DNA of 64,000 nucleotides, from IMG/VR virus record IMGVR_UViG_3300017917_003637, positions 22,763-86,762 of that record; one strand, given 5' to 3'. Below are positions 1-64,000 of the stretch, piece by piece. The notes beneath the pieces are model-generated. The model ran no database searches. It was not told where the DNA came from and saw only the letters and a list, made by a program, of their open reading frames with translations. This DNA comes from a virus. Numbering within the stretch: the first letter of the stretch is position 1; every line of letters begins with the position of its first letter. Both the position numbers and the translations under genes were made by a program.

Positions 1-1
1 C

Positions 2-193
2 ATTAGCAAATTAATCAAGATTGAACCCACAGAATCTCAAGCATGGAATGGGATGAACACACATTTCCAATGTCCTGAGTGTTTTATTGCTTGGGACGCA
101 ATAACTGGCGATAGAACAGAGAAATATAAAGTTATGACGGTTGATACTGACGTGATGAAAAAGTTTATGGAGCGCTTGAAAAACGACCAATAA
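2..193 (+). CDS. C-terminal part of an unknown protein (5' end outside window)
   Basis: The frame is open from base 2 to a TAA at 191-193 and gives about 63 residues. No start codon with a plausible leader is visible, so the gene probably begins upstream of the window. The fragment contains one C-P-E-C pair near its middle, which could be half of a zinc-binding site, and it ends in a basic helix-like segment. It converges tail to tail with the HNH gene, leaving no spacer. Function unknown. Confidence 0.55.
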   Translation: MSKLIKIEPTESQAWNGMNTHFQCPECFIAWDAITGDRTEKYKVMTVDTDVMKKFMERLKNDQ

Positions 194-838
194 TCACTTC
201 TTTGGCGGACGTTTAGATTTTGATTTCTTTGCACCCTTTAGCACATTATTTATCTTGGCTTTTGGGTGCAATTTTTTCTTTTTGGATTTATCGTCAGTGG
301 TTTTCGTTTTCTTTTTCTTCTTCTTTTTGGGTATAGTGTTTTCAAAGATTCTTTCTTTGAACCCTGACAAGTCTATGTTGTAGGGTTCTTGTGATAGCAT
401 GGATATATCTAATTTCCATTGGTGTTTAGAAAGTACTTTGTGTTTATCAAATGATTCCACAATGTGATTTTGTATTTGTGTTTGGTTCCACTTGTTGACT
501 TTGGCAAGCTGTCTGTAACATACATTTTCTTGACCTATCGCGATTGACCTACCAATGTGTTTAACCATATGGCACTTTGGACATAACGAAATAAGACCAA
601 CTAGTTTTTGTGTAAGAGTTTCTTCATCGTAATGCCAAATTTCGTGACATTCAACGTTGTGGTTAAAGCCTTGGTTTTTACCAGTATCACCACAAATTTC
701 ACATTTATGGTTAGCTTGTTCGTAAGATAGTTTTCTGATTTTATCCCAATCAGCTGTTGATACGCATGTCCTTACGTTTGAGAAATGACATGTCTTAGGT
801 ACAAGTTCTATGGTTAATTTTGGGTTATTTGATTTCAT
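194..838 (-). CDS. HNH endonuclease with lysine-rich tail
   Basis: The 214-residue protein has a zinc-knuckle HNH core. A CEIC pair lies at residues 46-49, an ECHEIWHYD segment with the presumed catalytic histidine at 63-71, and CPKCHMVKH at 86-94. This matches the four-cysteine HNH pattern of many phage and restriction nucleases, which cut DNA using one metal ion. The last 55 residues are extremely Lys-rich and probably bind nucleic acid non-specifically. The next gene upstream on the same strand (842-1360) is also a predicted nuclease, only 3 bases away, so the two are probably co-transcribed. It could be a free-standing homing-type nuclease or a host-DNA degrading enzyme; the sequence does not decide. 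Confidence 0.85.
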   Translation of the reverse strand: MKSNNPKLTIELVPKTCHFSNVRTCVSTADWDKIRKLSYEQANHKCEICGDTGKNQGFNHNVECHEIWHYDEETLTQKLVGLISLCPKCHMVKHIGRSIAIGQENVCYRQLAKVNKWNQTQIQNHIVESFDKHKVLSKHQWKLDISMLSQEPYNIDLSGFKERIFENTIPKKKKKKKTKTTDDKSKKKKLHPKAKINNVLKGAKKSKSKRPPKK

Positions 839-841
839 ATT

Positions 842-1360
842 TTAATATGGCCAATCAAAATCAACATCAATAACTTTAAAATGATTTTTGTATTTATTTC
901 TAGGGATTACGTAGCCTTTGGTTTCACTACCTTCATCACCCACATTGTCATCTTTAAATTTGAATTGATTTTCAGATATTAGTTTTTTTAATTTCTTGGT
1001 TTCTATAATCCAAGCTTTTTTTAAATATACATAATAGTAAACATAATAATCGGATGTGCTAATGTTTATTCCAGACAATTTTCCTCTACATTCCGTTTCA
1101 ATAAAAATGTTACCAGAATCACGACCTTTTATATTCATAATACCAAAAGGCATTTGTAATTGTCTGTTAGGAAAACAATACTTATCTGATTTTACTTCAA
1201 TCGTTTTTTCTTGCTCTTTAATCAAACATTTAAAATCGTGTTTATTATTATGGTTAAACGATATTGTTTTGTATTGGTATTTATCTTCAAATAAATCCGC
1301 AATCACTTTTTCAGCCAATTGGCCTTTAGGTAAGTCCTTTTTAAAATTTGAATCTGTCAT
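842..1360 (-). CDS. PD-(D/E)XK-fold nuclease-like protein
   Basis: The 172-residue protein has an N-terminal helix (KGQLAEKVIADLF) followed by a strand with D42 and a second strand with E55-V-K57. This is the D...ExK arrangement of restriction-like nucleases, which use these residues to hold Mg2+ and cut DNA. A later FIETECRG segment resembles the core strand region of small phage members. I chose the ATG at 1360; a frame extension to a TTG at 1375 has a poorer context. It sits just upstream of the HNH nuclease on the same strand. The specific substrate is unknown, and the fold assignment rests on motif spacing only. Confidence 0.6.
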   Translation of the reverse strand: MTDSNFKKDLPKGQLAEKVIADLFEDKYQYKTISFNHNNKHDFKCLIKEQEKTIEVKSDKYCFPNRQLQMPFGIMNIKGRDSGNIFIETECRGKLSGINISTSDYYVYYYVYLKKAWIIETKKLKKLISENQFKFKDDNVGDEGSETKGYVIPRNKYKNHFKVIDVDFDWPY

Positions 1361-1403
1361 AATATTTTTAACCAATGATAGTAAAAAACAACCAATAAGT
1401 CAA

Positions 1404-1649
1404 TTAATATTTTAAATACTTGGTGACAAAATTTTTAGTTTCCTCAGTTTCAAAACCAAATACAGTCTCAATGGCTGTTATCATTTCTTTTTTAAGATAT
1501 GGTTTATCATTTGGGTTTGAGACTAGATAAGTTCTACCATTATCGAAAAGGATGGCACGTTTGAATTTGCCATTGAATTTGAGTCTTTGGATTGGGTAGT
1601 TTCGGTTTAAGTATTTTTGGATTAACTCGAAGTCTTTTTCTGTTACCAT
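1404..1649 (-). CDS. Unknown small protein (81 aa)
   Basis: An ATG at 1649 opens an 81-residue frame rich in basic and aromatic residues, with a central beta-like stretch (FKRAILFDNGRTYLV) and a C-terminal helix. I do not recognise the family. An ATATTTATA element lies 10 bases upstream of the ATG on its strand, within the short intergenic region it shares with the divergent gene at 1712. It is followed by the two nuclease genes in the same direction. Confidence 0.6.
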   Translation of the reverse strand: MVTEKDFELIQKYLNRNYPIQRLKFNGKFKRAILFDNGRTYLVSNPNDKPYLKKEMITAIETVFGFETEETKNFVTKYLKY

Positions 1650-1659
1650 ATTTTTTTAT

Positions 1660-1668
1660 TATAAATAT
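1660..1668 (-). promoter_or_regulatory. ATATTTATA element (putative phage late promoter)
   Basis: Read on the - strand this is ATATTTATA followed by ATAAAA, upstream of the gene ending at 1404. The same element recurs before many genes in this window. Confidence 0.4.
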
Positions 1669-1698
1669 TGTTTGAATGGATAATAAGTAGTATATTTG
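1668..1698 (+). promoter_or_regulatory. Bacteroidota-type promoter (TTG ... TATATTTG)
   Basis: TTG at 1668-1670, a 20-base spacer and TATATTTG at 1691-1698 match the known Bacteroidota -33/-7 pattern. It lies 13 bases before the ATG at 1712. Confidence 0.6.
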
Positions 1699-1711
1699 CA
1701 AAAAATAAATT

Positions 1712-2032
1712 ATGTCTAAGATTGATAATTACATTCTTTTATCCATTGCAGAAAAGGCTTATCAAGTTTTTAAACAGACCAATTACATGACGTTTTCTGG
1801 GTTTTGTAAAAAACTAAGCTTATCAATAAGCAATAAAGACACAACACCAAAAGAGAAATATATGTTGTGTGAAATAATGGATGAATTGAATTTATTATAC
1901 GGTTTAAATGATAGTCAAGCTTGGAAATACATCAACGCTTTTTTTAGTTTTGATGTTGAAACGTTTGGTGAATATTTTAGATATATTAAGGCTATGGAAT
2001 CAACATATCCGTTGTTGTTTATTTATAAATAG
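1712..2032 (+). CDS. Unknown protein (106 aa)
   Basis: A 106-residue, mainly helical, soluble-looking protein with several aromatic residues in its C-terminal half (FFSFDVETFGEYFRYIK). No known motif is visible. It follows a host-type promoter, which suggests early expression. Its last 14 bases overlap the end of the convergent gene at 2019-2273. Confidence 0.6.
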   Translation: MSKIDNYILLSIAEKAYQVFKQTNYMTFSGFCKKLSLSISNKDTTPKEKYMLCEIMDELNLLYGLNDSQAWKYINAFFSFDVETFGEYFRYIKAMESTYPLLFIYK

Positions 2033-2273
2033 GGGTAACATTAATATTACCCTTTGTATATTCTGATTTCTTGTATTCTAAGAAATTGGTGATAACTTTG
2101 ACAATAAATTCAGCGGTGTATGGTGGGCAGAATAAATGAAATACAATTTTACTAGCAACATCTATTGCGGTTTTTTGACTTCTTTTTTGTCCCACACAAT
2201 ACAAGTAAACAGCTGGATGTTCATCTGTTAGTTCATAGTTTAAAAATTTGTATAAAATTCTTTCGTCTGACAT
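2019..2273 (-). CDS. Unknown small protein (84 aa)
   Basis: An 84-residue frame starting with an ATG at 2273, preceded by an A/T-rich leader. It contains a hydrophobic helix-like stretch (ASKIVFHLFCPPYTAEFIVKV) that is too polar to be a clear membrane segment. It is not a shadow of a better frame on the other strand. Family unknown. It is divergent from the thioredoxin gene and convergent with 1712-2032. Confidence 0.5.
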   Translation of the reverse strand: MSDERILYKFLNYELTDEHPAVYLYCVGQKRSQKTAIDVASKIVFHLFCPPYTAEFIVKVITNFLEYKKSEYTKGNINVTPIYK

Positions 2274-2295
2274 TTATTTTTGCGTATTTAAAATT

Positions 2296-2304
2296 ATATT
2301 TATA
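2296..2304 (+). promoter_or_regulatory. ATATTTATA element upstream of thioredoxin
   Basis: ATATTTATA at this position, 28 bases before the thioredoxin ATG, matches the element found before many other genes here. Confidence 0.4.
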
Positions 2305-2332
2305 ACTATAACAATTTTTTAAAAATAAGTAA

Positions 2333-2650
2333 ATGGCTTTAGAATTAAACCAAAGTAACGTTGATGAAGCGTTAAAAGAAAAAAAAGTAACGGTGCTAGA
2401 TTTTTGGGCGCCATGGTGCGGCCCTTGTAGAATGCTTGGCCCGATAATTGACGAATTGAGTACAGATAATGCTGGTAAGGATGTTACTATCGCAAAAATC
2501 AACGTCGAAGAAAACCAAGAATTAGCTATCAAGTATGGGGTAAGAGGTATCCCTACAGTTGTAATCTTCAAAGATGGAGAAGAACAAACAAGAAAAGTTG
2601 GTGTTGGTTCCAAATCAGAATTCCAAACAATCATTGACGGATTGTTGTAA
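2333..2650 (+). CDS. trxA: Thioredoxin
   Basis: The 105-residue protein has the standard thioredoxin length and the active site WCGPC at residues 28-32. The cis-proline loop GIPT has its proline at 74, followed by the usual VVIFKDGEE segment. Thioredoxin reduces protein disulfides in the cytoplasm, and in phages it commonly supplies electrons to ribonucleotide reductase or serves as a polymerase factor. Neither partner is in this window. It is a single-gene transcription unit: an ATATTTATA element lies upstream and a strong hairpin terminator follows directly. Confidence 0.97.
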   Translation: MALELNQSNVDEALKEKKVTVLDFWAPWCGPCRMLGPIIDELSTDNAGKDVTIAKINVEENQELAIKYGVRGIPTVVIFKDGEEQTRKVGVGSKSEFQTIIDGLL

Positions 2651-2672
2651 TTTTTTTTAGTTATGTTATTGT

Positions 2673-2703
2673 AAAAAGGGTTCGGTTTTCCGAACCTTTT
2701 TTG
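2673..2703 (+). terminator. Rho-independent terminator after thioredoxin
   Basis: GGTTCGG and CCGAACC form a 7-bp stem around a TTTT loop, followed by a run of T. Confidence 0.9.
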
Positions 2704-2712
2704 TTTTACAAA

Positions 2713-2721
2713 ATATTTATA
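2713..2721 (+). promoter_or_regulatory. ATATTTATA element only 3 bases before a start codon
   Basis: ATATTTATA is followed by GAT and then the ATG at 2725. The 20 bases at 2711-2730 are identical to those at 35081-35100. The short distance does not fit a normal -10 element for this start. Confidence 0.35.
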
Positions 2722-2724
2722 GAT

Positions 2725-3066
2725 ATGAAAAAGAAATTAATAATTACAGAATCTCAATTTAAAAACGTTAAGGCTATTTTAGCTGAGAATACCATGCATG
2801 CCAGAATGGTAAAAGAGATGAAAGATTTTTTAGATGCAAACTATACACCCACCGAAAACTACGTTCGCGAGGGTGGAGAGTATTTTGGGAAAACTATGTT
2901 TAAGGTTAACGCTGATGAAGAATTGATTTCAGCTAAACAGTTGTATGAATACATGCAATACAAATTTGGTCTTGGTGAGGCGTTTACGCAGCAAGTCATC
3001 AAGGATTGGGTATCTGGAAAGATTGGTGAAGATTATATGTTATCTAAACATGTACCAATGAGATAA
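2725..3066 (+). CDS. Small protein with possible capsid-targeting N-terminus
   Basis: The ATG at 2725 gives 113 residues; an upstream TTG at 2701 lies inside the preceding terminator and is rejected. The N-terminus (KKLIITESQFKNVKAILAEN) is a basic amphipathic helix ending in ILAE at 18-21. This fits the (I/L)-x-E consensus cut by T4-type prohead protease. The rest is soluble and mixed in structure, with no recognised domain. It sits directly upstream of another such protein at 3072. A role as internal head cargo is inference. Confidence 0.65.
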   Translation: MKKKLIITESQFKNVKAILAENTMHARMVKEMKDFLDANYTPTENYVREGGEYFGKTMFKVNADEELISAKQLYEYMQYKFGLGEAFTQQVIKDWVSGKIGEDYMLSKHVPMR

Positions 3067-3071
3067 ATGTT

Positions 3072-3395
3072 ATGGACCTCAAGCCTAAAATACGACAAAT
3101 CTTAAGAGAACACTACGGTGAATTCGAGACCTATTTAGAACATAAATACGAAGAAGTTTTAACCGAAAACCTAATTACTGGTTCTACCAAAGTAAAAGAA
3201 GCTTGGGCTACTTACAATCAAGTTGTTTTAGAATTAAAAAATAGTATAAAAAACACACTTAAACTAAAAGAGTTACAATACAAATTAACAGAAAATTCAA
3301 ACCCAAAAGACATGTGTATTGAAGTCATATCTGACATAAAAGACGTGTCTCCTGAACTAAAAAGGCTATACGAAAAAATAAAAACTTTGTATTAA
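3072..3395 (+). CDS. Small helical protein with possible capsid-targeting N-terminus
   Basis: A 107-residue helical protein whose first 13 residues (DLKPKIRQILRE) end in a candidate gp21-type cleavage site, ILRE|H. Its C-terminal half resembles that of the protein at 3541. Both carry a [LV]-x-Y-[KR]-[LM]-T-[ED]-x-x-NP pattern followed by two helices, so the two are probably distant paralogues. It begins 6 bases after the previous stop and is likely co-transcribed with it. Function unknown. Confidence 0.6.
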   Translation: MDLKPKIRQILREHYGEFETYLEHKYEEVLTENLITGSTKVKEAWATYNQVVLELKNSIKNTLKLKELQYKLTENSNPKDMCIEVISDIKDVSPELKRLYEKIKTLY

Positions 3396-3500
3396 TTTGG
3401 TATTCAAATATTTACATAACTACTTGATTTTCAATACGTTTATAGTAAAAAAAATTACCATAAAATCTTTCTATAGTTAGGTCTAATTGGTTACTTTAAG

Positions 3501-3509
3501 ATATTTATA
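3501..3509 (+). promoter_or_regulatory. ATATTTATA element in the 3396-3540 gap
   Basis: ATATTTATA followed by GTTAAA, 31 bases before the ATG at 3541. The remaining gap of about 100 bases is A/T-rich, and I see no other feature in it. Confidence 0.4.
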
Positions 3510-3540
3510 GTTAAATAACATTTTTTAAAATTGTGGATTG

Positions 3541-3879
3541 ATGGGAGTAAATAATTTTTTAGTCACTACTTGTCAAACTAATAAAACTAGGTTAGACAAA
3601 TTATATTATGAACACGTTAGTTGTTTGTTGAAAGACTTAAATGAAGAGGAAGAAATAAAGTGGGAAACATATGGGTTAATAATTGATAGTTTACTCAAGC
3701 AAGGTCACAAAAATATTTTAAAAGAGGTTAAATATCGAATGACAGATGGCGAAAACCCAAATGAAATTATGTTAGACATCATACATAGACATTCGGATAC
3801 TGTTGATGGGATGATTTGGTTTTTAAAGAGAAGGATTGAAGAATATTTAGAAGACGATTTTTACAAAAAATTTTTCTAA
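3541..3879 (+). CDS. Unknown helical protein, paralogue of the 3072 gene
   Basis: The ATG at 3541 gives 112 residues; the in-frame TTG one codon earlier is less likely. The protein is highly charged and helical. Its segment VKYRMTDGENPNEI aligns with LQYKLTENSNPKDM in the 3072 product. It lacks the (I/L)-x-E N-terminus of that protein. An ATATTTATA element lies upstream. No function is recognisable. Confidence 0.6.
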   Translation: MGVNNFLVTTCQTNKTRLDKLYYEHVSCLLKDLNEEEEIKWETYGLIIDSLLKQGHKNILKEVKYRMTDGENPNEIMLDIIHRHSDTVDGMIWFLKRRIEEYLEDDFYKKFF

Positions 3880-3885
3880 AAAATG

Positions 3886-3916
3886 TTGCCTTATTCATTT
3901 TAAATTCGTATGTTTG
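3886..3916 (+). promoter_or_regulatory. Bacteroidota-type promoter (TTG ... TATGTTTG)
   Basis: TTG at 3886-3888, a 20-base spacer and TATGTTTG at 3909-3916, 17 bases before the ATG at 3934. Confidence 0.6.
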
Positions 3917-3933
3917 CACATTAATAGATTAAT

Positions 3934-5328
3934 ATGAAAACAGGCTTAACAGACAGGTTAGTATTTTTGGCTGAAACCTTTGACGTATTTGACTGTTCTT
4001 CTGAGGAAATTGTTAAAAAGATTTCTGATTTGGAGAAAGACAATTACGAGGTACAAACCATTCACTACGAGGAAAATATAATTGCATTGGTATCTTCAAA
4101 GGTTAACGACAAGGACCGTGTGATAAAAAAAGTTAGCGTTTGTATGGATGTCTTTGCTGAAATGATTGCAGCTGACCCTACAAACAATAAGATGTATGTT
4201 CAGTGGATGCTTAACATGTTTTCTAGATTTATGAAAGATGTTAAATCTCAACCATATGGAATACGTTTGGTTGGTGAAGATTTGCCTCAAGCTGAAATGT
4301 ATTTAACGTTATTTGAAGATAACAAGAGAAAGAAAAAATTTAAAGACTTATGTCTTGGTAGTTATTCTTTGAAGGGTATTACAGACCCAACGGATATTAA
4401 CCAATACAAGTCTTTGTCACAGTTGTTTGACGCTGTTGACCCGTTCATTGAAAAAGACCCTAGTGCGATTGAAAGGATTATTATGAGGTATGTTGAGATG
4501 GGTAAGGCTATTATTCCTGTAAAGGATAGAAAGTTTACCGTTTACATTCCGTTAACGACAGAAGCTTCTGTTGTATTTAGCAAGTATGCCAACTGGTGTA
4601 CAGCTAGAGAAGGTAACGGTATGTTTAAGAACTATACTGAGAATTATAAAACACCAGATGGCAAACATTCTAAGTTGTATGTTATTATCAACAACAAATT
4701 TTTTGCTGGAGAATCTGATGAAATCTTTCAAGTACACTTTGAAACTAACCAGTTAAAGGATAGAAAGAACGGACAGAACGTTAGCATTTTTGAGAATGTT
4801 ATTTCTGAAAGTGAAGGGGTTGCAAACTTTTTCAAGGAAGAGTTAACATTGTTGGCAAAAAAGAAAAAAACAGTAAAAGGGAATCCTTATTTGGACTATT
4901 TGTTAAGATTTGGATTTGCTGATACATTATTTGAGTTGTTGGAAGAAGACACTCCGATTATTAAATTTATGGATAGAGAAATACCGATGATACCAAACAT
5001 TTCCAAATTTAAAAATTTGGACCAGATTATTATAACGGACGCAAAACTAAAAGAATTGCATCCGTCGATTGGTGATTTGGATAAACTTTGTTTATTGGTA
5101 TTGGCCAACAATAAATTAACATCTTTGCCAAGTGAGATTGGCAAACTAAAAAATTTGGAATTTATGAACATCAAGGGTAATTGTATTCAACATATACCTT
5201 CGGAGATTTCAAAATTAGATAGACAAAATGGCGGGTCGTTATATCGCATAGTGGTTGACCGCGATTCCATAGGGGTAGAAAATTACAATAGACTAAAAGA
5301 GTTGTTACCAACAACTAATTTTAGCTAA
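3934..5328 (+). CDS. Leucine-rich-repeat protein of unknown function
   Basis: A 464-residue cytoplasmic-looking protein. The central part (about 195-310) holds a WCTAREGNG segment followed by a strand-rich region (KLYVIINNKFFAG), a pattern I associate with uncharacterised phage proteins. The C-terminal third (about 360-440) contains three or four leucine-rich repeats, such as LDKLCLLVLANNKLTSLPSEIG and LKNLEFMNIKGNCIQHIPSEI, typical of protein-protein binding surfaces. It has its own host-type promoter and a strong terminator, so it is a monocistronic early unit. Binding to a host protein is plausible but not shown. Confidence 0.8.
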   Translation: MKTGLTDRLVFLAETFDVFDCSSEEIVKKISDLEKDNYEVQTIHYEENIIALVSSKVNDKDRVIKKVSVCMDVFAEMIAADPTNNKMYVQWMLNMFSRFMKDVKSQPYGIRLVGEDLPQAEMYLTLFEDNKRKKKFKDLCLGSYSLKGITDPTDINQYKSLSQLFDAVDPFIEKDPSAIERIIMRYVEMGKAIIPVKDRKFTVYIPLTTEASVVFSKYANWCTAREGNGMFKNYTENYKTPDGKHSKLYVIINNKFFAGESDEIFQVHFETNQLKDRKNGQNVSIFENVISESEGVANFFKEELTLLAKKKKTVKGNPYLDYLLRFGFADTLFELLEEDTPIIKFMDREIPMIPNISKFKNLDQIIITDAKLKELHPSIGDLDKLCLLVLANNKLTSLPSEIGKLKNLEFMNIKGNCIQHIPSEISKLDRQNGGSLYRIVVDRDSIGVENYNRLKELLPTTNFS

Positions 5329-5334
5329 AGTTAT

Positions 5335-5363
5335 AAGGGGCCCAATTACGGGCCCCTTTTTTA
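5335..5363 (+). terminator. Rho-independent terminator
   Basis: GGGGCCC and GGGCCCC form a stem around AATTAC, followed by seven T. Confidence 0.92.
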
Positions 5364-5388
5364 TTATAAACACATAAAAACAAATGTT

Positions 5389-5922
5389 ATGAAATGGATT
5401 AGAAACAACAAGCCAATCGAAGAAGATTTAGTAGATTACTTGGAAAAATTGTTCGACGAACAAATGGAAAAAAACAGAACACTTAAAGTATCAATCGGTA
5501 CTGACTCACAAAAAATCAAAGGCACACTTTACAAGTTTGCTACAGTAATCCTTATTACTGCAACTGAAGATTTGGGTGGTGGTGTTATCTGGGGGCGTGG
5601 TGGTATGATTATATCATCAACTTACAACCATGATTTCATGAAAAAAGACAGCGGTGATGGTAGAAAAAGAGACAAGGAACTTGTAAATGAAAGAATGGTG
5701 TTCGAGGTTGGTAAATCAATCGAGGTGGCTACTGAAATTGCTGAATTGCTTGATGTATATGAAATTCCATTGGAGATTCACGCTGATATCAACCCAAACC
5801 CAAAATGGGAATCAAACAAAGCGTTGCAATCAGCTGTTGGTTACATTTTAGGTATGGGTTACGAATTCAAAATTAAACCTGAGGCTTGGGCTGCTTCAAC
5901 TGCTGCTGACAAAAAATGTTAA
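5389..5922 (+). CDS. YkuK-like RNase H-fold protein
   Basis: A 177-residue protein with VSIGTDSQ at residues 34-41, the hallmark first strand of the YkuK / RNase H-like family (formerly DUF458). It continues with LYKFATVILI and a long helix, then EIPLEIHADINPNPKWESNKALQSAVGYILGMGYEFKIKPEAWAASTAADK. Conserved aspartates D39 and D113 fit the metal-binding positions of RNase H folds. The length is that of the family. The substrate of this family is not established; a nuclease role is inferred from the fold. The gene lies between a terminator and a host-type promoter. Confidence 0.85.
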   Translation: MKWIRNNKPIEEDLVDYLEKLFDEQMEKNRTLKVSIGTDSQKIKGTLYKFATVILITATEDLGGGVIWGRGGMIISSTYNHDFMKKDSGDGRKRDKELVNERMVFEVGKSIEVATEIAELLDVYEIPLEIHADINPNPKWESNKALQSAVGYILGMGYEFKIKPEAWAASTAADKKC

Positions 5923-5936
5923 AATTTTACTATCAC

Positions 5937-5967
5937 TTGTTTTTTTGGTGTAATGTTAGTATATTTA
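5937..5967 (+). promoter_or_regulatory. Bacteroidota-type promoter (TTG ... TATATTTA)
   Basis: TTG at 5937-5939, a 20-base spacer and TATATTTA at 5960-5967, 14 bases before the ATG at 5982. The last base of the -7 box departs from consensus (A instead of G). Confidence 0.5.
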
Positions 5968-5981
5968 CAAAAAAATACACT

Positions 5982-6137
5982 ATGAAACGTTACGCTTTAA
6001 AAACAAAAACAGGTGAAGTGATTAACACAATCAATGCTGTCGATAAAGACCAAGCTGTTGATTTGTTTGCTGAGATTAAAAAATTATCCAAGGAAGATTT
6101 ACTAGATATCTATTTAGTTGATATTTTTATACGATAA
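5982..6137 (+). CDS. Unknown small protein (51 aa)
   Basis: The ATG at 5982 gives 51 residues: a short strand pair (RYALKTKTGEVINTI) and a helix rich in acidic and lysine residues. The frame extends upstream to 5916, but that extension runs through the promoter and is rejected. The host-type promoter directly before it supports a real early gene. No family recognised. Confidence 0.6.
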   Translation: MKRYALKTKTGEVINTINAVDKDQAVDLFAEIKKLSKEDLLDIYLVDIFIR

Positions 6138-6171
6138 TTTAGGTTTTTTTATTTTTTTGATATATTTATTA

Positions 6172-6180
6172 GAAAATAAG
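6172..6180 (+). promoter_or_regulatory. ATATTTATT element
   Basis: ATATTTATT followed by AGAAAA, 24 bases before the ATG at 6205. Confidence 0.4.
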
Positions 6181-6204
6181 ATTTTATTTTAAAACTTAAT
6201 AGAC

Positions 6205-6408
6205 ATGTCAAACGTTAAAAAAACCGTTAAAATCAAAGAATCTCACCTTGTTGATTTAATCGACAATATTGTTAATGAAGCTGTTGCTGTAAAAAAACAA
6301 GAGTGGATTAACGAGCAAGCTAAAAAACAAAGTGAGTCAAGCAAATTGATGGAGGCTAAAATCGCTAAATTAGAAAAAGCCGTAAGAAGACTTACCGAAG
6401 GTAAATAA
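6205..6408 (+). CDS. Small helical protein, possible head cargo
   Basis: A 67-residue, entirely helical protein. The N-terminal KIKESHLVDLIDNIVNEAV resembles the (I/L)-x-E ending helices of several other small proteins here, though the residue two before E is followed by V-N-E and not the best consensus. The C-terminal half is a short coiled coil (SSKLMEAKIAKLEKAVRRL). It is a single-gene unit between an ATATTTATT element and a terminator. Function unknown. Confidence 0.55.
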   Translation: MSNVKKTVKIKESHLVDLIDNIVNEAVAVKKQEWINEQAKKQSESSKLMEAKIAKLEKAVRRLTEGK

Positions 6409-6431
6409 TTTAAGCCAAACAAACTAATACT

Positions 6432-6475
6432 AAGACTGGGATAGATTTTTTCTGTCCTAGTCTTTTATTTTTTAT
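6432..6475 (+). terminator. Rho-independent terminator
   Basis: A 14-bp stem (AAGACTGGGATAGA with TCTGTCCTAGTCTT, two G-U pairs) around five T, followed by a T-rich tract. Confidence 0.85.
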
Positions 6476-6506
6476 ACCTTTTGTTATATTTACTATAAAA
6501 AGTTTT

Positions 6507-7196
6507 ATGCAAAGGGTTATAGAGAAACTACACATTAGTGAAATCCCACTAATATCAACTGTTACTAGAGATGAATTTATTACTGCTAGTGAAATAGCAT
6601 TTGATTGCAAATTCGATGGACATTCATTATTTTATCCATGGGTGTTACCAAAATCAATACCTAGTAAATTTAAGATTGGTGTGATTGTTGGTTCCAGCGG
6701 TTCTGGTAAATCAACACTTTTAAAAGAATTTGGTGTTGAAGAAACACCAATATGGGATTCAAATAAATCAATCATTTCACATTTTGAAACACCTGAAGAT
6801 GGTATTAACAAGTTAAGTTCAGTTGGGCTTAATTCAGTACCTTCATGGTATAAACCATATCACGTTTTATCCAACGGTGAAAAGTTCAGAGCTGATTTGG
6901 CCAGAAAGATAAGGTCCAATGCTGTTATAGATGAATACACCAGTGTTGTGGATAGAAACGTAGCCAAAGCGGCCAGTGTGTCGTTATCAAGGTATGTAAA
7001 GAATAATGATATTCATAACATTGTATTATCAACATGTCATAGAGATATATTGGATTGGCTTGAACCTGATTGGGTAATAGATACAGATAGTGGTGAGCTA
7101 ATCGACGGTTTTTTTTTGTCCGACCAGAAATCAAACTTGACGTATATCGCACAAGCCATGATTGTTGGAGAATGTTTAGCCAGCATCACTATTTAG
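6507..7196 (+). CDS. ABC-type ATPase part of an ABC-GNAT protein
   Basis: The 229-residue frame has Walker A GSSGSGKST at 62-70, an ABC signature LSNGE at 121-125, Walker B AVIDE at 139-143 and the H-loop histidine at 178. This matches the ATPase half of the COG2401-type family, in which an ABC ATPase is fused to an acetyltransferase. After IDG at about residue 201 the frame runs through a T9 tract, and the last 28 residues no longer look like the family. In the -1 frame from that tract the sequence reads VRPEIKLDVYR and then continues into the GNAT frame at 7172. The full protein therefore probably arises by slippage, or the gene carries a sequencing error or true mutation. Confidence 0.8.
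   Translation: MQRVIEKLHISEIPLISTVTRDEFITASEIAFDCKFDGHSLFYPWVLPKSIPSKFKIGVIVGSSGSGKSTLLKEFGVEETPIWDSNKSIISHFETPEDGINKLSSVGLNSVPSWYKPYHVLSNGEKFRADLARKIRSNAVIDEYTSVVDRNVAKAASVSLSRYVKNNDIHNIVLSTCHRDILDWLEPDWVIDTDSGELIDGFFLSDQKSNLTYIAQAMIVGECLASITI
7109..7117 (+). other. T9 homopolymer at a -1 frame change
   Basis: Nine T in the ABC ATPase frame. Moving one base back here joins the ATPase to the GNAT domain without a stop, through an RPEIKLDVYR linker. One missing T in the sequence would have the same effect. Confidence 0.6.
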
Positions 7197-7597
7197 ATGC
7201 TAAAGTGAATAAAGCTGCAAGATTTTATGTTGGGATATGGGATGGGAACGTTGTTGCGTTTGGTGCTGCTATAACAATGCCAAATGGAGCTGTTAAAAAC
7301 GCATGGAGGGGTCATAGGACCGTTGTGTTGCCAGATTTTCAAGGAATGGGTATAGGTGTTAGGTTTTCAGATATAATCGCGCAAATCCACTTAAATGAAG
7401 GTCACAGATATTTTTCAAGAACCGCACACCCGCGCATGGGGGAATATAGGGAGAAATCACAGTTGTGGAAACCAACCAGCAAAAATAAAAAATTAAGAAC
7501 TGATGTTAAACATGAGAATGTTTATAACAATCATTTTGCGGATAATAAAAGGGTGTGTTATAGTCATGAATACATAGGCATAAAAAAAGAGGGATAA
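7172..7597 (+). CDS. GNAT acetyltransferase part of an ABC-GNAT protein
   Basis: The frame from the ATG at 7172 gives 141 residues with the acetyl-CoA-binding GNAT motif VVLPDFQGMGIGVRFSDII at about 50-68. It opens with SQHHYLDAKV, a segment that in fused COG2401-type proteins follows the ATPase domain without a break. The ATG overlaps the ATPase frame by 25 bases. It may therefore be translated separately by coupling, or be the C-terminal half of a slippage product. The substrate of the acetyltransferase is unknown. A bidirectional hairpin overlaps its stop. Confidence 0.75.
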   Translation: MFSQHHYLDAKVNKAARFYVGIWDGNVVAFGAAITMPNGAVKNAWRGHRTVVLPDFQGMGIGVRFSDIIAQIHLNEGHRYFSRTAHPRMGEYREKSQLWKPTSKNKKLRTDVKHENVYNNHFADNKRVCYSHEYIGIKKEG

Positions 7598-7612
7598 ACC
7601 CTCTTTTTTATT
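7584..7612. terminator. Bidirectional terminator between convergent genes
   Basis: AAAAGAGGG and CCCTCTTTT pair around ATAAA, with T-runs on both strands. It overlaps the end of the GNAT gene and the last codons of the - strand gene at 7608. Confidence 0.85.
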
Positions 7613-8249
7613 TTATTCTTTTAGCGATTATTTGTACAGTACAAATTACGTTATTTTTACCCTTGTCGAATTTAACATCAACCACATCAAATTCAAACTC
7701 TATTGAATCTAAATTAAGAGCTGAAGCTATTTGTACTTTGGCTTTATTTATAGCTAAGTCTTTTGCCATTTCTTTGGTTGGACCATCTGTTTTAGCAATT
7801 GATGTAAATGACCCGTCAGCGTTTTTGGTTACACCAATTTTATGTAATTTTTCAATCTTATATGGGTTTTTATTCATAGCATGCATATTTGGGGATGCCA
7901 ATGTTGAAGCAGCCATGCCCAATGTACCGAGTGTTCTAGCAAGACTACCCTCTTCAATTTCCTCTCTAAGAAGTCTTTGGATTAATTGTCTTTGAGATTC
8001 TTTTACGGTTTCAAATTCTTTTTCAGCATCTTTTTCCATTTTAATGAGTCTGTCGTAGTAATCTGGAAATTCTGTAATATGGTCCATAGCGATTTCAGTG
8101 GCTCTTTCTTTGTCATCAGTATGTTCCAATTCAATCTTAACCCCTTTTTTTATTTGAGCTTCTATTTTATCAACAGACACTTTGAATTTATCTGCTATGT
8201 CTTTTACCGTCATTTTGTCGGCTTTTCCGCCTTTGATTGTGTTTTTCAT
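7608..8249 (-). CDS. DUF5661-type protein with gp21-like site
   Basis: Starting at the ATG at 8249 (the frame extension to 8285 would overlap the upstream gene), the protein has 213 residues. Its N-terminal half contains VDKIEAQIKKGVKIELEHT, then AxxIAMDHITEFPDYYDRLIKME, which matches the DUF5661 pattern of unknown function. A middle segment LIQRLLREEIEEGSL carries an LLRE motif like the N-termini of several small proteins here. The C-terminal part is a strand-rich domain beginning with NADGSFTSIAKTDGPTKEMA. It is probably co-transcribed with the metallopeptidase 2 bases upstream. A virion role is possible. Confidence 0.65.
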   Translation of the reverse strand: MKNTIKGGKADKMTVKDIADKFKVSVDKIEAQIKKGVKIELEHTDDKERATEIAMDHITEFPDYYDRLIKMEKDAEKEFETVKESQRQLIQRLLREEIEEGSLARTLGTLGMAASTLASPNMHAMNKNPYKIEKLHKIGVTKNADGSFTSIAKTDGPTKEMAKDLAINKAKVQIASALNLDSIEFEFDVVDVKFDKGKNNVICTVQIIAKRIK

Positions 8250-8251
8250 AA

Positions 8252-8659
8252 TTATATGTAATCTTCTGGGTGTAGTCTTCCCCATTTTCTCATTATTACC
8301 CCAGCCAATGCATTGGCTTCGTTTTCTATTGGACTACCGTCAGCACCATCTTTTTCTGGGTCTGTTAGTTTTCCAATTATATTTTGTTTGTGATGTACAA
8401 GCTCATGAGCAATTGAACGCATAACGTCAATCTTCGCTCTATCCTTTACATATACTTTAACTCTATGGTCACTGTTGTGATAATACGCTGTTGTTCTTAA
8501 GTCTGGTGTTTTTTCAAACGCCAATTCAACTTTTACATCATCATCTATAGCTAACAATTTCTTAGCAAAGTTTACAAAATCAGACACATCCAAGACATCT
8601 TCTTTGTCTTTGGTCATGATTGCTTCTCTAAGTAATTGTTTTATAAATCCTTTTGACAT
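8252..8659 (-). CDS. HExxH zinc metallopeptidase-like protein
   Basis: From the ATG at 8659 the protein has 135 residues. It contains SIAHELVHHKQN, an HExxH zinc-metallopeptidase motif, followed by ENEANALAG, whose glutamate is placed to be the third zinc ligand as in gluzincins. The N-terminus, MSKGFIKQLLREAI, closely matches those of two other small proteins (MKEFIKKLLRE, MKSFIKKLLRE) and ends in a candidate prohead-protease site after residue 12. A capsid-packaged peptidase delivered into the host is one reading, and a structural peptidase another. An ATATTTATA element precedes it. The start at 8659 is preferred over in-frame upstream codons because of that element. Confidence 0.8.
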   Translation of the reverse strand: MSKGFIKQLLREAIMTKDKEDVLDVSDFVNFAKKLLAIDDDVKVELAFEKTPDLRTTAYYHNSDHRVKVYVKDRAKIDVMRSIAHELVHHKQNIIGKLTDPEKDGADGSPIENEANALAGVIMRKWGRLHPEDYI

Positions 8660-8673
8660 TATTATAGTTTTAC

Positions 8674-8682
8674 TATAAATAT
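8674..8682 (-). promoter_or_regulatory. ATATTTATA element
   Basis: On the - strand ATATTTATA is followed by GTAAAAC, 14 bases before the ATG at 8659. Confidence 0.45.
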
Positions 8683-8691
8683 TGTTTAAAA

Positions 8692-8718
8692 TAAAAAAAC
8701 CCACTTTCGTGGGCTTTT
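8692..8718 (-). terminator. Rho-independent terminator after the Clp gene
   Basis: On the - strand GCCCAC and GTGGG pair around GAAA, followed by seven T. It lies just after the ClpC-type gene. Confidence 0.88.
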
Positions 8719-8722
8719 TATG

Positions 8723-11227
8723 TTATGCTTTTTTCTTTGAAGTAGTTTTTTCTATTACTAGAGTTTCCTCATCCTTAGAATATACAATTTTAATCGTATC
8801 CCCTTCTTCAAAGGCTTCTGTTAGAATTTCGTCAGCCACTAAGTCTTCAACGTAATGTTGGATGGCTCTGTTGAGTGGTCTGGCACCGTATTCTTCATCG
8901 TAACCTTGTGTTGCAATAAAATCCAAGGCTTCCTCTGTAATATCCAAATTAAATTTCAACTCAGCAAGTCTGCTTTCCAAGTGTTTGATTTCGATATCGA
9001 TAATCTCTCTGATGTTTTCTTTTGAAAGAGAATTGAACACGATGGCTTCATCAATACGGTTAAGGAATTCTGGTTTGAATTTTTTCTTAAGAGCTTTGTC
9101 AATAATCGCTCTTGTTTTGGCTTGTTCGTTGAATGCGCTAACACCAGTTTCAAATCCCATGTTTTTACCAAATGAGTTTGCTTCTTTAACACCAATGTTA
9201 GAGGTCATAATGATAAGAGCGTTTTTAAAGTTAACCTTACGGCCAAGACCATCGGTTAAATGACCCTCATCAAGCAATTGCAATAGCATATTGAATACAT
9301 CATCATGAGCTTTTTCAATCTCATCAAACAAGATTACACAGTGTGGTTTACGTCTAACTTTTTCAGTTAACTGACCACCTTGGTCGTAACCAACGTAACC
9401 TGGTGGTGGACCAACCAATCGAGATACAGAATGTTTTTCCATGTATTCAGACATGTCAACTCTAACAAGAGCTTCAGCGTCACCATATACATGTTCAGCT
9501 AGCAATTTAGCCAAGAGTGTTTTACCAACACCTGTTGGTCCTAAGAAGATAAATGAACCAACTGGTTTATTTTTATCCTTGATACCGATTCTGTTACGTT
9601 TAATTGCTTTAACAACCTTAACAACAGCATCTTCTTGTCCAATAACTTTTCCGCTCAACTCTTTGTCCATGTTCATAAGACGTTTGCTTTCTTGAGTTGA
9701 AATTTTGTTAAGAGGAATACCAGTCATCATTGAAACAACTTCAGAGATTAACTCAACACCAACTTCAGTTACTTTATCATCTAAGTTTGTCTGCCAATCG
9801 TGGATGGCTTTTTCTAAGTTGTCAGTGATTTCTCTTTCTTTATCACGAAGTTTAGCAGCTTCTTCGTATTGTTGTTTTTTTACAACTTCAGTCTTTTTAT
9901 CAAGGATTTCTTTGATTTGTTCTTCAAGTTCTTTTATATTCTCTGGTTTTTCAACAGATACGTTTGTTGTGGCACCAGCTTCATCCAACACATCGATAGC
10001 CTTGTCTGGCATCGCTCGGTCCATAATGTATCTTGCGGATAGCTTAACACATTCTTCAATGGCTTCTTCGGTGTATTTTACTCTGTGGTGTTTTTCGTAT
10101 TTTTCTTTGATGTTCATCAAAATAACTTTGGTTTGCTCTAAAGTAGGTTCTTCAACAAGCACTTGTTGAAAACGTCTTGTAAGAGCACCGTCTTTTTCGA
10201 TGTTTTCACGGTATTCGTCGAGTGTTGTTGCACCAATGATTTGAATCTCACCTCTAGCCAAGGCTGGTTTAAAGATATTTGAAGCGTCCAGTGAACCGCT
10301 TGAATTACCAGCACCAACAATGGTGTGTAACTCGTCTATGAACAATACGATATCTGGGTTGGATTTACACTCTTCAAGAATGGCTTTCATTCTTTCTTCA
10401 AATTGACCACGGTATTTAGTACCTGCAACAATTGACGCTAAGTCTAGCATGTAGATTTTTTTACCAGTAAGTGTTCTTGGTGCGTTGCCTTCAAAGATAA
10501 GTTGAGCAAGCCCTTCAACGATTGCTGTTTTACCAACACCAGGTTCACCAATCAAAACTGGGTTGTTTTTCTTTCTTCTTGATAGAATTTGAGAAACTCT
10601 TTTGATTTCAACTTCTCTACCTACAACTGGGTCTATTTGACCTTTTTCAACAGCCTTGGAAATGTCTCGACAAAAATTGTCCAACACTGGTGTTTTTGTT
10701 TTGCTGTCTTTGTTCTTGGGTTTTCTGAATGAATCGTTTTCATCGTGGTCTTCATTGCTAAAAGCACTGTTTTTGTGTTCTAATTTGTCCATATTTGTAA
10801 CGGTTTTAAAAAATTTGTTGTAGGTTATACCCATTTCAGCTAGTAAACTAACCAAGGGTGTTTTTGAATCTAGGATACTAAGCATGACGTGAGTAGTATC
10901 AATAATATTGTCTTTTAATTTTTCACAGTGTTTGTCTAAATTTTTGATAATCACTTTCATTTCATCTGAAAAAGGCAAATTATTTCTTCCGTGGTATCCA
11001 GTTCTTGGGGTTAAGTCACTTTTTCTTGTAAAGTCTGAAACCTTATCATATAAGTCAAATGTGTCTATACCCATTATACTTAAGGCTCTAGCACACTCAT
11101 TTTCATTATCAATCATCATAGACAGCACAACGTGTTCAGGCTTAATTCTATTGTCATCATGGCCCTTGGCTTCTTTTGTTGCAATAGTCATAATGATTTT
11201 AACTTTTGGGTCTATTTTTCTGTCCAT
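8723..11227 (-). CDS. clpC: ClpC-type AAA+ unfoldase
   Basis: An 834-residue HSP100 protein that uses ATP to unfold proteins. A Clp N-domain spans about 1-145. AAA-1 has Walker A GEPGVGKT at 227-234 and Walker B LFIDE at 295-299. A short UVR-like helical insert (about 445-470, QQYEEAAKLRDKE) is typical of ClpC/ClpB-type linkers but far shorter than the ClpB middle domain. AAA-2 has Walker A GPTGVGKT at 563-570 and Walker B ILFDE at 632-636. A KNMGFETG loop at about 688-695 is placed like the ClpP-docking loop of ClpC (x-GF). No ClpP gene is in the window, so docking to host ClpP is possible. It has its own host-type promoter and terminator. Confidence 0.95.
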   Translation of the reverse strand: MDRKIDPKVKIIMTIATKEAKGHDDNRIKPEHVVLSMMIDNENECARALSIMGIDTFDLYDKVSDFTRKSDLTPRTGYHGRNNLPFSDEMKVIIKNLDKHCEKLKDNIIDTTHVMLSILDSKTPLVSLLAEMGITYNKFFKTVTNMDKLEHKNSAFSNEDHDENDSFRKPKNKDSKTKTPVLDNFCRDISKAVEKGQIDPVVGREVEIKRVSQILSRRKKNNPVLIGEPGVGKTAIVEGLAQLIFEGNAPRTLTGKKIYMLDLASIVAGTKYRGQFEERMKAILEECKSNPDIVLFIDELHTIVGAGNSSGSLDASNIFKPALARGEIQIIGATTLDEYRENIEKDGALTRRFQQVLVEEPTLEQTKVILMNIKEKYEKHHRVKYTEEAIEECVKLSARYIMDRAMPDKAIDVLDEAGATTNVSVEKPENIKELEEQIKEILDKKTEVVKKQQYEEAAKLRDKEREITDNLEKAIHDWQTNLDDKVTEVGVELISEVVSMMTGIPLNKISTQESKRLMNMDKELSGKVIGQEDAVVKVVKAIKRNRIGIKDKNKPVGSFIFLGPTGVGKTLLAKLLAEHVYGDAEALVRVDMSEYMEKHSVSRLVGPPPGYVGYDQGGQLTEKVRRKPHCVILFDEIEKAHDDVFNMLLQLLDEGHLTDGLGRKVNFKNALIIMTSNIGVKEANSFGKNMGFETGVSAFNEQAKTRAIIDKALKKKFKPEFLNRIDEAIVFNSLSKENIREIIDIEIKHLESRLAELKFNLDITEEALDFIATQGYDEEYGARPLNRAIQHYVEDLVADEILTEAFEEGDTIKIVYSKDEETLVIEKTTSKKKA

Positions 11228-11244
11228 ACTTGGTTTATTTTTTG

Positions 11245-11274
11245 CAAATATACTAAATTATTTTTAAAAAGCAA
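11245..11274 (-). promoter_or_regulatory. Bacteroidota-type promoter for the Clp gene
   Basis: On the - strand TTG (11272-11274), a 19-base spacer and TATATTTG (11245-11252), 17 bases before the ATG at 11227. Confidence 0.65.
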
Positions 11275-11276
11275 TA

Positions 11277-11307
11277 TTGATTTTTACAATAATTATTCGT
11301 ATATTTG
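11277..11307 (+). promoter_or_regulatory. Bacteroidota-type promoter, divergent from the Clp promoter
   Basis: TTG at 11277-11279, a 20-base spacer and TATATTTG at 11300-11307, 12 bases before the ATG at 11320. Its -33 box nearly abuts that of the Clp promoter. Confidence 0.65.
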
Positions 11308-11319
11308 TATAAAAACAAT

Positions 11320-11538
11320 ATGATACCTACTGTACCTAAATTTGGAAAAGTTGAATTATTGGTAAACACTGGCACTGCTAGAACCAATTTAAGCTTTGAT
11401 GACTGTGGTCTTATGATTACTGGTGATTATATTATCGTAATCTTAGACGAAAAGGATGAAATGAACCATACACTTACTAGTACTGGTAAGATTTTTCATT
11501 TAAGAGATGTTGACTCTTATAAAACACACGCAAAATAA
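11320..11538 (+). CDS. Unknown small protein (72 aa)
   Basis: The ATG at 11320 gives 72 residues; the frame extension to 11305 runs into the promoter. The protein is strand-rich (KVELLVNTGTARTNLSFDDCGLMITGDYIIVIL) and looks like a small beta barrel, but I cannot name a family. It heads a run of small + strand genes leading to thymidylate synthase and has a clear host-type promoter. Confidence 0.65.
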   Translation: MIPTVPKFGKVELLVNTGTARTNLSFDDCGLMITGDYIIVILDEKDEMNHTLTSTGKIFHLRDVDSYKTHAK

Positions 11539-11560
11539 CAATTACCTAATAAAAACATTT

Positions 11561-12028
11561 ATGCTTTTAAAAAAACAAGAAAACAACAATGTAACTAAGG
11601 CTATCTACGCCTCTTCTAATGTCTGCGCATCAACGTATGATAGAACAACTAGAGACTTAACCATTATCTTTAACAATGGTGGTCAATACAAGTACCCTAA
11701 CGTTTCTGAAACTGACTACACTCGTTTTGAGCTTGCCGATAGTCAAGGTGTGGTTTTAAACTCACATATCAAAAAATATGCGTTTGAAAAATTAGATAAA
11801 GTTGACCCTAGCGCTATTTTGGCTGAGGTTACTGAATTAAAAGACGCTGAGAAAAAAGCAAGAATTCAACAAGTAACTAAATCTATGGTTGCTGCTATTA
11901 ACGCTGTTAGTGTTTATTATGAATCAACTGAAACTGTTGACCCAGCGTTGTATACTAAAATGAAGTCAGCGATGGAAGAATATGAAAAAATAACATCTTC
12001 AGCTGCCGCTACAGTAGTTAACGACTAA
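11561..12028 (+). CDS. KTSC-domain protein
   Basis: From the ATG at 11561 the protein has 155 residues. Residues about 10-75 match the small KTSC domain: a strand pair ending in LTIIFNNGGQYKYPNV, then a helix and the turn ADSQGVVLNSHIKKY, where the aromatic and small residues sit as in the family. This domain is found alone in many phages and at the edge of some lysyl-tRNA synthetases; its function is not established. The C-terminal half is a helical, possibly coiled-coil extension. The neighbours are small unknown genes. Confidence 0.75.
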   Translation: MLLKKQENNNVTKAIYASSNVCASTYDRTTRDLTIIFNNGGQYKYPNVSETDYTRFELADSQGVVLNSHIKKYAFEKLDKVDPSAILAEVTELKDAEKKARIQQVTKSMVAAINAVSVYYESTETVDPALYTKMKSAMEEYEKITSSAAATVVND

Positions 12029-12030
12029 TT

Positions 12031-12465
12031 ATGGTTGAGGAATATGAAAATAAATGCACGGATTGGGTGTTCTTAAAAGAGCACCCATTAGTGCGTTTTA
12101 CGGATTATCCATTATCAATGGTTCATATTACTGATGGCATAAATGTTAGAAGTAGAACTGTTGATGTTAAAAGTTGTCAAATAGATTTGGTTGGTAGACT
12201 TAAAAAAGAAGAAAAAATTCGTAATAGAATGTTTGTTGTATATCCGTTTAATAAAGATAAAGAACAAATTTATAGTATAACATATAACCCTATGAATTTT
12301 TCAGAAGTTAAAACAATAAGATTTGCTGAGATTGAAATAACCAAGGAAGAGTGGAATTTTATGATGAAACAAAAACTTAGAGAGCGAGAAGAAAATTACA
12401 AAAAATCACTAGAAAAAGAAAGAAGAGCAAACACAAATTACAAATACCTTTTAATTAGAAGATAA
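12031..12465 (+). CDS. Unknown protein (144 aa)
   Basis: A 144-residue protein starting 2 bases after the KTSC gene's stop. The N-terminal part is mixed, with several hydrophobic strands. The C-terminal 40 residues are a highly charged helix (KQKLREREENYKKSLEKERRA). Its stop overlaps the next start in a TAATG arrangement, showing translational coupling. No family recognised. Confidence 0.65.
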   Translation: MVEEYENKCTDWVFLKEHPLVRFTDYPLSMVHITDGINVRSRTVDVKSCQIDLVGRLKKEEKIRNRMFVVYPFNKDKEQIYSITYNPMNFSEVKTIRFAEIEITKEEWNFMMKQKLREREENYKKSLEKERRANTNYKYLLIRR

Positions 12466-12743
12466 TGAAAAATAAAGATTACAAAAAACTTAGTTTATTA
12501 AACTATGAAGGTGATGTACTTAAAGCATATCATATCCCACTAGCCAAAACTTTTCTTGTTGTTGATGACCATGGTCATATTGTTGAGTCATGTTCTAAAA
12601 AAGAGTTGATTGATTTCCTAGAGGGTAGGAAAGAAATAACTACCAGCTATGGTAAAACATATAACTTTACCAAAGAACATGAAGGTGCAAAAAGAAGCCC
12701 AGAAGAAATTAACGAATTTTTAAAATTGCAAAAAGATGAGTAA
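12465..12743 (+). CDS. Unknown small protein (92 aa)
   Basis: A 92-residue protein whose ATG overlaps the preceding stop by one base. It shows strands (LAKTFLVVDDHGHIVES) followed by a charged C-terminal helix. Its last 8 bases overlap the next gene. Function unknown; its position in a tightly packed early operon supports that it is real. Confidence 0.6.
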   Translation: MKNKDYKKLSLLNYEGDVLKAYHIPLAKTFLVVDDHGHIVESCSKKELIDFLEGRKEITTSYGKTYNFTKEHEGAKRSPEEINEFLKLQKDE

Positions 12744-12921
12744 TGTAACTATAAGTAAAGAAAAATTACAAAAATTGTTAGACAATTTTTATGAAGTTTG
12801 CAACTTATGTGATGAAATGGATATCTATGAGTTTGAAGAAGGTGATGAATCTATGCAAGAGATGAAAAAATGGGCTAAAGATACTTTTGGTAGAAAAATT
12901 GATAAGGACAATTATGAATAA
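12736..12921 (+). CDS. Unknown small acidic protein (61 aa)
   Basis: A 61-residue acidic helical protein overlapping both neighbours by 8 bases. It carries two close cysteines (EVCNLCDEMD), too few for a clear metal site. It is a coupled member of the small-gene operon before thymidylate synthase. Confidence 0.55.
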   Translation: MSNVTISKEKLQKLLDNFYEVCNLCDEMDIYEFEEGDESMQEMKKWAKDTFGRKIDKDNYE

Positions 12922-13072
12922 TTTAGATGGTTCAGAATTTATAGATGATGATTTATGGGACCATTATAGTGGTTTACCTAGCCCAGCGTGGTATCAACAC
13001 ATAAAAGAACAAAATGAAAAAGATAATCATGATAATAGCATTCCTAGCGGAAATGCTGATAAACAAATTTAA
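12914..13072 (+). CDS. Unknown small protein (52 aa)
   Basis: From the ATG at 12914 the frame gives 52 residues, with an aromatic centre (DDLWDHYSGLPSPAWYQHIKE). The start overlaps the previous stop by 8 bases, whereas an in-frame codon at 12887 would overlap much more. No family recognised. Confidence 0.5.
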   Translation: MNNLDGSEFIDDDLWDHYSGLPSPAWYQHIKEQNEKDNHDNSIPSGNADKQI

Positions 13073-13090
13073 ACGTAAAAGAAAAAGTAT

Positions 13091-14356
13091 ATGGGATTTG
13101 TAAACAACCTAGATAAACAATACACAGACCTACTCAGAGATATCCTAGAAAACGGTACACGTAAGGGTGACCGTACTGGGACTGGAACAATTTCACTATT
13201 TGGAAGACAAATCAGACACAAAATGTCAGAAGGATTTCCACTTCTAACTACAAAGAAAATGCCATTCAAAACAATCGTAACAGAACTTCTTTGGTTCTTA
13301 CGAGGTGATACAAACATCAAATACCTTGTTGATAATAATTGTCATATTTGGGATGGAGATGCTTATAAGAATTTTATCAACCACCCTGATTATAAAGCCG
13401 AGTCTGTCGCTGATTTAATGAGGTCACAAGCTGGTCAATTGGCAAAATGCTCAACACAAGAAGAATTCATAAACAGAATCAAAACTGATGATAAATTTGC
13501 TAAGAAGTGGGGTGAATTAGGTCCAATTTATGGTAAGCAATGGAGAAAATGGAGTGTTTTACCTGATAAGTATGGTGCTTACAATCGTAACCCCATTGAC
13601 CAAATCCAAAATCTAATCAACGACCTTAAAACAAATCCTGACTCAAGACGATTAATGGTCAACGCTTGGAATGTTGGTGAATTAGACCAAATGGTTCTTC
13701 CACCTTGTCATTATGGATTTCAAGTTTATACAAGAGAGTTGAGTTTGGATGAAAGAAATGATTTGCTTTACAAAAAAATAGGTGGTGAACATAAAAGAGA
13801 AAATTGTTTTAGTGATGAAGAGTTTGAAAGAGAGACATTACAAGATTGTAAAGCTTTTAACATTCCAACCAGAGCAATCTCTTTAATGTGGAATCAACGT
13901 TCAGTAGATACTTTCTTAGGTTTACCATTCAACATTGCTTCTTATGGATTGTTATTGGAGATAATTGCAAAAGAAGTTAATATGGTACCCGATGAATTGA
14001 TAGGTAACTTGGCTGATGTACATTTGTATTCAAACCATGTGGACCAAGCCATGGAACAAATTGGTAGAGATTTAACCGATGAGGAAAGATACAACATTTG
14101 GTTCAACAACAATTATGAAACTGGTATGGAGAGATATTTTGACCCTAACAATTTACCAGATTTTGACAATGAGTATTATGAACCAACACCTAAACGAACA
14201 AGAGAACCTTTTCCATTACCTAAATTAACATTTAACCCTATATTCTTAGCCAACCTAGAACATAAAGGGTTTGATGAAGCTATAAATGGTGAAGTTAATT
14301 TTCAATTAGAAAACTATCAATCACATTCAATAATTAAAGCACCACTTTCAAACTAG
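13091..14356 (+). CDS. thyA: Thymidylate synthase (ThyA type), unusually long
   Basis: The enzyme converts dUMP to dTMP with methylene-tetrahydrofolate as one-carbon donor and reductant. Visible motifs are RTGTGTISLFG near 28-38, the phosphate-binding DSRRL at 184-188, the catalytic cysteine in PPCHYGFQ (C206), DTFLGLPFN near 273-281 and HLYSNHVDQ. At 421 residues it is much longer than the usual 260-290. The extra length comes from inserts at about 95-145 and 217-255 and from a long C-terminal region. The native C-terminus, which usually ends in a conserved P-V-A/I motif, is instead IIKAPLSN. Together with dUTPase (60 kb) it supplies dTTP for phage DNA synthesis. Confidence 0.97.
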   Translation: MGFVNNLDKQYTDLLRDILENGTRKGDRTGTGTISLFGRQIRHKMSEGFPLLTTKKMPFKTIVTELLWFLRGDTNIKYLVDNNCHIWDGDAYKNFINHPDYKAESVADLMRSQAGQLAKCSTQEEFINRIKTDDKFAKKWGELGPIYGKQWRKWSVLPDKYGAYNRNPIDQIQNLINDLKTNPDSRRLMVNAWNVGELDQMVLPPCHYGFQVYTRELSLDERNDLLYKKIGGEHKRENCFSDEEFERETLQDCKAFNIPTRAISLMWNQRSVDTFLGLPFNIASYGLLLEIIAKEVNMVPDELIGNLADVHLYSNHVDQAMEQIGRDLTDEERYNIWFNNNYETGMERYFDPNNLPDFDNEYYEPTPKRTREPFPLPKLTFNPIFLANLEHKGFDEAINGEVNFQLENYQSHSIIKAPLSN

Positions 14357-14360
14357 TATG

Positions 14361-14369
14361 ATATTTATT
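14361..14369 (+). promoter_or_regulatory. ATATTTATT element within a palindrome
   Basis: GATATTTATTTATAAAATATC (centred near 14370) contains ATATTTATT and an inverted repeat, directly before the ATG at 14384. Confidence 0.35.
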
Positions 14370-14383
14370 TATAAAATATCATT

Positions 14384-14884
14384 ATGTTTGAAGCAATTAA
14401 AAATCTTAAACCAGCACATAGATTTCAAGCCTTTTTGGTTGTTGTAATCTTATCAACATTATCATCAGTTACAACAGCTTACTTGTCAACAGATGATTGT
14501 AGTGGATTAGCTAACCAATACAATGTATTGATTAAAAACTACACTGAGACATTGTCATTAAACAATCAGTTGGTTTCTGACAACAATCAGAAACAAAAAG
14601 ATTTTATGTTGATAAAGAAAATGTTGGATAGTTTAAACATGGTTGAACCTGAAATTGTTAAAAAAACAACAATAAAAAATAAAACAGATAGGCCTATTGT
14701 TCATCACACTGTTAGAGATAATCATTTAGTTGATAGTGTTATGGTGGCAACATCGCCATTAGAAGTTGAAACTAGAAGTAGTAAAACTATAACGACTGAA
14801 ACAACAGTAAGCAAAATAGGTGATAAACACAAATCAATTTTAGGTAATGTTTATGACGTATTAAAAAAACACGAAAAACAATAA
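14384..14884 (+). CDS. Single-pass membrane protein, unknown
   Basis: A 166-residue protein with one hydrophobic segment near the N-terminus (about 15-32, FQAFLVVVILSTLSSVTTAYL). This is followed by a polar, partly coiled-coil domain (LIKNYTETLSLNNQLVSDNNQK) and a Thr/Lys-rich tail. The topology fits an inner-membrane anchor with most of the protein outside, as in i-spanins or membrane-anchored phage proteins. No lipobox or peptidase motif is seen. It lies between thymidylate synthase and the tail-fibre genes and has its own terminator. Confidence 0.6.
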   Translation: MFEAIKNLKPAHRFQAFLVVVILSTLSSVTTAYLSTDDCSGLANQYNVLIKNYTETLSLNNQLVSDNNQKQKDFMLIKKMLDSLNMVEPEIVKKTTIKNKTDRPIVHHTVRDNHLVDSVMVATSPLEVETRSSKTITTETTVSKIGDKHKSILGNVYDVLKKHEKQ

Positions 14885-14909
14885 AAAACACCCAAAAGGG
14901 TGTTTTTTT
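14883..14909 (+). terminator. Rho-independent terminator
   Basis: AAACACCC and GGGTGTTT pair around AAAA, followed by T-rich sequence. Confidence 0.88.
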
Positions 14910-14919
14910 ATTTTAAAGA

Positions 14920-14928
14920 ATATTTATA
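14920..14928 (+). promoter_or_regulatory. ATATTTATA element before the fibre gene
   Basis: ATATTTATA followed by GTTAAAAAC, 14 bases before the ATG at 14943. Confidence 0.45.
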
Positions 14929-14942
14929 GTTAAAAACTTAAT

Positions 14943-17363
14943 ATGCCAACTACAAATAATCTTAACCAATTTTTGGTACCAGCTCAAGACGCTTTTTTAT
15001 ATCAATTAGTCTATAACAAAGTATATGGTGGTAGAACAGGTTGTACTGTCAACATTAACGGCACGACAGTTCAAATGGGTGCAAATTCTTCAATCGATAT
15101 ATTAGTGGAAACTATAAGTGGTGGTACTGGATGTTTGGTATCTGGTGACAAACCAAATGTGTATGGTGATAGTCCTCAATACAAATATGTTCCACAAACT
15201 TTTGTTTCCGTATGGGATACCAGAAGAACAAGTACTGGTAGTAGCACCGCAACACAAGTTAGATTGCCTTTAATTTCAACAGGTACGTATAATTTTATTG
15301 TTGATTGGGGTGATGGGAGTACAGATAGAATAACTGTATGGAATCAAGCTCAAACTACTCACACATATACTAGAGCTGGTGTTTATCAATTAACAATAAC
15401 TGGAACATTGTATGGTTTTACATTTTACAATGGGAGCACTGGTGTTGGAGATAGACTTAAATTGTTAACAATTTTTAAATGGGGGACTGGTTTTAGATTA
15501 GGAAACAATGCTGGTTATTTTTGGGGATGTGAAAATCTTCAATTAAGTGAAGTTGAAGATGTGTTAGATTTAACCAACACAACGCATTTTGGTAGTATTT
15601 TTAGAGATTGTTTTAATCTTACAACCGTAAACAGGATAAATGAGTGGAACACGTCAAACATTACCCTTATGGGTGGTGTTTTCTTAAACTGTGTTAGATT
15701 TAACCAAGATATTAGTAATTGGGATACATCTAATGTAACTGACATGGTCCTTATGTTTTCTTGTGCTGGAAGCCTTAGAGGTGTGTTTAATCAAAATATT
15801 GGAAATTGGAATACAAGTAAGGTTACAAATATGCAGCAAATGTTTTCTAACCAACCTAACTTTAATCAAGATATATCAACAAAAGTTGTTACTAGAGCAA
15901 ATGGTTCATCGTATGTTGCTTGGGATACATCTAATGTGACTACCATGAATTTTATGTTTGGGTGTGGTGCTGGTATTAGAGGTATGTTTAATCAAAATAT
16001 TGGAAACTGGAATACTAGTAAAGTTACAAATATGGCTTCTATGTTCCAAAACCAAGTTGAGTTTAATCAAGATTTATCAACAAAAGTTGTTACCGTTGGT
16101 AATTCAACATATATCGCATGGAGTACGACCAATGTAACAAACATGACGTTTATATTTGGTGGTGGTGAAAGAAATGGTAAATTTAATGGAAATGTAACTA
16201 ATTGGGATATTAGTAAAATTACTAGTATGCAAGCTTTATTTGCGAATAAAATTGATTTCAATCAAGATATATCAACAAAAGTTGTTACCGTTAGTGGTTC
16301 ATCTTATATTGCTTGGAACACAACGAACGTAACTATTTTAACCTCATTATTTTCGTGTTCAGTTAATTCTGGTAATTTTAACCAAAATATTGGAAATTGG
16401 GATACTAGTAGAGTTACATCTATGTCCTTTATGTTTAATGGTCAACCTAAATTTAATCAAGATATATCAACAAAAGTTGTTACCGTTAGTGGTTCATCGT
16501 ATATTGCTTGGAACACAGCTAGTGTGACTACTATGGATTCAATGTTTAATTCTGTAGTTGTTGACGGTGAGTTTAATCAAAATATTGGAAATTGGAATAC
16601 TGGTAGGGTAACAAGTATGAATCAATTGTTTACTGGACAGCCTAATTTTAATCAAGATATATCAACAAAAGTTGTTACCGTTAGTGGTTCATCATATGTA
16701 GCTTGGAACACGTTGAGTGCTACTAGTATGAGTTTCATGTTTTTTACTTATGGACCAACATTTAATAGATTGTCTGGTACTTTTAATCAAAATATTGGAA
16801 ACTGGAACACTAGTAGAGTAACAACCATGGCCTCTATGTTTGTTAATCAAGCTAATTTTAATCAAAACATAGGAACAAAACAAGTTACAGTTAGTGCGTC
16901 GACTTATTCTGCTTGGACTGTTTCTGCTGTTACTAGTATGTTTGATATGTTTTATATTCACAATCCTACCACAACTGGTGGGCTTGCTGGCTCATTCAAT
17001 AACAGTGGTTCTACATCAATAAACAATTGGGACGTTAGAAGATTAAGTGCTGCTACAGATATGTTTAACTATCAAATAGGTTTTAATCAACCCATAGGGA
17101 ATTGGAATATAAGTGGTGTTACTAATTTTAGTTCTACTGGTAGCACTATAGGAACTGAAGGTTTCATGTTTGGTAAAACTAGCAACGATTATTCTAGTGC
17201 AAATTATGACGCATTGTTGATTGGATGGGCAACAAGAAATGTAAGACCAAACCAATTATTAAACATGGGTACAATAAAATATTCTAGTGCAGCCGTTTCA
17301 GCTAGAAGTGTATTAACATCGGCACCTAACAATTGGACAATAATAGATGGAGGGTTAGTATAA
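14943..17363 (+). CDS. Tail fibre/adhesin with PKD-like domain and DUF285 repeats
   Basis: An 806-residue protein. Residues 1-80 form a small domain also encoded alone at 17659. About 95-155 resembles a PKD domain ([13 protein letters not shown], then [16 protein letters not shown]). From about 170 to 790 it is built of more than ten BspA/DUF285 repeats of the form FNQDIS...W-[DN]-[TI]-S-x-V-T-x-M-x-x-MF. These repeats form surface-exposed solenoids in bacterial and mycoplasma surface proteins. A host-recognition fibre or adhesin on the virion is the likely role, although it could be a baseplate-associated surface protein. The following small genes overlap or adjoin it. There is no signal peptide, as expected for a virion protein. 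Confidence 0.8.
16257..16712 (+). repeat. Near-identical DNA repeats inside the fibre gene
   Basis: A unit of about 55 bases occurs three times with few differences, at about 16257-16320, 16451-16514 and 16646-16711, spaced about 195 bases. More diverged copies lie at about 15863 and 16070. The core is TCAACAAAAGTTGTTACCG. The repeats encode the same DUF285 solenoid turn and could recombine. Confidence 0.8.
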
Positions 17364-17590
17364 TGACATATTTTTTAGCACATAATTCAATAGACGTGTT
17401 TCACCATGGTGAACTTAATGAAGACCAAGTTATATCTACTGGTCAGCCAAACTTGGAATATTTTGATAATTTAAAAGCGTTAGAGGAAAGGCTGGCCGAA
17501 TTTGGTATTATTTGTAATGAAAACGAAACACCAATATTACCTCAGATTAATAATTGTGAGGATGAAATGGAAGTACCAGACCCAAGTTAA
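17363..17590 (+). CDS. Small virion-associated or fibre-accessory protein
   Basis: The ATG at 17363 overlaps the fibre stop (TAATG) and gives 75 residues. It begins [19 protein letters not shown], then TGQPNLEYFDNLKALEERLAEFG, a strand-helix layout, and ends in an acidic tail. A frame extension to 17333 lies inside the fibre gene and is rejected. Its tight coupling to the fibre suggests a tail-fibre accessory or a connector, but I do not recognise the family. Confidence 0.65.
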   Translation: MTYFLAHNSIDVFHHGELNEDQVISTGQPNLEYFDNLKALEERLAEFGIICNENETPILPQINNCEDEMEVPDPS

Positions 17591-17635
17591 TATGCATTTT
17601 TTTAATGTATTTATAAAACAAATGAAAAAATAACT

Positions 17636-17644
17636 ATATTTATA
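17636..17644 (+). promoter_or_regulatory. ATATTTATA element
   Basis: ATATTTATA followed by AGAAAAG, 14 bases before the ATG at 17659. Confidence 0.45.
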
Positions 17645-17658
17645 AGAAAAGAAAAATT

Positions 17659-17901
17659 ATGCCAAAAAATAATGATGTATATAGCGTAATTGTACCAGCT
17701 CAAACTCCAAATTTGACAGCACACACTTACTCTACCATTTATGGTGGTTCTTCTGGTTGCACCGCTGTAATTAATGGTGTAACTGTTAGTGTTGGCGCGG
17801 CTTCTTCTTTTGATTTGACAATCAGAAGTATAAGTGGTGCTACAGGATGTTATTTACTAGGTGACAATAAAAACGTATATTTAGGTTCACCTAATTTATA
17901 G
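17659..17901 (+). CDS. Stand-alone copy of the fibre N-terminal domain
   Basis: An 80-residue protein that aligns along its whole length with residues 1-80 of the 806-residue fibre. Shared features are MPxxN at the start, VPAQ, YGGxxGCT, INGxTVxxGAxSSxD, ISGxTGC and NVY near the end. This domain is probably the part that attaches to the virion or forms oligomers. A free copy could be a spacer, decoration or competing subunit at the same site. An ATATTTATA element precedes it, suggesting separate and possibly stronger expression than the fibre. Confidence 0.8.
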   Translation: MPKNNDVYSVIVPAQTPNLTAHTYSTIYGGSSGCTAVINGVTVSVGAASSFDLTIRSISGATGCYLLGDNKNVYLGSPNL

Positions 17902-17934
17902 TAATCAATAAGATATTAAACAAAAAATAAAACT

Positions 17935-19152
17935 ATGGAAAGAAATTTTAGAATCAACCCAGTTGGTCTTAAAGGAAATGAAATCAACGAGCGTATGAAA
18001 CAACTTATGGGTGTAACACCTATAAACGAAGGTTTATCTCGTTCAACAGTTGAATTAACCAAAATTGGTCCAGATGGTAAAGCATATGGTATTGTAAGAG
18101 AAAATCATGAATATTACATAAAAGTATCTGACAAGACCGAAAACCTTACTGTTGAGGACTTTAAATACATTGGTGGTCTTCAAAATAAAAAATCAGAAGC
18201 GTATCCATCATATGCTAAAGCTACTAAACACTTAAACTTAAAATTTAACTCTATTTGCGAATCATTTGATATTGTGAATACATTCAACGTATTTGTTGAT
18301 GATAACTTGTTATCTGAAGGTGCTGCTAAAGAAGCTACTAAACACATTACAGATGCTAAGGGTAAAGAGTTAGGTGGTAAAGTAAAAGAAGAAGGTGGTG
18401 ATAACTTGGCTGAGAAAAAAGTCATGGATGAATTAGAAGAAGTTACTCTTACTGAAGATGAGTTAGCTATTGACGCTATGCTTAACGAAAGTGATGAAGA
18501 AGACTTGGATGAGTCAGCTCAAGGTGAAGTTGGTGCATATGCTCATGAAAAATCTAAGAAAAAAGACAAAGAAAAAGATGAAGATGAAAAAGACTTAGAC
18601 GAAGCTGAATCTAAAAACAACCCATGGGCTATCTGTACCGCTAGTGTTGGTCGTGAAGACAAAGAAAAATACGAAGCGTGTGTTAGAGACGTTAAAAAAC
18701 AAAAAGGTGTTAAAGAAGAATTAAAAGGTGGTCAACACAAAATCGATGCTAATAAAAATGGTAAGATTGATGGTGAGGATTTTAAACTTCTTAAAAAAGG
18801 TAAAACCAATGAAAACATTGATGACCAGATGTCTACTGACGAATTAATGGATAAACTAGATAATATGTCAGCTAAAGAATTGTTACAATTGTTAGGTGAT
18901 GCTGGTAGAGACTTGAAAAATGTAATTGCTAGAAAATTATCTACAGGTATGGATAAAGCTAGAGATTTTTTTGATAAGCAATATCCAGATGTTAACGAAG
19001 AAATGACTGACAAACAAAAGAAATTTGCTGCTTTGGCCGAACCTAAAGATAAAATCACATATGCTGATAAAATTGCTGGTGCTACCAAAGATGAAGCTAT
19101 GACACTTGAAGAAATTCAAGAGGCGATTGCTGATTTAAAAAAAAAACTTTAA
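17935..19152 (+). CDS. Acidic virion protein with EF-hand-like loop (first frame of a split gene)
   Basis: A 405-residue acidic protein. MGVTPINEG at 26-33 offers a candidate prohead-protease site after E32. The middle is highly charged. About 227-255 holds an NPWAICTASVGREDKEKYEACV module, and about 267-284 an EF-hand-like calcium loop (DANKNGKIDGED) followed by FKLLKKGK. The frame ends in LKKKL at an A10 run. In the -1 frame from that run it continues as TLSEAKKYKLKLDKP into the next open frame without a start codon, so the two frames are probably one polypeptide. Likely a virion or prohead protein by position; function unknown. Confidence 0.75.
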   Translation: MERNFRINPVGLKGNEINERMKQLMGVTPINEGLSRSTVELTKIGPDGKAYGIVRENHEYYIKVSDKTENLTVEDFKYIGGLQNKKSEAYPSYAKATKHLNLKFNSICESFDIVNTFNVFVDDNLLSEGAAKEATKHITDAKGKELGGKVKEEGGDNLAEKKVMDELEEVTLTEDELAIDAMLNESDEEDLDESAQGEVGAYAHEKSKKKDKEKDEDEKDLDEAESKNNPWAICTASVGREDKEKYEACVRDVKKQKGVKEELKGGQHKIDANKNGKIDGEDFKLLKKGKTNENIDDQMSTDELMDKLDNMSAKELLQLLGDAGRDLKNVIARKLSTGMDKARDFFDKQYPDVNEEMTDKQKKFAALAEPKDKITYADKIAGATKDEAMTLEEIQEAIADLKKKL

Positions 19153-20630
19153 GCGAAGCTAAAAAATATAAATTGAAGTTGGATAAACCAGCGTCAGAGG
19201 CTCCTATTGCCCCTGCCCCTGCTCCAGCTGAACCTACAACCGAACCAGCTGATGAAGCTGGTTTTGGTGATTTTGGGGGTGAGGAAATGCCAGCAGAACA
19301 ACCAACTGGGGATGAAGCACCAGCAAACGATATGCCTGATTTTGAAAAAGAACCATTTGACGCTGGAGTTGATGCTGATGAGGAAACTGACCCTAAAAAA
19401 TTTATTGAGCAATTAAGTGGTAAATTAGGTCAGTCATTAAGACAGTATACCAAAGACCAAGGTCAACCAGATTTTGAATTGGAAAAATTCGCAATTAATT
19501 CAGTTATTTCAGCAACAAACACTGCTGATATGGATGAAGAAGATAGAAATGATATTATCAAAAAAATAGAAAAATCTGGTGAAGATGAAACACAAGACTT
19601 TGGAGATGATAATCAAGCTGGCGCCGACGCTGGAGATGATTCTTTCGGTGGACCCGATAACGGGGCTGGTAATGCTGATGAGTTTGATTTTTCATCTGAT
19701 GAAGAACCAGTTCAAGAAGGTAAATTTATGCTTGACAAAACAAAAAAACTAAGCATCTTTGCACCTGAGGGCAGTGAAGAAGCAAAATTTAAACACATAA
19801 ATGAAATGAAAGAAGGTTCAAACAATTACATGTTCTGGCAAAATTTAAAAACTATTGTACATGCCGCATCTGAATTATTAAAAATGGATTGTGACCAAGT
19901 TGATACATTGTTATCAGATGGTCATGGTTGGGCTCTTGACCACATGGCTACATCCGCTGATGACGTTGAAGAAGTGTATCACTTTGTTGAAGGTCGTTTA
20001 AACGATACCCATGAGGATTCTGGTGAAGAAATGGATTATTCAAAATGGGCTCAACCAATGAAATTAAACCAACCAGTTACTGTGTCTAAAGACTTAGCTT
20101 ATCACTTAACTAACGAAATCGCGTTGGGCGAATCTATTTTCAGATATGGTTCTGAAAAATTCCAAAACCTTGTTAAAGAAGTAAGACAATTAAAAGCTAA
20201 GGGTCTTATTGATTTGAATGAAAATGACCAATTTATCGTTGAAGATTATGACAACGGTTTTGTTGTGATTGGTGAAAACAAAGTTAAATTAAATACAATC
20301 TTTGAAGAATTTGATGCTGAGACAATCAACGAAGCTGAGTATCAAGGTAAAAAAGTACAGTTAGGTAAGCCTAAACGTGGTGGTTCTAAAAAATTCTACG
20401 TTTATGTGAGAAATCCTAAGACTGGTAAAGTTAAAAAAGTATCATTTGGAGCTCAAGGTGGTGGTGGTAACTTAGCGGTTAAATTAAAAGACCCTAAGGC
20501 TAGAAAAGCATTTGCTGACAGACACAACTGTAAGGCTAAAAACGATAAAACAAAAGCTGGGTATTGGGCATGTAGATTGCCTAGATATGCTAAATTATTA
20601 GGTTTATCAGGTGGTGGTACTTGGTGGTAA
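19134..20630 (+). CDS. Second frame of the split acidic virion protein
   Basis: The frame is open from just after a TGA at 19131 and has no ATG with a leader until 19287. The first possible initiator is a TTG at 19173. The sequence right after the A10 run (TLSEAKKYKLKLDKPASEAP) reads as a smooth continuation of the upstream protein. It then has a Pro/Ala/Glu-rich linker, a long acidic region, a folded middle part (YMFWQNLKTIVHAASELLKMDCDQV) and a C-terminal Cys module ending in DKTKAGYWACRLPRYAKLLGL and a WW. An INEAEY site near 388 could be cut by a gp21-type protease. Coordinates mark the open frame, not a proven start. Confidence 0.65.
   Translation, partial: FKKKTLSEAKKYKLKLDKPASEAPIAPAPAPAEPTTEPADEAGFGDFGGEEMPAEQPTGDEAPANDMPDFEKEPFDAGVDADEETDPKKFIEQLSGKLGQSLRQYTKDQGQPDFELEKFAINSVISATNTADMDEEDRNDIIKKIEKSGEDETQDFGDDNQAGADAGDDSFGGPDNGAGNADEFDFSSDEEPVQEGKFMLDKTKKLSIFAPEGSEEAKFKHINEMKEGSNNYMFWQNLKTIVHAASELLKMDCDQVDTLLSDGHGWALDHMATSADDVEEVYHFVEGRLNDTHEDSGEEMDYSKWAQPMKLNQPVTVSKDLAYHLTNEIALGESIFRYGSEKFQNLVKEVRQLKAKGLIDLNENDQFIVEDYDNGFVVIGENKVKLNTIFEEFDAETINEAEYQGKKVQLGKPKRGGSKKFYVYVRNPKTGKVKKVSFGAQGGGGNLAVKLKDPKARKAFADRHNCKAKNDKTKAGYWACRLPRYAKLLGLSGGGTWW
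19137..19146 (+). other. A10 run: candidate -1 slippage site
   Basis: GAT TTA AAA AAA AAA CTT TAA in the first frame. Slipping one base back gives AAA ACT TTA AGC GAA GCT and enters the downstream frame. A missing A in the sequence would look the same. Confidence 0.6.
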
Positions 20631-20642
20631 AATTTATAAACC

Positions 20643-21095
20643 ATGGGAAGAATAGAAAAAAATAAAAAGTTATTAATTGAGCGTAAAAACCGTCAAGTTC
20701 TAGGCAAACCAGAAATGGATTGTCCAGAACCAACTCAAAATTTAGAATTAAATACTGAAAACAGAGACGCCGCTATCAAAGAAGACCATATTCAATATGG
20801 TCCTTTGAATGTTGACGAACCAGCTGATTTCTGGGAAAAGATTGCTGACCATTGGAATACCAGTGTTGAAGCGGCTCAGAAGTCTAAATGTGGTAATTGC
20901 GTGGCATTTGATATTTCACCTAGAATGGACGATTGTATGCCAGGTCCTATTTCTGACGATGATGGTAGATTAGGATATTGTTGGATGCACCATTTTAAAT
21001 GTCACTCAGCAAGAACATGTAGAACATGGGCTAAGGGTGGTCCGATAGAAGAAGACTCAGTGTCATATAAATGGCAAGAAAAAAACAAAAAGTAA
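20643..21095 (+). CDS. Cysteine-rich protein, possible metal or Fe-S binder
   Basis: A 150-residue protein with seven cysteines. Six are clustered: C83 and C86 (KCGNC), C98, C113 (GYCWMHHFKC with C120) and C126 in RTCRTW. The arrangement, with aromatic residues and a GYC segment, resembles small Fe-S or zinc folds of the HiPIP type. This is only a pattern resemblance. The N-terminal 50 residues are charged and helical. It lies in a tightly packed set of structural genes upstream of the terminase, so it may be a virion component. Confidence 0.6.
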   Translation: MGRIEKNKKLLIERKNRQVLGKPEMDCPEPTQNLELNTENRDAAIKEDHIQYGPLNVDEPADFWEKIADHWNTSVEAAQKSKCGNCVAFDISPRMDDCMPGPISDDDGRLGYCWMHHFKCHSARTCRTWAKGGPIEEDSVSYKWQEKNKK

Positions 21096-21096
21096 T

Positions 21097-22179
21097 ATGA
21101 AACCATATAGCGAAATAGAAAAAGGGAACATAGTAAGACGCACATTTTCAGACAACGTACCTGAGAGTGAGTTGGTGTGGCATAGAGACCATGAGGATAG
21201 GGTTGTTTTACCATTAAACGAGAATGATTGGATGGTTCAATTTGATAATGAATTACCACGAAAACTTGTTGTTGGTGAAGAATACTTTATACCTAAAAAT
21301 ACTTTTCATAGAGTTATAAAGGGGTCTGGTGAATTGCAAGTTGAAATCATAAAAACTGATTTTAACGAAGTTATTGAAGAAGGTGATAAGAAAGCTAAAA
21401 GAGACGCTTGTTATCACAAGGTAAGAGCTAGATATGATGTATGGCCATCTGCTTATGCTTCTGGTGCTCTTGTTAAGTGTCGTAAGGTTGGTGCTTCTAA
21501 CTGGGGTAACAAATCAAACGAGACTGAAGACATAGGTAAAAGCGGTAAAAAACAGTTTAAAAAAGACTTACAAAAAGACCCAGATTACTTAAAATATAAA
21601 GACAGCGATAATGAGTTTGGTGTACCAAATGTAACAACAGATGACCCATTTATCAAAAAAGGAAGATACACTAGAGTTGGTAAAGAAGACTTAGATGAAT
21701 TAACAGTTTATGAAGCTAAAAAAACTGATTTCTCAAAAGAAAAATCGCAAGGTCTTCATGGATGGTTTTCTAGAAAAGGTGGTGAAGGTTCTAGCGGTTG
21801 GGTTGATTGCAACACATGTAGAAAAGACCCAGATACTGGTAGAAAGAAATGTAAACCATGTGGAAGACAAGAGGGTGAGAAAAGAAAATACCCAGCATGT
21901 CGTCCAACACCGTCTGCATGCGGTACAAGAGGCAAGGGTAAAAAATGGGGTAAAAAAAGTACCTCAGAGGGCTTGAATATCTCAGAAAATTTTAGTATAT
22001 TTGATAAAGACTATTTAAAAATGAGATTACAAGAAACATTTAACCACGAAGAACCGTTGGTATTACCAGCTGAACCTAAAACTAAACCTAAGGAATCTCC
22101 AATGGTTCAACCATCAAGACGCAATAAGCCTTTCTTACCTGAAAGAGAAACGCAACCAGACCCAAAAGCTGAAAACTAA
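21097..22179 (+). CDS. Cupin-like protein with Cys-rich modules
   Basis: A 360-residue multi-part protein. Residues about 20-86 look like a small cupin: histidines at 29, 32 and 71 in the order WHRDHEDR ... FHRV could bind a metal. Next come a YHKVRARYDVWPSAYASGALVKCRK module (about 106-130) that I have seen as a recurrent phage module, and a glycine/cysteine region (about 225-290) with CNTCRKDP, CKPCGR and YPACRPTPSACG, which could bind zinc. The last 60 residues are proline-rich and probably disordered. The stop overlaps the next start. Role unknown, probably virion-associated by position. Confidence 0.55.
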   Translation: MKPYSEIEKGNIVRRTFSDNVPESELVWHRDHEDRVVLPLNENDWMVQFDNELPRKLVVGEEYFIPKNTFHRVIKGSGELQVEIIKTDFNEVIEEGDKKAKRDACYHKVRARYDVWPSAYASGALVKCRKVGASNWGNKSNETEDIGKSGKKQFKKDLQKDPDYLKYKDSDNEFGVPNVTTDDPFIKKGRYTRVGKEDLDELTVYEAKKTDFSKEKSQGLHGWFSRKGGEGSSGWVDCNTCRKDPDTGRKKCKPCGRQEGEKRKYPACRPTPSACGTRGKGKKWGKKSTSEGLNISENFSIFDKDYLKMRLQETFNHEEPLVLPAEPKTKPKESPMVQPSRRNKPFLPERETQPDPKAEN

Positions 22180-22592
22180 TGGATAAATTGTATTTGATAT
22201 ATGTGAATTATGTTGGAAAGGATTATAAGGGTGATTACCTTTATGAGTTTATTTTTTCTGATACAACAGAAGATATAGACGGCGATGAATGGGATACGTA
22301 TCCAGCGTCTGGTAGACCTCAACCACCACATGAATCATTTATAAAAAAAGTTGGTAGACTTGAGTCTGAGTTAATGTTAGATGTGATTCAAAATAGTGAT
22401 ACATTTGCTGTTTGGGATGCAATAGACGGGGTAATCGCTTTGGCTTGGGAAAACATTGACGATTATGAAACATACCCTGAAAAAAGAATTTGTTTTAAAT
22501 TTGGTGAACCTATTTCTAGTGTTGAAGATAAGTTATACGAAAAAGACCTAATATTGAATTATAATATAAGCAAACATGAGCACAAAAAATAA
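22179..22592 (+). CDS. Unknown protein (137 aa)
   Basis: A 137-residue acidic protein whose ATG overlaps the preceding stop. It begins with strands (KLYLIYVNYVGKDYKGDYLYEFIFSD) and has an aspartate-rich turn (DIDGDEWDTYPASGRPQPP). A later segment, DVIQNSDTFAVWDAIDGVIALAWENID, looks like a packed helix pair. No family recognised. It overlaps the next gene by 17 bases. Confidence 0.6.
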   Translation: MDKLYLIYVNYVGKDYKGDYLYEFIFSDTTEDIDGDEWDTYPASGRPQPPHESFIKKVGRLESELMLDVIQNSDTFAVWDAIDGVIALAWENIDDYETYPEKRICFKFGEPISSVEDKLYEKDLILNYNISKHEHKK

Positions 22593-23547
22593 AATTAACG
22601 AAGAAGAAAAATTTAAAATCCATGTTGATAAAAAAACGTTGGGTGATGCTAACAAAACAAAAGAGTTAGCTATGCTTAAAAAGAAAAATCCAAACATAGA
22701 ATTTGATTTAGAACCACCTACTTCACAAAGTAGTGTTATTAGTTCTAGTTCTATGATGGAACAACCAGAAGCTATCATTCAACCACAAGACAAAGCCACT
22801 ATTAAATATCTTTCAAATGTTAAACACCCTGAGACTGGTGAAATAGCACAACCATTTAACATTTCAGATAAAAAATATCAGATGGTAAGAGGAATGACAC
22901 CTGATAAAAATGTTGTGTTGGGTGTTTATTGTTTTGATGAATTAAACGAAGATGGTAGCAATAAAATCTACCATGTTGATGAATTTGAAAATAAAGTAGC
23001 AAAACCAATGCTTGAAAGAGAAAAGTTAACAACTGAAAGTGAAAACAAATCTTCACAACCTGAGAGTCTTAATCTTGGTGAATACAAACACTTCATTGTA
23101 AATGAAAAAAGTGGTAAGTTTAAGAAATTTAAAACTATCCCAGAATTAGCCGCTACTACTATGCTTGAAGATGAGAGATATATGGGGTTACAAGAATTTA
23201 AAAAATTCTTTGAAACTAGAGTATTTGGTGCGCCTAAGAAAAAAGAATTGACTGAAGTTGGTATGACTGGTCAAGAAGGTGAAGAAGAAATGACAATTAA
23301 AGCTCAGAAACTTATGGGCCTTATTCAAAAAAGAATCCCATCAAATATTATCGATACCATTAAAACAAACAAAATTGCTCAAAGAGAAGTAATTGCTGCA
23401 TTTGCCGAGTTAATCGGTGTACCTAGAAATGGTCTTACTGGTCTTGTTCAAGGTATTAAAGATTTAGCTAAGACTGGTACTCAACCTCAACAACAAGTTG
23501 CTGAAAGTAGAGTGGTAAAAACAATAAAGAAAAAAGACATAAAATAA
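22576..23547 (+). CDS. Probable virion structural protein (323 aa)
   Basis: A 323-residue protein with charged, low-complexity stretches in the first third. Three later parts look folded: VLGVYCFDELNEDGSNKIYHVDEF, HFIVNEKSGKFKKFKTIPELA and a helical C-terminal domain (LMGLIQKRIPSNIIDTIKTNKIAQREVIAAFAELIGV) ending in a basic tail. The ATG at 22576 overlaps the previous gene by 17 bases. Its place in the run of structural genes before the terminase is the only functional hint. Confidence 0.6.
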   Translation: MSTKNKINEEEKFKIHVDKKTLGDANKTKELAMLKKKNPNIEFDLEPPTSQSSVISSSSMMEQPEAIIQPQDKATIKYLSNVKHPETGEIAQPFNISDKKYQMVRGMTPDKNVVLGVYCFDELNEDGSNKIYHVDEFENKVAKPMLEREKLTTESENKSSQPESLNLGEYKHFIVNEKSGKFKKFKTIPELAATTMLEDERYMGLQEFKKFFETRVFGAPKKKELTEVGMTGQEGEEEMTIKAQKLMGLIQKRIPSNIIDTIKTNKIAQREVIAAFAELIGVPRNGLTGLVQGIKDLAKTGTQPQQQVAESRVVKTIKKKDIK

Positions 23548-23550
23548 TTT

Positions 23551-24819
23551 ATGAGTAATTATAGAAAAATAGCTGAACAAGCATTATTAAAATCACTTAA
23601 CAGAAACAAACCCACATTAAATGAGGGTGTTGTTTATGGTGATAATATATCTGAAAGAATGCATCCTCAGTTAGAAAAAGAATTAGCTGAAAGAAAACAC
23701 TCGTTGGGGAAACACCCAGCAATACCTGAGGGTGATGAAAATAACTTTGAACAAAAGATAATGGGTAAACGCTTTAGTGAAGTTGTTAACCGTTATAAAC
23801 GCGCATTTGATGTTGACGAAATTAATAATGAGCAATTATTGAGTCAAATGATGCCTATGGTACATGAAACCATGGCCTTAGAAACAAAACACAAAAAAGC
23901 CTTGGAAGAATTGGCTGAAAGAATGATTAGAGAAGAATATGACATGGCTGAAGATGTTGTTGAAATTAAAGCAAAATTATCACCAACCGTTGTATTAGAG
24001 GGCACCAAAAAACACCCAACACCTAAAGCCAACGATTATCAATTTGAAAGCCATGAAGATATGGTAAACGCTAAAGAAGAGGTTTACAAAAGACGTTTTT
24101 TAAACGCAATGATTCAAGGTGCTGCAAAGAAAACAAACCACATGTTCCACATGGTAGACGAAGAGTTAACCAATATGGACCCTCGTTTGTTGAATAGGTA
24201 TTCTAAAGTTATGTCAGCGGCTGATTATATGTACTACGTAATCCCTAAAATGGATAATGGTACCAGTGGCGGTGTGGTTAAAGTTACATTCCCAACACCT
24301 GAAAACCCTAAGGCTGTTATTGAAGCTGAAGCCATGGTATTTCCAGTTCTTATTCATGAATTGGTAAAAGGGGTAATGGAATTATTGTCAGCTCACGGTT
24401 TGCCTAAAGATAAAAAATTAGGTGATTATGTTGTTGATAAAGCGGATTTCTTAGCCGCAGAACCATGGGATATGAGAATAGGTCCAGCTTTGTGGGATAG
24501 GTTTACTGATTGTATTGATGGTGATGATTTCCATTTAAAACATCATTTGTATATGGAGTTAGCTTCAATGCCAGTAAAAGAATTCAACGATAACATGAGA
24601 GAAATTTTAGCTGGTACCAACAAGGGTAAAAAAATTGTAAAAGAAATACTAGATAACGTTAAAAATGAACTACAAGAAGAAGAATTTGAAAGTGCCATTA
24701 ATGAGTTAAACACAACTGAAGAAAAAAATTATTTTACGTTAGATGAAATAATGTTTGGTAATGATTTTGAGATTGATGAAGATGACGATGACACTTATGA
24801 TATTGACGATTTACTATAA
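23551..24819 (+). CDS. Probable virion structural protein (422 aa)
   Basis: A 422-residue protein. The N-terminus is a basic helix with KPTLNEGV at 20-27, where LNE|G fits the gp21-type cleavage consensus. A large mixed domain follows (about 160-400) containing AEAMVFPVLIHELVKGVMELLSAHGLP and a DRFTDCIDGDDF segment. The C-terminus is very acidic. HEL is not followed by a histidine, so this is not an HExxH peptidase. It is the last gene before a terminator and the packaging/head module. Confidence 0.6.
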   Translation: MSNYRKIAEQALLKSLNRNKPTLNEGVVYGDNISERMHPQLEKELAERKHSLGKHPAIPEGDENNFEQKIMGKRFSEVVNRYKRAFDVDEINNEQLLSQMMPMVHETMALETKHKKALEELAERMIREEYDMAEDVVEIKAKLSPTVVLEGTKKHPTPKANDYQFESHEDMVNAKEEVYKRRFLNAMIQGAAKKTNHMFHMVDEELTNMDPRLLNRYSKVMSAADYMYYVIPKMDNGTSGGVVKVTFPTPENPKAVIEAEAMVFPVLIHELVKGVMELLSAHGLPKDKKLGDYVVDKADFLAAEPWDMRIGPALWDRFTDCIDGDDFHLKHHLYMELASMPVKEFNDNMREILAGTNKGKKIVKEILDNVKNELQEEEFESAINELNTTEEKNYFTLDEIMFGNDFEIDEDDDDTYDIDDLL

Positions 24820-24821
24820 GA

Positions 24822-24850
24822 TAAGGGGCTAACAAGCCCCTTATTTATTT
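24822..24850 (+). terminator. Rho-independent terminator
   Basis: AAGGGGCT and AGCCCCTT pair around AACA, followed by a broken T tract. Confidence 0.8.
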
Positions 24851-24878
24851 TAAAACCTTTATTTTACTGGATTTCAGC

Positions 24879-24887
24879 ATATTTATT
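24879..24887 (+). promoter_or_regulatory. ATATTTATT element before the terminase
   Basis: ATATTTATT followed by ATAAAAAAG, 17 bases before the ATG at 24905. Confidence 0.5.
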
Positions 24888-24904
24888 ATAAAAAAGAAAT
24901 AGAT

Positions 24905-26671
24905 ATGCTAACAGCACAAGAAATATTTAAAGAATATTCTAAGTGTCTCATGAATCCAATTTATGCGATTGAGACATACTTGGAAACGTTCGATAAGACG
25001 CAAGAAGGGTTTGTTCCCTTTAAACTATTTCCTAGACAAAAGGAGATTATAAACGCATACGAAAAGAACAGATTTAACTTGGTGACAAAACCAAGACAAG
25101 CTGGGGTTTCTACCACAACAGCAGCATATATGGCGATAAAAGTTGGATGGGCCGACGAGGATAACCCAGAAGCGGTTCTTATCATCGCCAACAAACAAGA
25201 ATTGGCCTTCGAGTTCTTGGCCAAGATTAAAGACTTTTTATCTCAGTTACCTAGATGGGTTTGGGGTCATGAATATTATGGTAACCCTAAAAACGAGGGT
25301 AAATCAATTTTCCTTACCGATTCTAAAAAAGAAATTAAGTTACCTAACGGTAGTCGTGTTAAAGCAGTTGCAACATCTAAGGATGCTTTGCGTGGTTTTA
25401 CACCAACCTTCCTTATCATGGATGAGGCTGCGTATATTGACAACGGAGCTGAGGTATTTGGTGCCGCTCTTACCGCATTAGGTACTGGGGGTAGAGCTAC
25501 ACTTATTTCTACACCTAACGGTATGGACCCATTATACTACAAAACATATGACCAAGCAAGAACCAAAAAGAACAATTTCAACATTATTGAAATGAAATGG
25601 TATGAAGACTTGCGTTACAACAAAGACTTGAGATGGGTTAAGGGTGATGATATTGAAAAAGAAATATATTTTACTTTTGAATCCTATCAAAGAAGAATTG
25701 CAGATGGTTGGAAACCCACATCAAGCTGGTACGAAGAGATGTGTATGGGTATGAACAACGATGCCCGTATGATTGCCCAAGAGCTTGATGTATCGTTTAT
25801 TGGTTCTGGGGGTAATGTGATTAGTGAAGAATTTATCGAATACCACGAGAAAAACAATGTGTTGGAACCTAAGATAACCATGGGTCTTGAAAATGAGATA
25901 TGGATATGGGAAGAACCACAGGAAGGACACCAATACATTATGGGTGTTGACGTTTCTAGAGGTGATGGTGAGGATAGTTCTACGATTGTAATAATTGATT
26001 TTACGACCATGGAACAAGTAATGGAGTATCAAGGTAAGATTCAACCAGACTTATTGGCTCAAATCGTTGAGGAATACGGTGAATTGTATGAGGCCTATAC
26101 TGTTGTCGATGTTACTGGTGGTATGGGTGTGTCAACAGTTCTTAAATTACTTGAATTTAATTATAAGAGATTGCACTACGATGACGCAACTGGTAAAATT
26201 TTATCGGCTAGACAAAGAGAATTAAATAGCCATTTGAAGAAGGATAAAATCCCAGGATTTCACGCAACAAATGTTCGTGTACCGATGATTTCAAATTTGG
26301 AATATAAAATTAGAACCAATGCTATCAAGATACGTTCTAGTCGCTTGACTTCAGAAATGAAAACATTTATTTATAAGAATGGTAGACCTGACCACATGGA
26401 AGGTTATCATGATGACTTACTTATGTCATTGGCAATGTGTCTTTGGGTTATGGAACACTCATTTAAAAAACTTGAAAGACTAGAGAAACAAAATAAAGCG
26501 ATATTAAATAGTTGGCTTAGTGGTGCGAATGTTTCGTCAACACCAACGATTAGAGATAAAGACCCAAATACTGGGAATATTACACAGAAAATAAACCCCA
26601 CACATACTGCATATAAAAATGTTCAAGACCCTAGAGGTCAGTATTCGTGGTTATTTGCTAAACCAAGATAA
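24905..26671 (+). CDS. terL: Terminase large subunit (gp17 type)
   Basis: A 588-residue packaging motor that pumps DNA into the prohead and cuts the concatemer. The ATPase domain has an adenine-motif region FPRQ (42-45), a Walker A variant TKPRQAGVST (61-70), Walker B LIMDE (170-174) and motif III STPNG (202-206). The RNase H-type nuclease domain has MGVDVSRGDGEDSS with D349, a second acidic strand VVDVTGG (D402) and a third site YHDDLLMSLA (D503, D504). The length is close to that of T4 gp17. No small-subunit gene is recognised next to it. It heads the head-gene module after a terminator and an ATATTTATT element. Confidence 0.97.
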   Translation: MLTAQEIFKEYSKCLMNPIYAIETYLETFDKTQEGFVPFKLFPRQKEIINAYEKNRFNLVTKPRQAGVSTTTAAYMAIKVGWADEDNPEAVLIIANKQELAFEFLAKIKDFLSQLPRWVWGHEYYGNPKNEGKSIFLTDSKKEIKLPNGSRVKAVATSKDALRGFTPTFLIMDEAAYIDNGAEVFGAALTALGTGGRATLISTPNGMDPLYYKTYDQARTKKNNFNIIEMKWYEDLRYNKDLRWVKGDDIEKEIYFTFESYQRRIADGWKPTSSWYEEMCMGMNNDARMIAQELDVSFIGSGGNVISEEFIEYHEKNNVLEPKITMGLENEIWIWEEPQEGHQYIMGVDVSRGDGEDSSTIVIIDFTTMEQVMEYQGKIQPDLLAQIVEEYGELYEAYTVVDVTGGMGVSTVLKLLEFNYKRLHYDDATGKILSARQRELNSHLKKDKIPGFHATNVRVPMISNLEYKIRTNAIKIRSSRLTSEMKTFIYKNGRPDHMEGYHDDLLMSLAMCLWVMEHSFKKLERLEKQNKAILNSWLSGANVSSTPTIRDKDPNTGNITQKINPTHTAYKNVQDPRGQYSWLFAKPR

Positions 26672-26672
26672 A

Positions 26673-26939
26673 ATGGCAATAGATAGAAGAACTGTAGGTA
26701 ACACAGCACCTAAAAAAAATGTGTTTGTTAGAAAAACAGGTGGTTTTGATGTATATAAATGGTCACCACAACCAAATAATTTTCAAAGGAAAGTACAAGT
26801 ACCAAAACCAGTATATTTTTGCACAGCAAAAGCTGGTACACAAGGTGAAGATAGCGTAACAACTTACGTTTATAATGTAATTATAGTTGACGGGGCTATT
26901 AATAAGATAGCTTATGTTGCTTGTAATTATGTTGTCTAA
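26673..26939 (+). CDS. Unknown small protein between terminase and portal
   Basis: From the ATG at 26673, one base after the terminase stop, the frame gives 88 residues. It has a basic N-terminus and two strand-rich segments (KPVYFCTAKAG, TYVYNVIIVDGAINKIAYVACNYVV), compatible with a small beta-sandwich. In T4, tail sheath and tube genes sit at this place. This protein is far too short for either, and those genes must lie outside the window. Decoration or connector protein is a guess. Confidence 0.6.
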   Translation: MAIDRRTVGNTAPKKNVFVRKTGGFDVYKWSPQPNNFQRKVQVPKPVYFCTAKAGTQGEDSVTTYVYNVIIVDGAINKIAYVACNYVV

Positions 26940-26984
26940 GTATTTAATTTCCAAGAAAAAACACTATATTAAAGATAAAAAATT

Positions 26985-29045
26985 ATGGCAAAAGAAAATT
27001 TAACAATATTTCAAAGGTTAAACAGAGTTGTTAACCCTAATTACAATCCACCACAAAAACAAACCACACAACGTTTTAATTTGGGTGGTGGTGAGTTGCT
27101 TAAGACTACAAGCAAAGCTGAATATGAATCGGCTAAATTACAAGCACAACAAAATAAATACTTACAAAGCACATGGAAACGAGTTGAAAACGGTTTGTTT
27201 CAACAATCAATAAATTATGAAACAACTCGTGTTGGTTCTTATTCTGATTTTGAAGCCATGGAGTTTTACCCGACAATTGCTGCTGCGTTGGATGTGATGA
27301 TGGAGGAATCTACCACGGTAAACGATAGAGGTAGAGTGCTTAATATTTATTCAGATAGCAAGCGTGTTAAGGGTATTCTTGAGGATTTATTTTTTAACAG
27401 ACTAGATTTACACACTACGTTACCAATGTGGGTTAGAAACACATGTAAATATGGTGATAATTTTGTCTACTTAAATATCAATGATAGACAAGGTATTGTA
27501 TCCGCAAAACAAATGCCTAACTATGAAATGGAGCGTAGAGAAGCTGGGTTATATGATTTGGTTAGTGGTAGAGAATATTCTGATAACCAAGATGAAAATA
27601 AAGACAGAGTAAAATTCTATTGGAGAGGTCGTGATATTGAATTTAACTCATGGCAAATCGCCCATTTCCGTTTGTTAGGCGATGATAGACGTTTACCATA
27701 CGGTACCTCGGTGTTAGAAAAAGCAAGACGTATTTGGAAACAACTTATCTTATCTGAAGACTCTATGCTTGTATATCGTGTAACTAGAGCACCAGAAAGA
27801 CGTGTATATAAAATATATGTTGGTAACATTGATGATGCTGACGTTGAACAATACGTGAACGCGATTGCTGATAGATTTAAGCGTATGCCAATTATTGACC
27901 CTCAAACTGGACAAATTGACTTGAGATATAACCAATTATCAAACGACCAAGATTTCTTTATCCCAGTTAGAGATGAGAGCGCTCCGAATCCAATTGATAC
28001 GTTACCAGGTGCTGCCAATTTGGACCAAATTGCAGATATTCAATACTTACAAGGTAACTTATTTACTGCTTTGCGTGTTCCTAAACCATTCTTAGGTTTT
28101 GAAGAAGCAACTGGTGAAGGGAAAAATCTTGCTTTGCAAGATATACGTTTTTCTAGAACCATAAACCGTATTCAACAATCTATGCTTCAAGAGTTAAACA
28201 AGATAGCAATTATTCATTTGTTTATTCTTGGATTTGAAGAAGATTTAGATAATTTTACGCTTACACTTAATAATCCATCAACACAAGCGGAAATGCTTAA
28301 AGTTGAACACATGCAAACCAAAGTTACTCTTGTTAAAGATTCTGTTACTGATATCGGAAATGGTTTTGGTGTTATGTCTTGGACCAGAGCTCACAGAGAA
28401 ATATTGGGTTGGTCTGACGATGAAATCAAACAAGACTTACTTGAACAACGTATGGAGAAAGCCGCTGCTGCTGAATTACAAAATACAGCCGCAGTTATTA
28501 AACATACTGGTATGTTTGATGCCGTTGATAAAATATACGGTGATTACCAAGCCGCTCTTAAAGGCGCTGAAGGTGGTGAAGCCGCTGGCGGAGAAGCTGG
28601 TGGCGGAGGCGGAGGCTTCGGCGGTGGTGGTCTAGGTGGTGAAGATTTAGACTTTGGAGCTGAGGGTGGTGCTGAAGGTGGTGAAGAAGCTGCTGGTGGT
28701 GAAGAAGCTGCTGGTTTTGGAGGTGAAGCTGGTGCCGCTCCTGAGGCTGGTGCCGCTCCTGAGGCTGGTGCAACACCTGAAGCTGGTGGTGAAACACCAG
28801 AAGGTTTAGCTGAATCACTTAAAAAAACTGAAAAAGTCTTAACAGAAAGAAAAGAATACTTGGCTAAAAAGTTAAATGAAAGGAACCAAAAATATCAAAA
28901 AAGATTTGTTGATGTATTGGTGGAATCTGTTAAGGAAAAAAACGGAAATGAAGATGTTAGTGTTAAAATATATGACAAGAACGTTAAAATTAACGAAGAC
29001 GTTAACAATATGATAAATGACATAAATAAAATGTTGGATGAATAA
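26985..29045 (+). CDS. gp20: Portal protein (gp20 type)
   Basis: A 686-residue protein that forms the dodecameric ring at the packaging vertex. Its identity rests on T4-like portal features: YPTIAAALDVMMEESTTVNDRGRVLNIYSDSKRVKGILEDLFFNRL early, then KYGDNFVYLNI, ARRIWKQLILSEDSMLVYRVTRAPERRVYKI and LRVPKPFLGFEEATGEGKNLALQDIRFSRTINRIQ. About residues 525-607 is an unusual Gly/Ala/Glu-rich stretch with a GAAPEA repeat; standard portals lack it. The C-terminal helix holds KTEKVLTERKEY. Its neighbours are the terminase and prohead core genes, as in T4. Confidence 0.95.
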   Translation: MAKENLTIFQRLNRVVNPNYNPPQKQTTQRFNLGGGELLKTTSKAEYESAKLQAQQNKYLQSTWKRVENGLFQQSINYETTRVGSYSDFEAMEFYPTIAAALDVMMEESTTVNDRGRVLNIYSDSKRVKGILEDLFFNRLDLHTTLPMWVRNTCKYGDNFVYLNINDRQGIVSAKQMPNYEMERREAGLYDLVSGREYSDNQDENKDRVKFYWRGRDIEFNSWQIAHFRLLGDDRRLPYGTSVLEKARRIWKQLILSEDSMLVYRVTRAPERRVYKIYVGNIDDADVEQYVNAIADRFKRMPIIDPQTGQIDLRYNQLSNDQDFFIPVRDESAPNPIDTLPGAANLDQIADIQYLQGNLFTALRVPKPFLGFEEATGEGKNLALQDIRFSRTINRIQQSMLQELNKIAIIHLFILGFEEDLDNFTLTLNNPSTQAEMLKVEHMQTKVTLVKDSVTDIGNGFGVMSWTRAHREILGWSDDEIKQDLLEQRMEKAAAAELQNTAAVIKHTGMFDAVDKIYGDYQAALKGAEGGEAAGGEAGGGGGGFGGGGLGGEDLDFGAEGGAEGGEEAAGGEEAAGFGGEAGAAPEAGAAPEAGATPEAGGETPEGLAESLKKTEKVLTERKEYLAKKLNERNQKYQKRFVDVLVESVKEKNGNEDVSVKIYDKNVKINEDVNNMINDINKMLDE

Positions 29046-29065
29046 GTATTTTGCTTTAAAACTTC

Positions 29066-29074
29066 ATATTTATT
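29066..29074 (+). promoter_or_regulatory. ATATTTATT element
   Basis: ATATTTATT followed by AATAAAAA, 14 bases before the ATG at 29089. Confidence 0.45.
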
Positions 29075-29088
29075 AATAAAAATTAGTT

Positions 29089-29874
29089 ATGCAAAATTTT
29101 GGAAAAATAAAAAACGCTTTTAGTGAAATTTTGGCCGAGGGAATAGCTTCAAACGATGTAGCAAAAAAGAACTTGTTCAAAAAATATGTTAAGACACTTA
29201 AAGAAAGCGAAATATTAAAAACACAATTTTTGGTTTACGAAAATATTGAAAACGTGGTAGAAAATGACCAGTTTTCAGCTAACTTGATTGTTAATGAAAA
29301 TTTATCATTATTAAACAAGTTCAAGAAAAAAGACATCTTAAAAGAAAACCAAAAATTAATTGAACTGTCTGATGAAGTTAAAGCTAAATTAGATGAGTCA
29401 TATGAAGAAAGAATATCAAATTTACATGAGTCATTAAGTAGTTTATTGTTTTTAGATAAATCAGCTAAGACTGTAAATGAAATCGCTAAGAATACAAAGA
29501 ATGTTTTGGATTACATCACAACTAATAAAGTTAAAACAGTTGATGAGTCTTACGACGTCCCTAATAGTATGCTTAGCTCAATTCTTGTTGAGAAATACAA
29601 CGAAAGATATTCTGATTTAACAGAATCAGAAAAAGAAGTAATCAAAATTTTAATTGAATCAACGGATGAACAAAAAATTGAGTTGTATTCAAAAATTTCA
29701 AACGAATGTATCGATTTAATTGATTCTAAACTAAATGAATCTGATTTGGAGACAAAAGACAGATTATTAAGAGTTAAGGATAAATTGTTGAGAACAAGAG
29801 TTAAAATTGATGAGGATTTTTCTAAAAACATATCAAAATTAGTTGATTTAAAAAAAACCTTAGATAACGAATAA
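29089..29874 (+). CDS. Prohead core protein (gp67/gp68-like by position)
   Basis: A 261-residue, nearly all-helical charged protein between portal and protease, where T4 has its small core proteins 67 and 68. Its N-terminus (NFGKIKNAFSEILAEGIAS) ends in ILAE|G at residue 17, a textbook gp21 cleavage site in T4. Several later sites of the type L-x-E-S occur (LNESDLE, LHESLSS). It is therefore likely to be an internal scaffold that is degraded during head maturation. No sequence similarity to gp67 can be claimed from reading alone. Confidence 0.75.
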   Translation: MQNFGKIKNAFSEILAEGIASNDVAKKNLFKKYVKTLKESEILKTQFLVYENIENVVENDQFSANLIVNENLSLLNKFKKKDILKENQKLIELSDEVKAKLDESYEERISNLHESLSSLLFLDKSAKTVNEIAKNTKNVLDYITTNKVKTVDESYDVPNSMLSSILVEKYNERYSDLTESEKEVIKILIESTDEQKIELYSKISNECIDLIDSKLNESDLETKDRLLRVKDKLLRTRVKIDEDFSKNISKLVDLKKTLDNE

Positions 29875-29889
29875 AAAAACCAATAGTTT

Positions 29890-30111
29890 ATGGACAAGTT
29901 TCAAAATATAGCGCCTAGCGAAAATATCTTAAAATTAAGAAAACTAACAGAGCAAATTTGTTCTGTTGAACCAAAGGATGAGTGTCTGATGAATGAATTA
30001 AAATTGATTATTGATAAAGGGACTGAAGCTATATTATCGTCTAAAACTGAAAGAACAAAATTGAAATATTACGAAAATATGTTTTTAGAAATAAAAAAAC
30101 TTATAGATTAA
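29890..30111 (+). CDS. Small helical protein in the head module
   Basis: A 73-residue helical, charged protein 15 bases after the core protein. It has two cysteines (ICSVEPKDEC) and no recognisable motif. Its place in the head operon suggests a core or assembly factor. Confidence 0.55.
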   Translation: MDKFQNIAPSENILKLRKLTEQICSVEPKDECLMNELKLIIDKGTEAILSSKTERTKLKYYENMFLEIKKLID

Positions 30112-30123
30112 AATTTATAAACA

Positions 30124-30459
30124 ATGGCAGAAAATAAAGACACTTGGGCTGATTACAGTAAATTAGTATTGAAAGAGTTGGAACGTTTAAACGAGAATCA
30201 TGAAAAAATGCGTTCAGATTTTGATTCTAGACTTAATGAAATGAATCTTAAATTAAATGATGTTAAGGGTATAGAAAAAAGTGTAAATCAAAATAGTGAG
30301 TGGATTCAAAAGGTAAATGATATTTGGTCACCAGTACAAATGAAAGAAGCTAAAGACGAACTTTATAGACAAAAAAATCGTTGGGTAGCGGTTATCGCTA
30401 TCATGAGTTTCATTCAAGTAATAATGGGTGTTATATTATCACTTTGGGGTAAAATTTAA
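30124..30459 (+). CDS. Coiled-coil protein with C-terminal membrane helix
   Basis: A 111-residue protein. About 15-60 is an amphipathic coiled coil (LKELERLNENHEKMRSDFDSRLNEMNLKLNDV). About 88-110 is one hydrophobic segment (WVAVIAIMSFIQVIMGVILSLWGKI) ending at the C-terminus. This tail-anchored layout fits a membrane-bound prohead assembly initiator, comparable in role to T4 gp40, or a pinholin or holin-like protein. The position inside the head operon favours the first, but this is inference. Confidence 0.6.
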   Translation: MAENKDTWADYSKLVLKELERLNENHEKMRSDFDSRLNEMNLKLNDVKGIEKSVNQNSEWIQKVNDIWSPVQMKEAKDELYRQKNRWVAVIAIMSFIQVIMGVILSLWGKI

Positions 30460-30460
30460 T

Positions 30461-30491
30461 TTGACTTTTACCAGGTAATTTCTTATATTTG
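30461..30491 (+). promoter_or_regulatory. Bacteroidota-type promoter inside the head module
   Basis: TTG at 30461-30463, a 20-base spacer and TATATTTG at 30484-30491, 16 bases before the ATG at 30508. Confidence 0.65.
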
Positions 30492-30507
30492 TATAAAATA
30501 CAAACAT

Positions 30508-30951
30508 ATGAAATCAGGAAAACAAATTAAGATGGAAAATTACAAAAATTACAATATAACCTACGGTTGTGTTGACAACAAGAACCCTAAATCTGTCTTT
30601 ATAAACATCACAGCATGGGTAGAACCATTATCAGAAGAAGAAGAGGATTATAATAAAATTATAAAATCTCTTAACAAAAAAATTAGACAATCAGTTTATA
30701 ACTTTTTGTCAACCAATAACACAACTTCTTTTGTTAAAGATAAAACAATAGTTGATTTGGACCTTAGGGAATCTGGAATCAAATTTGGAAAAAGAAGTTT
30801 TATGAGTTGTGAGGTTACTCTATTTCAAAATGAGGATAATAGTATCAACTCAGACATTGTTAAAAAAGGATTAAATTTAATATCAAATCTTGTAATAGAT
30901 GAGATATTTGAAAACGATGAAGATTTTAAATATCATAAAAGAAAACAGTAA
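30508..30951 (+). CDS. Unknown protein (147 aa) with its own host-type promoter
   Basis: A 147-residue protein with a strand-rich beginning (NYNITYGCVDNKNPKSVFINITAWVEPL) and a helical middle. Later it has VDLDLRESGIKFGKRSFMSCEVTLFQ and a C-terminal helix. The alternating pattern suggests one alpha/beta domain. I cannot name a family. It is enclosed by a host-type promoter and a terminator, so it is a separate early-type unit inserted between late head genes. The internal ATG at residue 9 is an alternative start. Confidence 0.65.
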   Translation: MKSGKQIKMENYKNYNITYGCVDNKNPKSVFINITAWVEPLSEEEEDYNKIIKSLNKKIRQSVYNFLSTNNTTSFVKDKTIVDLDLRESGIKFGKRSFMSCEVTLFQNEDNSINSDIVKKGLNLISNLVIDEIFENDEDFKYHKRKQ

Positions 30952-30955
30952 AAAT

Positions 30956-30988
30956 TAAACCCAGCCCTTAAAAGCTGGGTTTTTTTAT
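30956..30988 (+). terminator. Rho-independent terminator
   Basis: AACCCAGC and GCTGGGTT pair around CCTTAAAA, followed by seven T. Confidence 0.88.
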
Positions 30989-30997
30989 TTGATGAAC

Positions 30998-31006
30998 ATA
31001 TTTATA
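30998..31006 (+). promoter_or_regulatory. ATATTTATA element before the protease
   Basis: ATATTTATA followed by TCTATAAG, 19 bases before the ATG at 31026. Confidence 0.45.
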
Positions 31007-31025
31007 TCTATAAGAGTTTAATATT

Positions 31026-31751
31026 ATGGATATAAATTATAAAGACTTTAGAATACTTAAGAGAGGTGAATCTGGTTGGGGTGGCCTTATTGAGCACGAT
31101 GCTGGGTATATTAGCCCAGATGAACCTAGAAACCAACCATTCATCAACGAAATCAAAAAACTAGACGGTGGCAGCAAATTAGCCATAGTCGAGCCGTTAA
31201 TCGTATATGTAGTACTTCAAAAATACGGAATCCTTAATCGTAACGGTAGGGTATATCCAGAATCAGTATTAAAAAAACAAGTTAATCTTTATCAAGAAGC
31301 AATTCGTGAGCGTAGAGCGGTTGGTGAATTAGACCACCCAGAATCTTCAATTATTGCTGGTGATAGAATTTCACATAATATTATTGAAACTTGGTGGGAA
31401 GGACAAACCCTTATGGGTAAGATGGAAATCCTTATGACTCCAGGTTTTATAAACTATGGTATTGTATCAACTAAGGGTGATGAGGTTGCAAACTTATTGA
31501 GAAACAGAATCAAGATTGGAGTTTCTTCTAGAGGTGTTGGTTCGCTTAAAGAAGGTAAAAACGGAGAACAAATAGTACAAGATGATTTTGAAATTATTTG
31601 TTGGGATGTGGTTACAGCACCTTCAACTCCAGATGCTTGGATTGGCCGTAGCGCTGAAGAAATGAAGCCATATGTTGAAAACACTGAAGTTAAAAAACCA
31701 ATTATCAAAGAAACACTTAAGGATAACTTAGATAAATTTTTAGCTGATTAA
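31026..31751 (+). CDS. gp21: Prohead maturation protease (gp21 type)
   Basis: A 241-residue serine protease of the herpes/T4 assemblin fold that cleaves core and capsid proteins after (I/L)-x-E during head maturation. The family signature is clear: NRNGRVYPE at 71-79, GELDHPES at 100-107 with catalytic H104, and IKIGVSSRGVGSL at 162-174 with the catalytic serine at 167 or 168. The C-terminus VTAPSTPDAWIG is also typical. It is slightly longer than T4 gp21 (about 212 residues). It lies directly before scaffold and major capsid genes as in T4. Confidence 0.96.
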   Translation: MDINYKDFRILKRGESGWGGLIEHDAGYISPDEPRNQPFINEIKKLDGGSKLAIVEPLIVYVVLQKYGILNRNGRVYPESVLKKQVNLYQEAIRERRAVGELDHPESSIIAGDRISHNIIETWWEGQTLMGKMEILMTPGFINYGIVSTKGDEVANLLRNRIKIGVSSRGVGSLKEGKNGEQIVQDDFEIICWDVVTAPSTPDAWIGRSAEEMKPYVENTEVKKPIIKETLKDNLDKFLAD

Positions 31752-31803
31752 CACAAAATAATTAATTTTTTTAGCTAAAAAGTGATTTTTGCTAAAAACA
31801 CAC

Positions 31804-31812
31804 ATATTTATT
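31804..31812 (+). promoter_or_regulatory. ATATTTATT element in the leader of scaffold and capsid genes
   Basis: ATATTTATT followed by AACAAA, 59 bases before the ATG at 31872. A second CTATTTATC-AATAAAA run lies nearer the gene (about 31836-31852). Confidence 0.4.
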
Positions 31813-31871
31813 AACAAATGAGTTAACACTCACTATTTATCTAATAAAAAAATTATCTTAATTAAAAAGAA

Positions 31872-33128
31872 ATGGCAGATAAAAAATCAATACTTGAAGA
31901 AGCCCTTTTGGATATCAATCATATTCAAAATGCTCTTAATGCTAATACCAAAGAAATACTTCGTTCGGTAGCGAAAGAAGAAATTAACGGTGTTGTGAAA
32001 GAGTCTCTAGAAGAAGAGATTTACGAAGAAGAAGAAGTAGAGGAAACTATGGATGAAGCTACTGAAGAAGTAGAAGAAACTATGGATGAATCTATGGAAG
32101 AAATTGAAGAAGGTTATATGGAAGAAGAAGGTGACCTTGAAGAAGGCGACCTTGAAGAAGAAAGCATGGATGAAGACATGGATGAACTTGATATGACTGA
32201 CGCATCAGATGATGAAGTTATTGCTATCTACAAAAAAATGAGTGGTGATGATGAAATCGAAATTGTAGGCGATGAATTACGCTTAAACATTTCAGAACCA
32301 GGTGAATACGTTGTTAAACTTAACGGCGCTGACGAAATGGGTGACGAAGACATGGAAGATGAATTAGAATTGGAACCAGCTGACGATATTATGGGTGGTG
32401 ACGATGAAGAAGACATGGACATGGATATTGAAGATACCGATGAAGAAGGTGACGAAGAAGATTTTGACTACGAAATCGAAATGGATGACGAGGAAGACAT
32501 GGGCGACGAAGAAGACGACATGGAAGATGAAGAATCTATGGATGACGAAGAAATGGGTGACGAAGAAGAGGAAGAAGAAATTGAAGAATCTTTGGGATAC
32601 ACAAGAGGTTATGCTGGTAGACAAGGCGCTAGAAAAAATGGTGCTGCTCACTTACCAAAACCTAAATCTGAAAGTGTAAATGAAACAATCGCTGCAAAAA
32701 AATTAGTTTCTGAAACAGCTAAAAAATATAATGCTTTATTAACTGAAGCAACTAAACTTAAAGCTGAGAATAATGAATTCAGAGCAGCTCTTAAAGAGTT
32801 TAGAACAAAATTGGTAGAAACTGTAGTTTTCAATAGCAATTTAACTTACGTAACTAAATTGTTTATGGAACACTCAACAACCAAAGGTGAAAAAGATTCA
32901 ATCCTTAAAAGATTTGATGATGTAACTAGCCTTAAAGAATCAAAAAAACTTTATAAAACTATTGCTAACGAATTGGAGTCTAGAAAACCAATTTCAGAAT
33001 CAGTAGAAAATAAAATCATTAAAGAAGCTACTAGTGGTGTATCAAAACAAATTGTAGAAAGCACCGCTTATGTAGACCCTTCAACAAAGAGAATCATGGA
33101 TTTGATTAACAGAGTTGAAAGAAGATAA
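31872..33128 (+). CDS. gp22: Prohead scaffold protein (gp22 type), very acidic
   Basis: A 418-residue protein between protease and major capsid protein. The first 45 residues and last 170 are helical. The middle (about 45-240) is almost entirely Glu, Asp and Met in long runs, far more acidic than its neighbours, with one folded-looking island (DDEIEIVGDELRLNISEPGEYVVKLNGADEM). The C-terminal region has coiled-coil character and several (I/L)-x-E sites (LLTEATK, ISESVE) for digestion by the protease. The assignment to gp22 rests on order and character, not on direct similarity. Confidence 0.85.
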   Translation: MADKKSILEEALLDINHIQNALNANTKEILRSVAKEEINGVVKESLEEEIYEEEEVEETMDEATEEVEETMDESMEEIEEGYMEEEGDLEEGDLEEESMDEDMDELDMTDASDDEVIAIYKKMSGDDEIEIVGDELRLNISEPGEYVVKLNGADEMGDEDMEDELELEPADDIMGGDDEEDMDMDIEDTDEEGDEEDFDYEIEMDDEEDMGDEEDDMEDEESMDDEEMGDEEEEEEIEESLGYTRGYAGRQGARKNGAAHLPKPKSESVNETIAAKKLVSETAKKYNALLTEATKLKAENNEFRAALKEFRTKLVETVVFNSNLTYVTKLFMEHSTTKGEKDSILKRFDDVTSLKESKKLYKTIANELESRKPISESVENKIIKEATSGVSKQIVESTAYVDPSTKRIMDLINRVERR

Positions 33129-33163
33129 TAATAACAACCCAAAAAATAAAAACTTAAAAAACT

Positions 33164-35023
33164 ATGTCACATTTATTGACTTCAGGACAAGTTGGTAACA
33201 TCGGATTAAACCACATGAAGGCTATCCGTTTGGAAACCCAACAAAAATGGGACTCTTTAGGATTCTTAGATGGTCTTAAAGGTCACGTTAAAGAAAATAT
33301 TGCTCAGTTATATGAAAACCAAGCTTCAAACTTGTTAACTGAGGCAACTAACGCTACATCATCTGGTTCTTTCGAGACTGTAGTATTCCCAATCGTAAGA
33401 AGAGTTTTCTCAAAATTATTAGCTAACGACGTAGTATCTGTACAAGCTATGAACATGCCAATTGGTAAATTGTTCTACTTTGTGCCTCTTACTTCAGAGC
33501 GTGTAAACGCTGCTGGTCAAGGTGGTGACCCATATGCTACAACTGCATCTAGTGATGTTTGGTCTACTAACCCAGTATACTCTGCTCACACTTCAATGGG
33601 TAACGAAGGTATTCCATCATGTGTTAAAGCTGCTGGTAGTACTTGTACTGTAACTCCATTTGCTGCTAAAAACTTGTACGATATATTCTACAACGATGGT
33701 TTATTCGATAACTCAAAAGGTACTCTTACAATTAAGACTGCTAGCCCACTAGGTGTTTACACTTTAGGTACTGACGGTGCTTTCAGTATTGTAACTGGTA
33801 CTGGTACTACTTTACCTACAGCTGCTGACGGTTCTGTTAGAAGCGTAATTGTTGCTCTTTCTGGTTTCTCAGGTGGTGCAGGTTCTAACGGTAGAGAAGT
33901 GTTGACAGGTCCTGATGGAAACAACATGGATACTGAATCATTCTTAGCGTCTCTTCACGTAATCGCTGGTTCTACATTGTTAGACGCAGATGGTAACGCT
34001 GTTGTTGCTATCAACAAAGAAGTTCCATTCCGTCTTGTTACTCAAAGATACGGTGTTGGTATCGTTTCTGGTCCTAACGTTGTAACTGATGGTAACGGTG
34101 TATGTTGGTTAGAGTTAGATTTGACTCACCCAGTTGGTACTTCTGCTACTGCTGGTGCATCTTACCCAGGTACTGCAACTTATGATGGTTATGTAGGTGT
34201 TTCTGCAACAACATTCCCTTCATTCTCAGGTTTCAGTGCTGCATGGGCTGAATACGCAACATTAGAGTTCGAAACAGAAATGGGTGAAGTATCATTCAGA
34301 CTTGATGAAGTTGTTGTTTCTGTAGAAGAAAGAAAATTAAGAGCTACTTGGTCTCCAGAGTTAGCACAAGACGTTAGTGCATTCCACAACATCGATGCTG
34401 AAGCTGAGTTGACAGCTATGTTGTCAGAACAAGTTGCTGCTGAGATTGACCGTGAAATCCTTAGAGATTTACGTAAAGCTGCTGCATGGCAATTGCGTTG
34501 GGACTACAACGGATGGAGAAAAACTTCAACTGCTGCTCAACCATATACTCAAAAAGAGTGGAACCAAACTTTAATTACTAAAGTTAACCAAATTTCTGCT
34601 CAAATCCATAAATCTACACTTAGAGGTGGTGCTAACTTCATCGTTGTATCTTCAGAGATTTCTGCAATCTTCGACGACTTAGAATACTTCCACGTGTCAG
34701 ACGCTAACCCTGAGCAAGACCAATACAACATGGGTATTGAGAGAATCGGTTCATTAGGTGGTAGATATCAAGTATATCGTGACCCATATGCACCAGCATA
34801 CTCAATCATCATCGGTCACAAAGGTAAATCATTATTGGACACTGGTTACATCTACGCTCCGTATGTACCATTACAGTTGACTCCAACAATGTATAACCCA
34901 TTCAACTTTGCTCCAGTGAAAGGTATCATGACTCGTTACGCTAAAAAAGTGGTTAACAACAGATTCTATGGTCACTTGAGAGTTGATGGTGTACAAACCT
35001 TCAACATCAATGAATTAAGATAA
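33164..35023 (+). CDS. gp23: Major capsid protein (gp23 type)
   Basis: A 619-residue protein that forms the hexamers of the head shell. The N-terminal 60 residues end in NLLTE|AT. This matches both the gp21 consensus and the position of the T4 gp23 cut (after residue 65), so the mature form probably starts at A61. FETVVFPIVRRVFSKLLANDVVSVQAMNMPIGKLFY is the conserved start of the HK97-fold core. The later region FRLDEVVVSVEERKLRATWSPELAQDVSAFHNIDAEAELTAMLSEQ is also typical. It is about 100 residues longer than T4 gp23, with a Gly/Ser/Thr-rich insert at about 180-350. Codon use is richer in preferred codons than its neighbours, as expected for a highly expressed gene. Confidence 0.97.
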   Translation: MSHLLTSGQVGNIGLNHMKAIRLETQQKWDSLGFLDGLKGHVKENIAQLYENQASNLLTEATNATSSGSFETVVFPIVRRVFSKLLANDVVSVQAMNMPIGKLFYFVPLTSERVNAAGQGGDPYATTASSDVWSTNPVYSAHTSMGNEGIPSCVKAAGSTCTVTPFAAKNLYDIFYNDGLFDNSKGTLTIKTASPLGVYTLGTDGAFSIVTGTGTTLPTAADGSVRSVIVALSGFSGGAGSNGREVLTGPDGNNMDTESFLASLHVIAGSTLLDADGNAVVAINKEVPFRLVTQRYGVGIVSGPNVVTDGNGVCWLELDLTHPVGTSATAGASYPGTATYDGYVGVSATTFPSFSGFSAAWAEYATLEFETEMGEVSFRLDEVVVSVEERKLRATWSPELAQDVSAFHNIDAEAELTAMLSEQVAAEIDREILRDLRKAAAWQLRWDYNGWRKTSTAAQPYTQKEWNQTLITKVNQISAQIHKSTLRGGANFIVVSSEISAIFDDLEYFHVSDANPEQDQYNMGIERIGSLGGRYQVYRDPYAPAYSIIIGHKGKSLLDTGYIYAPYVPLQLTPTMYNPFNFAPVKGIMTRYAKKVVNNRFYGHLRVDGVQTFNINELR

Positions 35024-35042
35024 TCTAATCTTATATAAACTT

Positions 35043-35072
35043 AAAAAAGGCTACCAAACGGTGGCCTTTTTT
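35043..35072 (+). terminator. Rho-independent terminator after the capsid gene
   Basis: AAAAAAGGCTACC and GGTGGCCTTTTTT pair around AAAC (one G-U pair). Confidence 0.9.
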
Positions 35073-35082
35073 ATTTTATGAA

Positions 35083-35091
35083 ATATTTATA
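35083..35091 (+). promoter_or_regulatory. ATATTTATA element 3 bases before a start codon
   Basis: The same 20-base context as at 2711-2730. The ATG follows at 35095. Confidence 0.35.
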
Positions 35092-35094
35092 GAT

Positions 35095-35874
35095 ATGAAA
35101 GAATTTATAAAAAAACTACTTAGAGAAGGGTTAGAAGAATTAACACCTGAGGAATTGGAACAAATAAATGTGATAGTTAATAGGGAAATGATTCAAGCCA
35201 AAGAACGAATAGAAGAATTAAAACACGAGTTAGATACAACTCATAAGGTGTTGGATTCAATATTAACAGCCATGGCTAGTGGTAAACTTGAAGGTGTTCC
35301 TACTGATTATGTTTTAAATATGAAAAAAGAAAAAGAGAATAGAATTCATCAATTAGAAACATACATAAACAATTGGGAAAAAACCGATAGACAAGAAATC
35401 TTTAATAGAGTTTCCACTCAGTACTTAGCTAACAAAAAATACGAACAAGAAAGACGTAAGGCTAGAGAGTCTAGAACATTTGGTAAAGAAGACATCATAA
35501 ATTTATTTGTAGACGCTTTAGAGGGTGGTTCTAACTATTGGTATGAAATACGTCATTTACCTAAAGAAGTTCGATATAAAGCAAACGAAATGGGTGAATC
35601 GGTATCTGAAGCCATAGGTGAATATATTCTTCAAGGTGGTTATGTTCAATTTTATGATGCTGAGGAAGAATATGACGACGATGATTATCAAGAAAAATAT
35701 TCTGATAAAGGATTATTGGGTACAGTTGATATGAACTCAATACTGGAAGCAATAACAATAATAAAAAAAGATTACCCAGAAGTTTGGGAAAATATACTTG
35801 ATGAGCAATATGATGCTAACGATGCTGATATATTTTTACAGTTGTGTGTAATGGGTGAAGTGGTATTTGGATAA
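35095..35874 (+). CDS. Possible capsid-targeted protein with C-terminal alpha/beta domain
   Basis: A 259-residue protein. The N-terminus MKEFIKKLLREGLEE ends in LRE|G at residue 11, almost identical to those of the 37040 and 8252 gene products. About 18-120 is a coiled coil. About 125-259 is a compact domain with ALEGGSNYWYEIRHLPKEV, LQGGYVQFYDAEEEYDDDDY and LQLCVMGEVVFG, a pattern I recall from uncharacterised phage proteins. It directly follows the major capsid gene. Head cargo is inferred from the N-terminus only. Confidence 0.65.
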   Translation: MKEFIKKLLREGLEELTPEELEQINVIVNREMIQAKERIEELKHELDTTHKVLDSILTAMASGKLEGVPTDYVLNMKKEKENRIHQLETYINNWEKTDRQEIFNRVSTQYLANKKYEQERRKARESRTFGKEDIINLFVDALEGGSNYWYEIRHLPKEVRYKANEMGESVSEAIGEYILQGGYVQFYDAEEEYDDDDYQEKYSDKGLLGTVDMNSILEAITIIKKDYPEVWENILDEQYDANDADIFLQLCVMGEVVFG

Positions 35875-35879
35875 ATAAT

Positions 35880-35904
35880 AAAAGGGCCTAAGTTAGGCCC
35901 TTTT
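35880..35904. terminator. Bidirectional terminator between convergent modules
   Basis: A near-perfect inverted repeat (AAAAGGGCCTAA, G, TTAGGCCCTTTT) at the boundary between the + strand head module and the - strand baseplate module. Confidence 0.88.
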
Positions 35905-35933
35905 AATTTATATACGTTAACATGTTTAATTAT

Positions 35934-36893
35934 TTATGCTTTTGTGCCGCAGTGACCGCAAAATTTGTGGTCTTTATGTAGTTTGGCACCACAGTTAGTA
36001 CAATATACTTTAACTTTGATATCTTCGGCTGTGTTTATTTTTTGAGATACTGGAAGCAATTTAGCTTCTACAGTATGAAACGCAAACCATTCAAAGTCTT
36101 TGTTTACTGTTTTGAATTTTTGGTCAGAATGTGAACCTTCTTCAACTCTACCAGTTTCTATGGATTTAGACCTCTTAGCTTTTAGGTTTTTAGTTGGTTC
36201 TGGGATTGAAAGACTATCAAAAGTAACTTCACCAGATACGTTGCTAATAGTTGCCGATGCATTATAAAACGCGCTGGTAGAAATATCATTAGAAAAACTA
36301 CTTCCTAATAAACCAGTTGTTGAATAAGTATCACCAATTGATGCTGTGCTAGTTGTAAATGTATCACACAATGGTGTGTTAGGTGCTGTACTTGAATTGT
36401 TAACATAACCACCAGAAATTGGGCTATCGTAACGGATAATACCTTGGTCACGATTTGGACCACCCCAAACATCTCTACCTCTAGTTAAACTACCAAATGT
36501 TAAAATTGGGTTTCTTGGTCTTGGTTTTGATTCTCGATAGAATTGAACCTTGAAGTCACCGTTGTTAGCTATTGCTTCGCGAACTTCTTGAGTATTAGAA
36601 ACTTCATAGGTGTCAAACATAAATTTTTTGGCAACATCTAAGTATCTGTCTAGAAACACACGTTGACCTGGGTTCAATACAAGACCGCCTTGTGAAATTT
36701 CGTTTCCGTTTAGTGTGATTTTAGCGAGAATAGTGTCCGTAGTTGGATTGAAAAGCTCAATCTGGAACTCTTGCCCTTTTTGTAAGTAATAAGTCGGCAT
36801 ATCGCCTTTTTTGTTGTAAACTTTAAGTCTACTCTTGTTCACAGCAATGTTTGCTGTTGGCGCCTTTGGCGCCACATAGTTTAATTGTTTCAT
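35934..36893 (-). CDS. Virion protein with C-terminal zinc ribbon
   Basis: A 319-residue protein. About 1-125 looks like a beta-sandwich (KGQEFQIELFNPTTDTILAKITLNG, GGLVLNPGQRVFLDRYLDVAKKFMFDTYEV). About 126-240 is Ser/Thr/Asn-rich and probably flexible. The last 22 residues are a classic zinc ribbon, C298-x2-C301 and C312-x2-C315. A zinc ribbon on a virion-type beta protein is unusual. It has an untranslated leader of about 100 bases with an ATATTTATA element far upstream, like the highly expressed scaffold/capsid unit. A decoration or surface protein is plausible. Confidence 0.6.
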   Translation of the reverse strand: MKQLNYVAPKAPTANIAVNKSRLKVYNKKGDMPTYYLQKGQEFQIELFNPTTDTILAKITLNGNEISQGGLVLNPGQRVFLDRYLDVAKKFMFDTYEVSNTQEVREAIANNGDFKVQFYRESKPRPRNPILTFGSLTRGRDVWGGPNRDQGIIRYDSPISGGYVNNSSTAPNTPLCDTFTTSTASIGDTYSTTGLLGSSFSNDISTSAFYNASATISNVSGEVTFDSLSIPEPTKNLKAKRSKSIETGRVEEGSHSDQKFKTVNKDFEWFAFHTVEAKLLPVSQKINTAEDIKVKVYCTNCGAKLHKDHKFCGHCGTKA

Positions 36894-37000
36894 TTTAATT
36901 AACTTTTTAATTCTTGTTATTAATGTACCAATTTCTTTGTTGCCTAGACAACTCTAAAGCCTTATAAGACTCGAAACCAATACGGAGTTAACGTATATAA

Positions 37001-37009
37001 TATAAATAT
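37001..37009 (-). promoter_or_regulatory. ATATTTATA element in the 36894-37039 gap
   Basis: On the - strand ATATTTATA followed by TTATATACG, 107 bases before the ATG at 36893. The rest of the gap is leader sequence with a weak GTTG/CAAC hairpin near 36940-36954. Confidence 0.4.
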
Positions 37010-37039
37010 AGTAAAACTAATTTTATTTGTCAAGTGTTT

Positions 37040-37378
37040 TTATTGAAAATCTGAACCCAATTCACACAACGTTGATTGAATCTGATGCCAATAGGTGTCA
37101 GCTTGGTCTGGCATTGAATCTCCAGACATTTTTGATTTTTTAATTTGACCACTTATTTGATTCTGTTGGTGTCTTAAATTTTCTAACGGGGTGTGGATAA
37201 CTTTCATTACTTTGTGTACTGTTTGTTCATCCATTCCTTTTAAAGCACCATTGACATACATCATAGCTTCTTCATAACTATCAATAGTCATTTTATTACA
37301 CAATGTTTCCATTGTTTGATTCATTTCTTGACCATCAATAAGTTGTTCTCTAAGCAATTTTTTTATAAAACTTTTCAT
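37040..37378 (-). CDS. Small protein with capsid-targeting-like N-terminus
   Basis: A 112-residue helical protein beginning MKSFIKKLLREQLID. The first 11 residues are nearly identical to those of the 35095 gene and match the gp21 consensus LRE|Q. The remainder is polar and Met/Gln-rich, with two cysteines. Its ATG overlaps the stop of the upstream structural gene by one base. Probably packaged or core-associated; no known domain. Confidence 0.6.
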   Translation of the reverse strand: MKSFIKKLLREQLIDGQEMNQTMETLCNKMTIDSYEEAMMYVNGALKGMDEQTVHKVMKVIHTPLENLRHQQNQISGQIKKSKMSGDSMPDQADTYWHQIQSTLCELGSDFQ

Positions 37379-38781
37379 TATTGTCCTTGTCTTAATTCTA
37401 CTTGGTTTACGATATTAAATTGACAAACATTTTTAAGTGTTGTTACCTCTAAATTAGATGTTGCCAATACATCCAAGTAATAAGTGTTAGGTATAAGGCT
37501 AGCGGTATCCAATAAAAAGTAATAATAGTTGTTGGCCATTTCAATTGGTTGGAAATCTATTACAGTTAATTCAGCGTTACCTTCTTTTACGTATAATCTA
37601 TACTGTAAATCATCAATGTATTGTGTTTGTTCAACGGTGTAAGGTATTCTAGCTGAAACTATTACTCTTCTAGTGTCTCCACGTTTAATATTTTCTTGAT
37701 TTCTAATACCAGATATATTTACAGCTACTTTTTTAGGTAACATATCATTGGTACCGATATTGTAATATTCCATAGAATCCTTTACAACAAAATCCAATGA
37801 TATGTCTGGTCTAGTAACACCGTTAATAAGAATGTCTGTCCATACATCGTTGTACATTGTTTCTATATTGTTATCTGTAGGAACAATAATATCGATACTG
37901 TAAACACCCTTGGTTACATGAGTGACATCTGAAGAGGTATAAGCGCTAAAGAAATCACCATTGTAATCATATACATTTACTGATGGTATTTGGTCCAAAT
38001 TAGCTGGATTTCCAGCAAGATTTACGTAAAGGTATAGTTTGTTATTCTTATCTAAGAAAAAGTTGTTCCTATCGTCTTTAATGTGGTTTTCGTACACGGT
38101 TTCAACATATGGTTCGTAGAATGTTTGAGTATTGTTTGTAAAGAACCCAACATATTGTAATGCAGTTGTGTTAATCAACTCGTAACCTCTGGCAAAAGCG
38201 ATACCAAGACCATAGTTTGTATCTCCAGTAAGGACACCGTTAACATAATCGGTAATATCCATTTCAATGTTTTCGTTACCTTTGTCAAAATGTTGTGTTG
38301 TTACAGTAATACTTGATGGTGAACCAGAATAAACACCAGTCCCACCTGACCAATTAAAACCAGTTCTTGGATTAACCCAGTTTGATGGTTGAGTTGAATA
38401 CAGATAATCACCGCTGGCAAGTATTGGAACTTCATAATCATAACCAACACCATTATCCCAATCTTGATTTACTTTGAAAAGAATTAAATCAAACGATGAA
38501 GCTCTGTCTTTGGCTTCCATTGTGCCATTTAAAAGCCCAGTATCAAACGATGCTGTATTGGTTAGTCTAAGGGTATGTTTTAATTTTGAAAGGTCTGTAA
38601 ATGTACCGCCAGTGTACATTTCTTTTAATTTAGTTTCATCAAAATGGAAAATAAATCTACTGTATTTTTCAATACCGTCAAAACCACCATAAAATAACTC
38701 AGCAACTGGATTTAATCCAGTGTTAACGATTGAGTTACTAACTATAGTGTTATTTTTATCGAAATATGTACGTATTACCAT
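37378..38781 (-). CDS. Beta-rich virion structural protein
   Basis: A 467-residue protein dominated by strands and aromatic residues. It has an N-terminal jelly-roll-like domain (SRFIFHFDETKLKEMYTGG, LKHTLRLTNTASFDTG, SFDLILFKVNQDWDNGVGYDYEV) and a middle part with IEMDITDYVNGVLTGDTNYGLGIAFARGYE. The C-terminal region is Ig-like, ending in LIPNTYYLDVLATSNLEVTTLKNVCQFNIV. This fits baseplate or tail-fibre-attachment proteins. An ATATTTATA element precedes it, and the spike gene lies upstream on the same strand. The precise role is unknown. Confidence 0.65.
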   Translation of the reverse strand: MVIRTYFDKNNTIVSNSIVNTGLNPVAELFYGGFDGIEKYSRFIFHFDETKLKEMYTGGTFTDLSKLKHTLRLTNTASFDTGLLNGTMEAKDRASSFDLILFKVNQDWDNGVGYDYEVPILASGDYLYSTQPSNWVNPRTGFNWSGGTGVYSGSPSSITVTTQHFDKGNENIEMDITDYVNGVLTGDTNYGLGIAFARGYELINTTALQYVGFFTNNTQTFYEPYVETVYENHIKDDRNNFFLDKNNKLYLYVNLAGNPANLDQIPSVNVYDYNGDFFSAYTSSDVTHVTKGVYSIDIIVPTDNNIETMYNDVWTDILINGVTRPDISLDFVVKDSMEYYNIGTNDMLPKKVAVNISGIRNQENIKRGDTRRVIVSARIPYTVEQTQYIDDLQYRLYVKEGNAELTVIDFQPIEMANNYYYFLLDTASLIPNTYYLDVLATSNLEVTTLKNVCQFNIVNQVELRQGQ

Positions 38782-38795
38782 GGTTTTGTTTTATT

Positions 38796-38804
38796 TATAA
38801 ATAT
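38796..38804 (-). promoter_or_regulatory. ATATTTATA element
   Basis: On the - strand ATATTTATA followed by AATAAAAC, 14 bases before the ATG at 38781. Confidence 0.45.
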
Positions 38805-38821
38805 CACAAAACTTAATAAAA

Positions 38822-39814
38822 TTAGTTAATACGAACGTTTTTAGATAACATAGTTTGTTCTAATTGAGCAGCTTGTTTAGCGAAGGTCGAAACTGAAGTC
38901 TTAGGTGACAAGTCTGTTGCCACATTTCCATTACCGTTATGCACATGTGATAAGAACGCTTCTTTAAGTAAAATAAGATAACGCAACAAAATATCACCAA
39001 ACGGTACTTGATGAGCGTTTTTTAAAATATTTTCAATTTCATCATCAGAAATAGTTACATCAGCTTTTGGTACATTGAATACTGGCGACCCACCATATGT
39101 GATAAGGTTAATCTTGTTTGAAACAATGTTTGTAACACTACCATACTTTGGTTTAGTTTGTGTTGTAGATTCTATTGGCAGTCTTACGTTGTTTCTAATT
39201 TGAATTATACCTTGAGTTTGGTTATTGAATTTTATGGCATATGGGTTTTCATTAATGTCGTTGTTGGCTTTTTCGATAAATTTTCCAGCTCTTAGTATAA
39301 TTTCATTTTTTTTCTGAGTGATATCAGTATTAAAACGACCTTGAATCGATACGTCTTCTTTATTTGGGAACACACCTTTTAAATCTGGTATGTTAGCTAC
39401 GTTAACTGGTGCTTGAAACGGTCCATAAGTAAACCCAGCCAAGGCTGTAGTCTTAGCATCATCATAGTCTAATTTTATAGGTGAAGAAATAAGAGGTCCA
39501 ATGTAAAGTCTGTCAGCATTTTCTTTTTCTCTACTGAATACAAACACAAAAACACCTTCACCAACTTTAGGTGTTATTTGAAGATGTTTTGGTAAGATAG
39601 GAATACACCATGGCAAAGCATCAACCCCTTTAGTAGTTAGCGTTTCATCATCACCACCAGTAGTGTTTGACCCTTTAACCCAAACTTTTATTCTACCGAG
39701 ACCTAACGGGTCTTCAATAGATTTAACTTCACCGTACTTTAAATAATTAAACTCGGCTTTATCATCATACATTGTGGTTATACCACGGTTTAATTTATTT
39801 GACCCTGTTATCAT
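38822..39814 (-). CDS. gp5: Baseplate hub/spike protein (gp5-like OB fold)
   Basis: A 330-residue protein. Residues about 20-115 carry the gp5/VgrG-type OB-fold pattern: YLKYGEVKSIEDPLGLGRIKVWVKG, LPWCIPILPKHLQITPKVGEGVFVFVFS, RLYIGPLIS. The C-terminal part ends in LLRYLILLKEAFLSHVHNGNG, a His-containing turn often found at the spike end. No lysozyme domain like that in T4 gp5 is present, and no long beta-helix repeat, so this is a compact spike. It sits at the centre of the - strand baseplate genes. Confidence 0.82.
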   Translation of the reverse strand: MITGSNKLNRGITTMYDDKAEFNYLKYGEVKSIEDPLGLGRIKVWVKGSNTTGGDDETLTTKGVDALPWCIPILPKHLQITPKVGEGVFVFVFSREKENADRLYIGPLISSPIKLDYDDAKTTALAGFTYGPFQAPVNVANIPDLKGVFPNKEDVSIQGRFNTDITQKKNEIILRAGKFIEKANNDINENPYAIKFNNQTQGIIQIRNNVRLPIESTTQTKPKYGSVTNIVSNKINLITYGGSPVFNVPKADVTISDDEIENILKNAHQVPFGDILLRYLILLKEAFLSHVHNGNGNVATDLSPKTSVSTFAKQAAQLEQTMLSKNVRIN

Positions 39815-39993
39815 TTTTCCCCTTTAAGTCTTTTTAATATAATACTGTTGGCTACAGCAAATCTTTTTTCTATTTCAACCATTTTATCATAATCTTGAAG
39901 CATTTTAAGTTTAATTGCTTCATAGTCGGCTTCCATTTGTTTTATTTCAAATAGAATTTCGTTGTTTGATTTTTCTTCTAATTCTTCGTTCAT
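39811..39993 (-). CDS. Small coiled-coil protein
   Basis: A 60-residue helical, charged protein overlapping the spike gene's start by 4 bases (ATGA). This coupling and its position suggest a baseplate assembly factor, but no domain is recognised. Confidence 0.6.
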   Translation of the reverse strand: MNEELEEKSNNEILFEIKQMEADYEAIKLKMLQDYDKMVEIEKRFAVANSIILKRLKGEK

Positions 39994-39996
39994 ATT

Positions 39997-40452
39997 TTAT
40001 CTAATTATACCGTCACCGATGGCAAATGATGTTGTCACACCCATTGATACTACTGGAAACCCTAAGTTACCTGTTCCTACAGTAAGTACTGGTACACCTG
40101 GTGGAATTGAAACATTTACCACTGACTCTGTTAGTATTGCATTTACGATTTCTTCAATCTGGATTAACAACATGGCTTCAGATGTATTTGGACCATCACC
40201 AAATAAATTACCAACTGGAAGACCAGCTTCAGATTGTCTAGACATAATTCTAGCCGCAATTTCCTTGGCCGAAACACCAGGTCTTAATTTAGCACCAACA
40301 GTTATAAGTGGTGGTGGTAATGGTTCGACTGGTGGGTTTGGAGTTTTAAAAGCAGATAAAATTACGTTTAACACACCGCTAATAGATGAAAGATTAAAAT
40401 TAGAGTCTTTGCTAGTATTGCTATCTGTAAATGTTTGTTTAATATCACTCAT
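39997..40452 (-). CDS. Probable baseplate component (151 aa)
   Basis: A 151-residue protein with an N-terminal helix, a proline-rich stretch (NPPVEPLPPPLITVGAKLRPGVSA) and a helix (AKEIAARIMSRQSEAGLPVG). The hydrophobic C-terminal half (SIPPGVPVLTVGTGNLGFPVVSMG) is glycine-rich and looks like strands rather than membrane helices. Its start overlaps the stop of the upstream gene. Assigned to the baseplate by context only. Confidence 0.55.
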   Translation of the reverse strand: MSDIKQTFTDSNTSKDSNFNLSSISGVLNVILSAFKTPNPPVEPLPPPLITVGAKLRPGVSAKEIAARIMSRQSEAGLPVGNLFGDGPNTSEAMLLIQIEEIVNAILTESVVNVSIPPGVPVLTVGTGNLGFPVVSMGVTTSFAIGDGIIR

Positions 40453-41888
40453 TATAAAAACCCTTTAATCATTCTTAAGACATCTTGAGGAATACCTATA
40501 AGGCTCAACAATTGTTGTTTTTTATTTTCAAGTCTGTCAGTTATTTTAACTAGCGCGGCTTCGCCAGCTAGTTTTGTTATTTCTTTCATAGCCATTGACA
40601 TCAAAAATGTAACGACTAACGTAGTTACTTCTTTAAATAGACCAACAAATAACGCTTTATTTTGTTTTATAAAATCAACTGGTCCATTGTAATTAGCGTT
40701 TAAACCATATAGTATCTTATAATTCAATAAAAATATAACAACCACTTTAGGTGATAATATTGCATTAGAAACAGCCTTGATTAGCGATTTGACTAACTCT
40801 GTTAAAAAACCAGCTTTTATTGTTTGCTTGTCTTGAACGTTTGGGGTTTGGTCCGCTAGGTTATCCCCCATATTGTTTAAGCTTTCTTCTAAGGCATTTG
40901 CTTGGTCTGTAATGGTTTGTGACGTGTTTAGAGTCGCTGTTAAGTTTTCTAAATATTGAATTGGCATATTGGCATCAACAGTCGTTGATGTTCTAATTTT
41001 TATAATACCTTTTTTCCTATCATCAACTTGTGTTTGTATTTTTGCAATTTCTTCATTTGAAAATTCAAAATAGAAATTATCTAATTCGTTGTTAACAGCA
41101 GCATTTGTTAATTTATCTATAATCGCATTAACTTCAGCTTCTTTTTGTAATTGTTTTCTAGTTTTATTAAGTGAAAACGATATCGAACCAAAAATAGTAT
41201 CGATAATTCTGTTAACAATATCTTTAGCGTTTAATATCTCAATTGAATCTACAAAATCATTGTTAAAATCTAACAAAGACTTGTCGTCATAATTTGAATT
41301 TACGTTGAATATAAAGGAATTGTTAGCGTTACCAACACTGCTAGTTTCAAACCTAACATCTAACATGTTTTGACCATTCTTGTTTTTCCATGAATGTGTT
41401 GTTGGCCCGTTTTGAATAACACCGTATAAAAATGTGTTAAAATCTCTACTGGTTGTTAAATCTGGAGTTGTAATATCGTTGTACAACAAAGGTCCAGTTA
41501 CAGAATATGGGTCAACTTTAAGTAAATCAAAGAAGTCTATATTATCGACTTTAACAGCAACACCAGTACCTGTTGATTTTAAGAAACTAGGTATTGATGG
41601 GTTGGTACCACATGATAAGATACCCTTTAGTATGTTTTTGATAATTTTTTTTAACTCAACTTCTATCTTGGTTAAGTATTTAGTTAAAAATTCAACAACT
41701 TTTTTTATTAGCTCTTGTTGGCCAATCAAAGACTTTAACAAATCGGTTAAAAATAATATAGAATCACCACCATTATTTATAGATGGGTACGAAGAGTCTA
41801 AGCGGAATGTTGGCATTCCACTAGTTAGGGTTTTAGCCGCCCCTATTTCTCCAAAAACTTTTTGTTTTTTTGTCTTGATTCCAGCCAT
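40452..41888 (-). CDS. Large structural protein of the baseplate module
   Basis: A 478-residue protein. About 40-95 is an amphipathic, strongly hydrophobic helix pair (DSILFLTDLLKSLIGQQELIKKVVEFLTKYLTKI). About 115-215 is a mixed domain. About 350-460 contains two hydrophobic segments (NAILSPKVVVIFLLNYKILYG and LFKEVTTLVVTFLMSMAMKEIT) that could be membrane-active or buried. Both ends overlap neighbours by one base, so it is part of one translationally coupled set from 42277 to 38822. A tape-measure or hub role is possible, but it is shorter than usual tape measures. Confidence 0.6.
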   Translation of the reverse strand: MAGIKTKKQKVFGEIGAAKTLTSGMPTFRLDSSYPSINNGGDSILFLTDLLKSLIGQQELIKKVVEFLTKYLTKIEVELKKIIKNILKGILSCGTNPSIPSFLKSTGTGVAVKVDNIDFFDLLKVDPYSVTGPLLYNDITTPDLTTSRDFNTFLYGVIQNGPTTHSWKNKNGQNMLDVRFETSSVGNANNSFIFNVNSNYDDKSLLDFNNDFVDSIEILNAKDIVNRIIDTIFGSISFSLNKTRKQLQKEAEVNAIIDKLTNAAVNNELDNFYFEFSNEEIAKIQTQVDDRKKGIIKIRTSTTVDANMPIQYLENLTATLNTSQTITDQANALEESLNNMGDNLADQTPNVQDKQTIKAGFLTELVKSLIKAVSNAILSPKVVVIFLLNYKILYGLNANYNGPVDFIKQNKALFVGLFKEVTTLVVTFLMSMAMKEITKLAGEAALVKITDRLENKKQQLLSLIGIPQDVLRMIKGFL

Positions 41889-42277
41889 TATTCTTCTATT
41901 TCGTTGTCAATGTCTTGACCTTTTTTGAACATTTCTCTAATAGATTTAAAATCACTAAGAGACACCTTACCGTCACTTCTTTCAGCGATAGCGGCATTAG
42001 CGTCTCCTCGATTTTTAATTATATCACTTTGTAATTTAGCTATTTCAAGTTTTACTCTAATTGCAGAGTCTTTTACTTTAAGTAGATTACCTTTTTCTTT
42101 TGCTATTTTAGTCAAATCATCAACCCCGTCTGGGTTTGAACCAGTAGTAAGTTCGTTGATGGTTCTTTGAACATCGTTTATTTGTAAACAAGCATCATTA
42201 TACGTTTCTTGCATAAGACCTTCTAACGATTCATTGTCGTTTACTTTAACATCGTGTTTTCTTTTTCTTGCTGGCAT
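41888..42277 (-). CDS. Coiled-coil protein of the baseplate module
   Basis: A 129-residue helical protein with a basic N-terminus (PARKRKHDVKVND) and a long coiled coil in the second half (LLKVKDSAIRVKLEIAKLQSDI). It is preceded by an ATATTTATA element and is the first gene of the coupled - strand structural set. No family recognised. Confidence 0.6.
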   Translation of the reverse strand: MPARKRKHDVKVNDNESLEGLMQETYNDACLQINDVQRTINELTTGSNPDGVDDLTKIAKEKGNLLKVKDSAIRVKLEIAKLQSDIIKNRGDANAAIAERSDGKVSLSDFKSIREMFKKGQDIDNEIEE

Positions 42278-42292
42278 AGTTATTACTTTTAT

Positions 42293-42301
42293 TATAAATA
42301 T
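42293..42301 (-). promoter_or_regulatory. ATATTTATA element heading the baseplate operon
   Basis: On the - strand ATATTTATA followed by ATAAAAG, 15 bases before the ATG at 42277. It overlaps the end of the sigma-factor gene. Confidence 0.45.
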
Positions 42302-43030
42302 CTATAACCCTCTTTTTGTTAGTATTTCATACAAATCTTTAAATCTTTTCATAGCAATCCTTATGTCTTTGGTTGAAAGATTTGTATAATTTCTCATTGT
42401 TTCTAAAACAGAGTTTTTATTATATTTAGAACCACCGTCGAAACCTTCAAATGCGGTTTCCCAATTTTCGAGTATGTAAATCAAAGCATGGCCTACTTTT
42501 TTTTCATTCTCATTTAGTTTTTTTTTGGGTGGTAAGTTTTCATCATCCATTTCATCTTTAATATTACTAATTAAATTTAAAATGAAATCGTCCATAACAA
42601 AACTATCGTTATCAATCACGTATGTTAAATCTTGCCTTTCTTCAAAATCTGTCATCATATCCTCATATGATGCAGTTTGTTTTAAGTATTTTTCGTCTTT
42701 GATTAATAACCCTAAAATGTAGTTTTTACTTATGGTTCCAAAGTATGAATAAGCTTTTTTTCCTCTTCCAGCTTCAAATTTATGTACTTTTGTCATCAAG
42801 AAAGAAACGGTGTCACTATGAAGTTCTTCATAAGTTTCACCCTTTCTATATAACTTGTATCTCCTGATGATTGCTTCTATCATTTTATCCAATGGCGCTT
42901 TTAAGAACTCATTGAATATATTGTTCCTTTCGTTGGTGTCGTTGGATTCTAAAAATCTAATAACTGCTTCTTCTTCTTCGGGACCAAAATACATTTCGTT
43001 TTTTCTTTTGCGTCCTCGTCTAGTAGTCAT
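42302..43030 (-). CDS. gp55: Late transcription sigma factor (gp55-like)
   Basis: A 242-residue protein with a sigma region-2-like helical block at about 30-115: NNIFNEFLKAPLDKMIEAIIRRYKLY, then ETYEELHSDTVSFLMTKVHKFEAGRGKKAYSYFGTISKNYILGLL. The last motif is the usual core-binding and DNA-melting helix of phage T4-type sigma proteins. Region 4 is absent or replaced by a helical C-terminal part with YTNLSTKDIRIAMKRFKDLYE. gp55 directs host RNA polymerase to late promoters with only a -10-type element. That fits the short ATATTTAT(A/T) element recurring here, but the link is inference. It stands next to the structural operon. Confidence 0.8.
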   Translation of the reverse strand: MTTRRGRKRKNEMYFGPEEEEAVIRFLESNDTNERNNIFNEFLKAPLDKMIEAIIRRYKLYRKGETYEELHSDTVSFLMTKVHKFEAGRGKKAYSYFGTISKNYILGLLIKDEKYLKQTASYEDMMTDFEERQDLTYVIDNDSFVMDDFILNLISNIKDEMDDENLPPKKKLNENEKKVGHALIYILENWETAFEGFDGGSKYNKNSVLETMRNYTNLSTKDIRIAMKRFKDLYEILTKRGL

Positions 43031-43039
43031 TTATTAGAG

Positions 43040-43828
43040 TTATACTTCATACGTTATTTTTCTGTCATTAGCAAAATAATATTCCTTTTTAGCTGTTTGT
43101 AACCACCATTTAGCTTCAACTGGATTCATATTTTCTTTGTAATTCGCGAATAACGAATTAGGTCTCTGATTTACGTGTTTGTAACCAAATTTAGGTACTG
43201 TCATAACTTTAACATCTTTGAATGTAAGTCTAAGTAAGAACTCATAAATAAATGTTAACTTAATACTTGGTTTAAGTTTACCCATTTCTTCAAAAGTTGA
43301 TTTTTTAATAACCATACCATCAATGTTAAAGTTTTGGTAAGTTAACAAAGCATTGTTATCTAACACCCCTAGTTCGTCTGAGAAACTGTTAGCCCATACC
43401 GCTTCATTGGTAAACCCAATAAATTGACCTTGGGTATCAACATCAATTACAATAGGCATAAACAAGTCTACGTTAGGGTGAGCGGCTCTATATTCAATTA
43501 CGTTCTTAAACCAAATCTTTGCATATTCATCATCATACTCAAGCATTGAAATCCATTCAGATTTAGCAACAGACACACCATAATTAACTTGTGAACAAAA
43601 ATCTGTTTCACCATCATTTTCAGCCACAGTTACAATGTCTTTTATTTCACCAAAGTCTAATTTTTTAACATGCTTTGCAGCATCAGAACCCTTAGGTACT
43701 ACAATGATTAATTCATCTGGTCTTACAATTTGAAATTCAACACTTTTAATAGCATTGTCTAGAGATTTTTTTGTCACGTCATCTAATTCGTGTACAGGTA
43801 AGATTACTGATATATTACTTTTTTCCAT
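43040..43828 (-). CDS. Family-2-like glycosyltransferase
   Basis: A 262-residue GT-A fold protein. It opens with ISVILPVHELDDVTKKSLDNAIKSV, the nucleotide-binding strand and helix. It has a DXD-like EYDDE segment at about 97-101 and a later DGMVIKKSTFEEMGKL acceptor-side region. The layout is that of small GT2 enzymes that transfer sugars from UDP- or GDP-donors. It starts 5 bases after the stop of the next glycosyltransferase, so the pair is co-transcribed. Donor and acceptor are unknown. Confidence 0.8.
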   Translation of the reverse strand: MEKSNISVILPVHELDDVTKKSLDNAIKSVEFQIVRPDELIIVVPKGSDAAKHVKKLDFGEIKDIVTVAENDGETDFCSQVNYGVSVAKSEWISMLEYDDEYAKIWFKNVIEYRAAHPNVDLFMPIVIDVDTQGQFIGFTNEAVWANSFSDELGVLDNNALLTYQNFNIDGMVIKKSTFEEMGKLKPSIKLTFIYEFLLRLTFKDVKVMTVPKFGYKHVNQRPNSLFANYKENMNPVEAKWWLQTAKKEYYFANDRKITYEV

Positions 43829-43833
43829 ATTTA

Positions 43834-44982
43834 TTATACGTTTGTTGTTTCTTTTAGAGAATCTTCAAATTTCTCTAAAGTTATTTTTAATTCTGAAGTT
43901 CTATTTTCTATGATTGCATTATAAACATTAGTTGCAATTTGTTTTTGATTTTCCGCAGAATATTGACCTCTTGTTTCAGCCATACCTTCTAACAAATCAG
44001 ACGGTACCGCATCTTCCAACCAAATTTTTAAATAAGTTGCAATCAATTCAGGCATGTTTAATGTGGTATTGGTCCAAACACCGTTGTTTTTAACACTAAC
44101 TTCTCCGTTTGTTTCAACAGTTTCCATCCATTCTGGTAACATGTTAGGCATTTTACCAATTACTGGGGTGTTACATTCAATAGCTTCTAATGGGAATGTA
44201 CCGAAACCAGCTTGGTCATCAATCCATACTGCTAAACAACATTTTTCTAGTTCAGTAGCAAATTTTTCTCTAGGTAAGCCTCTTAATTCTTTAAAAGTAA
44301 CCCATTTGTAGATAGGGAATTGTAAATAGAATGATTTTGCCAATTTAGCCGCATCACCAGCGTTTCTAGTCAACACAGCAACAACTGGGATTTTAGGTTT
44401 ATTTGATGATTTAAAGTAAGAAGGGATAGATACTGGGACCACGTGAGTCATAACAGAAGGAAATAATGATTTAACATAGTTTGCTTGTTTTGTTGATGTT
44501 GTGATTACATCATTAAAGCCAAAATCAAAATCCCATCTCTTACCAATTGGTAACAGTTCTAACAAGTAATCATAACTTTGTGAAAAAACAATTTTTTTAC
44601 ATGGAAAACCTTTAACTTGGTCCATAATGTTTGAAAAGATTTCTGGGATAATAATGAAATCAGCTGGGGTAATCAATAGTTCTTGACCCTCAATAGATGC
44701 GTGTGGTAAATTAGCGTATTCTTCACCTAACCAATCAGCAATACCTTGTCCGTTTTCATCGCCTCTCAATTTGTAATCATTTTTTTCATGTAGGATACAT
44801 GCATTGTAGCCTAATTCATTTAAAATTTTCACATGTTCGTAGATATTTGCAATACCCGCTGTTGGGTTACCCTTGGTATCCAATGTGAAAAAGTACATTC
44901 TAAAGTTTTTGTTTTCTAAGTTCCCAATAACTTCTTTTAATTGGGAAATTTGTGTTTCAATTTGTTTTTTATTTTCTTCCAT
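43834..44982 (-). CDS. GT-B type glycosyltransferase-like protein
   Basis: A 382-residue protein with a short coiled-coil start (about 1-22) and then a Rossmann-like first domain (MYFFTLDTKGNPTAGIANIYEHVKILNELGYNACILHE). The second domain includes PVVAVLTRNAGDAAKLAKSFY and ends in the donor-binding motif AGFGTFPLEAIECNTPVIGKMPNMLPEW. This resembles the E-x7-E region of GT4 enzymes with one acidic residue retained. The coiled coil could mediate pairing with the neighbouring GT2. Substrates unknown. Confidence 0.78.
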   Translation of the reverse strand: MEENKKQIETQISQLKEVIGNLENKNFRMYFFTLDTKGNPTAGIANIYEHVKILNELGYNACILHEKNDYKLRGDENGQGIADWLGEEYANLPHASIEGQELLITPADFIIIPEIFSNIMDQVKGFPCKKIVFSQSYDYLLELLPIGKRWDFDFGFNDVITTSTKQANYVKSLFPSVMTHVVPVSIPSYFKSSNKPKIPVVAVLTRNAGDAAKLAKSFYLQFPIYKWVTFKELRGLPREKFATELEKCCLAVWIDDQAGFGTFPLEAIECNTPVIGKMPNMLPEWMETVETNGEVSVKNNGVWTNTTLNMPELIATYLKIWLEDAVPSDLLEGMAETRGQYSAENQKQIATNVYNAIIENRTSELKITLEKFEDSLKETTNV

Positions 44983-44995
44983 TTTAATTTTTATT

Positions 44996-45367
44996 TTATG
45001 ATGCTTCCACTAGTATTCCGTAGTGTATTAATGTGTTAAAAGCTATTTTATATGAGATACTCATCTTATCCAGTGCTCTATCTGAACCCAATTCTTCATC
45101 CATTTCATCGGTTTCGTTTAAAACAATATCAATCATTTCTCTAAACAATTCATATACCGTTTGTTGAATGTACATATCGCGCTCTCTTCTTGTTGTAACC
45201 ACCTCTGAAGTTATGGTTTTGTCTTTTTCGTCTTTAATTTCTTTAGTAACGGATTCAATAATTTCATTACCATTAGGATGGTCCATTCTAATAAGTTCAG
45301 TAAACTTATCAACGTCTAAATAATAGACAGAACCACCAAAATCTAACATACTATCATAATTCTTCAT
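44996..45367 (-). CDS. Unknown protein (123 aa)
   Basis: A 123-residue acidic helical protein. It begins with a strand pair (SMLDFGGSVYYLDVDKFTELIRM) and continues with a charged helix ending in ISYKIAFNTLIHYGILVEAS. It overlaps the upstream gene by 14 bases, which suggests translational coupling with the HAD-like protein. No family recognised. Confidence 0.6.
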   Translation of the reverse strand: MKNYDSMLDFGGSVYYLDVDKFTELIRMDHPNGNEIIESVTKEIKDEKDKTITSEVVTTRRERDMYIQQTVYELFREMIDIVLNETDEMDEELGSDRALDKMSISYKIAFNTLIHYGILVEAS

Positions 45368-45983
45368 AGGTTGTTGTTTTTGTGTTTAAAATACTATTTC
45401 TATAGTCTTCGTTATTTATAAAGTCTAATAATGAGTCAATTTCATAATCACCCTTAATATGAGTATTGTAAGGAGTTTTGACTCTTACGGATGTTTTACC
45501 GTTAGGTTTATTTGTTAACGCAACAGGGTTTGCTGTTATTAAAAAATCAGCGTCACCCCATTCATCTTCCATGTTTTTGACGAATCTAATTTTATCGACC
45601 AAGCAGCCAGTTTTAGATAAAAAGAAAAAGGTTGATGGGATACTCTTATCAATTTCGCGACTTACTAATTCAATTTCATGTTCTTCATCATCTTTAATAT
45701 CCATTAAAAAACGATTAAAATGAATCATAAGCCCATCTGACATCAAATCTGCATGACCAAAAATTTCTAGAGGTGCTTCTTTGTAAAGAAACGTGTTGAG
45801 TTTGTTGATGTCTTCAAACTCAAAATGGTCCATTAGATTAAGATTGGTCACATCGTGAATTTCCACTTCTTTATACTTCTTACCGTCTTTTTCTAATTCT
45901 GGTACAATGTATTTTTCATAAGTGTAAACGAATTGACCAATAAAATCTCGTAAAACCTCATTTATGCTAATAGCTATCTTCAT
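45354..45983 (-). CDS. HAD-like protein that lacks the catalytic aspartates
   Basis: A 209-residue protein. The opening MKIAISINEVLRDF aligns with the first motif of HAD phosphatases and 5'(3')-nucleotidases (KIxIDIDGVLxDF). Both aspartates are replaced (D to S, D to N), and so is the glycine. Later FFFLSKTGCLVDKIRFV, ADFLITANPVAL and VRVKTPYNTHI follow the order of HAD motifs II-IV in nucleotidase-like members. The protein is therefore probably a non-catalytic relative, perhaps binding a nucleotide or a partner. The assignment rests on motif order alone. Confidence 0.55.
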   Translation of the reverse strand: MKIAISINEVLRDFIGQFVYTYEKYIVPELEKDGKKYKEVEIHDVTNLNLMDHFEFEDINKLNTFLYKEAPLEIFGHADLMSDGLMIHFNRFLMDIKDDEEHEIELVSREIDKSIPSTFFFLSKTGCLVDKIRFVKNMEDEWGDADFLITANPVALTNKPNGKTSVRVKTPYNTHIKGDYEIDSLLDFINNEDYRNSILNTKTTTYEEL

Positions 45984-46028
45984 GTGCCCAATTTACGGAC
46001 TAAATATCTATAAGTAAAGTGAAAATGT

Positions 46029-46901
46029 TTATTTGCTAAAAAATTTTATAATTTTTTGAAAAAAAGATAATTTACCCTCGTTGATAATTTGAGATTTAGG
46101 TGGTGTTGGTTTGACCGTTTCAGTTTTTTTCTTGTAGTTTGGATGTTCAAACAATTTAACAAAGTATTTTGTAAGTCTGTGTCTAACAATATCTTCTTCC
46201 GCAAATTCTACTATTGATACACCTTCCTCTTGTGGCAATGATTTAATCATTTTAACAATTTCACCTAACGAACTATCTTCTTTTCGTTTTAAGTCAATTT
46301 GGTTAGTATCACCTAAGATTACAACTTTGGTGTTTTCTGAAAAACGTGTAAGAAGTGTTTTAGCGTTTCCATCGTTTACGTTTTGAAACTCATCAAAAAG
46401 TAAAATACAGTTTGGAATTGACCTACCTCTAACAGAACCGAAGACTTCCATCTTAATGTAACCAACTTCAATTAATTTTGTTGTTAATTCTTCACCAATA
46501 AGCGTATAAAAAGCGTCTAAGAAAGACATCATGATAAATTTAAGTTTATCACGCTCATCTCCTGGCAATGTACCTAAGTCTTCATCTTTTAATTGAACTA
46601 TTGATTTGACTAATTTGATGTCGTGGTATTTGTCTGGGTTTGTTTTAAGCAATAAAAGAGCCTCAGCAACACTAAGAAGAGTTTTACCAGTACCAGCTGG
46701 TCCAATACAAACAGTTACATCACCATTTTTAATTGATTGGGTAAGCCTTTTTTGAGTTTCATTCTTATGTTTCAAATCAATTTTGATTTGTGAGAGCAAG
46801 TCTTGTTTTTCGTTGATTTTAGATTCAACTTTTGAGTTAACTTTTTTAGTTTTTGTGGTTCTAGTAGAACCAGATTTTGTTGCTGCTACTCTTTTGGTCA
46901 T
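46029..46901 (-). CDS. phoH: PhoH-like ATPase
   Basis: A 290-residue PhoH-family protein. It has Walker A GPAGTGKT at 67-74, a typical LGTLPGDERDKL loop, Walker B CILLFDEFQN and the sensor VVILGDTNQIDL. PhoH proteins are common in T4-like and marine phages; they bind ATP and probably RNA, but their exact role is not settled. The N-terminal 55 residues are Lys/Thr-rich and the C-terminal 30 are basic. An upstream ATATTTATT element and the small gap to the fucose genes suggest separate expression. Confidence 0.93.
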   Translation of the reverse strand: MTKRVAATKSGSTRTTKTKKVNSKVESKINEKQDLLSQIKIDLKHKNETQKRLTQSIKNGDVTVCIGPAGTGKTLLSVAEALLLLKTNPDKYHDIKLVKSIVQLKDEDLGTLPGDERDKLKFIMMSFLDAFYTLIGEELTTKLIEVGYIKMEVFGSVRGRSIPNCILLFDEFQNVNDGNAKTLLTRFSENTKVVILGDTNQIDLKRKEDSSLGEIVKMIKSLPQEEGVSIVEFAEEDIVRHRLTKYFVKLFEHPNYKKKTETVKPTPPKSQIINEGKLSFFQKIIKFFSK

Positions 46902-46913
46902 ATATTTGTTTTT

Positions 46914-46923
46914 TAATAAATAT
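46914..46923 (-). promoter_or_regulatory. ATATTTATT element before phoH
   Basis: On the - strand GATATTTATT followed by AAAAAAC, 12 bases before the ATG at 46901. It overlaps the last codons of the fucose synthase gene. Confidence 0.4.
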
Positions 46924-46924
46924 C

Positions 46925-47860
46925 TTAATGTTTTATATTAGGATATGATTTTTCAAACCATTCAATTGTTTCTTTAATACCCACTTCAAAAGGCGTAAAT
47001 TTAAATTCTGGTAAATAACTTTTTATTTTTGAATTATCACTAGGTTTTCTATATTGACCATCTGGTTTACTGTTGTCAAACAAAACATTACCCTTAAAAT
47101 TCATTTCTTTTACAATTATGTCCACAACATTTTTTATTGATATTTCTTCCGAGGTTGATAAAATGATTGGTTCTGATTCGTTATAATTATCTAAAACCCA
47201 CAAAGCTAATTCTGCAACATCTTTTGAAAATATAAATTCTCTAAGTGGTTTACCTGAACCCCAAATAACCAAATCTGTTTTATTTTCTCTAGCCAAATAA
47301 CACTTATGTATTAATGATGGTATAACATGACCATTTTGTATGTTAAAATTGTCATTTGGGCCATAAATGTTTGTTGGGATTACCGAAGTATAGTTTAACC
47401 CGTATTGTTCTTTATACGCTCTTATTTGTACTTCAGCCATGCGCTTAGCATACGCGTATGCGTCATTAGAGGTGTGAGGCGCGCCTTGGTGTATTTTATT
47501 TTCTGTTAAAGGGTATTCTACGTTGTCTGGAAACACACATGTTGATAAAAACGCTACTAGTTTTTTAACACCGTGAGTTCTTGCTGATTCAATAACATTT
47601 GTATTCATCATGATATTATCATAAAAGAATTCACCCTTGTAATTCATGTTTCCACCAACACCACCAACTTTCGCAGCGCAATGAATAATTCGGTCGACAG
47701 CATGTTCTTTTTGTCTATCTTTATCGGTATAGAAACCAATAATCGAATCAACGGTTTTTTTATCTCTTAGGTCACCAACTTTTGATGTTATAGCGATGAT
47801 ATCACCTTTAAATTGTGAACCAACTAAACCGTTGGCGCCTGTAACTAATAATCTACCCAT
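46925..47860 (-). CDS. fcl: GDP-L-fucose synthase
   Basis: A 311-residue short-chain dehydrogenase of the GMER/WcaG type. It epimerises and reduces GDP-4-keto-6-deoxymannose to GDP-L-fucose with NADPH. The NADP site is GANGLVGSQ at 8-16. LSTCVFPDNVEYPLTE is the hallmark of this enzyme, and YAYAKRMAE gives the catalytic Tyr-x-x-x-Lys. The later GPNDNFNIQNGHVIPSLIHK is also typical. It directly follows the dehydratase gene (2 bases), so the two steps from GDP-mannose are encoded together. Confidence 0.94.
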   Translation of the reverse strand: MGRLLVTGANGLVGSQFKGDIIAITSKVGDLRDKKTVDSIIGFYTDKDRQKEHAVDRIIHCAAKVGGVGGNMNYKGEFFYDNIMMNTNVIESARTHGVKKLVAFLSTCVFPDNVEYPLTENKIHQGAPHTSNDAYAYAKRMAEVQIRAYKEQYGLNYTSVIPTNIYGPNDNFNIQNGHVIPSLIHKCYLARENKTDLVIWGSGKPLREFIFSKDVAELALWVLDNYNESEPIILSTSEEISIKNVVDIIVKEMNFKGNVLFDNSKPDGQYRKPSDNSKIKSYLPEFKFTPFEVGIKETIEWFEKSYPNIKH

Positions 47861-47862
47861 AA

Positions 47863-48840
47863 TTAACTTAATTTATTTAACCAATATTCTATCATTTCAT
47901 CTAACATAGTTTCGAAAGTATATTTTGGTTTCCAACCTAATACCGTTTTAGCTTTTGTAGCGTCACCTCGTAAAAAATGTAATTCTTCAGCTCTTTCGAA
48001 TTTTTTATCTGTTTTTACATAATCTGTAGGATTTAATTCTAGTTTATTAAAAACATACGATACTAAATCACTAACTTTTTTTGATTCACCAGTAGCTAAT
48101 ACGTAATCACTTGGTTTGTCTTGTTGTAACATAAGCCACATACCTTCAACATAATCTTTAGCGTGACCCCAATCTCTCATAGCGTTTAAATTACCCAATA
48201 CTAGCTCATTAGAGACCCCTAGTTTAATTTTTACAGCTTCAAGGACTACTTTGTTGGTCACGAAATTAATACCTCTCCTAGGGCTTTCATGGTTAAATAA
48301 AATCCCAGAACATATAAACATATCGTAAGCATTTCTGTAGTTATGACAAAGACTGTGAGCATAAAGTTTGCTACAACCGTATGGTGATACTGGTATCATC
48401 TTTGTTGTTTCCCTTTGAAAATAATCCTCATCACATTGATTACCATACATTTCTGAAGTCGCGGCGTGATATACCTTTGATTTAGGTGAAAATTTTCTAA
48501 CAGCTTCTAGTACAGCTAAAGTTCCACCAGCATTAACATCTAAAGTGTATTTTGGTAAGTCAAAACTGATTTGTACGTGACTTTGAGCGGCCAAATGATA
48601 TATTTCATCTGGTTTAATCTCATTTATAATCGATTCAACACTTATGGGGTCTGTAAGGTCCATATAGTGTAATGTTATTTTGTTTGATTCTCTTAGTTCT
48701 TCTATTCTAGTTGTTTGCGATTCTGGAACCGAATTTCTTCTAATAGTTCCATGGACAATATATCCCTTTTCAATTAAAAATTCCGCGATATAAGAAGCGT
48801 CTTGTCCGTTTGCTCCAAGTATTAAGGCTGTTTTATTCAT
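47863..48840 (-). CDS. gmd: GDP-mannose 4,6-dehydratase
   Basis: A 325-residue enzyme that converts host GDP-D-mannose to GDP-4-keto-6-deoxymannose. The nucleotide loop GANGQDASYIAEFLIEKGY is the GMD version. ATSEMYGNQ supplies the catalytic Thr/Glu, and SPYGCSKLYAH the Tyr-x-x-x-Lys. PRRGINFVTNK and WGHAKDYVEGMWLMLQ are family segments for GDP-mannose binding. The length is slightly below the bacterial norm of about 345-375. It overlaps the fucosyltransferase-like gene by 8 bases, showing coupled expression. Confidence 0.95.
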   Translation of the reverse strand: MNKTALILGANGQDASYIAEFLIEKGYIVHGTIRRNSVPESQTTRIEELRESNKITLHYMDLTDPISVESIINEIKPDEIYHLAAQSHVQISFDLPKYTLDVNAGGTLAVLEAVRKFSPKSKVYHAATSEMYGNQCDEDYFQRETTKMIPVSPYGCSKLYAHSLCHNYRNAYDMFICSGILFNHESPRRGINFVTNKVVLEAVKIKLGVSNELVLGNLNAMRDWGHAKDYVEGMWLMLQQDKPSDYVLATGESKKVSDLVSYVFNKLELNPTDYVKTDKKFERAEELHFLRGDATKAKTVLGWKPKYTFETMLDEMIEYWLNKLS

Positions 48841-49588
48841 ATTTAATAATTTTGTTACAATTTAATTTATAATTGGGTCCGACACATATTGGGTCCCAAT
48901 CGTATTTAAGTGATTTCCATTCTGGTAGAACAAACATATCTCCATGCCAAAACCTAGGTCGGTCATTATAGTAGATATTTTTTGCTTTACTTAAAAACCC
49001 AATCCACCAGCTAAAACTACCTTCACTTAATACCAAATTATTAAAATTTTTGGCAAAATCAATAGTTTCTAAAGGTGAGTTATTGTATATAGTTAAATTA
49101 AATTTGTTTGCTAGTTCTAAAACGTTTGGATGATTGGGTGTATCTGAAGTTATAAAACCACCTTTTGGGGATATTTTGTTTAACGCATCCGTATAATATT
49201 CAATAGGTAACATTTGTCTCTCACCATTTATATCCCCTATTCTATATGCAACAAATACTGAATCGCTTGGTTGATTAATATAGTTTAATGTAAATAAAGA
49301 TTTTATATCATGGCGATATTTCAAAATAAAATCTTTTAACTGATAATACCCAACAAATTTATAGTGAGCTGTCTCTATTTTGTCTGACTCTAAATATGTA
49401 ACCAAATTATTATCGTCTATTTCGATAATTTTATCGTTATGTTCGTAACCATTTATGACTGGTAGGTTAAAACAGTTTTCAACAATATTTGAGCTAATGT
49501 TCAACCCAAATTTTTTTGCAAAAATATATGCAGACACGTATTGAAATAGGTTATTACCTAATCTACCACTATAGTTTATTGAAACCAT
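48833..49588 (-). CDS. GT11-type alpha-1,2-fucosyltransferase-like protein
   Basis: A 251-residue protein. GRLGNNLFQYVSAYIFAKKFG at the N-terminus matches the GT11 opening (G-x-LGNQ-x-FQYA). VFVAYRIGDINGE corresponds to the GDP-fucose-binding H-x-R-R-G-D motif, with the His and first Arg changed. LSEGSFSWWIGFLSKA matches the S-x-FSWW motif. GT11 enzymes transfer fucose from GDP-fucose, which the two neighbouring genes would make. The altered binding motif leaves activity uncertain, but the context is strong support for a fucosyltransferase. It overlaps gmd by 8 bases and the next gene by one. Confidence 0.85.
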   Translation of the reverse strand: MVSINYSGRLGNNLFQYVSAYIFAKKFGLNISSNIVENCFNLPVINGYEHNDKIIEIDDNNLVTYLESDKIETAHYKFVGYYQLKDFILKYRHDIKSLFTLNYINQPSDSVFVAYRIGDINGERQMLPIEYYTDALNKISPKGGFITSDTPNHPNVLELANKFNLTIYNNSPLETIDFAKNFNNLVLSEGSFSWWIGFLSKAKNIYYNDRPRFWHGDMFVLPEWKSLKYDWDPICVGPNYKLNCNKIIKYE

Positions 49589-50415
49589 TATCTTTTTGAA
49601 ATTACAATATTATCTGGACCTTTAATGTTTTTGTTTTTTGCAACAATCAAACCATCATATGAATAACTTTCGTCTAAATTTGCAGAACATAATATATCAA
49701 AACCGTTTTTAATTAAAAATTCGATACAATTAGCATGTAGAGAATTCTCGTGTGTTGATATGAAAAAATAATCAATTCTATCGATAACCTTTGAACAACC
49801 CAACAACATTTCAAATTCATAGCCTTGAATGTCGGAATGACAAATCGCAACTCTATCTAAATTTTCTAATTCAAAAATTTTATTAACCGTTATAGTCGAT
49901 TCATTGTCATATGAGCTTACAAATTTATTGTAAAACGTTCCAGTCATATTATTTAAGTTAAAATTATGTTCACCAAATAACATATTGTTATAATCTGGTT
50001 CTACCAATATGTTTTTACCTTTAACTTCTTTATTAAACCACATAGAATAAAAACCCCAATAAGAACCCAATTCAATCATAACACTACCTTTTTTTATGAA
50101 CGGTAAAATGTCATTAAAAGCTTTTTCTTCTTGCGGTTCATGAACACCTTCATTCTCCATCAATAAACGCAACATACTATAACCATAGTAACTATTTTTA
50201 TGTATTTTAATTCCGTTATGTAAATAAAGAAAATCGTCTATTATTTTACCAGCAAACTCATGTTTTGGTATCAAAAGGTTATCACTACTAGCTTTAACTA
50301 ATTCTATTCTATTTAACCAATCTGTGCTACCAGAAGTACCATCAACATATTCTGGACTTCCTTTAATAGCTTTTAATTCAATGTTACTTTTTAATATAAC
50401 TTCTTCTAAGGTCAT
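49588..50415 (-). CDS. FkbM-family methyltransferase (1)
   Basis: A 275-residue protein with an SAM-binding start MIELGSYWGFYSMWF at about 112-126. It has the acidic ribose-binding VEPD after strand 2 and the FkbM signature HSDIQGYEFEMLLG. FkbM-type enzymes usually O-methylate sugars. The first 110 residues are a long extension of unknown role. Both ends overlap neighbours by 1-4 bases. Methylation of a glycan made in the same operon is the simplest role. Confidence 0.85.
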   Translation of the reverse strand: MTLEEVILKSNIELKAIKGSPEYVDGTSGSTDWLNRIELVKASSDNLLIPKHEFAGKIIDDFLYLHNGIKIHKNSYYGYSMLRLLMENEGVHEPQEEKAFNDILPFIKKGSVMIELGSYWGFYSMWFNKEVKGKNILVEPDYNNMLFGEHNFNLNNMTGTFYNKFVSSYDNESTITVNKIFELENLDRVAICHSDIQGYEFEMLLGCSKVIDRIDYFFISTHENSLHANCIEFLIKNGFDILCSANLDESYSYDGLIVAKNKNIKGPDNIVISKR

Positions 50416-51041
50416 TTTGTTATTATTATGTTTGTGTTATTATCATGTAAAACGTTTGTTAAACCAAATTGTTTACAATAGTTTAGTATTTTGTTTTTTA
50501 TTTCAGAGTCATTATTATATTCTATGATTAATATCTCACAACCAAACTCATTTAAGTCAATTTGACTTAAAATTTGGAAATCGTACCCTTCGATGTCTAT
50601 TGAAATTATTTCATATTTTTTATATAGTAATTTTTCTTTTATCTTATCAAAAACGTAACAATCAATTTCAAAACTATCAAAACCATTACCAGAGTTTGAA
50701 GAACCTAAATAGCTTTCCTTAGAGATAGTTGACAATAAATCTGAATCATTTTTATTCAAATGCGTTATATTATGATAAAATGTAAATTTTTCATTGACAT
50801 CGGATAGACAAACATTTAAACATTGAACCTTATCATTGTTTTTATGTAACTCTATTGATTTTTGAAATGGTATTGGTGCAGCCTCGATTAGTGTCGCGCC
50901 ACATCCGTTTTCAATAAAATGTAATGAATTACTTAATATTTTTCCATCGTTAGCACCAATGTCTAACACATTTCCAGTATATTTGTGTTTTATGTATTCT
51001 GAGACAACTTTGTCTTCGCCGTATTGTGAGTAATAATTCAT
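50412..51041 (-). CDS. FkbM-family methyltransferase (2)
   Basis: A 209-residue protein with SQYGEDKVV at the N-terminus, a common FkbM opening. The SAM loop is LDIGANDGKILSNSLHFIENG, and the conserved acidic motif SIDIEGYDFQIL is followed by the last strand EILIIEYN. It is shorter than the first copy and lacks its N-terminal extension. It sits in a chain of 3- to 4-base overlaps with its neighbours. The substrate is probably a sugar hydroxyl, by context. Confidence 0.88.
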   Translation of the reverse strand: MNYYSQYGEDKVVSEYIKHKYTGNVLDIGANDGKILSNSLHFIENGCGATLIEAAPIPFQKSIELHKNNDKVQCLNVCLSDVNEKFTFYHNITHLNKNDSDLLSTISKESYLGSSNSGNGFDSFEIDCYVFDKIKEKLLYKKYEIISIDIEGYDFQILSQIDLNEFGCEILIIEYNNDSEIKNKILNYCKQFGLTNVLHDNNTNIIITK

Positions 51042-51664
51042 CGTAAATTAGATTTATAATTAGTTTCAGAACCTTGTATTATTATTGGTGGTTCACAACA
51101 ACCAAAATTTAGATTTAAAGGTTCTTTTATTATGTTTAAATGGTTGTCAATATTTGTTGAAATTGGTTTTGAATATTCTAAAACATTTTTAAGTTTTTTA
51201 TTGTTAACTAAATAACCACTAACACATTTGCTAAAGTTAAATGGTTGTATGTGTTTTTTGTTTTGTTTTTCAACTACAATACCACAACATGTTGATAAGA
51301 AAATGAAATCAAAAGACTCTAAATCTTCTTGTAAAATTTCATTTATAATTAAATTAAAATTTTCATTTATAATCGCATCATCTTCTAAAATTAAACATAG
51401 ATTATAATCATTTAATACTATATCTTTATAAATTTCTAAATGTGATAATGAAACGCTTAATTCATTTATTGGTAAAGGTCTAGATAAAACGTTTGTATTA
51501 TAAAGATAAACCTCGTCTATCATGTCTTTAATTTTATTATCAGTCTCTTCATTTGAGATTATGTACTCAAAATTTTCACTAATTTTAGGTAAAACATTAT
51601 CCAAATAATTTTTACGTTCAATTAAAGGTTCGTAATGTACTATATATGTTTTATCTATTTTCAT
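51038..51664 (-). CDS. Family-25 glycosyltransferase (1)
   Basis: A 208-residue GT25 (LPS beta-galactosyltransferase-type) protein. It has KTYIVHYEPLIERKNYLDNVL near the start, LSVSLSHLEIYKDI, the metal-binding LCLILEDDA at about 88-96 and a C-terminal donor region with ISTNIDNHLN. These enzymes usually add galactose or glucose to an outer glycan. A second member lies at 56133. It overlaps both neighbours and belongs to the glycan operon. Confidence 0.85.
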   Translation of the reverse strand: MKIDKTYIVHYEPLIERKNYLDNVLPKISENFEYIISNEETDNKIKDMIDEVYLYNTNVLSRPLPINELSVSLSHLEIYKDIVLNDYNLCLILEDDAIINENFNLIINEILQEDLESFDFIFLSTCCGIVVEKQNKKHIQPFNFSKCVSGYLVNNKKLKNVLEYSKPISTNIDNHLNIIKEPLNLNFGCCEPPIIIQGSETNYKSNLR

Positions 51665-52409
51665 AACGATTAAAATTTAAAACGTCTTTATCAAAATTAC
51701 CCCATATTTTTTTATAAACATCTACAGAAAAATATGAAACGTCTAATTCTGACCAATCATTTAATACAACTAAAGGTAAATTTTTGTAAAAGTCAATATT
51801 AATTGATTTGGTGACTATAGGTATGGCACCAAGATATAAGGCTTCCCATGTTTTATGACAATCAACACCATTTCCGTTAGGTGAAACAACAAAATAACTT
51901 TTAGCTACCTCTTCTAAGTATTGCTTAAAAGGTAATTTATCAGCCATAAAAAGACCTTTTTTATTTAATTCAGAAATACAATAATTTCTCTCTTTTCTGT
52001 TTGTATTTACATCAAAATTAACATAAATTAACTTTTCTTTTACTATGGGTTTATTTAAAACCTCATTAAAAACATTTTCATCACCGTGAGGCCAAATTTC
52101 ATTAGCGATACCAATAGGTATTGATGTTAATTTATGATGAGTTGTCATAATGTTTTGTCCAAACCATTTAATTAGATTTGGGTCATCCATATAACGTAAA
52201 TAACTATCATCTACTGGGATATCACCATTATGTGTTACCAAAATATATGGTCTACTTTGTTTTTGACTAAAAAAATTATGGACATAATCAATTTTAACAA
52301 AAATTCTTAGTATTTCATCATTACTTGGTTCGCTATGTCTAACAAAACCATATTCATCTAAGGAATAATGACATTGTTTTTTAAATTTATTACCAGTTAT
52401 CAATATCAT
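51651..52409 (-). CDS. Exostosin-like glycosyltransferase
   Basis: A 252-residue protein. The second half contains YFVVSPNGNGVDCHKTWEALYLGAIPIVT, which resembles the donor-binding region of exostosin/GT47-like enzymes (SPxGxGxDxxRxWEAL). The first half has IPIGIANEIWPHGDEN. It overlaps its neighbours by 4 and 14 bases. Family assignment is by motif; donor and acceptor are unknown. Confidence 0.7.
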   Translation of the reverse strand: MILITGNKFKKQCHYSLDEYGFVRHSEPSNDEILRIFVKIDYVHNFFSQKQSRPYILVTHNGDIPVDDSYLRYMDDPNLIKWFGQNIMTTHHKLTSIPIGIANEIWPHGDENVFNEVLNKPIVKEKLIYVNFDVNTNRKERNYCISELNKKGLFMADKLPFKQYLEEVAKSYFVVSPNGNGVDCHKTWEALYLGAIPIVTKSINIDFYKNLPLVVLNDWSELDVSYFSVDVYKKIWGNFDKDVLNFNRYENR

Positions 52410-53131
52410 TCGTACAATAAATTAATTAAACTATCAATTTCTGATTTATATTGTTTATAAGGCCTTAATAAATGTGAATCAATATAATGACCATTTTTAA
52501 CTGAATTAGCATCATAACGCCATATAGCTCTATCTACTCGATTATTAGCAAATACAATAAAACCTCTATTCATTAACATAATCTTATCTTTATTTGGATA
52601 AGCATTTACCATATCATACAAATATCGTTGGTCTGATGTCCAACCGAAACCTAATTTTTGTATTTTATTTACAAAGTCGTCCCATTTTTCATCAATTTTT
52701 AAAACATCTTTAAATGTTTCTGGTTTTGCGATATTATAACACATTTGATATTCTAAATTTCTAAGACATTCTGGATTATCGGAAGTCATAACATAAAAAT
52801 TATTGTCATTAAATGGTTTGATATTATCAATAAAATATTGTTTAGACAATGGCACCATGTCAATATCAGATGTGATACAAATATCGTCTAATAAAGTTGG
52901 TAAATAAAACCTGACAATTTGTGATTGAAGACCTTCGTCTATACCCTCTATAGTTTTAAATTTTTTAACTAACCCATATTCGTCCGCAATAAAATCTGAA
53001 TCTTCATCGCAAATTAACCCTAAAACAGGTGTTATATCAAAAATTTCTTTCCAAGTTTTTGATATTATAGTCCAAAAGTCATAGTAAAGTGGGTTTCTAG
53101 TTGAACCCATGATTGCATATTTAATTTTCAT
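52406..53131 (-). CDS. GT-A type glycosyltransferase-like protein
   Basis: A 241-residue protein. It starts with a Rossmann-like strand (KIKYAIMGSTRNPLYYDFW), and the DXD motif lies in DDICITSDIDMVPLS at about 83-97. A later GFGWTSDQRYLYDMV resembles the acceptor side of small GT-A enzymes. The pattern occurs in phage and giant-virus proteins that are annotated only as putative transferases. Coupled by a 4-base overlap to the exostosin-like gene. Confidence 0.65.
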   Translation of the reverse strand: MKIKYAIMGSTRNPLYYDFWTIISKTWKEIFDITPVLGLICDEDSDFIADEYGLVKKFKTIEGIDEGLQSQIVRFYLPTLLDDICITSDIDMVPLSKQYFIDNIKPFNDNNFYVMTSDNPECLRNLEYQMCYNIAKPETFKDVLKIDEKWDDFVNKIQKLGFGWTSDQRYLYDMVNAYPNKDKIMLMNRGFIVFANNRVDRAIWRYDANSVKNGHYIDSHLLRPYKQYKSEIDSLINLLYE

Positions 53132-53132
53132 A

Positions 53133-53843
53133 TTAATTTCTATTTCTGTGGTGGTTTAAAATTTGTGATGTTATCATACGTCCTATACCATATTGTGATA
53201 TGTCTGGAATGTTTTTAATGTTATATTTTCTACCTAGTAAACTTAATATACTTTGGTCATGTCTGTGGTCTACAAATTCAACGTAATTATCTAACCCACA
53301 TTCATTAGGTGAATCGGTGATTATACGATAATCTTTAGCATAGGTTAACCATTCGTTTATGAAATTAAGAACAAAATCATTTTTTCTCATCAATATATAA
53401 CTGGCTAATAATTGATTTTGATTTAAATACTCTTCCTTGTCTAAACCCATAAGTACAAAACAATCTCGTTTTGTCCAGCGTTTATTCGGGTGAATATCTT
53501 CTAATTCAAACAATAATAATTTTTCTTCTGTTGTATCCATAATGTCGACAATCTCATCAATATTTTTAATAAATGAAATACCAGAATCAGAATACATTAA
53601 AATATCATTATCATCTATCATTTCTAGAGCTTTTTTAATTACAAATGGTTTCCACATCCAATACCCAGCTCCCCTAGTTTGTGACATAATGTTTTTATTT
53701 TCTAATAGAAATTCTTCACCTAAATCTTGTAAATTAAAAGAAAAAACGTTATCAAACTCACCAACACTTAAAGCGGAATTTGAATTTTCTTTTTGTGCAT
53801 TATGGTGTGATTTATCAGAATAATTAACTAAATGTTTTTTCAT
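53133..53843 (-). CDS. Glycosyltransferase-like protein (GYWMWKP type)
   Basis: From the ATG at 53843 the protein has 236 residues; a longer frame from a TTG at 53891 has a weaker start. Residues about 55-62 read GAGYWMWKPFVI, then DILMYSDSGISF supplies a DXD-like motif. FVDHRHDQSILSLLG is the C-terminal acceptor motif. This combination is shared by a family of putative GT-A enzymes that modify capsules or LPS. The neighbours are all glycan genes. Confidence 0.65.
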   Translation of the reverse strand: MKKHLVNYSDKSHHNAQKENSNSALSVGEFDNVFSFNLQDLGEEFLLENKNIMSQTRGAGYWMWKPFVIKKALEMIDDNDILMYSDSGISFIKNIDEIVDIMDTTEEKLLLFELEDIHPNKRWTKRDCFVLMGLDKEEYLNQNQLLASYILMRKNDFVLNFINEWLTYAKDYRIITDSPNECGLDNYVEFVDHRHDQSILSLLGRKYNIKNIPDISQYGIGRMITSQILNHHRNRN

Positions 53844-53898
53844 ATTTTTAATTCTATTTTTATGTATTTTATCTTTTTGACGCTGAACCAATATAATG

Positions 53899-54705
53899 TT
53901 ATGGTAAAATTTGTTTTAGTTTATTATAAATAAAGTCGTCAGCTATTAAATATTTTTTAGCTAATTCAAAATTGGTTTTAATCGAATCCATTTTAGAGTT
54001 GTAATAATTTTCGTCTAGTTGGTTAATAACTGAATTTAAATCATTTATATCATTTATTATAACCATACCATTTAAATCAAAAAATTCACCAATAGATGGA
54101 CACCCCCAATAAATAGGTATCGTTCCTGTTATAAAGGAATCTATCAGTTTTTCACTAAAATAATAATCTTTTTTACAATTTTCAATGACAATTGAAAAAC
54201 GATAATCTTTTAAAGCGCTTATTTTTTTTTCAATAGGATTATTAAAACCATATTTATCTATGTTTGTTATACTATTAAATATTAAGTGTCTAAACAAATG
54301 GCCAGAAGTGCTTTTTTTAGCTGATAAAATCATAGATATGTTTTTAGATTTATCGTGTATTTGTCTGTCTTCAACATCAATCCAACAACCACCATACGGT
54401 ACCAACACAAATTTTTCAGATATTGATAACAATGATTTATCGAAAGTAAAAATTAAATCAAACTTGTGATAATTATCCTTAATAAAATTATACGCAAATG
54501 AAGTTATTTCTGGTGACTCTAACAACCATGCAAACTTTTTTTTATTAGTAAAATTATCCACAAATTTTAATGAAAAATCTGTAAATATTAAATACTCTTC
54601 ATCGTATTTTCTAACCCAATCAAAATATTCTGGTTCATTATACCAGCTGCTAGATTTTGCATGTGAAAACATTGAATCGTGTATGTATAATTTATCTCTT
54701 GACAT
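53899..54705 (-). CDS. GT10-type fucosyltransferase-like protein
   Basis: From the ATG at 54705 the protein has 268 residues. Its diagnostic part is at about 165-205: DYRFSIVIENCKKDYYFSEKLIDSFITGTIPIYWGCPSI. This matches the GDP-fucose-binding C-terminal motif of alpha-1,3-fucosyltransferases (F-x-ENS-x-DY-x-TEKL...G-x-VPV-x-G). FAWLLESPEI fits the family's N-terminal motif. It overlaps the FkbM gene by 14 bases, and longer frame starts would overlap more. A second user of the GDP-fucose made by the operon is the likely role. Confidence 0.75.
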   Translation of the reverse strand: MSRDKLYIHDSMFSHAKSSSWYNEPEYFDWVRKYDEEYLIFTDFSLKFVDNFTNKKKFAWLLESPEITSFAYNFIKDNYHKFDLIFTFDKSLLSISEKFVLVPYGGCWIDVEDRQIHDKSKNISMILSAKKSTSGHLFRHLIFNSITNIDKYGFNNPIEKKISALKDYRFSIVIENCKKDYYFSEKLIDSFITGTIPIYWGCPSIGEFFDLNGMVIINDINDLNSVINQLDENYYNSKMDSIKTNFELAKKYLIADDFIYNKLKQILP

Positions 54706-55303
54706 AAAACGCATCACCCCAAGTTCCACCATCCCAAGTGGTTTCAACTCTTTCAAACCCATAGTTATTTAAAAAAGAATCAAGTTCTTCAATTCTAGCA
54801 CAACCTTTGTATAGTTCAGCTCTGTTAACTTCAGTCATAATGTAATCAATATGTTTAAGGTATTCGGAACCACCTTTAAACACTTCCAATTCATATCCTT
54901 GAACATCGATGTTTATAAAGTTAAATTTTTCTTTATCACTAATGAAATTATCTAATTTTGTGATTTTAACAGTTTCTTTACCGTTAAAGTGAATGTTAGG
55001 GTGTTGAACTAAGTGATACTCTGGCTGTAGAATCGAACTTGATTGACCATTATTTATTGTTTCGGTGAACATCTCAATTTCACCTTCAGTGTTACCTAAA
55101 GCCAAATTAAGTAATACAGCTTTATCTCCAACATTTTCTTTTAATTTGTTAAATGTTGATTGTACGGGTTCAAAAAACATAATGTTTTGAACACCTAATT
55201 TTTCGTAAGTATTATATTCTTGACCAACGTGTGCACCTATGTGTAGAACACCTTTGATTTTTAAATCATACTTTTTGGTTAAATTTTCTAAGTTTAATAA
55301 CAT
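54692..55303 (-). CDS. FkbM-family methyltransferase (3)
   Basis: A 203-residue protein. It has the SAM-binding GVLHIGAHVGQEYNTYEKLG at 19-38, MFFEPVQSTF after strand 2, and FNINIDVQGYELEVFKGGSEYL with the FkbM D-x-Q/E-G-x-E motif. The C-terminus is GFERVETTWDGGTWGDAFYVKR. Closest in layout to the second copy. It probably methylates a sugar or sugar acceptor of the same pathway. Confidence 0.9.
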   Translation of the reverse strand: MLLNLENLTKKYDLKIKGVLHIGAHVGQEYNTYEKLGVQNIMFFEPVQSTFNKLKENVGDKAVLLNLALGNTEGEIEMFTETINNGQSSSILQPEYHLVQHPNIHFNGKETVKITKLDNFISDKEKFNFINIDVQGYELEVFKGGSEYLKHIDYIMTEVNRAELYKGCARIEELDSFLNNYGFERVETTWDGGTWGDAFYVKR

Positions 55304-55305
55304 AA

Positions 55306-56133
55306 TTAATTAGTTTTAAAAATATATTTTATTTCTTTATGTGGGCCATTTACACCAGAAAAATCCAACATTTTTAAATCTATTGTTTCTCCTGATATAA
55401 ATTTATCATTTAATTCTTTTTCATGCACACCAAACTCTAATGCATGTCTGTTGTTAAAAGTGTTGTTTACCAAATTAACTGGTATACTTACCAATTTAGA
55501 TTCTATAAAACACTTAGTCATTTTAGGTATTAAATTTGAACCCATAAATTTTTGTAGGTTCGCTTCTAAAGTATTTGGGTTGTGAAAATTTATTTCTACA
55601 AGTAACTCTTTTATTAGTTTTGTGTTAAAAATATGACCATCAGTTGATAAAGGGTATCTAAAATCACCAATCTGTTGTTTTGTGTAATCAAAAATTATAT
55701 ACTCACCTTCTACTTCATGTTCACCTAAAACGTAGTTTATATTGGCTGGATGAGAATACACACAATTTAATCCAAGTCTCAAAGAAAATATGAAGTTATT
55801 TTCAATAACTGGTTTTATAATATCAACTTTTCTAGCCATTATTTTTCTAAAAATAACAGCATCATCAACCATAAATGTTGTTGCTTCTATATTATCATCA
55901 ATTAATTTAATCGTTTGGTTTTTAAAATTGTTTTCATTAACAAACAAAATGCTAGAGTATTTCTCAAACAATTTTTGATAACCAGATAAATATTCTTCGT
56001 TATCACATTTATATAAAACAGATATTTTATCAAACAACATTGGCGCATTTTCTTTGATGGAATCTAACAATAAATTTAATTGGCAAGCTCTGTTTTTTGA
56101 AAATATAATAACTTGATTTTTATAATTTTCCAT
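55306..56133 (-). CDS. GT-A type glycosyltransferase-like protein
   Basis: A 275-residue protein. The start NQVIIFSKNRACQLNLLLDSI is a typical nucleotide-sugar-binding strand and helix. TTFMVDDAVIFRKI at about 86-99 holds a D-D metal motif, and a later LSTDGHIFNTKLIKELL gives the acceptor side. The family is not certain; it resembles putative phage glycosyltransferases. The adjacent FkbM and GT25 genes are separated by 2 bases and one overlapping base. Confidence 0.6.
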   Translation of the reverse strand: MENYKNQVIIFSKNRACQLNLLLDSIKENAPMLFDKISVLYKCDNEEYLSGYQKLFEKYSSILFVNENNFKNQTIKLIDDNIEATTFMVDDAVIFRKIMARKVDIIKPVIENNFIFSLRLGLNCVYSHPANINYVLGEHEVEGEYIIFDYTKQQIGDFRYPLSTDGHIFNTKLIKELLVEINFHNPNTLEANLQKFMGSNLIPKMTKCFIESKLVSIPVNLVNNTFNNRHALEFGVHEKELNDKFISGETIDLKMLDFSGVNGPHKEIKYIFKTN

Positions 56134-56756
56134 TAATCTCTAAAATAGTTTGAATAGTCTACGTTACGATTTTGTATATCGCTAAAACCAGCAATTTGTT
56201 TTGCCATATTTGGGTAAAAACCATACGCATTAAATGTGTTATGTAATTCAGCGTAATACGCGTCAACTTGTTTTTTCATTTTAGGTAAAACCACTTCAAT
56301 AACATCAAACATTGAACTGTTGATAGCTACACAATGTAGAGCGACAGTATAGTTTAGTTTTAGTATTTTATCATTTAAAAGTTGTGGTGGCTGGCCATAT
56401 ACATGGTTACCACCAAAATAAATAAAATCCCAATCTGATGGAACTAAATTCATATATTCGTCTAATTTAGCAATTTCTGGTGTAAAATAAACATCATCTT
56501 CTAATATTAAAACGTTTTTCACGCCATCTTTTTTACATTCTTTTATAATTTCTAAATGACTCATAAGAACACCCGTTTCGCCAGCTAAAAGTGACGGGTT
56601 ATCAACTGAAATTGTTGTACCATCAATAGCAGAAAATCTCTGAATATTATTTATAAAATATTTAGAGATTTCATTGTTAAAATTTTCGTACCTATCTGGT
56701 CTTTTGTCCAAATTAATCACATAGACTCTATCAAAAAATTTTTTTAAGTCTATCAT
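56133..56756 (-). CDS. Family-25 glycosyltransferase (2)
   Basis: A 207-residue GT25 protein. It has DRVYVINLDKRPDRYENF at 9-26 (the VINL-x-R-R-D-R opening of the family), ETGVLMSHLEIIKECKK, the metal site VLILEDDVYF at about 84-93, then WDFIYFGGNH and ALHCVAIN. It is clearer in its motifs than the copy at 51038. It overlaps both neighbours, so it is coupled within the glycan operon. Confidence 0.92.
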   Translation of the reverse strand: MIDLKKFFDRVYVINLDKRPDRYENFNNEISKYFINNIQRFSAIDGTTISVDNPSLLAGETGVLMSHLEIIKECKKDGVKNVLILEDDVYFTPEIAKLDEYMNLVPSDWDFIYFGGNHVYGQPPQLLNDKILKLNYTVALHCVAINSSMFDVIEVVLPKMKKQVDAYYAELHNTFNAYGFYPNMAKQIAGFSDIQNRNVDYSNYFRD

Positions 56757-57700
56757 TTTTTAGCCGCTTTTTGTTTGTATTTGTTATCTAATTCTTCGAC
56801 TTTATGTTCGTCTAAAATATCCTTACCGTTGATTACCATTTTGGCTTTGAATTTTATAACGTAAAAACCATTAAACTCAATGATTTTATCAAACTCAATG
56901 TTTTCATAACGATACAATAAAAAATCTTCAGAACCTATAGTTTTGTATGTTAAAAACTCTACAGCATCAAAATCCGTAAAAGTTTCTTTTTTACCGTTCA
57001 TCACTTTTTTGATTGAAGATAAAAACAGTTTGCTATTTTTATTGTATTCATCTGGATATATACTCACATAAAACTCTAAAAGTCTTTCATCTTTTTTAAT
57101 TTTTCTAACATTTAACTTTTTAGTAAAATTCTCTATTAGGAAATTTGAAAAATCAGGTCTTTCAATTTTTATAGGTCTATCTCCTTTTTCAGTTATGCTT
57201 AATTCGTTAGCGCCTATTGTAGCATGACCAACACTGATTAAATTACCATTGTCATCATAGTTTTCCAATACACTATCTAGAATTGATAAGTGTTCATTGC
57301 CAAGCATATCTGTTGTGTTTAAAGCAATTTCTGAGTTGTCTAAAACCATTTCTAATTTATAGTCATCATGTTCATCTACTTTAATTTTTTTAAGACCAGC
57401 CTTAACATTTTTCTTAGTTGTTTTAACAATTGGCATATTGTCTTCATCATATCCAATTATAGTTGATTTTACTCCACCAGTCGCTTTAAGAATTTTGTAA
57501 GTTCTCCATTTTAAATTTAAAACTTCTTGGGTTATTTCACCGTTTACTAAAGAATCAGCTAGCTGACCTTGCGTATGTCTTTGTACTTTTGAAACATCAC
57601 TTTCTAGCGTTTCACCGCTTTGACCAAAAGCATTTTTTTCAACATTAGCTGTTGAAATCATAAATCTGGCGATTTGCCTTTTTATCCAATTCGTAACCAT
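56753..57700 (-). CDS. Unknown protein within the glycan operon (315 aa)
   Basis: A 315-residue protein. The N-terminal helix (WIKRQIARFMISTANVEKNAFGQ) is followed by a segment QLADSLVNGEITQEVLNLKWRTYKILKATGG. The rest is a strand-rich domain containing KIERPDFSNFLIENFTKKLNVRKI and LLEFYVSIYPDEYN. I have no family for it. It is embedded between two glycosyltransferases with a 4-base overlap and a 1-base gap, which suggests a role in the same process or as its acceptor protein. That is inference. Confidence 0.6.
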   Translation of the reverse strand: MVTNWIKRQIARFMISTANVEKNAFGQSGETLESDVSKVQRHTQGQLADSLVNGEITQEVLNLKWRTYKILKATGGVKSTIIGYDEDNMPIVKTTKKNVKAGLKKIKVDEHDDYKLEMVLDNSEIALNTTDMLGNEHLSILDSVLENYDDNGNLISVGHATIGANELSITEKGDRPIKIERPDFSNFLIENFTKKLNVRKIKKDERLLEFYVSIYPDEYNKNSKLFLSSIKKVMNGKKETFTDFDAVEFLTYKTIGSEDFLLYRYENIEFDKIIEFNGFYVIKFKAKMVINGKDILDEHKVEELDNKYKQKAAKK

Positions 57701-57701
57701 A

Positions 57702-59348
57702 TTACAAAATTTTTATATATTCATCAATTATTTGTGTCGCTACATTAGAACTTTTAAATTTGTCCAAATCAGCAGGGATATCATGTAGTTTTTTACCTAA
57801 AATATTACCTGTTTCATCAACATCGTAAATCCAACCTTTTTTGCCACACATCCAACCTTCTATAGTTGTTCTACCTAACAATATTCCAGCTGTTTCATCA
57901 CATTGATGAATGTATTTCTCAACATTTGCGGTTGGTTCGAAATATTTCACATGTTCTTGGTTGTTTATTAACGCGTCTAAATAAGTATCGTTTTTCTTAC
58001 CAACAACCCATAACTCTTCATTATTTTCTTTTGTTTTGTTGATTAAATCTTCAATAGTTTTTTGTCTAAGATAATCAATAGTCCCAACAAATAATATTCT
58101 TTTCTTAGACCTAGATTCATTTGTTTTAACTGGTTTAAATTTAGTATCATCTATTGGATTGTAAATAACACTAACATTGTTTTCATCAATACCAAATTTA
58201 TCAACAATATGTTTTTTTATTTCTGGTCTTATAGCGATATAATTCTTAATCTGTGGTGATAAAACTGGTTCTTCTAAGGATATTACTTCGGAGTGTATTG
58301 AACATATCACTGGTGTTTCTGGATAAAATCTTAGTAAATGTTCAGTTACTGGTTTGTGGTTTAAATGTATTATGTCAAAATTTATATCTTGAATTTTATA
58401 CAAAGTGTTTGGGGATGATGGTGTATTACCATTAGGTGTGTTTAACATCCATTTACCATCGCCTAATTTATAACCTGGTGGTTCTTGTATGTTGTACATT
58501 TTGATACCCAATTTATGTGACAAACTTAAAAGTGGTTCACCAATATGTGAACAAATCGAAACATCATGGCCTAGTTTTTTTAATTGCTTAGCCAATTCAA
58601 AAACATATAGTTCTGAACCAGTGAAATTAGTATAACTTAAACAACCTATTAGTATTTTAAGTTTTTGGTTTTTTCTAAGCGTTCTTTTAACGTTTGCTGG
58701 TAAATTATCTTTAAAGGTTTCAGAAAAATTGATTCTATTGGTTTCCCATGCTTCATTAGTCATCCCTATTGATTGGTGGTTGACTCTAACGACAGTGGTA
58801 ACACCAACTTTAACTCCTTTTAAAAAGTTTTCAAAAGAAAACGTTACATCATAAAAGTGAAACCCTTCAACAGTTTCGTTAAATGTGTTTTTAATTCTGT
58901 TTTTATGAGCAGCAAACCAAACACCGTCCACAACCACAACTTCTTCTAAATCTTGTCCTAGGTCATCACTGTAGGTTGATAACCACGTCTTACCCTCGTG
59001 CGTGTGCGCGACTCTACCATACATCTTAGACCTGTTTTCCCACCATTGCCCTGATACTGGCATGTTTTTACTTCCAGCCACGCCAATAATACCATATTCT
59101 GGGTTCTTGTCAAATAATTTAACTAATTTGTTACCCCATTGTTTGGTTTCTATGGTTAAGTCATCATGACAGAATACAACTATATCGTATTTCGCTTGTT
59201 TTAAGCCACGATTATACGCGTGGGTTAATGATTCACCATTGTTTATGATTTCGATTACCTCAACGTGTTTATGCAAGCCAGATGACTTAATTAAGTGTTC
59301 TTTGTGTTGTGGATTTGTTTGTCTTGTACAATATACTATACTTACCAT
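57702..59348 (-). CDS. Two-domain glycosyltransferase (GT2-like plus GT4-like)
   Basis: A 548-residue protein. About 1-220 is a GT2-like domain: VSIVYCTRQTNPQHKEHL, then NNGESLTHAYNRGLKQAKYDIVVFCHDDL with the metal-binding HDD, and EVVVVDGVWFAA. About 228-545 is a GT-B domain of the GT4 type: LKILIGCLSYTNFTGSELYVFELAKQLKKLGHDVSI, then VSVIYNPIDDTKF and KKRILFVGTIDYLRQKTIEDL. Its E-x7-E region is partly degenerate (GRTTIEGWMCGKKG). One protein can thus add two sugars. It lies between the purine gene and the other glycan genes. Confidence 0.85.
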   Translation of the reverse strand: MVSIVYCTRQTNPQHKEHLIKSSGLHKHVEVIEIINNGESLTHAYNRGLKQAKYDIVVFCHDDLTIETKQWGNKLVKLFDKNPEYGIIGVAGSKNMPVSGQWWENRSKMYGRVAHTHEGKTWLSTYSDDLGQDLEEVVVVDGVWFAAHKNRIKNTFNETVEGFHFYDVTFSFENFLKGVKVGVTTVVRVNHQSIGMTNEAWETNRINFSETFKDNLPANVKRTLRKNQKLKILIGCLSYTNFTGSELYVFELAKQLKKLGHDVSICSHIGEPLLSLSHKLGIKMYNIQEPPGYKLGDGKWMLNTPNGNTPSSPNTLYKIQDINFDIIHLNHKPVTEHLLRFYPETPVICSIHSEVISLEEPVLSPQIKNYIAIRPEIKKHIVDKFGIDENNVSVIYNPIDDTKFKPVKTNESRSKKRILFVGTIDYLRQKTIEDLINKTKENNEELWVVGKKNDTYLDALINNQEHVKYFEPTANVEKYIHQCDETAGILLGRTTIEGWMCGKKGWIYDVDETGNILGKKLHDIPADLDKFKSSNVATQIIDEYIKIL

Positions 59349-59351
59349 GTA

Positions 59352-60347
59352 TTATTTTTTAAAACGATTATAAGCGTTGTCGCTTATTTTAATTATATCA
59401 GCTTTACCAATAAATTGACCAAGTGATTTAGCGTTGGAGTAGCTCATAGCTGAACGTAAATAATCTTCAAAGTTGCTAACCCATTGTTTTAAGGTGTATT
59501 CAGCTTTTCTAAATCTAACAACACCTTCAGAAGTTGTTAATTTAGTTTTACCCCATTTTTTTTGAACTTCTTTAGTGCTCATCCCTCTGAATTTTTTATA
59601 TACAGGTATTTTACGAGCGTATAACCAATCAGCAATTTCTTGCGGTATCCATATTTTTTTAAACAAATAGTTTTCACCACAAGAATCAATAGCCTTGTTA
59701 AATAAACTACCAACCATTACAAAATCAGCACCCAGAGCCAATGCTTTGATAACATCAGAATAATTCTGCATACCACCATCAGCAACAATATATGCTGCAT
59801 TGTCATATGTTTTTGAGATATCGTAACATTCTTTAATCAAAGAAGCCATTGGATAACCAACACCAGTGTGCACAGTAGTGCTACATCCACCTCCGTTGCC
59901 TATACCAACTCTAACAAAGTCGGCACCCGCCAAAGATAATTCTTCGTATGTTTTTGGGTTAGCTACGTTACCAACCATAAGGATTAAGTTAGGGTGTTTT
60001 TCTTTAACTTTTTTTACTGTATCGATTAACATTGTCATATGACCGTTAGCTATATCAATTAGATAAAAACCATTGTCTTTAAGATGACCAGTTAAAAACA
60101 TATCATTAAATTCAGTCAACGAATAAGAAGAAAAACCAGTTGTGTTTTCAACACCTCTTGGTGAGCAAGTAATAACTTTTAATTCATCAAACTTAGCCTC
60201 ATTTGTTTCATCTATTACAGTATCCATTGGTGCTGTAATAAGAGGTAAATACCCATTAACAAATGGGTTGATTTCTTTTCTACTATTAATTTTGGATTTA
60301 ATAGCAGGTCTGATTAGAATGTCGTTAAAATCAAATTTTGTTGCCAT
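59352..60347 (-). CDS. GMP reductase / IMP dehydrogenase family enzyme
   Basis: From the ATG at 60347 the protein has 331 residues. It has FDFNDILIRPAIKS at the start, LPLITAPMDTVIDE, LMVGNV, GADFVRVGIGNGGGCSTTVHTGVGYP at 141-166 with the catalytic C155, and YIVADGGMQNYSDVIKALALGADFVMVGSLF. There are no CBS domains, and the length fits GMP reductase better than full IMP dehydrogenase, but the reaction cannot be fixed from motifs. Either way it moves purine nucleotides between IMP, XMP and GMP. GDP-mannose, the fucose precursor, also derives from GTP. It adjoins dUTPase. Confidence 0.9.
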   Translation of the reverse strand: MATKFDFNDILIRPAIKSKINSRKEINPFVNGYLPLITAPMDTVIDETNEAKFDELKVITCSPRGVENTTGFSSYSLTEFNDMFLTGHLKDNGFYLIDIANGHMTMLIDTVKKVKEKHPNLILMVGNVANPKTYEELSLAGADFVRVGIGNGGGCSTTVHTGVGYPMASLIKECYDISKTYDNAAYIVADGGMQNYSDVIKALALGADFVMVGSLFNKAIDSCGENYLFKKIWIPQEIADWLYARKIPVYKKFRGMSTKEVQKKWGKTKLTTSEGVVRFRKAEYTLKQWVSNFEDYLRSAMSYSNAKSLGQFIGKADIIKISDNAYNRFKK

Positions 60348-60348
60348 A

Positions 60349-60933
60349 TTAATTTTTACCAGTTGAACCAAAACCACCAGAACCTCTTTCTGTGTCCTCG
60401 TTTATTTCACTAACTTTATTAAGATTAATAACTCTTTTACCAATTACAGATGCAATAACAGCTTGCGCTATTCTGTCGCCATGATTGATTTCGAATAATT
60501 CATCACCTAAATTAATTAGGATAACTTTTAATTCACCACGATAGTCGGCATCGATTGTTCCTGGTGTGTTCAAAACCGTCACACCATTCTTAGCTGCCAA
60601 CCCACTTCTAGGTCTTACTTGAATTTCTAGACCCTCTGGTAATTCAAAATACAACCCAGTTGGAACGATAACTCTTTTACCGACTGGTACAACTAGCATT
60701 TGAGATAAATTAGCTCTCAAATCAAAACCTGATGACCCAGATGTTGCATATTCTGGGTCAGGGTTATTGGATTCGTTTTTAAAGTTGATTTTCATTTTAT
60801 AAAAATCATCGTTTGGTGCTATGTTAGCAATGTTTGCACCAGAGAACTCTTTGTTGAAGTCATCTTCAGTGTAAGGGTCGTTTGGGTCAACCATCTTGAG
60901 AACCTTTTCTCTCATTTTTTCAATATCGTACAT
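60349..60933 (-). CDS. dut: dUTPase with N-terminal extension
   Basis: From the ATG at 60933 (TAG-T-ATG after the upstream gene) the protein has 194 residues. The five trimeric dUTPase motifs are present: [11 protein letters not shown] (66-76), [12 protein letters not shown] (107-118) with the catalytic-pocket serine, [15 protein letters not shown] (121-135), GDRIAQAVI (152-160) and a C-terminal [12 protein letters not shown] arm. The first 45 residues are an extension not needed for the fold. It hydrolyses dUTP to dUMP, feeding thymidylate synthase (13-14 kb) and keeping uracil out of DNA. Confidence 0.96.
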
Positions 60934-60934
60934 A

Positions 60935-61495
60935 CTATTCAGCTTTTTCGTGTTTAATCGCAAAGATGTTAGACATTTTTAACAACTCACCAAGAGTTGA
61001 ATTGTGATATTGAGCCATTTGGTCATCAGTTTTATCAAACATCATGATAGCTGAATACTCTTCTTCAGTAAATTTAATTCCGTGTGACATGGCGTAATAA
61101 AGACTTCTCTCGCTTACACGCATAGAAACCAAATCGTTGTTAAATTCATACATTTTACCTTGATTTTTTCTATGCCATTCAGATTCACATGGAACATATA
61201 AGTTTGCTTTACCAATTTGGTGTAATAAACAAACTTTAAGCAAAGATGCTTGACCTACTTGTTTATCTTCAGGTAATGCATTATTAAAACGGACAGCGTA
61301 GAACGCAACTCTAAGTAAATGGTCAATTAAACCACCCTCAAAAGCGTTATGTAAGCTGTCCATTGTAGATGCGGGAGCCTTGATAAAAGACTCACCTAAA
61401 AAAGACATGAGTTCATTGTTCATAAACTCATATTTGTTAGCTGTTTCAAAATATTTTTTAGTATTTGAAACAATTTTTTCTTGTGTTAAAGACAT
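60935..61495 (-). CDS. HD-domain-like protein with altered HD pair
   Basis: A 186-residue helical protein. It has [18 protein letters not shown] with the first histidine (H59), and [16 protein letters not shown] where an HD-type phosphohydrolase would have LLHDIGK. Here the metal-binding aspartate is Gln93. The overall order fits small HD domains. The catalytic metal site is therefore probably changed or lost. It starts the operon behind a host-type promoter and is directly followed by dUTPase, so a nucleotide-related role is likely. Confidence 0.65.
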
Positions 61496-61529
61496 TGATT
61501 TTTATATTAAATAATTGTTATTCTTTTTA

Positions 61530-61560
61530 CAAATATACACATAAAAAACCAAAAAATCAA
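61530..61560 (-). promoter_or_regulatory. Bacteroidota-type promoter for the dut-glycan operon
   Basis: On the - strand TTG (61558-61560), a 20-base spacer and TATATTTG (61530-61537), 34 bases before the ATG at 61495. No terminator is seen between here and 46925. Confidence 0.65.
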
Positions 61561-61565
61561 TGTTT

Positions 61566-61955
61566 TTATAAATTAATTTTACTTACAAATTCACTGTATA
61601 TGGTACCACCTGTAATTGGTGGTGTAGGTAAATTTAACTCAGGGTCTTCTTCTAACCTATCCTTTTCAATTTTTTTATTAAAAGAGGCTTTTAAATCTTC
61701 AATTTCTTTTTTGTAATTATCTTCTTGAATTTTTAACGCTTTTTTGATGATAGCCTCATCATGGTTTTTAGTTTCAAGTTTATCCATAATAGATTTTGCT
61801 TTGGTAGCATCAAAAATTTCAAATTTTTGAGTTTTAGGTTGATTTTCCTCGGCAATTAAAACCTTTGGTTTGTTTTCATCAACTTTTACGTTGTCTTCTT
61901 TTAACATTTCAATCATGAAATCAAAAAGCATTTTTACGTCGTCTTTTCTAGCCAT
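61566..61955 (-). CDS. Unknown charged helical protein (129 aa)
   Basis: A 129-residue Lys/Glu-rich protein with a coiled-coil-like stretch (DEAIIKKALKIQEDNYKKEIEDLKASF) and a C-terminal segment LPTPPITGGTIYSEFVSKIN. It overlaps the upstream glycosyltransferase gene by 22 bases. No family recognised. Confidence 0.6.
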   Translation of the reverse strand: MARKDDVKMLFDFMIEMLKEDNVKVDENKPKVLIAEENQPKTQKFEIFDATKAKSIMDKLETKNHDEAIIKKALKIQEDNYKKEIEDLKASFNKKIEKDRLEEDPELNLPTPPITGGTIYSEFVSKINL

Positions 61956-63193
61956 AATTCTGGTTTTTTAGTTTTTGTTAGTTGTAAATATAAGTCTTTT
62001 CTTTGTCCAGTAACACTTTCCATTGAATACAAGTCTTTTACCGTGTTGTGTAAGTTTTCTTGCAACACTTTAATTATTTCTGGATTTTGAATTAATTTCT
62101 TAAGAGCAGTATACCAATCCTTATGGTTCTTTCTACTTTCAATTAAAATGCCGTTAGCGGTTTCATCAAAACCACCACCAAATTTAATCGCATTTTTTAG
62201 GTCTATTTTGTAAGGTCCAAAATCTTGGGCGATAATTGCTTTGTGGTGAAAACCAGCTTCAATTACTTTTAATTGACTCTTAACTTTGTTGAAAATATTT
62301 TCCTCTAACGGCGCTAATGAAATGTCAAATAAATTGTAGTTTGAAGCATAAGTTGAAATTGGTTTAGTCCAAACTCTTCTGTAAGGTTCGTTAGCCACAT
62401 TTGGATATTCATCTGTTGTAAATTTCATTAGGAAATTTTTATATTCAGGGCTAATGATAGTATAGTTGTCAGTAAAAATCTTTTCATATCGATACCAAAC
62501 ACTTTCCATTGGAGTGATATTCCTAACTCTTTGTTCACCTGTTCTAGAGTCAATATCAGTGTGGGTACCTCTAGTATCAAAACCACATAAAACAAATTGT
62601 ATTTTGTCTATAAGACCATCACCTTTTAATTTTGAAACAACACCATTTAAAATTTCCAAGTCTTTTAAGTGAGAAGAACCACCAAGCCAACCGATTCTAA
62701 TTCTATCTGATTTTTCTGGATTAGGCGTGAATTGTTTTTCTTTTGGGTCAACAGCATTTGGAAGTACAAATACGTTTTTATTGTATTTTCTAATTTCCTC
62801 TGCAAACAAAGGAGTTGTGGTTGTAACATTTCTAGCTATTCTAATGTTATCTAAGATTTTTTTGTCTAAACCAGAAGCCTTGATAATGTGGTAAGCTGGA
62901 TGGTGTGGACCTGGAGCCCAATAATCATCTAAATCCATAATACTAACAATACCTAAATTATCTAGTCTGTTTAATAATTCTGGCATACCCTCAAAAGAAC
63001 CTAACGTTCTATGATAATGAATAATGTCATATTGTTTTAACCACTCATCATTATCTAGTTGTGGTTCATAATCGATATCCACGTTAAATTCTTCAGAATA
63101 CATGTTCTCTAATGCGATGTGTGGATTGGTTGAGCGGAAGTACCCTACACCCGTTCTATCTGAGGGTACTACTAAAACTTTTATTTTTTTCAT
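61934..63193 (-). CDS. GT4-like glycosyltransferase
   Basis: A 419-residue GT-B protein. It has KIKVLVVPSDRTGVGYFRSTNPHIALE at the N-terminus, IVSIMDLDDYWAPGPHHPAY, VFVLPNAVDPKEKQF and RIRIGWLGGSSHLKDLEIL at the start of the second domain. It ends with FDISLAPLEENIFNKVKSQLKVIEAGFHHKAIIAQDFGPY, the nucleotide-sugar-binding region with the conserved K-x-x-L-K-x-x-E pattern. It lies outside the main glycan operon but in the same direction, and it overlaps the next gene by 22 bases. Substrates unknown. Confidence 0.85.
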   Translation of the reverse strand: MKKIKVLVVPSDRTGVGYFRSTNPHIALENMYSEEFNVDIDYEPQLDNDEWLKQYDIIHYHRTLGSFEGMPELLNRLDNLGIVSIMDLDDYWAPGPHHPAYHIIKASGLDKKILDNIRIARNVTTTTPLFAEEIRKYNKNVFVLPNAVDPKEKQFTPNPEKSDRIRIGWLGGSSHLKDLEILNGVVSKLKGDGLIDKIQFVLCGFDTRGTHTDIDSRTGEQRVRNITPMESVWYRYEKIFTDNYTIISPEYKNFLMKFTTDEYPNVANEPYRRVWTKPISTYASNYNLFDISLAPLEENIFNKVKSQLKVIEAGFHHKAIIAQDFGPYKIDLKNAIKFGGGFDETANGILIESRKNHKDWYTALKKLIQNPEIIKVLQENLHNTVKDLYSMESVTGQRKDLYLQLTKTKKPELWLEKTT

Positions 63194-63260
63194 GAAAAAT
63201 GTTTTAAAACTTTTTATTGATTTTTAAATATATTGAAAATAAATTTAATAGTAAATAACA

Positions 63261-63280
63261 AAGGGGCTTTTTAGCCCCTT
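63261..63280 (-). terminator. Hairpin terminator after the 63284 gene
   Basis: AAGGGGCT and AGCCCCTT pair around TTTT; the strong T-run is on the + strand, and the - strand tract (TTTGTTATTT) is weaker. The neighbouring gap 63194-63283 holds nothing else that I can recognise. Confidence 0.7.
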
Positions 63281-63283
63281 TTT

Positions 63284-63889
63284 TTAATTTTTTCTTTTTG
63301 TTTGTATTTTACCTTCTTTTATCAGAGTATTAATAGTCTTCTTGATTGTTTCTTCAGTTACTGTTTTATCGTAAACTTGTTTAAAGAACCTATTGATTGA
63401 TTCGTCAATCATATTTTGTAAATCTTTTCTGCTTATTGTAATCATATCAGACCCAGAACTTTCAGAAAGCATTTGTTTTTGTCTACCTTCGTTAGGTTTT
63501 CTTATTGTAGCACCAGTTAATTTAGCAATTGCTTCAGCGCTAACCTTTGATGGTGGTCCACTAAGTCTAGGGATTGGTTTGTTTAACATGGCTTCTTTTA
63601 CAGCTGGAGGTAAATTTGAAGACATTACTTGTTCTGGCGTATAATTATGATTTGGGATAACACCATTGGTAGCTGGTTGATAATTCTCATACATGGGTTC
63701 TCTTTCATCAGCTTCGCTATAAACTGGTGAATTGTCAAACATAGATTGATTATATGATTCTCTAGGGTCAAAGTCTTTACTTCTACTAGCTTTTTTTTCT
63801 GGTTCTCTAGATTCAACCACATTCATTACTTGTCTAGCCTTACCTAATATGCCGCTTAGCGCGCTTACATCTACTGGTCTTGGGTCCAT
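63284..63889 (-). CDS. Unknown protein, possible structural (201 aa)
   Basis: A 201-residue protein. The first 130 residues are polar, proline- and charge-rich and probably disordered. The C-terminal part is helical (ITISRKDLQNMIDESINRFFKQVYDKTVTEETIKKTINTLIKEGKIQTKRKN). Such a layout is common in phage head or assembly proteins. No family recognised. A further gene in the same direction lies only 4 bases upstream. Confidence 0.6.
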   Translation of the reverse strand: MDPRPVDVSALSGILGKARQVMNVVESREPEKKASRSKDFDPRESYNQSMFDNSPVYSEADEREPMYENYQPATNGVIPNHNYTPEQVMSSNLPPAVKEAMLNKPIPRLSGPPSKVSAEAIAKLTGATIRKPNEGRQKQMLSESSGSDMITISRKDLQNMIDESINRFFKQVYDKTVTEETIKKTINTLIKEGKIQTKRKN

Positions 63890-63893
63890 ATTA

Positions 63894-64000
63894 TTATTTG
63901 TTTAATTCTAAATTATTTTCTTCATCTTCTTCTGGTTCAACTTCTGGTTCAACTGGTTTTGGTTGAATACGTCTCATCGGTCTAACTGGTTGTCTAGCTG
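63894..64000 (-). CDS. C-terminal part of an unknown protein (5' end outside window)
   Basis: On the - strand the frame ending in TAA at 63894-63896 is open to the window edge, giving about 34 residues. It is Pro/Arg-rich (ARQPVRPMRRIQPKPVEPE), then acidic (EPEEDEENN). It is probably the disordered tail of a gene co-transcribed with 63284-63889. Function cannot be judged. Confidence 0.5.
   Translation of the reverse strand, partial: ARQPVRPMRRIQPKPVEPEVEPEEDEENNLELNK

Follow-up and report, generated by a model that had tools for sequence, protein, structure and literature searches.

A conserved run of A's as a probable programmed transcriptional-slippage site in a head-cluster gene of T4-like phages

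Comparative sequence analysis indicates that a run of ten A's in a gene of the head cluster of a T4-like phage is probably a programmed transcriptional-slippage site. The run lies in the window, a 64,000-nucleotide stretch of a virus contig of 86,762 bases, and it joins two reading frames, referred to here as A and B. The virus very probably uses slippage at this conserved run to produce one protein in two lengths, short and long, with RNA polymerase most likely being the machine that slips. Comparison with relatives showed, at the level of sequence, that the frame break is conserved, that the run at the break consists of at least nine A's, that no alternative start accounts for the second frame, and that the two parts are fused in frame in a separate clade. 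From the gene neighborhood and motifs, we infer a role inside the head and proteolytic cleavage of the product.

Results

An A10 run joins two frames in the window

ORF A (17935..19152, + strand) encodes the predicted default, short product, a protein of 405 aa with the C-terminus IADLKKKL, and its N-terminal ~130 aa are strongly conserved among members of the family. The end of the frame, at 19132-19152, reads GAT TTA AAA AAA AAA CTT TAA, containing a run of ten A's (19137..19146, + strand) that is phased in frame A as TTA AAA AAA AAA and is followed one codon 3' by the TAA stop of the short product (19150..19152, + strand). This is the sole homopolymer of at least ten residues within the 64 kb window. 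ORF B (19137..20630, + strand) is a -1 frame extension of 497 codons that has no start codon at its beginning; its translation opens KKKTLSEAKKYKLKLDKP... and remains open through 20630. Close to its 5' end, a TTG at 19173 is the sole codon resembling a start, and its first ATG lies ~50 codons inside the frame. Frame B would be opened by the insertion of one more A into the transcript or by ribosomes slipping to -1 at the A10 run. The C-terminal ~84 aa of ORF B match phrog_7595. The original prediction, that an A10 run joins two frames of which the first ends in LKKKL and a stop and the second lacks an ATG at its beginning, was borne out by the sequence, and 95 of 105 distinct junctions from related contigs carry the same -1 break with A9-A11 at the join.

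Shorter runs are also present elsewhere in the window, where uninterrupted minus-strand genes carry A9 in the coding sense at 42518-42526 and 54222-54230 (encoding KKK and EKK, respectively), possibly representing unprogrammed slippage sites.

The frame break is conserved among relatives

Relatives were collected by scanning viral contigs for both the A and the B halves, and several hundred loci were obtained. At 95 of the 105 distinct junctions, the B homologue is in the -1 frame relative to the A homologue, and an uninterrupted A9-A11 stretch occupies the join (A9, n=7; A10, n=85; A11, n=3), a pattern far beyond chance, and A7 or A8 was found at the join of none of the 97 run-bearing junctions among the 105. 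The run is retained even among relatives with ~40% protein identity, and an earlier set of 98 junctions fell into 80 clusters at 75% nucleotide identity. Frame B is conserved from its first codons onward, right at the junction, and the two non-B frames close 0-8 codons from the run. In several loci (e.g., L074, L094, and L103), a B-frame stop abuts the run, implying that the shift must occur within the run itself.

Codon usage points in the same direction, with the run evidently being under selection rather than tolerated. Elsewhere in the loci of the relatives, KKK is written AAA AAA AAA in 5 of 181 instances, AAA accounts for 81% of Lys codons in these loci, and no A run of at least ten was found elsewhere in 397,581 bases of the relatives' coding sequence, the longest being nine. 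Two conserved lysines of the KYKLK motif a few codons downstream of the run are encoded by AAG in 50/77 and 65/87 cases (65-75%). At the codons of the run, AAG is found only as the final codon of the A10 run in the L118-L120 group.

The phase of the break departs from -1 at two of the 97 run-bearing junctions. L123 combines an A9 run with a B frame at +1 (or -2), whereas A10 and the -1 phase are found in the related L118-L120. In L347, the A10 run is retained (L347:4464-4473) with B in frame with A, and the addition of one extra A produces AAA CTT TAA, the same KKKL-stop short end that is found in the window. L347 would therefore represent a reversed default, where slippage would yield the short product. 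Each of these exceptions is a single contig, and they could be either real phase flips or one-base assembly errors.

In a marine clade (L277-L287), the conserved A and B regions occupy one uninterrupted ORF of ~540-630 codons, and no such A run was found at the join. This clade forms one side of the tree with support of 100/99, based on few columns and a midpoint root. One of its members, L277, is a contig of a Prochlorococcus single-cell genome; it was the sole match in one search of bacterial genome contigs and is also present in the viral collection, as L278. Because the marine clade encodes A and B in one ORF, the A-B fusion appears to be a real protein, to which the slippage lineage would add a short form. 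Homologues with an uninterrupted frame lacking the homopolymer, which the original prediction named as an observation that would refute it, thus do exist in this one clade, although the single ORF of the marine clade leaves the break in the other 95 junctions unexplained.

Several explanations that dispense with slippage were weighed against these data. An error of sequencing or assembly, or gene decay, for which the true sequence would be A11 and the product a one-frame protein, has a negligible probability: a single homopolymer base is the commonest assembly error and a separate clade does have one uninterrupted ORF, but the break recurs in the same phase at the 95 distinct junctions, near-identical contigs agree, B is conserved from its first codons, and no disruption is seen in the large head genes nearby in the window. 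The original prediction had left the choice between -1 slippage and sequence error undecided; the conserved break and the floor of nine A's support slippage, and the presence of the break in about a hundred distinct contigs refutes the error reading for the family. Phase variation, by which DNA-level mutation of run length would toggle the long product, is only marginally less improbable. Homopolymer runs are classic contingency loci, and the phases of L123 (A9) and of L347 (A10 with B in frame) do differ, yet under such a switch many contigs would be expected to be in the ON phase, whereas only the two exceptions depart from -1. Moreover, the run length was equal in all contig pairs with 85-99.7% identity, and on this constancy and the 2/97 off-phase junctions phase variation was rejected. 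The chance that A and B are two genes, with ribosomes initiating independently on B or reinitiating past the A stop, is comparably slight. The A stop is near the B frame, and in the window the TTG at 19173 could serve as a start, but start codons were found in the A/B overlap of 0/95 junctions, the result on which a separate B start was rejected, and in only 2/95 does one occur in the first 8 codons past the run. Conservation of B sets in directly at the junction, another clade encodes the two regions as one fused ORF, and under a two-gene arrangement nothing would explain why the run is retained.

Polymerase slippage is favored over ribosomal frameshifting

Efficient slippage by bacterial RNA polymerase occurs at runs of 9 A's or T's, its RNA:DNA hybrid being 9-10 bp (PMC5009743). 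The run of ~9 or more A/T at the join that is characteristic of transcriptional slippage is present at 97/97 run-bearing junctions (A9-A11). Since the observed floor of nine A's matches the slippage threshold of the polymerase, transcriptional slippage fits better, and we infer that the polymerase rather than the ribosome slips, favoring programmed transcriptional slippage over ribosomal -1 frameshifting. The predominance of the -1 phase is not demanded by polymerase slippage alone, and would be accounted for if the addition of one A is the commonest slip.

A competing source of the long product is programmed -1 ribosomal frameshifting on A_AAA_AAA in the run, with the mRNA carrying ten A's, which we regard as unlikely but as a serious contender. 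An in-frame heptamer of the X_XXY_YYZ type is present within the runs as A_AAA_AAA or A_AAA_AAG, with A_AAA_AAA found within every run and T_TTA_AAA also present in the window, and it is because of A_AAA_AAA and the dominance of the -1 phase (95/97 run-bearing junctions) that ribosomal slippage retains this weight. In addition, the ribosome is responsible for the classic frameshifts of phages, such as lambda G-T (PMC5009743). However, seven A's would suffice for the ribosome and AAG would be tolerated, yet all junctions with a run have at least A9, and L123 would require a +1 or -2 shift. Across the 95 junctions, there was no indication of a hairpin at +3 to +9, with 34-nt energies averaging -2.46 compared to -3.28 kcal/mol in control windows, and upstream SD-like elements were found at 13/95 (14%) compared to 9% in control windows, no clear excess. 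Ribosomal frameshift sites without stimulators do exist. Hairpins are present further downstream, at +30 to +80 (mean z about -2, also against a synonymous-codon null), but these track the KYKLKL codons (~+40, or +94 where an insert intervenes) and lie at a variable distance from the run. Given that they are at no fixed distance from the run, they were not used as evidence for frameshifting, and their candidacy as a frameshift stimulator was discarded.

As a separate observation on these structures, hairpins that are stabler than their synonymous-codon versions occur in approximately half of the relatives L001-L121, ~30-100 bases past the run (19176-19260 in the window).

The gene lies in a T4-like head cluster and encodes protease-site-like motifs

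The A/B gene lies in a T4-like head cluster in which the terminase, portal, gp21-like protease, and gp23-like capsid protein correspond to phrog_2, phrog_213, phrog_207, and phrog_138, respectively. The T4-like terminase large subunit (24905-26671) and the portal (26985-29045) are encoded downstream of the A/B gene. The cluster also includes the T4 gp21-like head maturation protease (31026..31751, + strand), which presumably cuts the A/B product, an acidic protein that is scaffold-like by its position alone (31872-33128), and the T4 gp23-like major capsid protein (33164..35023, + strand), which has an N-terminal LTE/A motif.

T4-type proteases cut head proteins after Glu within short motifs (PMC5694885). 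A candidate prohead-protease site, Leu-Ser-Glu followed by Ala, is encoded at the start of frame B (19149..19157, + strand), and this LSE/A is of the same type as the LTE/A motif of the capsid protein. Two further candidates, identified by motif only, are Ile-Asn-Glu sequences: one, preceding a Gly, lies close to the ORF A N-terminus (18022..18030, + strand), and the other, preceding an Ala, lies immediately upstream of the phrog_7595 module in ORF B (20325..20333, + strand). Among the relatives, (L/I/V)xE was present between the run and KYKL in 87/88, compared to a background of 0.029 per residue elsewhere in both proteins. Given the T4-like head cluster and these motifs, the designation of A/B as a virion protein in the original prediction seems reasonable. 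The simplest reading is that it may be a protease-processed, head-internal protein, with the B part made in a set proportion.

Searches of PHROGs and Pfam matched neither A nor B to an annotated core-protein family, with Pfam returning nothing useful. In records of cultured phages, no match to A was found and B was matched in parts only; in Flavobacterium phage immuto, the C-terminal part of B is a separate gene. AlphaFold models were weak, with pLDDT of 72 for the N-terminal domain of A and 50 for B, and these weak models produced no convincing match among solved structures, while among viral structure models the sole matches were uncharacterized phage proteins.

Several other features of this region were observed. 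In eight relatives (L064, L069, L072, L074, L087, L095, L100, and L103), the C-terminal modules of B are reordered or lie in other downstream frames, as if modules of head proteins had been shuffled. An 806-aa protein of repeat units (14943-17363 in the window; phrog_17273 and phrog_22899) adjoins the head genes. Within a neighboring ORF (21097-22179; phrog_727), ~100 bases at 21392-21500 encoding YDVWPSAYASGALVKCRKVGA are 77-85% identical at the DNA level to many Synechococcus and Prochlorococcus phages (105 records), a likeness that is unusually close for otherwise distant phages.

Discussion

Based on the data presented above, we propose that most transcripts of the gene would contain ten A's and direct synthesis of the short protein A, ending in KKKL. 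The run is approximately the length of the RNA:DNA hybrid of the polymerase, and an A would be added in a fraction of transcripts as it is copied; reading of these transcripts would continue into frame B to produce a long A-B protein of ~900 aa, with the ratio of short to long protein set by the run. The (L/I/V)xE motif just past the join could allow a gp21-like protease to split A from B during head maturation, an arrangement that would have a Gag-Pol-like economy. That this holds across the lineage, in T4-like and often jumbo phages, with polymerase slippage at an obligatory A9-A11 setting the ratio of two head-internal proteins and the protease cutting beside the junction, is a more tentative proposal that we consider possible, at somewhat short of an even chance.

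A small number of bacterial genes are known to use slippage at A runs. Among these, tssM1 of C. rodentium and tssM3 of Y. pseudotuberculosis have a poly-A tract (A11 in tssM1) near the stop and two length variants per gene, with slippage producing the long form in one and the short form in the other, a reversal that resembles L347 compared to the remaining junctions (PMC4256274). They differ in that tssM is a cellular type VI secretion gene for which two species were tested and efficiency was measured (PMC4256274), whereas the case described here concerns a phage head-cluster gene conserved over about a hundred distinct junctions and identified by sequence comparison. In Thermus thermophilus dnaX, a run of 9 likewise sets the ratio of two products, and the short-product frames close within a few codons of the run (PMC5009743), as they do here; however, the default frame of dnaX encodes the long product, while here nearly all members have a short default.

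Lambda gpG/gpGT and other phage frameshifts also yield an extended assembly protein through a widely conserved -1 phase, but these are ribosomal and occur in tail or capsid-subunit genes (PMC5009743), in contrast with the long A run of a T4-like head-cluster gene beside a protease-site-like motif. T4 is a named exception to G-T frameshifting (PMC5009743). The T4 prohead core proteins and gp21 offer a further parallel, in that the protease cuts after Glu (PMC5694885) and homologues of the capsid protein, protease, portal, and terminase are clustered in the window; no description of a frameshift in T4 core proteins was found in the literature searched. Open-literature matches for transcriptional slippage in phages consisted of reviews, bacterial examples, and a single phage methyltransferase for which it has been suggested (PMC2853527). 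Conserved slippage in a structural or head gene of a tailed phage was not found in the open-licence literature searched, a result that is weak evidence of absence.

What is new here is a slippage signal retained over about a hundred distinct junctions, with a clade lacking slippage as a natural control. Ordinary ORF callers break the gene in two, and the signal would be lost if the homopolymer were "repaired" in good faith. If the proposed mechanism is true, the A/B gene would in effect be the equivalent of Gag-Pol in a bacterial virus, with the polymerase taking the place of the ribosome, and it allows the way in which T4-like heads fix the stoichiometry of their inner proteins to be tested directly.

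Follow-up and report, generated by a model that had tools for sequence, protein, structure and literature searches.

Fucose gene clusters in described viruses

Genes for GDP-L-fucose synthesis have been found in a eukaryotic virus as well as in bacteriophages. The chlorovirus PBCV-1 encodes GDP-mannose 4,6-dehydratase (GMD) and GMER, the same two donor enzymes as the locus described here. PBCV-1, likened here by description, is a eukaryotic virus with its own glycosyltransferases and a capsid glycan that has been shown, whereas for the present phage we infer a glycan on the virion. Among bacteriophages, the records of P-SSM2 and S-CAM7 hold GMD, GDP-L-fucose synthase (GFS) and a GT11 gene in a single cluster, cyanophage S-SKS1 has GFS with an annotated alpha-1,4-fucosyltransferase, and the isolate S-SCSM1 has GMD, GFS and three fucosyltransferases (PMC9602691). 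The original prediction regarded a complete donor-plus-transferase set in a bacteriophage as notable, but P-SSM2, S-CAM7 and S-SCSM1 already have one; the fucose pathway is published for phages of marine cyanobacteria, and the extension here is to a new virus group, that of a large aquatic phage.

The locus lies in a stretch of 64,000 nucleotides from the IMG/VR record IMGVR_UViG_3300017917_003637 (the window), whose T4-type portal, major capsid protein and terminase (phrog_213 1e-59, phrog_138 3e-66 and phrog_2 1e-47) mark a T4-like phage (Caudoviricetes). Similar to the cyanophage clusters (P-SSM2, S-CAM7, ACG-2014f and S-SCSM1), it places GMD next to GFS, has a GT11 gene and further glycosyltransferases along with the pair, and belongs to a T4-like phage; the P-SSM2 cluster has an FkbM relative and those of P-SSM2 and S-CAM7 are devoid of membrane export genes, both as in the window's island. 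It differs from them in its phage lineage, with donor enzymes 37-52% identical to theirs among the matches listed, and in the placement of its island, which adjoins PhoH at a constant genome position and is framed by conserved glycosyltransferases. The pelagimyophage host recognition cluster (PMC7029224) is likewise a big hypervariable glycosyltransferase island whose place in the genomes of T4-like phages is constant; however, it lies between VrlC and gp14 and includes tail fibres, whereas the window's island lies between a GT2/GT4-fusion gene and PhoH and contains sugar genes, and that paper makes no mention of fucose.

Moraphages, jumbo phages of aquatic habitats that are predicted to infect Bacteroidota (PMC12619734), resemble the window's phage in gene content, being large, having PhoH, dUTPase and a ClpA-like protein, and possessing four core glycosyltransferase orthogroups as well as uncharacterised variable islands. 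Unlike moraphages, the window's family lacks their marker, glutamine synthetase, in all 16 records examined, and some relatives exceed 307 kb. A Bacteroidota host is suspected. The phage group was met here as metagenomic contigs only.

Donor enzymes and putative fucosyltransferases

The fucose genes of the window are the following:

46925..47860, minus strand: GDP-L-fucose synthase (GFS/GMER; epimerase-reductase), 311 aa; PF01370 1e-48; NF047922 237.7 bits, below the NCBI equivalog cut-off of 500 bits
47863..48840, minus strand: GDP-mannose 4,6-dehydratase (GMD), 325 aa; PF16363 3e-114; TIGR01472 376 bits, below the equivalog cut-off of 415 bits
48833..49588, minus strand: divergent GT11-type putative fucosyltransferase, 251 aa, AYRIGD replacing HVRRGD; PF01531 1.7e-7
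53899..54762, minus strand: GT10-type putative alpha-1,3/4-fucosyltransferase, PF00852 just above cut-off; an internal ATG at 54705 is an alternative start, plausible from the family alignment

The predicted arrangement was borne out: GMD and GFS are adjacent (intergenic gap of 2 nt), GMD overlaps the GT11-type gene by 8 nt, and upstream of this block, at a distance of about 4-5 kb, comes the GT10-type gene. A common operon with the latter is likely, as the run of genes between 59348 and 46925 is collinear, with neighbours that overlap or stand apart by a few bases; a generic promoter scan gave no signal above shuffled sequence.

Regarding the donor enzymes, both products fall in the families foreseen for them. 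GMD matches PF16363 over its full length (382 bits, profile positions 1-332 of 332), its nearest PDB sequences are the Arabidopsis and human GMD (1n7g, E 2.5e-94), and the active-site residues T128, E130, Y154 and K158 are all kept. The nearest relative of GFS in a PDB sequence search is human GDP-L-fucose synthase (4e5y, E 1.5e-93), with S106, C108, Y135, K139 and H178 aligned to its STC, YxxxK and GHV motifs. By sequence, the catalytic motifs of both enzymes are intact. A nucleotidyltransferase (PF00483) was not found in the window's record or in relatives of 306 kb and 362 kb, and most fucose-type contigs are without one; therefore, GDP-mannose must come from the host, and the phage pathway, as read from its genes, is complete only from GDP-mannose onward. 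A GMP reductase adjoining the island was considered as a GDP-sugar supply link and rejected, as it is present in relatives without fucose genes too.

The 53899 product scores 24.8 bits against PF00852 (cut-off 23.9), which is marginal by itself but is backed by the match to H. pylori alpha-1,3-fucosyltransferase (PDB 2nzw, E 2.3e-10), in which the Y-x-x-E-K motif is aligned. Residues E82, R158, E204 and K205 are invariant across ten phage homologues, and a cyanophage carries an annotated GT10 relative; PHROGs gave no match. The profile, the YxxEK donor-binding motif and the H. pylori match together mark a predicted GT10 enzyme.

The 48833 product also falls inside its expected family, GT11, by profile (31.2 bits against PF01531, cut-off 23.9). 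Aligned with canonical GT11s of related phages, it keeps R116, G118, D119 and FxWW; its version of the HxRRGD motif, AYRIGD, retains the first Arg, the Gly and the Asp and has lost the His, which is still present in L009, another member of the same divergent branch. Its AlphaFold2 model (pLDDT 87), compared with the PDB by Foldseek, matched AtFUT1 first (E 1e-4, TM about 0.5), followed by WaaC, NodZ and POFUT, and the modelled protein has a GT-B fold of the fucosyltransferase superfamily. The GT11 family profile had no meaningful match in the PDB, where the fold comparison alone gave one, and the assignment to GT11 rests on Pfam and on a predicted fold nearest to Arabidopsis FUT1. NCBIfam named neither transferase. 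No bacterial origin of the divergent GT11 was found in a pattern-limited scan, which returned seven distant matches of 23-27% identity, and tblastn detected no relative of the YRIGD form in the cyanophage GDP-fucose clusters.

It is unlikely that neither transferase uses GDP-fucose, with both transferring related sugars and GMD and GFS feeding another enzyme. The altered AYRIGD motif would suit such an arrangement, as would a branch for which the scan returned no bacterial relative above 27% identity and the presence among the fold matches of WaaC, an ADP-heptose enzyme; however, the GT10-type protein still has the residues that align to H. pylori FucT, and the top fold match of the GT11-type model is a GDP-fucose enzyme.

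A variable island at a fixed genome site

The other genes of the island and its frame are the following:

43040..43828, minus strand: GT2-type glycosyltransferase, conserved frame gene; PF00535 2e-6
43834..44982, minus strand: GT1/GT4-like glycosyltransferase, frame gene conserved beside PhoH; weak by Pfam alone, its family profile matching the PDB 8xsg glycosyltransferase (E 1e-12)
46029..46901, minus strand: PhoH-like ATPase, downstream island frame; PF02562 9e-50
49588..50415, minus strand: FkbM-type methyltransferase a; PF05050 1e-7
50412..51041, minus strand: FkbM-type methyltransferase b; PF05050 7e-12
51038..51664, minus strand: GT25-type glycosyltransferase a; PF01755 1e-15
51651..52409, minus strand: RXYLT1/exostosin-like putative glycosyltransferase; PF24785 1e-6, barely above cut-off
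52406..53131, minus strand: conserved island protein u52406, in five islands, nearest copy in the distant phage L006; no match in Pfam, PHROG, NCBIfam or PDB
53133..53891, minus strand: conserved island protein u53133, 80% identical to the copy of distant phage L006; no family match in Pfam, NCBIfam or PHROG
54692..55303, minus strand: FkbM-type methyltransferase c; PF05050 3e-20
55306..56133, minus strand: island protein u55306, in five islands; no match in Pfam, PHROG or NCBIfam
56133..56756, minus strand: GT25-type glycosyltransferase b; PF01755 9e-13
56753..57700, minus strand: conserved island protein, in 16 of 21 compared loci besides the window; no PDB sequence match, low-confidence model (pLDDT 59.5)
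57702..59348, minus strand: GT2/GT4 fusion glycosyltransferase, upstream island frame; PF13712 5e-34, PF13439 3e-16; in nearly all compared loci reaching its position, with no tblastn match among 50,697 phage records
61934..63193, minus strand: GT4-like glycosyltransferase, conserved frame gene; PF13439 0.0016, below cut-off

These surroundings are richer in sugar genes than the original prediction listed, with two GT25 genes, the GT2/GT4 fusion and the GT2, GT1-like and GT4-like genes; the three FkbM methyltransferases and the RXYLT1/exostosin-like protein are also additions to that list.

The phage family was sampled as 34 IMG/VR contigs of up to 369 kb, anchored on the PhoH-like ATPase. They share the same island site, with frame genes conserved on both sides and variable content in between; UDP-GlcNAc 2-epimerase or UDP-galactopyranose mutase is present in other alleles. 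Judged by this gene content, the fucose genes form one of the alleles of a glycan island that is hypervariable and occupies a fixed genome site. Of 11 GMD-positive islands, 10 contain a relative of GT10 or GT11, compared with one of eight GMD-negative islands (Fisher p 0.001, the islands being non-independent), a co-occurrence that speaks against the use of another donor by these transferases. Three islands with GT10 but no GFS favour it: L052 carries GT10 without GMD and GFS, while L018 and L027 have GMD and an aminotransferase-like gene without GFS. Thus, the coupling between transferase and donor genes is not strict.

The flanking proteins of the window are 42% identical to those of L006 and 78% to those of L007, whereas for GT11, RXYLT and u52406 the identities are 72% and 68%, respectively. 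AU tests rejected the flank topology when applied to the island (p 0.0005) and, conversely, the island topology when applied to the flank (p 0.003). A shared history is rejected, and the glycosyltransferase cassette has moved between phages with flanks only about 42% identical.

Possible acceptors of the fucosylated glycan

The explanation we put first, with confidence standing at about even, is that the window carries the GDP-fucose allele of a swappable glycan island, which directs a cytoplasmic glycan with a virion protein as acceptor and whose cassettes are exchanged between divergent phages. During infection, GMD would convert host GDP-mannose into GDP-4-keto-6-deoxymannose and GFS would convert the latter into GDP-L-fucose, donor steps for which the sequence support is strong. 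Fucose would then be transferred by the GT10-type enzyme, probably joined in this by the divergent GT11-type one, to a short oligosaccharide, assembled by the frame GT2/GT4 fusion, GT1-like, GT2 and GT4-like enzymes together with the island GT25 and other transferases, and the FkbM methyltransferases may cap it. All these reactions would be cytoplasmic, with one or more virion proteins as the most likely acceptor, so that the particle would owe a serotype-like sugar coat to the island, and cassette exchange at the same site would change the sugar type, leaving the rest of the genome unchanged. Virion glycosylation has been published for other phages (Freeman 2023, as cited in PMC12619734).

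None of the 277 island ORFs has at least two hydrophobic segments, while the same test detects the flippase and polymerase of the E. coli K-12 O-antigen locus. An autonomous O-antigen or capsule locus and a Gtr-type seroconversion cluster (GtrA/GtrB/periplasmic transferase) were both rejected on this count. In addition, no lookalike of a flippase, polymerase, initiating transferase or oligosaccharyltransferase was present among these ORFs, and therefore a cytoplasmic virion-protein glycan is favoured.

GT25 enzymes are known mainly for their part in LPS synthesis, which counts against a virion acceptor, and GT2, GT10, GT11 and FkbM are, as GT25, families typical for it. The fucosylated glycan could thus be built on a host surface polysaccharide (LPS core or O-chain) using host carriers, blocking the adsorption of competing phages or preventing released virions from attaching to debris, a close rival that we take seriously but hold to be somewhat doubtful. 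Similar cyanophage and pelagimyophage clusters are usually interpreted so (PMC7824862, PMC7029224), and the strong diversification is compatible with a surface arms race. On the other hand, about 18 islands contain no flippase, initiating phosphoglycosyltransferase, polymerase, ligase or Gtr-type membrane protein, a lytic phage has little time to remodel the surface, and the block runs into tail/baseplate-region rather than early genes, although position is weak evidence. Two cyanophage clusters of the kind that the literature assigns to the host surface are also without membrane proteins, and therefore this argument gives no clean distinction between the two readings; phage enzymes could work on the lipid A core at the inner leaflet and leave export to the host.

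Decoration of phage DNA, as by T4 glucosyltransferase, is highly improbable. DNA-modifying viral glycosyltransferases are known (Pyle 2024, as cited in PMC12619734), but the sole TS-like gene has a dUMP-type LPFN motif and looks like an ordinary thymidylate synthase, the scanned genes include none for base hydroxylation, hydroxymethylation or other base modification, and the many differing transferases and methyltransferases suggest an oligosaccharide; DNA modification was rejected on this motif and gene content. Thus, from the prediction that the phage makes fucose and attaches it to virion, DNA or host surface, the donor-plus-transferase set stands, with profile, motif and fold in agreement, while DNA drops out as a likely acceptor.

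Returning to the virion protein as acceptor, the loss of the HxRRGD His in GT11 and the loose coupling between donor and transferase genes both count against this reading. Its broader form, that the fixed slot of these phages, possibly phages of Bacteroidota, is a serotype locus in which the sugars coating the virion depend on exchanged cassettes, including one for fucose, is a tentative proposal to which we give slightly less than an even chance. If true, this locus would be comparable to O-antigen switching in bacteria. The addition made by this phage group is one slot for sugar genes, whose content switches the type of donor sugar and is traded among distant relatives. It raises the testable question of whether phage particles, as bacteria, bear variable surface sugars, and against whose recognition. 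The contents of moraphage variable islands have been named as open work (PMC12619734), and the fucose genes give a concrete answer for one variable island, in a lineage similar or related to moraphages.

Fucose-pathway genes and their precedents

The original prediction held that this phage encodes a GDP-fucose pathway with two fucosyltransferase-like enzymes, and the four genes concerned are all present in a sugar-gene-rich block of the minus strand, between about 63.2 and 43.0 kb of the window, as profile and PDB matches, catalytic residues and a fold model of the GT11-type protein agree:

46925-47860, minus strand: GDP-L-fucose synthase (GFS), confirmed
47863-48840, minus strand: GDP-mannose 4,6-dehydratase (GMD), confirmed
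48833-49588, minus strand: GT11-type gene, confirmed
53899-54762, minus strand: GT10-type gene, confirmed

GMD and GFS match human and plant enzymes with E values no higher than 1e-93, and both keep the catalytic residues. The GT10-type protein has a marginal Pfam score, but its YxxEK region gives a match to the H. pylori alpha-1,3-fucosyltransferase at E 2e-10; E82, R158, E204 and K205 are kept in ten phage homologues. The GT11-type protein forms a divergent branch, with AYRIGD instead of HVRRGD; related islands hold canonical HVRRGDY members, and L006 and L009 among them carry both kinds. The AlphaFold2 model of the window's protein (pLDDT 87) has Arabidopsis FUT1 as best fold match, with a TM that is moderate (about 0.5); the next matches are the heptosyltransferase WaaC, NodZ and POFUT. 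As established at sequence level, the window encodes the enzymes leading from GDP-mannose to GDP-L-fucose and two transferases that belong to fucosyltransferase families. For GFS, the human enzyme (316 bits) is a much closer match than that of E. coli (183 bits).

The supposed novelty of such a donor-plus-transferase set in a phage did not stand, as this combination is already known: the P-SSM2 and S-CAM7 records hold GMD, GFS and GT11 in one cluster, and S-SCSM1 reportedly has GMD, GFS and three fucosyltransferases (PMC9602691). In addition, 22 phage records hold GT10 relatives, and in 19 of these the match spans at least 80% of the query. The more interesting part is the exchangeable island at a fixed site in which the set lies.

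Island alleles and cassette exchange

Pelagimyophages are known to carry hypervariable glycosyltransferase islands (PMC7029224), and in cyanophages polymorphic sugar clusters have been described (PMC7824862). In 34 IMG/VR contigs anchored on PhoH, a conserved frame comprises, on one side, a GT4-like gene, HD, dUTPase, often GMP reductase and a GT2/GT4 fusion, and on the other, PhoH, two small proteins, one GT1-like and one GT2 enzyme, the conserved protein 42302 and other conserved genes. Two frame transferases tested had no match in 50,697 phage records. The stretch in between may hold just a few genes (L023, L040, L041) or extend to about 17 kb, and 96 clusters were counted among 277 ORFs (258 of other loci and 19 of the window). 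The position of a conserved protein with no assigned function (56753-57700 in the window, minus strand) is free to vary in the block. The GMP reductase/IMP dehydrogenase-like frame gene (59352-60377) occurs also in relatives without fucose genes, and that of L041 appears interrupted by an inserted ORF.

Donor-sugar genes differ between alleles. Besides GMD with GFS, there are alleles with UDP-GlcNAc 2-epimerase (tested in L050; same cluster in L040, L041, L043, L053 and L054) or UDP-galactopyranose mutase (tested in L008; same cluster in L017), and further content includes nucleotidyltransferases, a mannose-6-phosphate-isomerase-type cupin, GT61 and a PRK-like kinase. L018 and L027 carry GMD and a short DegT-like aminotransferase fragment, PhoH following GMD with no GFS between, and possibly make a GDP-4-amino sugar in place of fucose. 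In L005, a 51 kb contig with GMD, GT10 and GT11 where no GFS was seen, GMD adjoins PhoH directly, so GFS seems lost or replaced. GT10 or GT11 relatives are present in 10 of 11 GMD-positive islands against one of eight GMD-negative ones (truncated L017 and L028 left out, near-identical L040/L041 taken as one), the Fisher p of 0.001 being descriptive because the islands are related.

Between the window and L006, flanking proteins share 42% identity, and the GT11-type protein, an RXYLT1/exostosin-like putative glycosyltransferase (51651-52409, minus strand) and the conserved protein u52406 (52406-53131, minus strand) jointly share 72%, whereas for the close relative L007 the values are 78% and 68%, respectively. 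In the case of u52406, the window clusters with L006 (75%) rather than with L007 (62%). In AU tests, the cassette data rejected the flank topology (p 0.0005), and the flank data rejected that of the cassette (p 0.003); the GMD tree agrees with the flanks. Thus, divergent phages exchange the transferase cassette at the same locus, while GMD, beside PhoH, tends to stay.

Proposed pathway and glycan acceptor

GDP-mannose, the starting substrate, is probably made by the host, as no PF00483 nucleotidyltransferase was found in the window's record, nor in two contigs with GMD, of 306 kb and 362 kb; G008, a contig with GMD and GFS, does carry one. Frame transferases would build the glycan core, island enzymes would add the variable part and FkbM enzymes would methylate it.

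A hydropathy test, which recovered both flippase and polymerase in the O-antigen locus of E. coli K-12 as positive control, found no multi-pass membrane protein among the island proteins. The result speaks against both an autonomous surface polysaccharide and a Gtr-type system. It suits an acceptor in the cytoplasm, of which a virion protein is the simplest case, and to a virion acceptor we would give about an even chance. Addition to the host lipid A core is compatible with the result too, and the two tested cyanophage clusters lack multi-pass membrane proteins as well; the host surface is a close but somewhat less likely rival. A possible glycan acceptor is the protein at 14943-17363, perhaps a fibre or particle decoration protein, which contains seven repeats of DUF285 and a PKD-like stretch and whose N-terminal module is common to a separate 80-aa ORF (17659-17901).

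Phage lineage and candidate promoters

The record totals 86,762 bases, of which the window covers 22763-86762, and encodes there a T4-type portal, major head protein and terminase. With cultured phages, the terminase shares only about 29-30% identity; the closest matches include Flavobacterium phage immuto and Microcystis phage Mel-JY01. The Bacteroidota promoter -7 box is TAnnTTTG, and the similar element TATATTTG lies in 4 of 30 intergenic upstream stretches, where 0.33 would be expected (ahead of genes 1712, 8723-11227(-), 30508 and 60935-61495(-)). Together with the Flavobacterium phages among the terminase matches, this element hints weakly at Bacteroidota as host phylum. The family resembles the moraphages, a lineage of aquatic jumbo phages for which Bacteroidota hosts are predicted and four core glycosyltransferase orthogroups and variable islands of unexplained content are reported (PMC12619734); it is not assigned to them because the moraphage-type glutamine synthetase is absent from its searched records.

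ATATTTAT is a candidate late promoter of this lineage, found in 12 of the 30 stretches against 1.2 expected (2 on the antisense strand), mostly 12-28 nt 5' of start codons, for example those of genes 14943, 17659, 24905, 29089, 31026 and 37378-38781(-), and often ahead of structural genes. Extended to TATTTATA, it equals the T4 late box TATAAATA in reverse complement. The late-type motif precedes both 14943-17363 and 17659-17901. The thymidylate synthase at 13091-14356 (421 aa) has extra internal sequence and keeps the dUMP-type LPFN motif.
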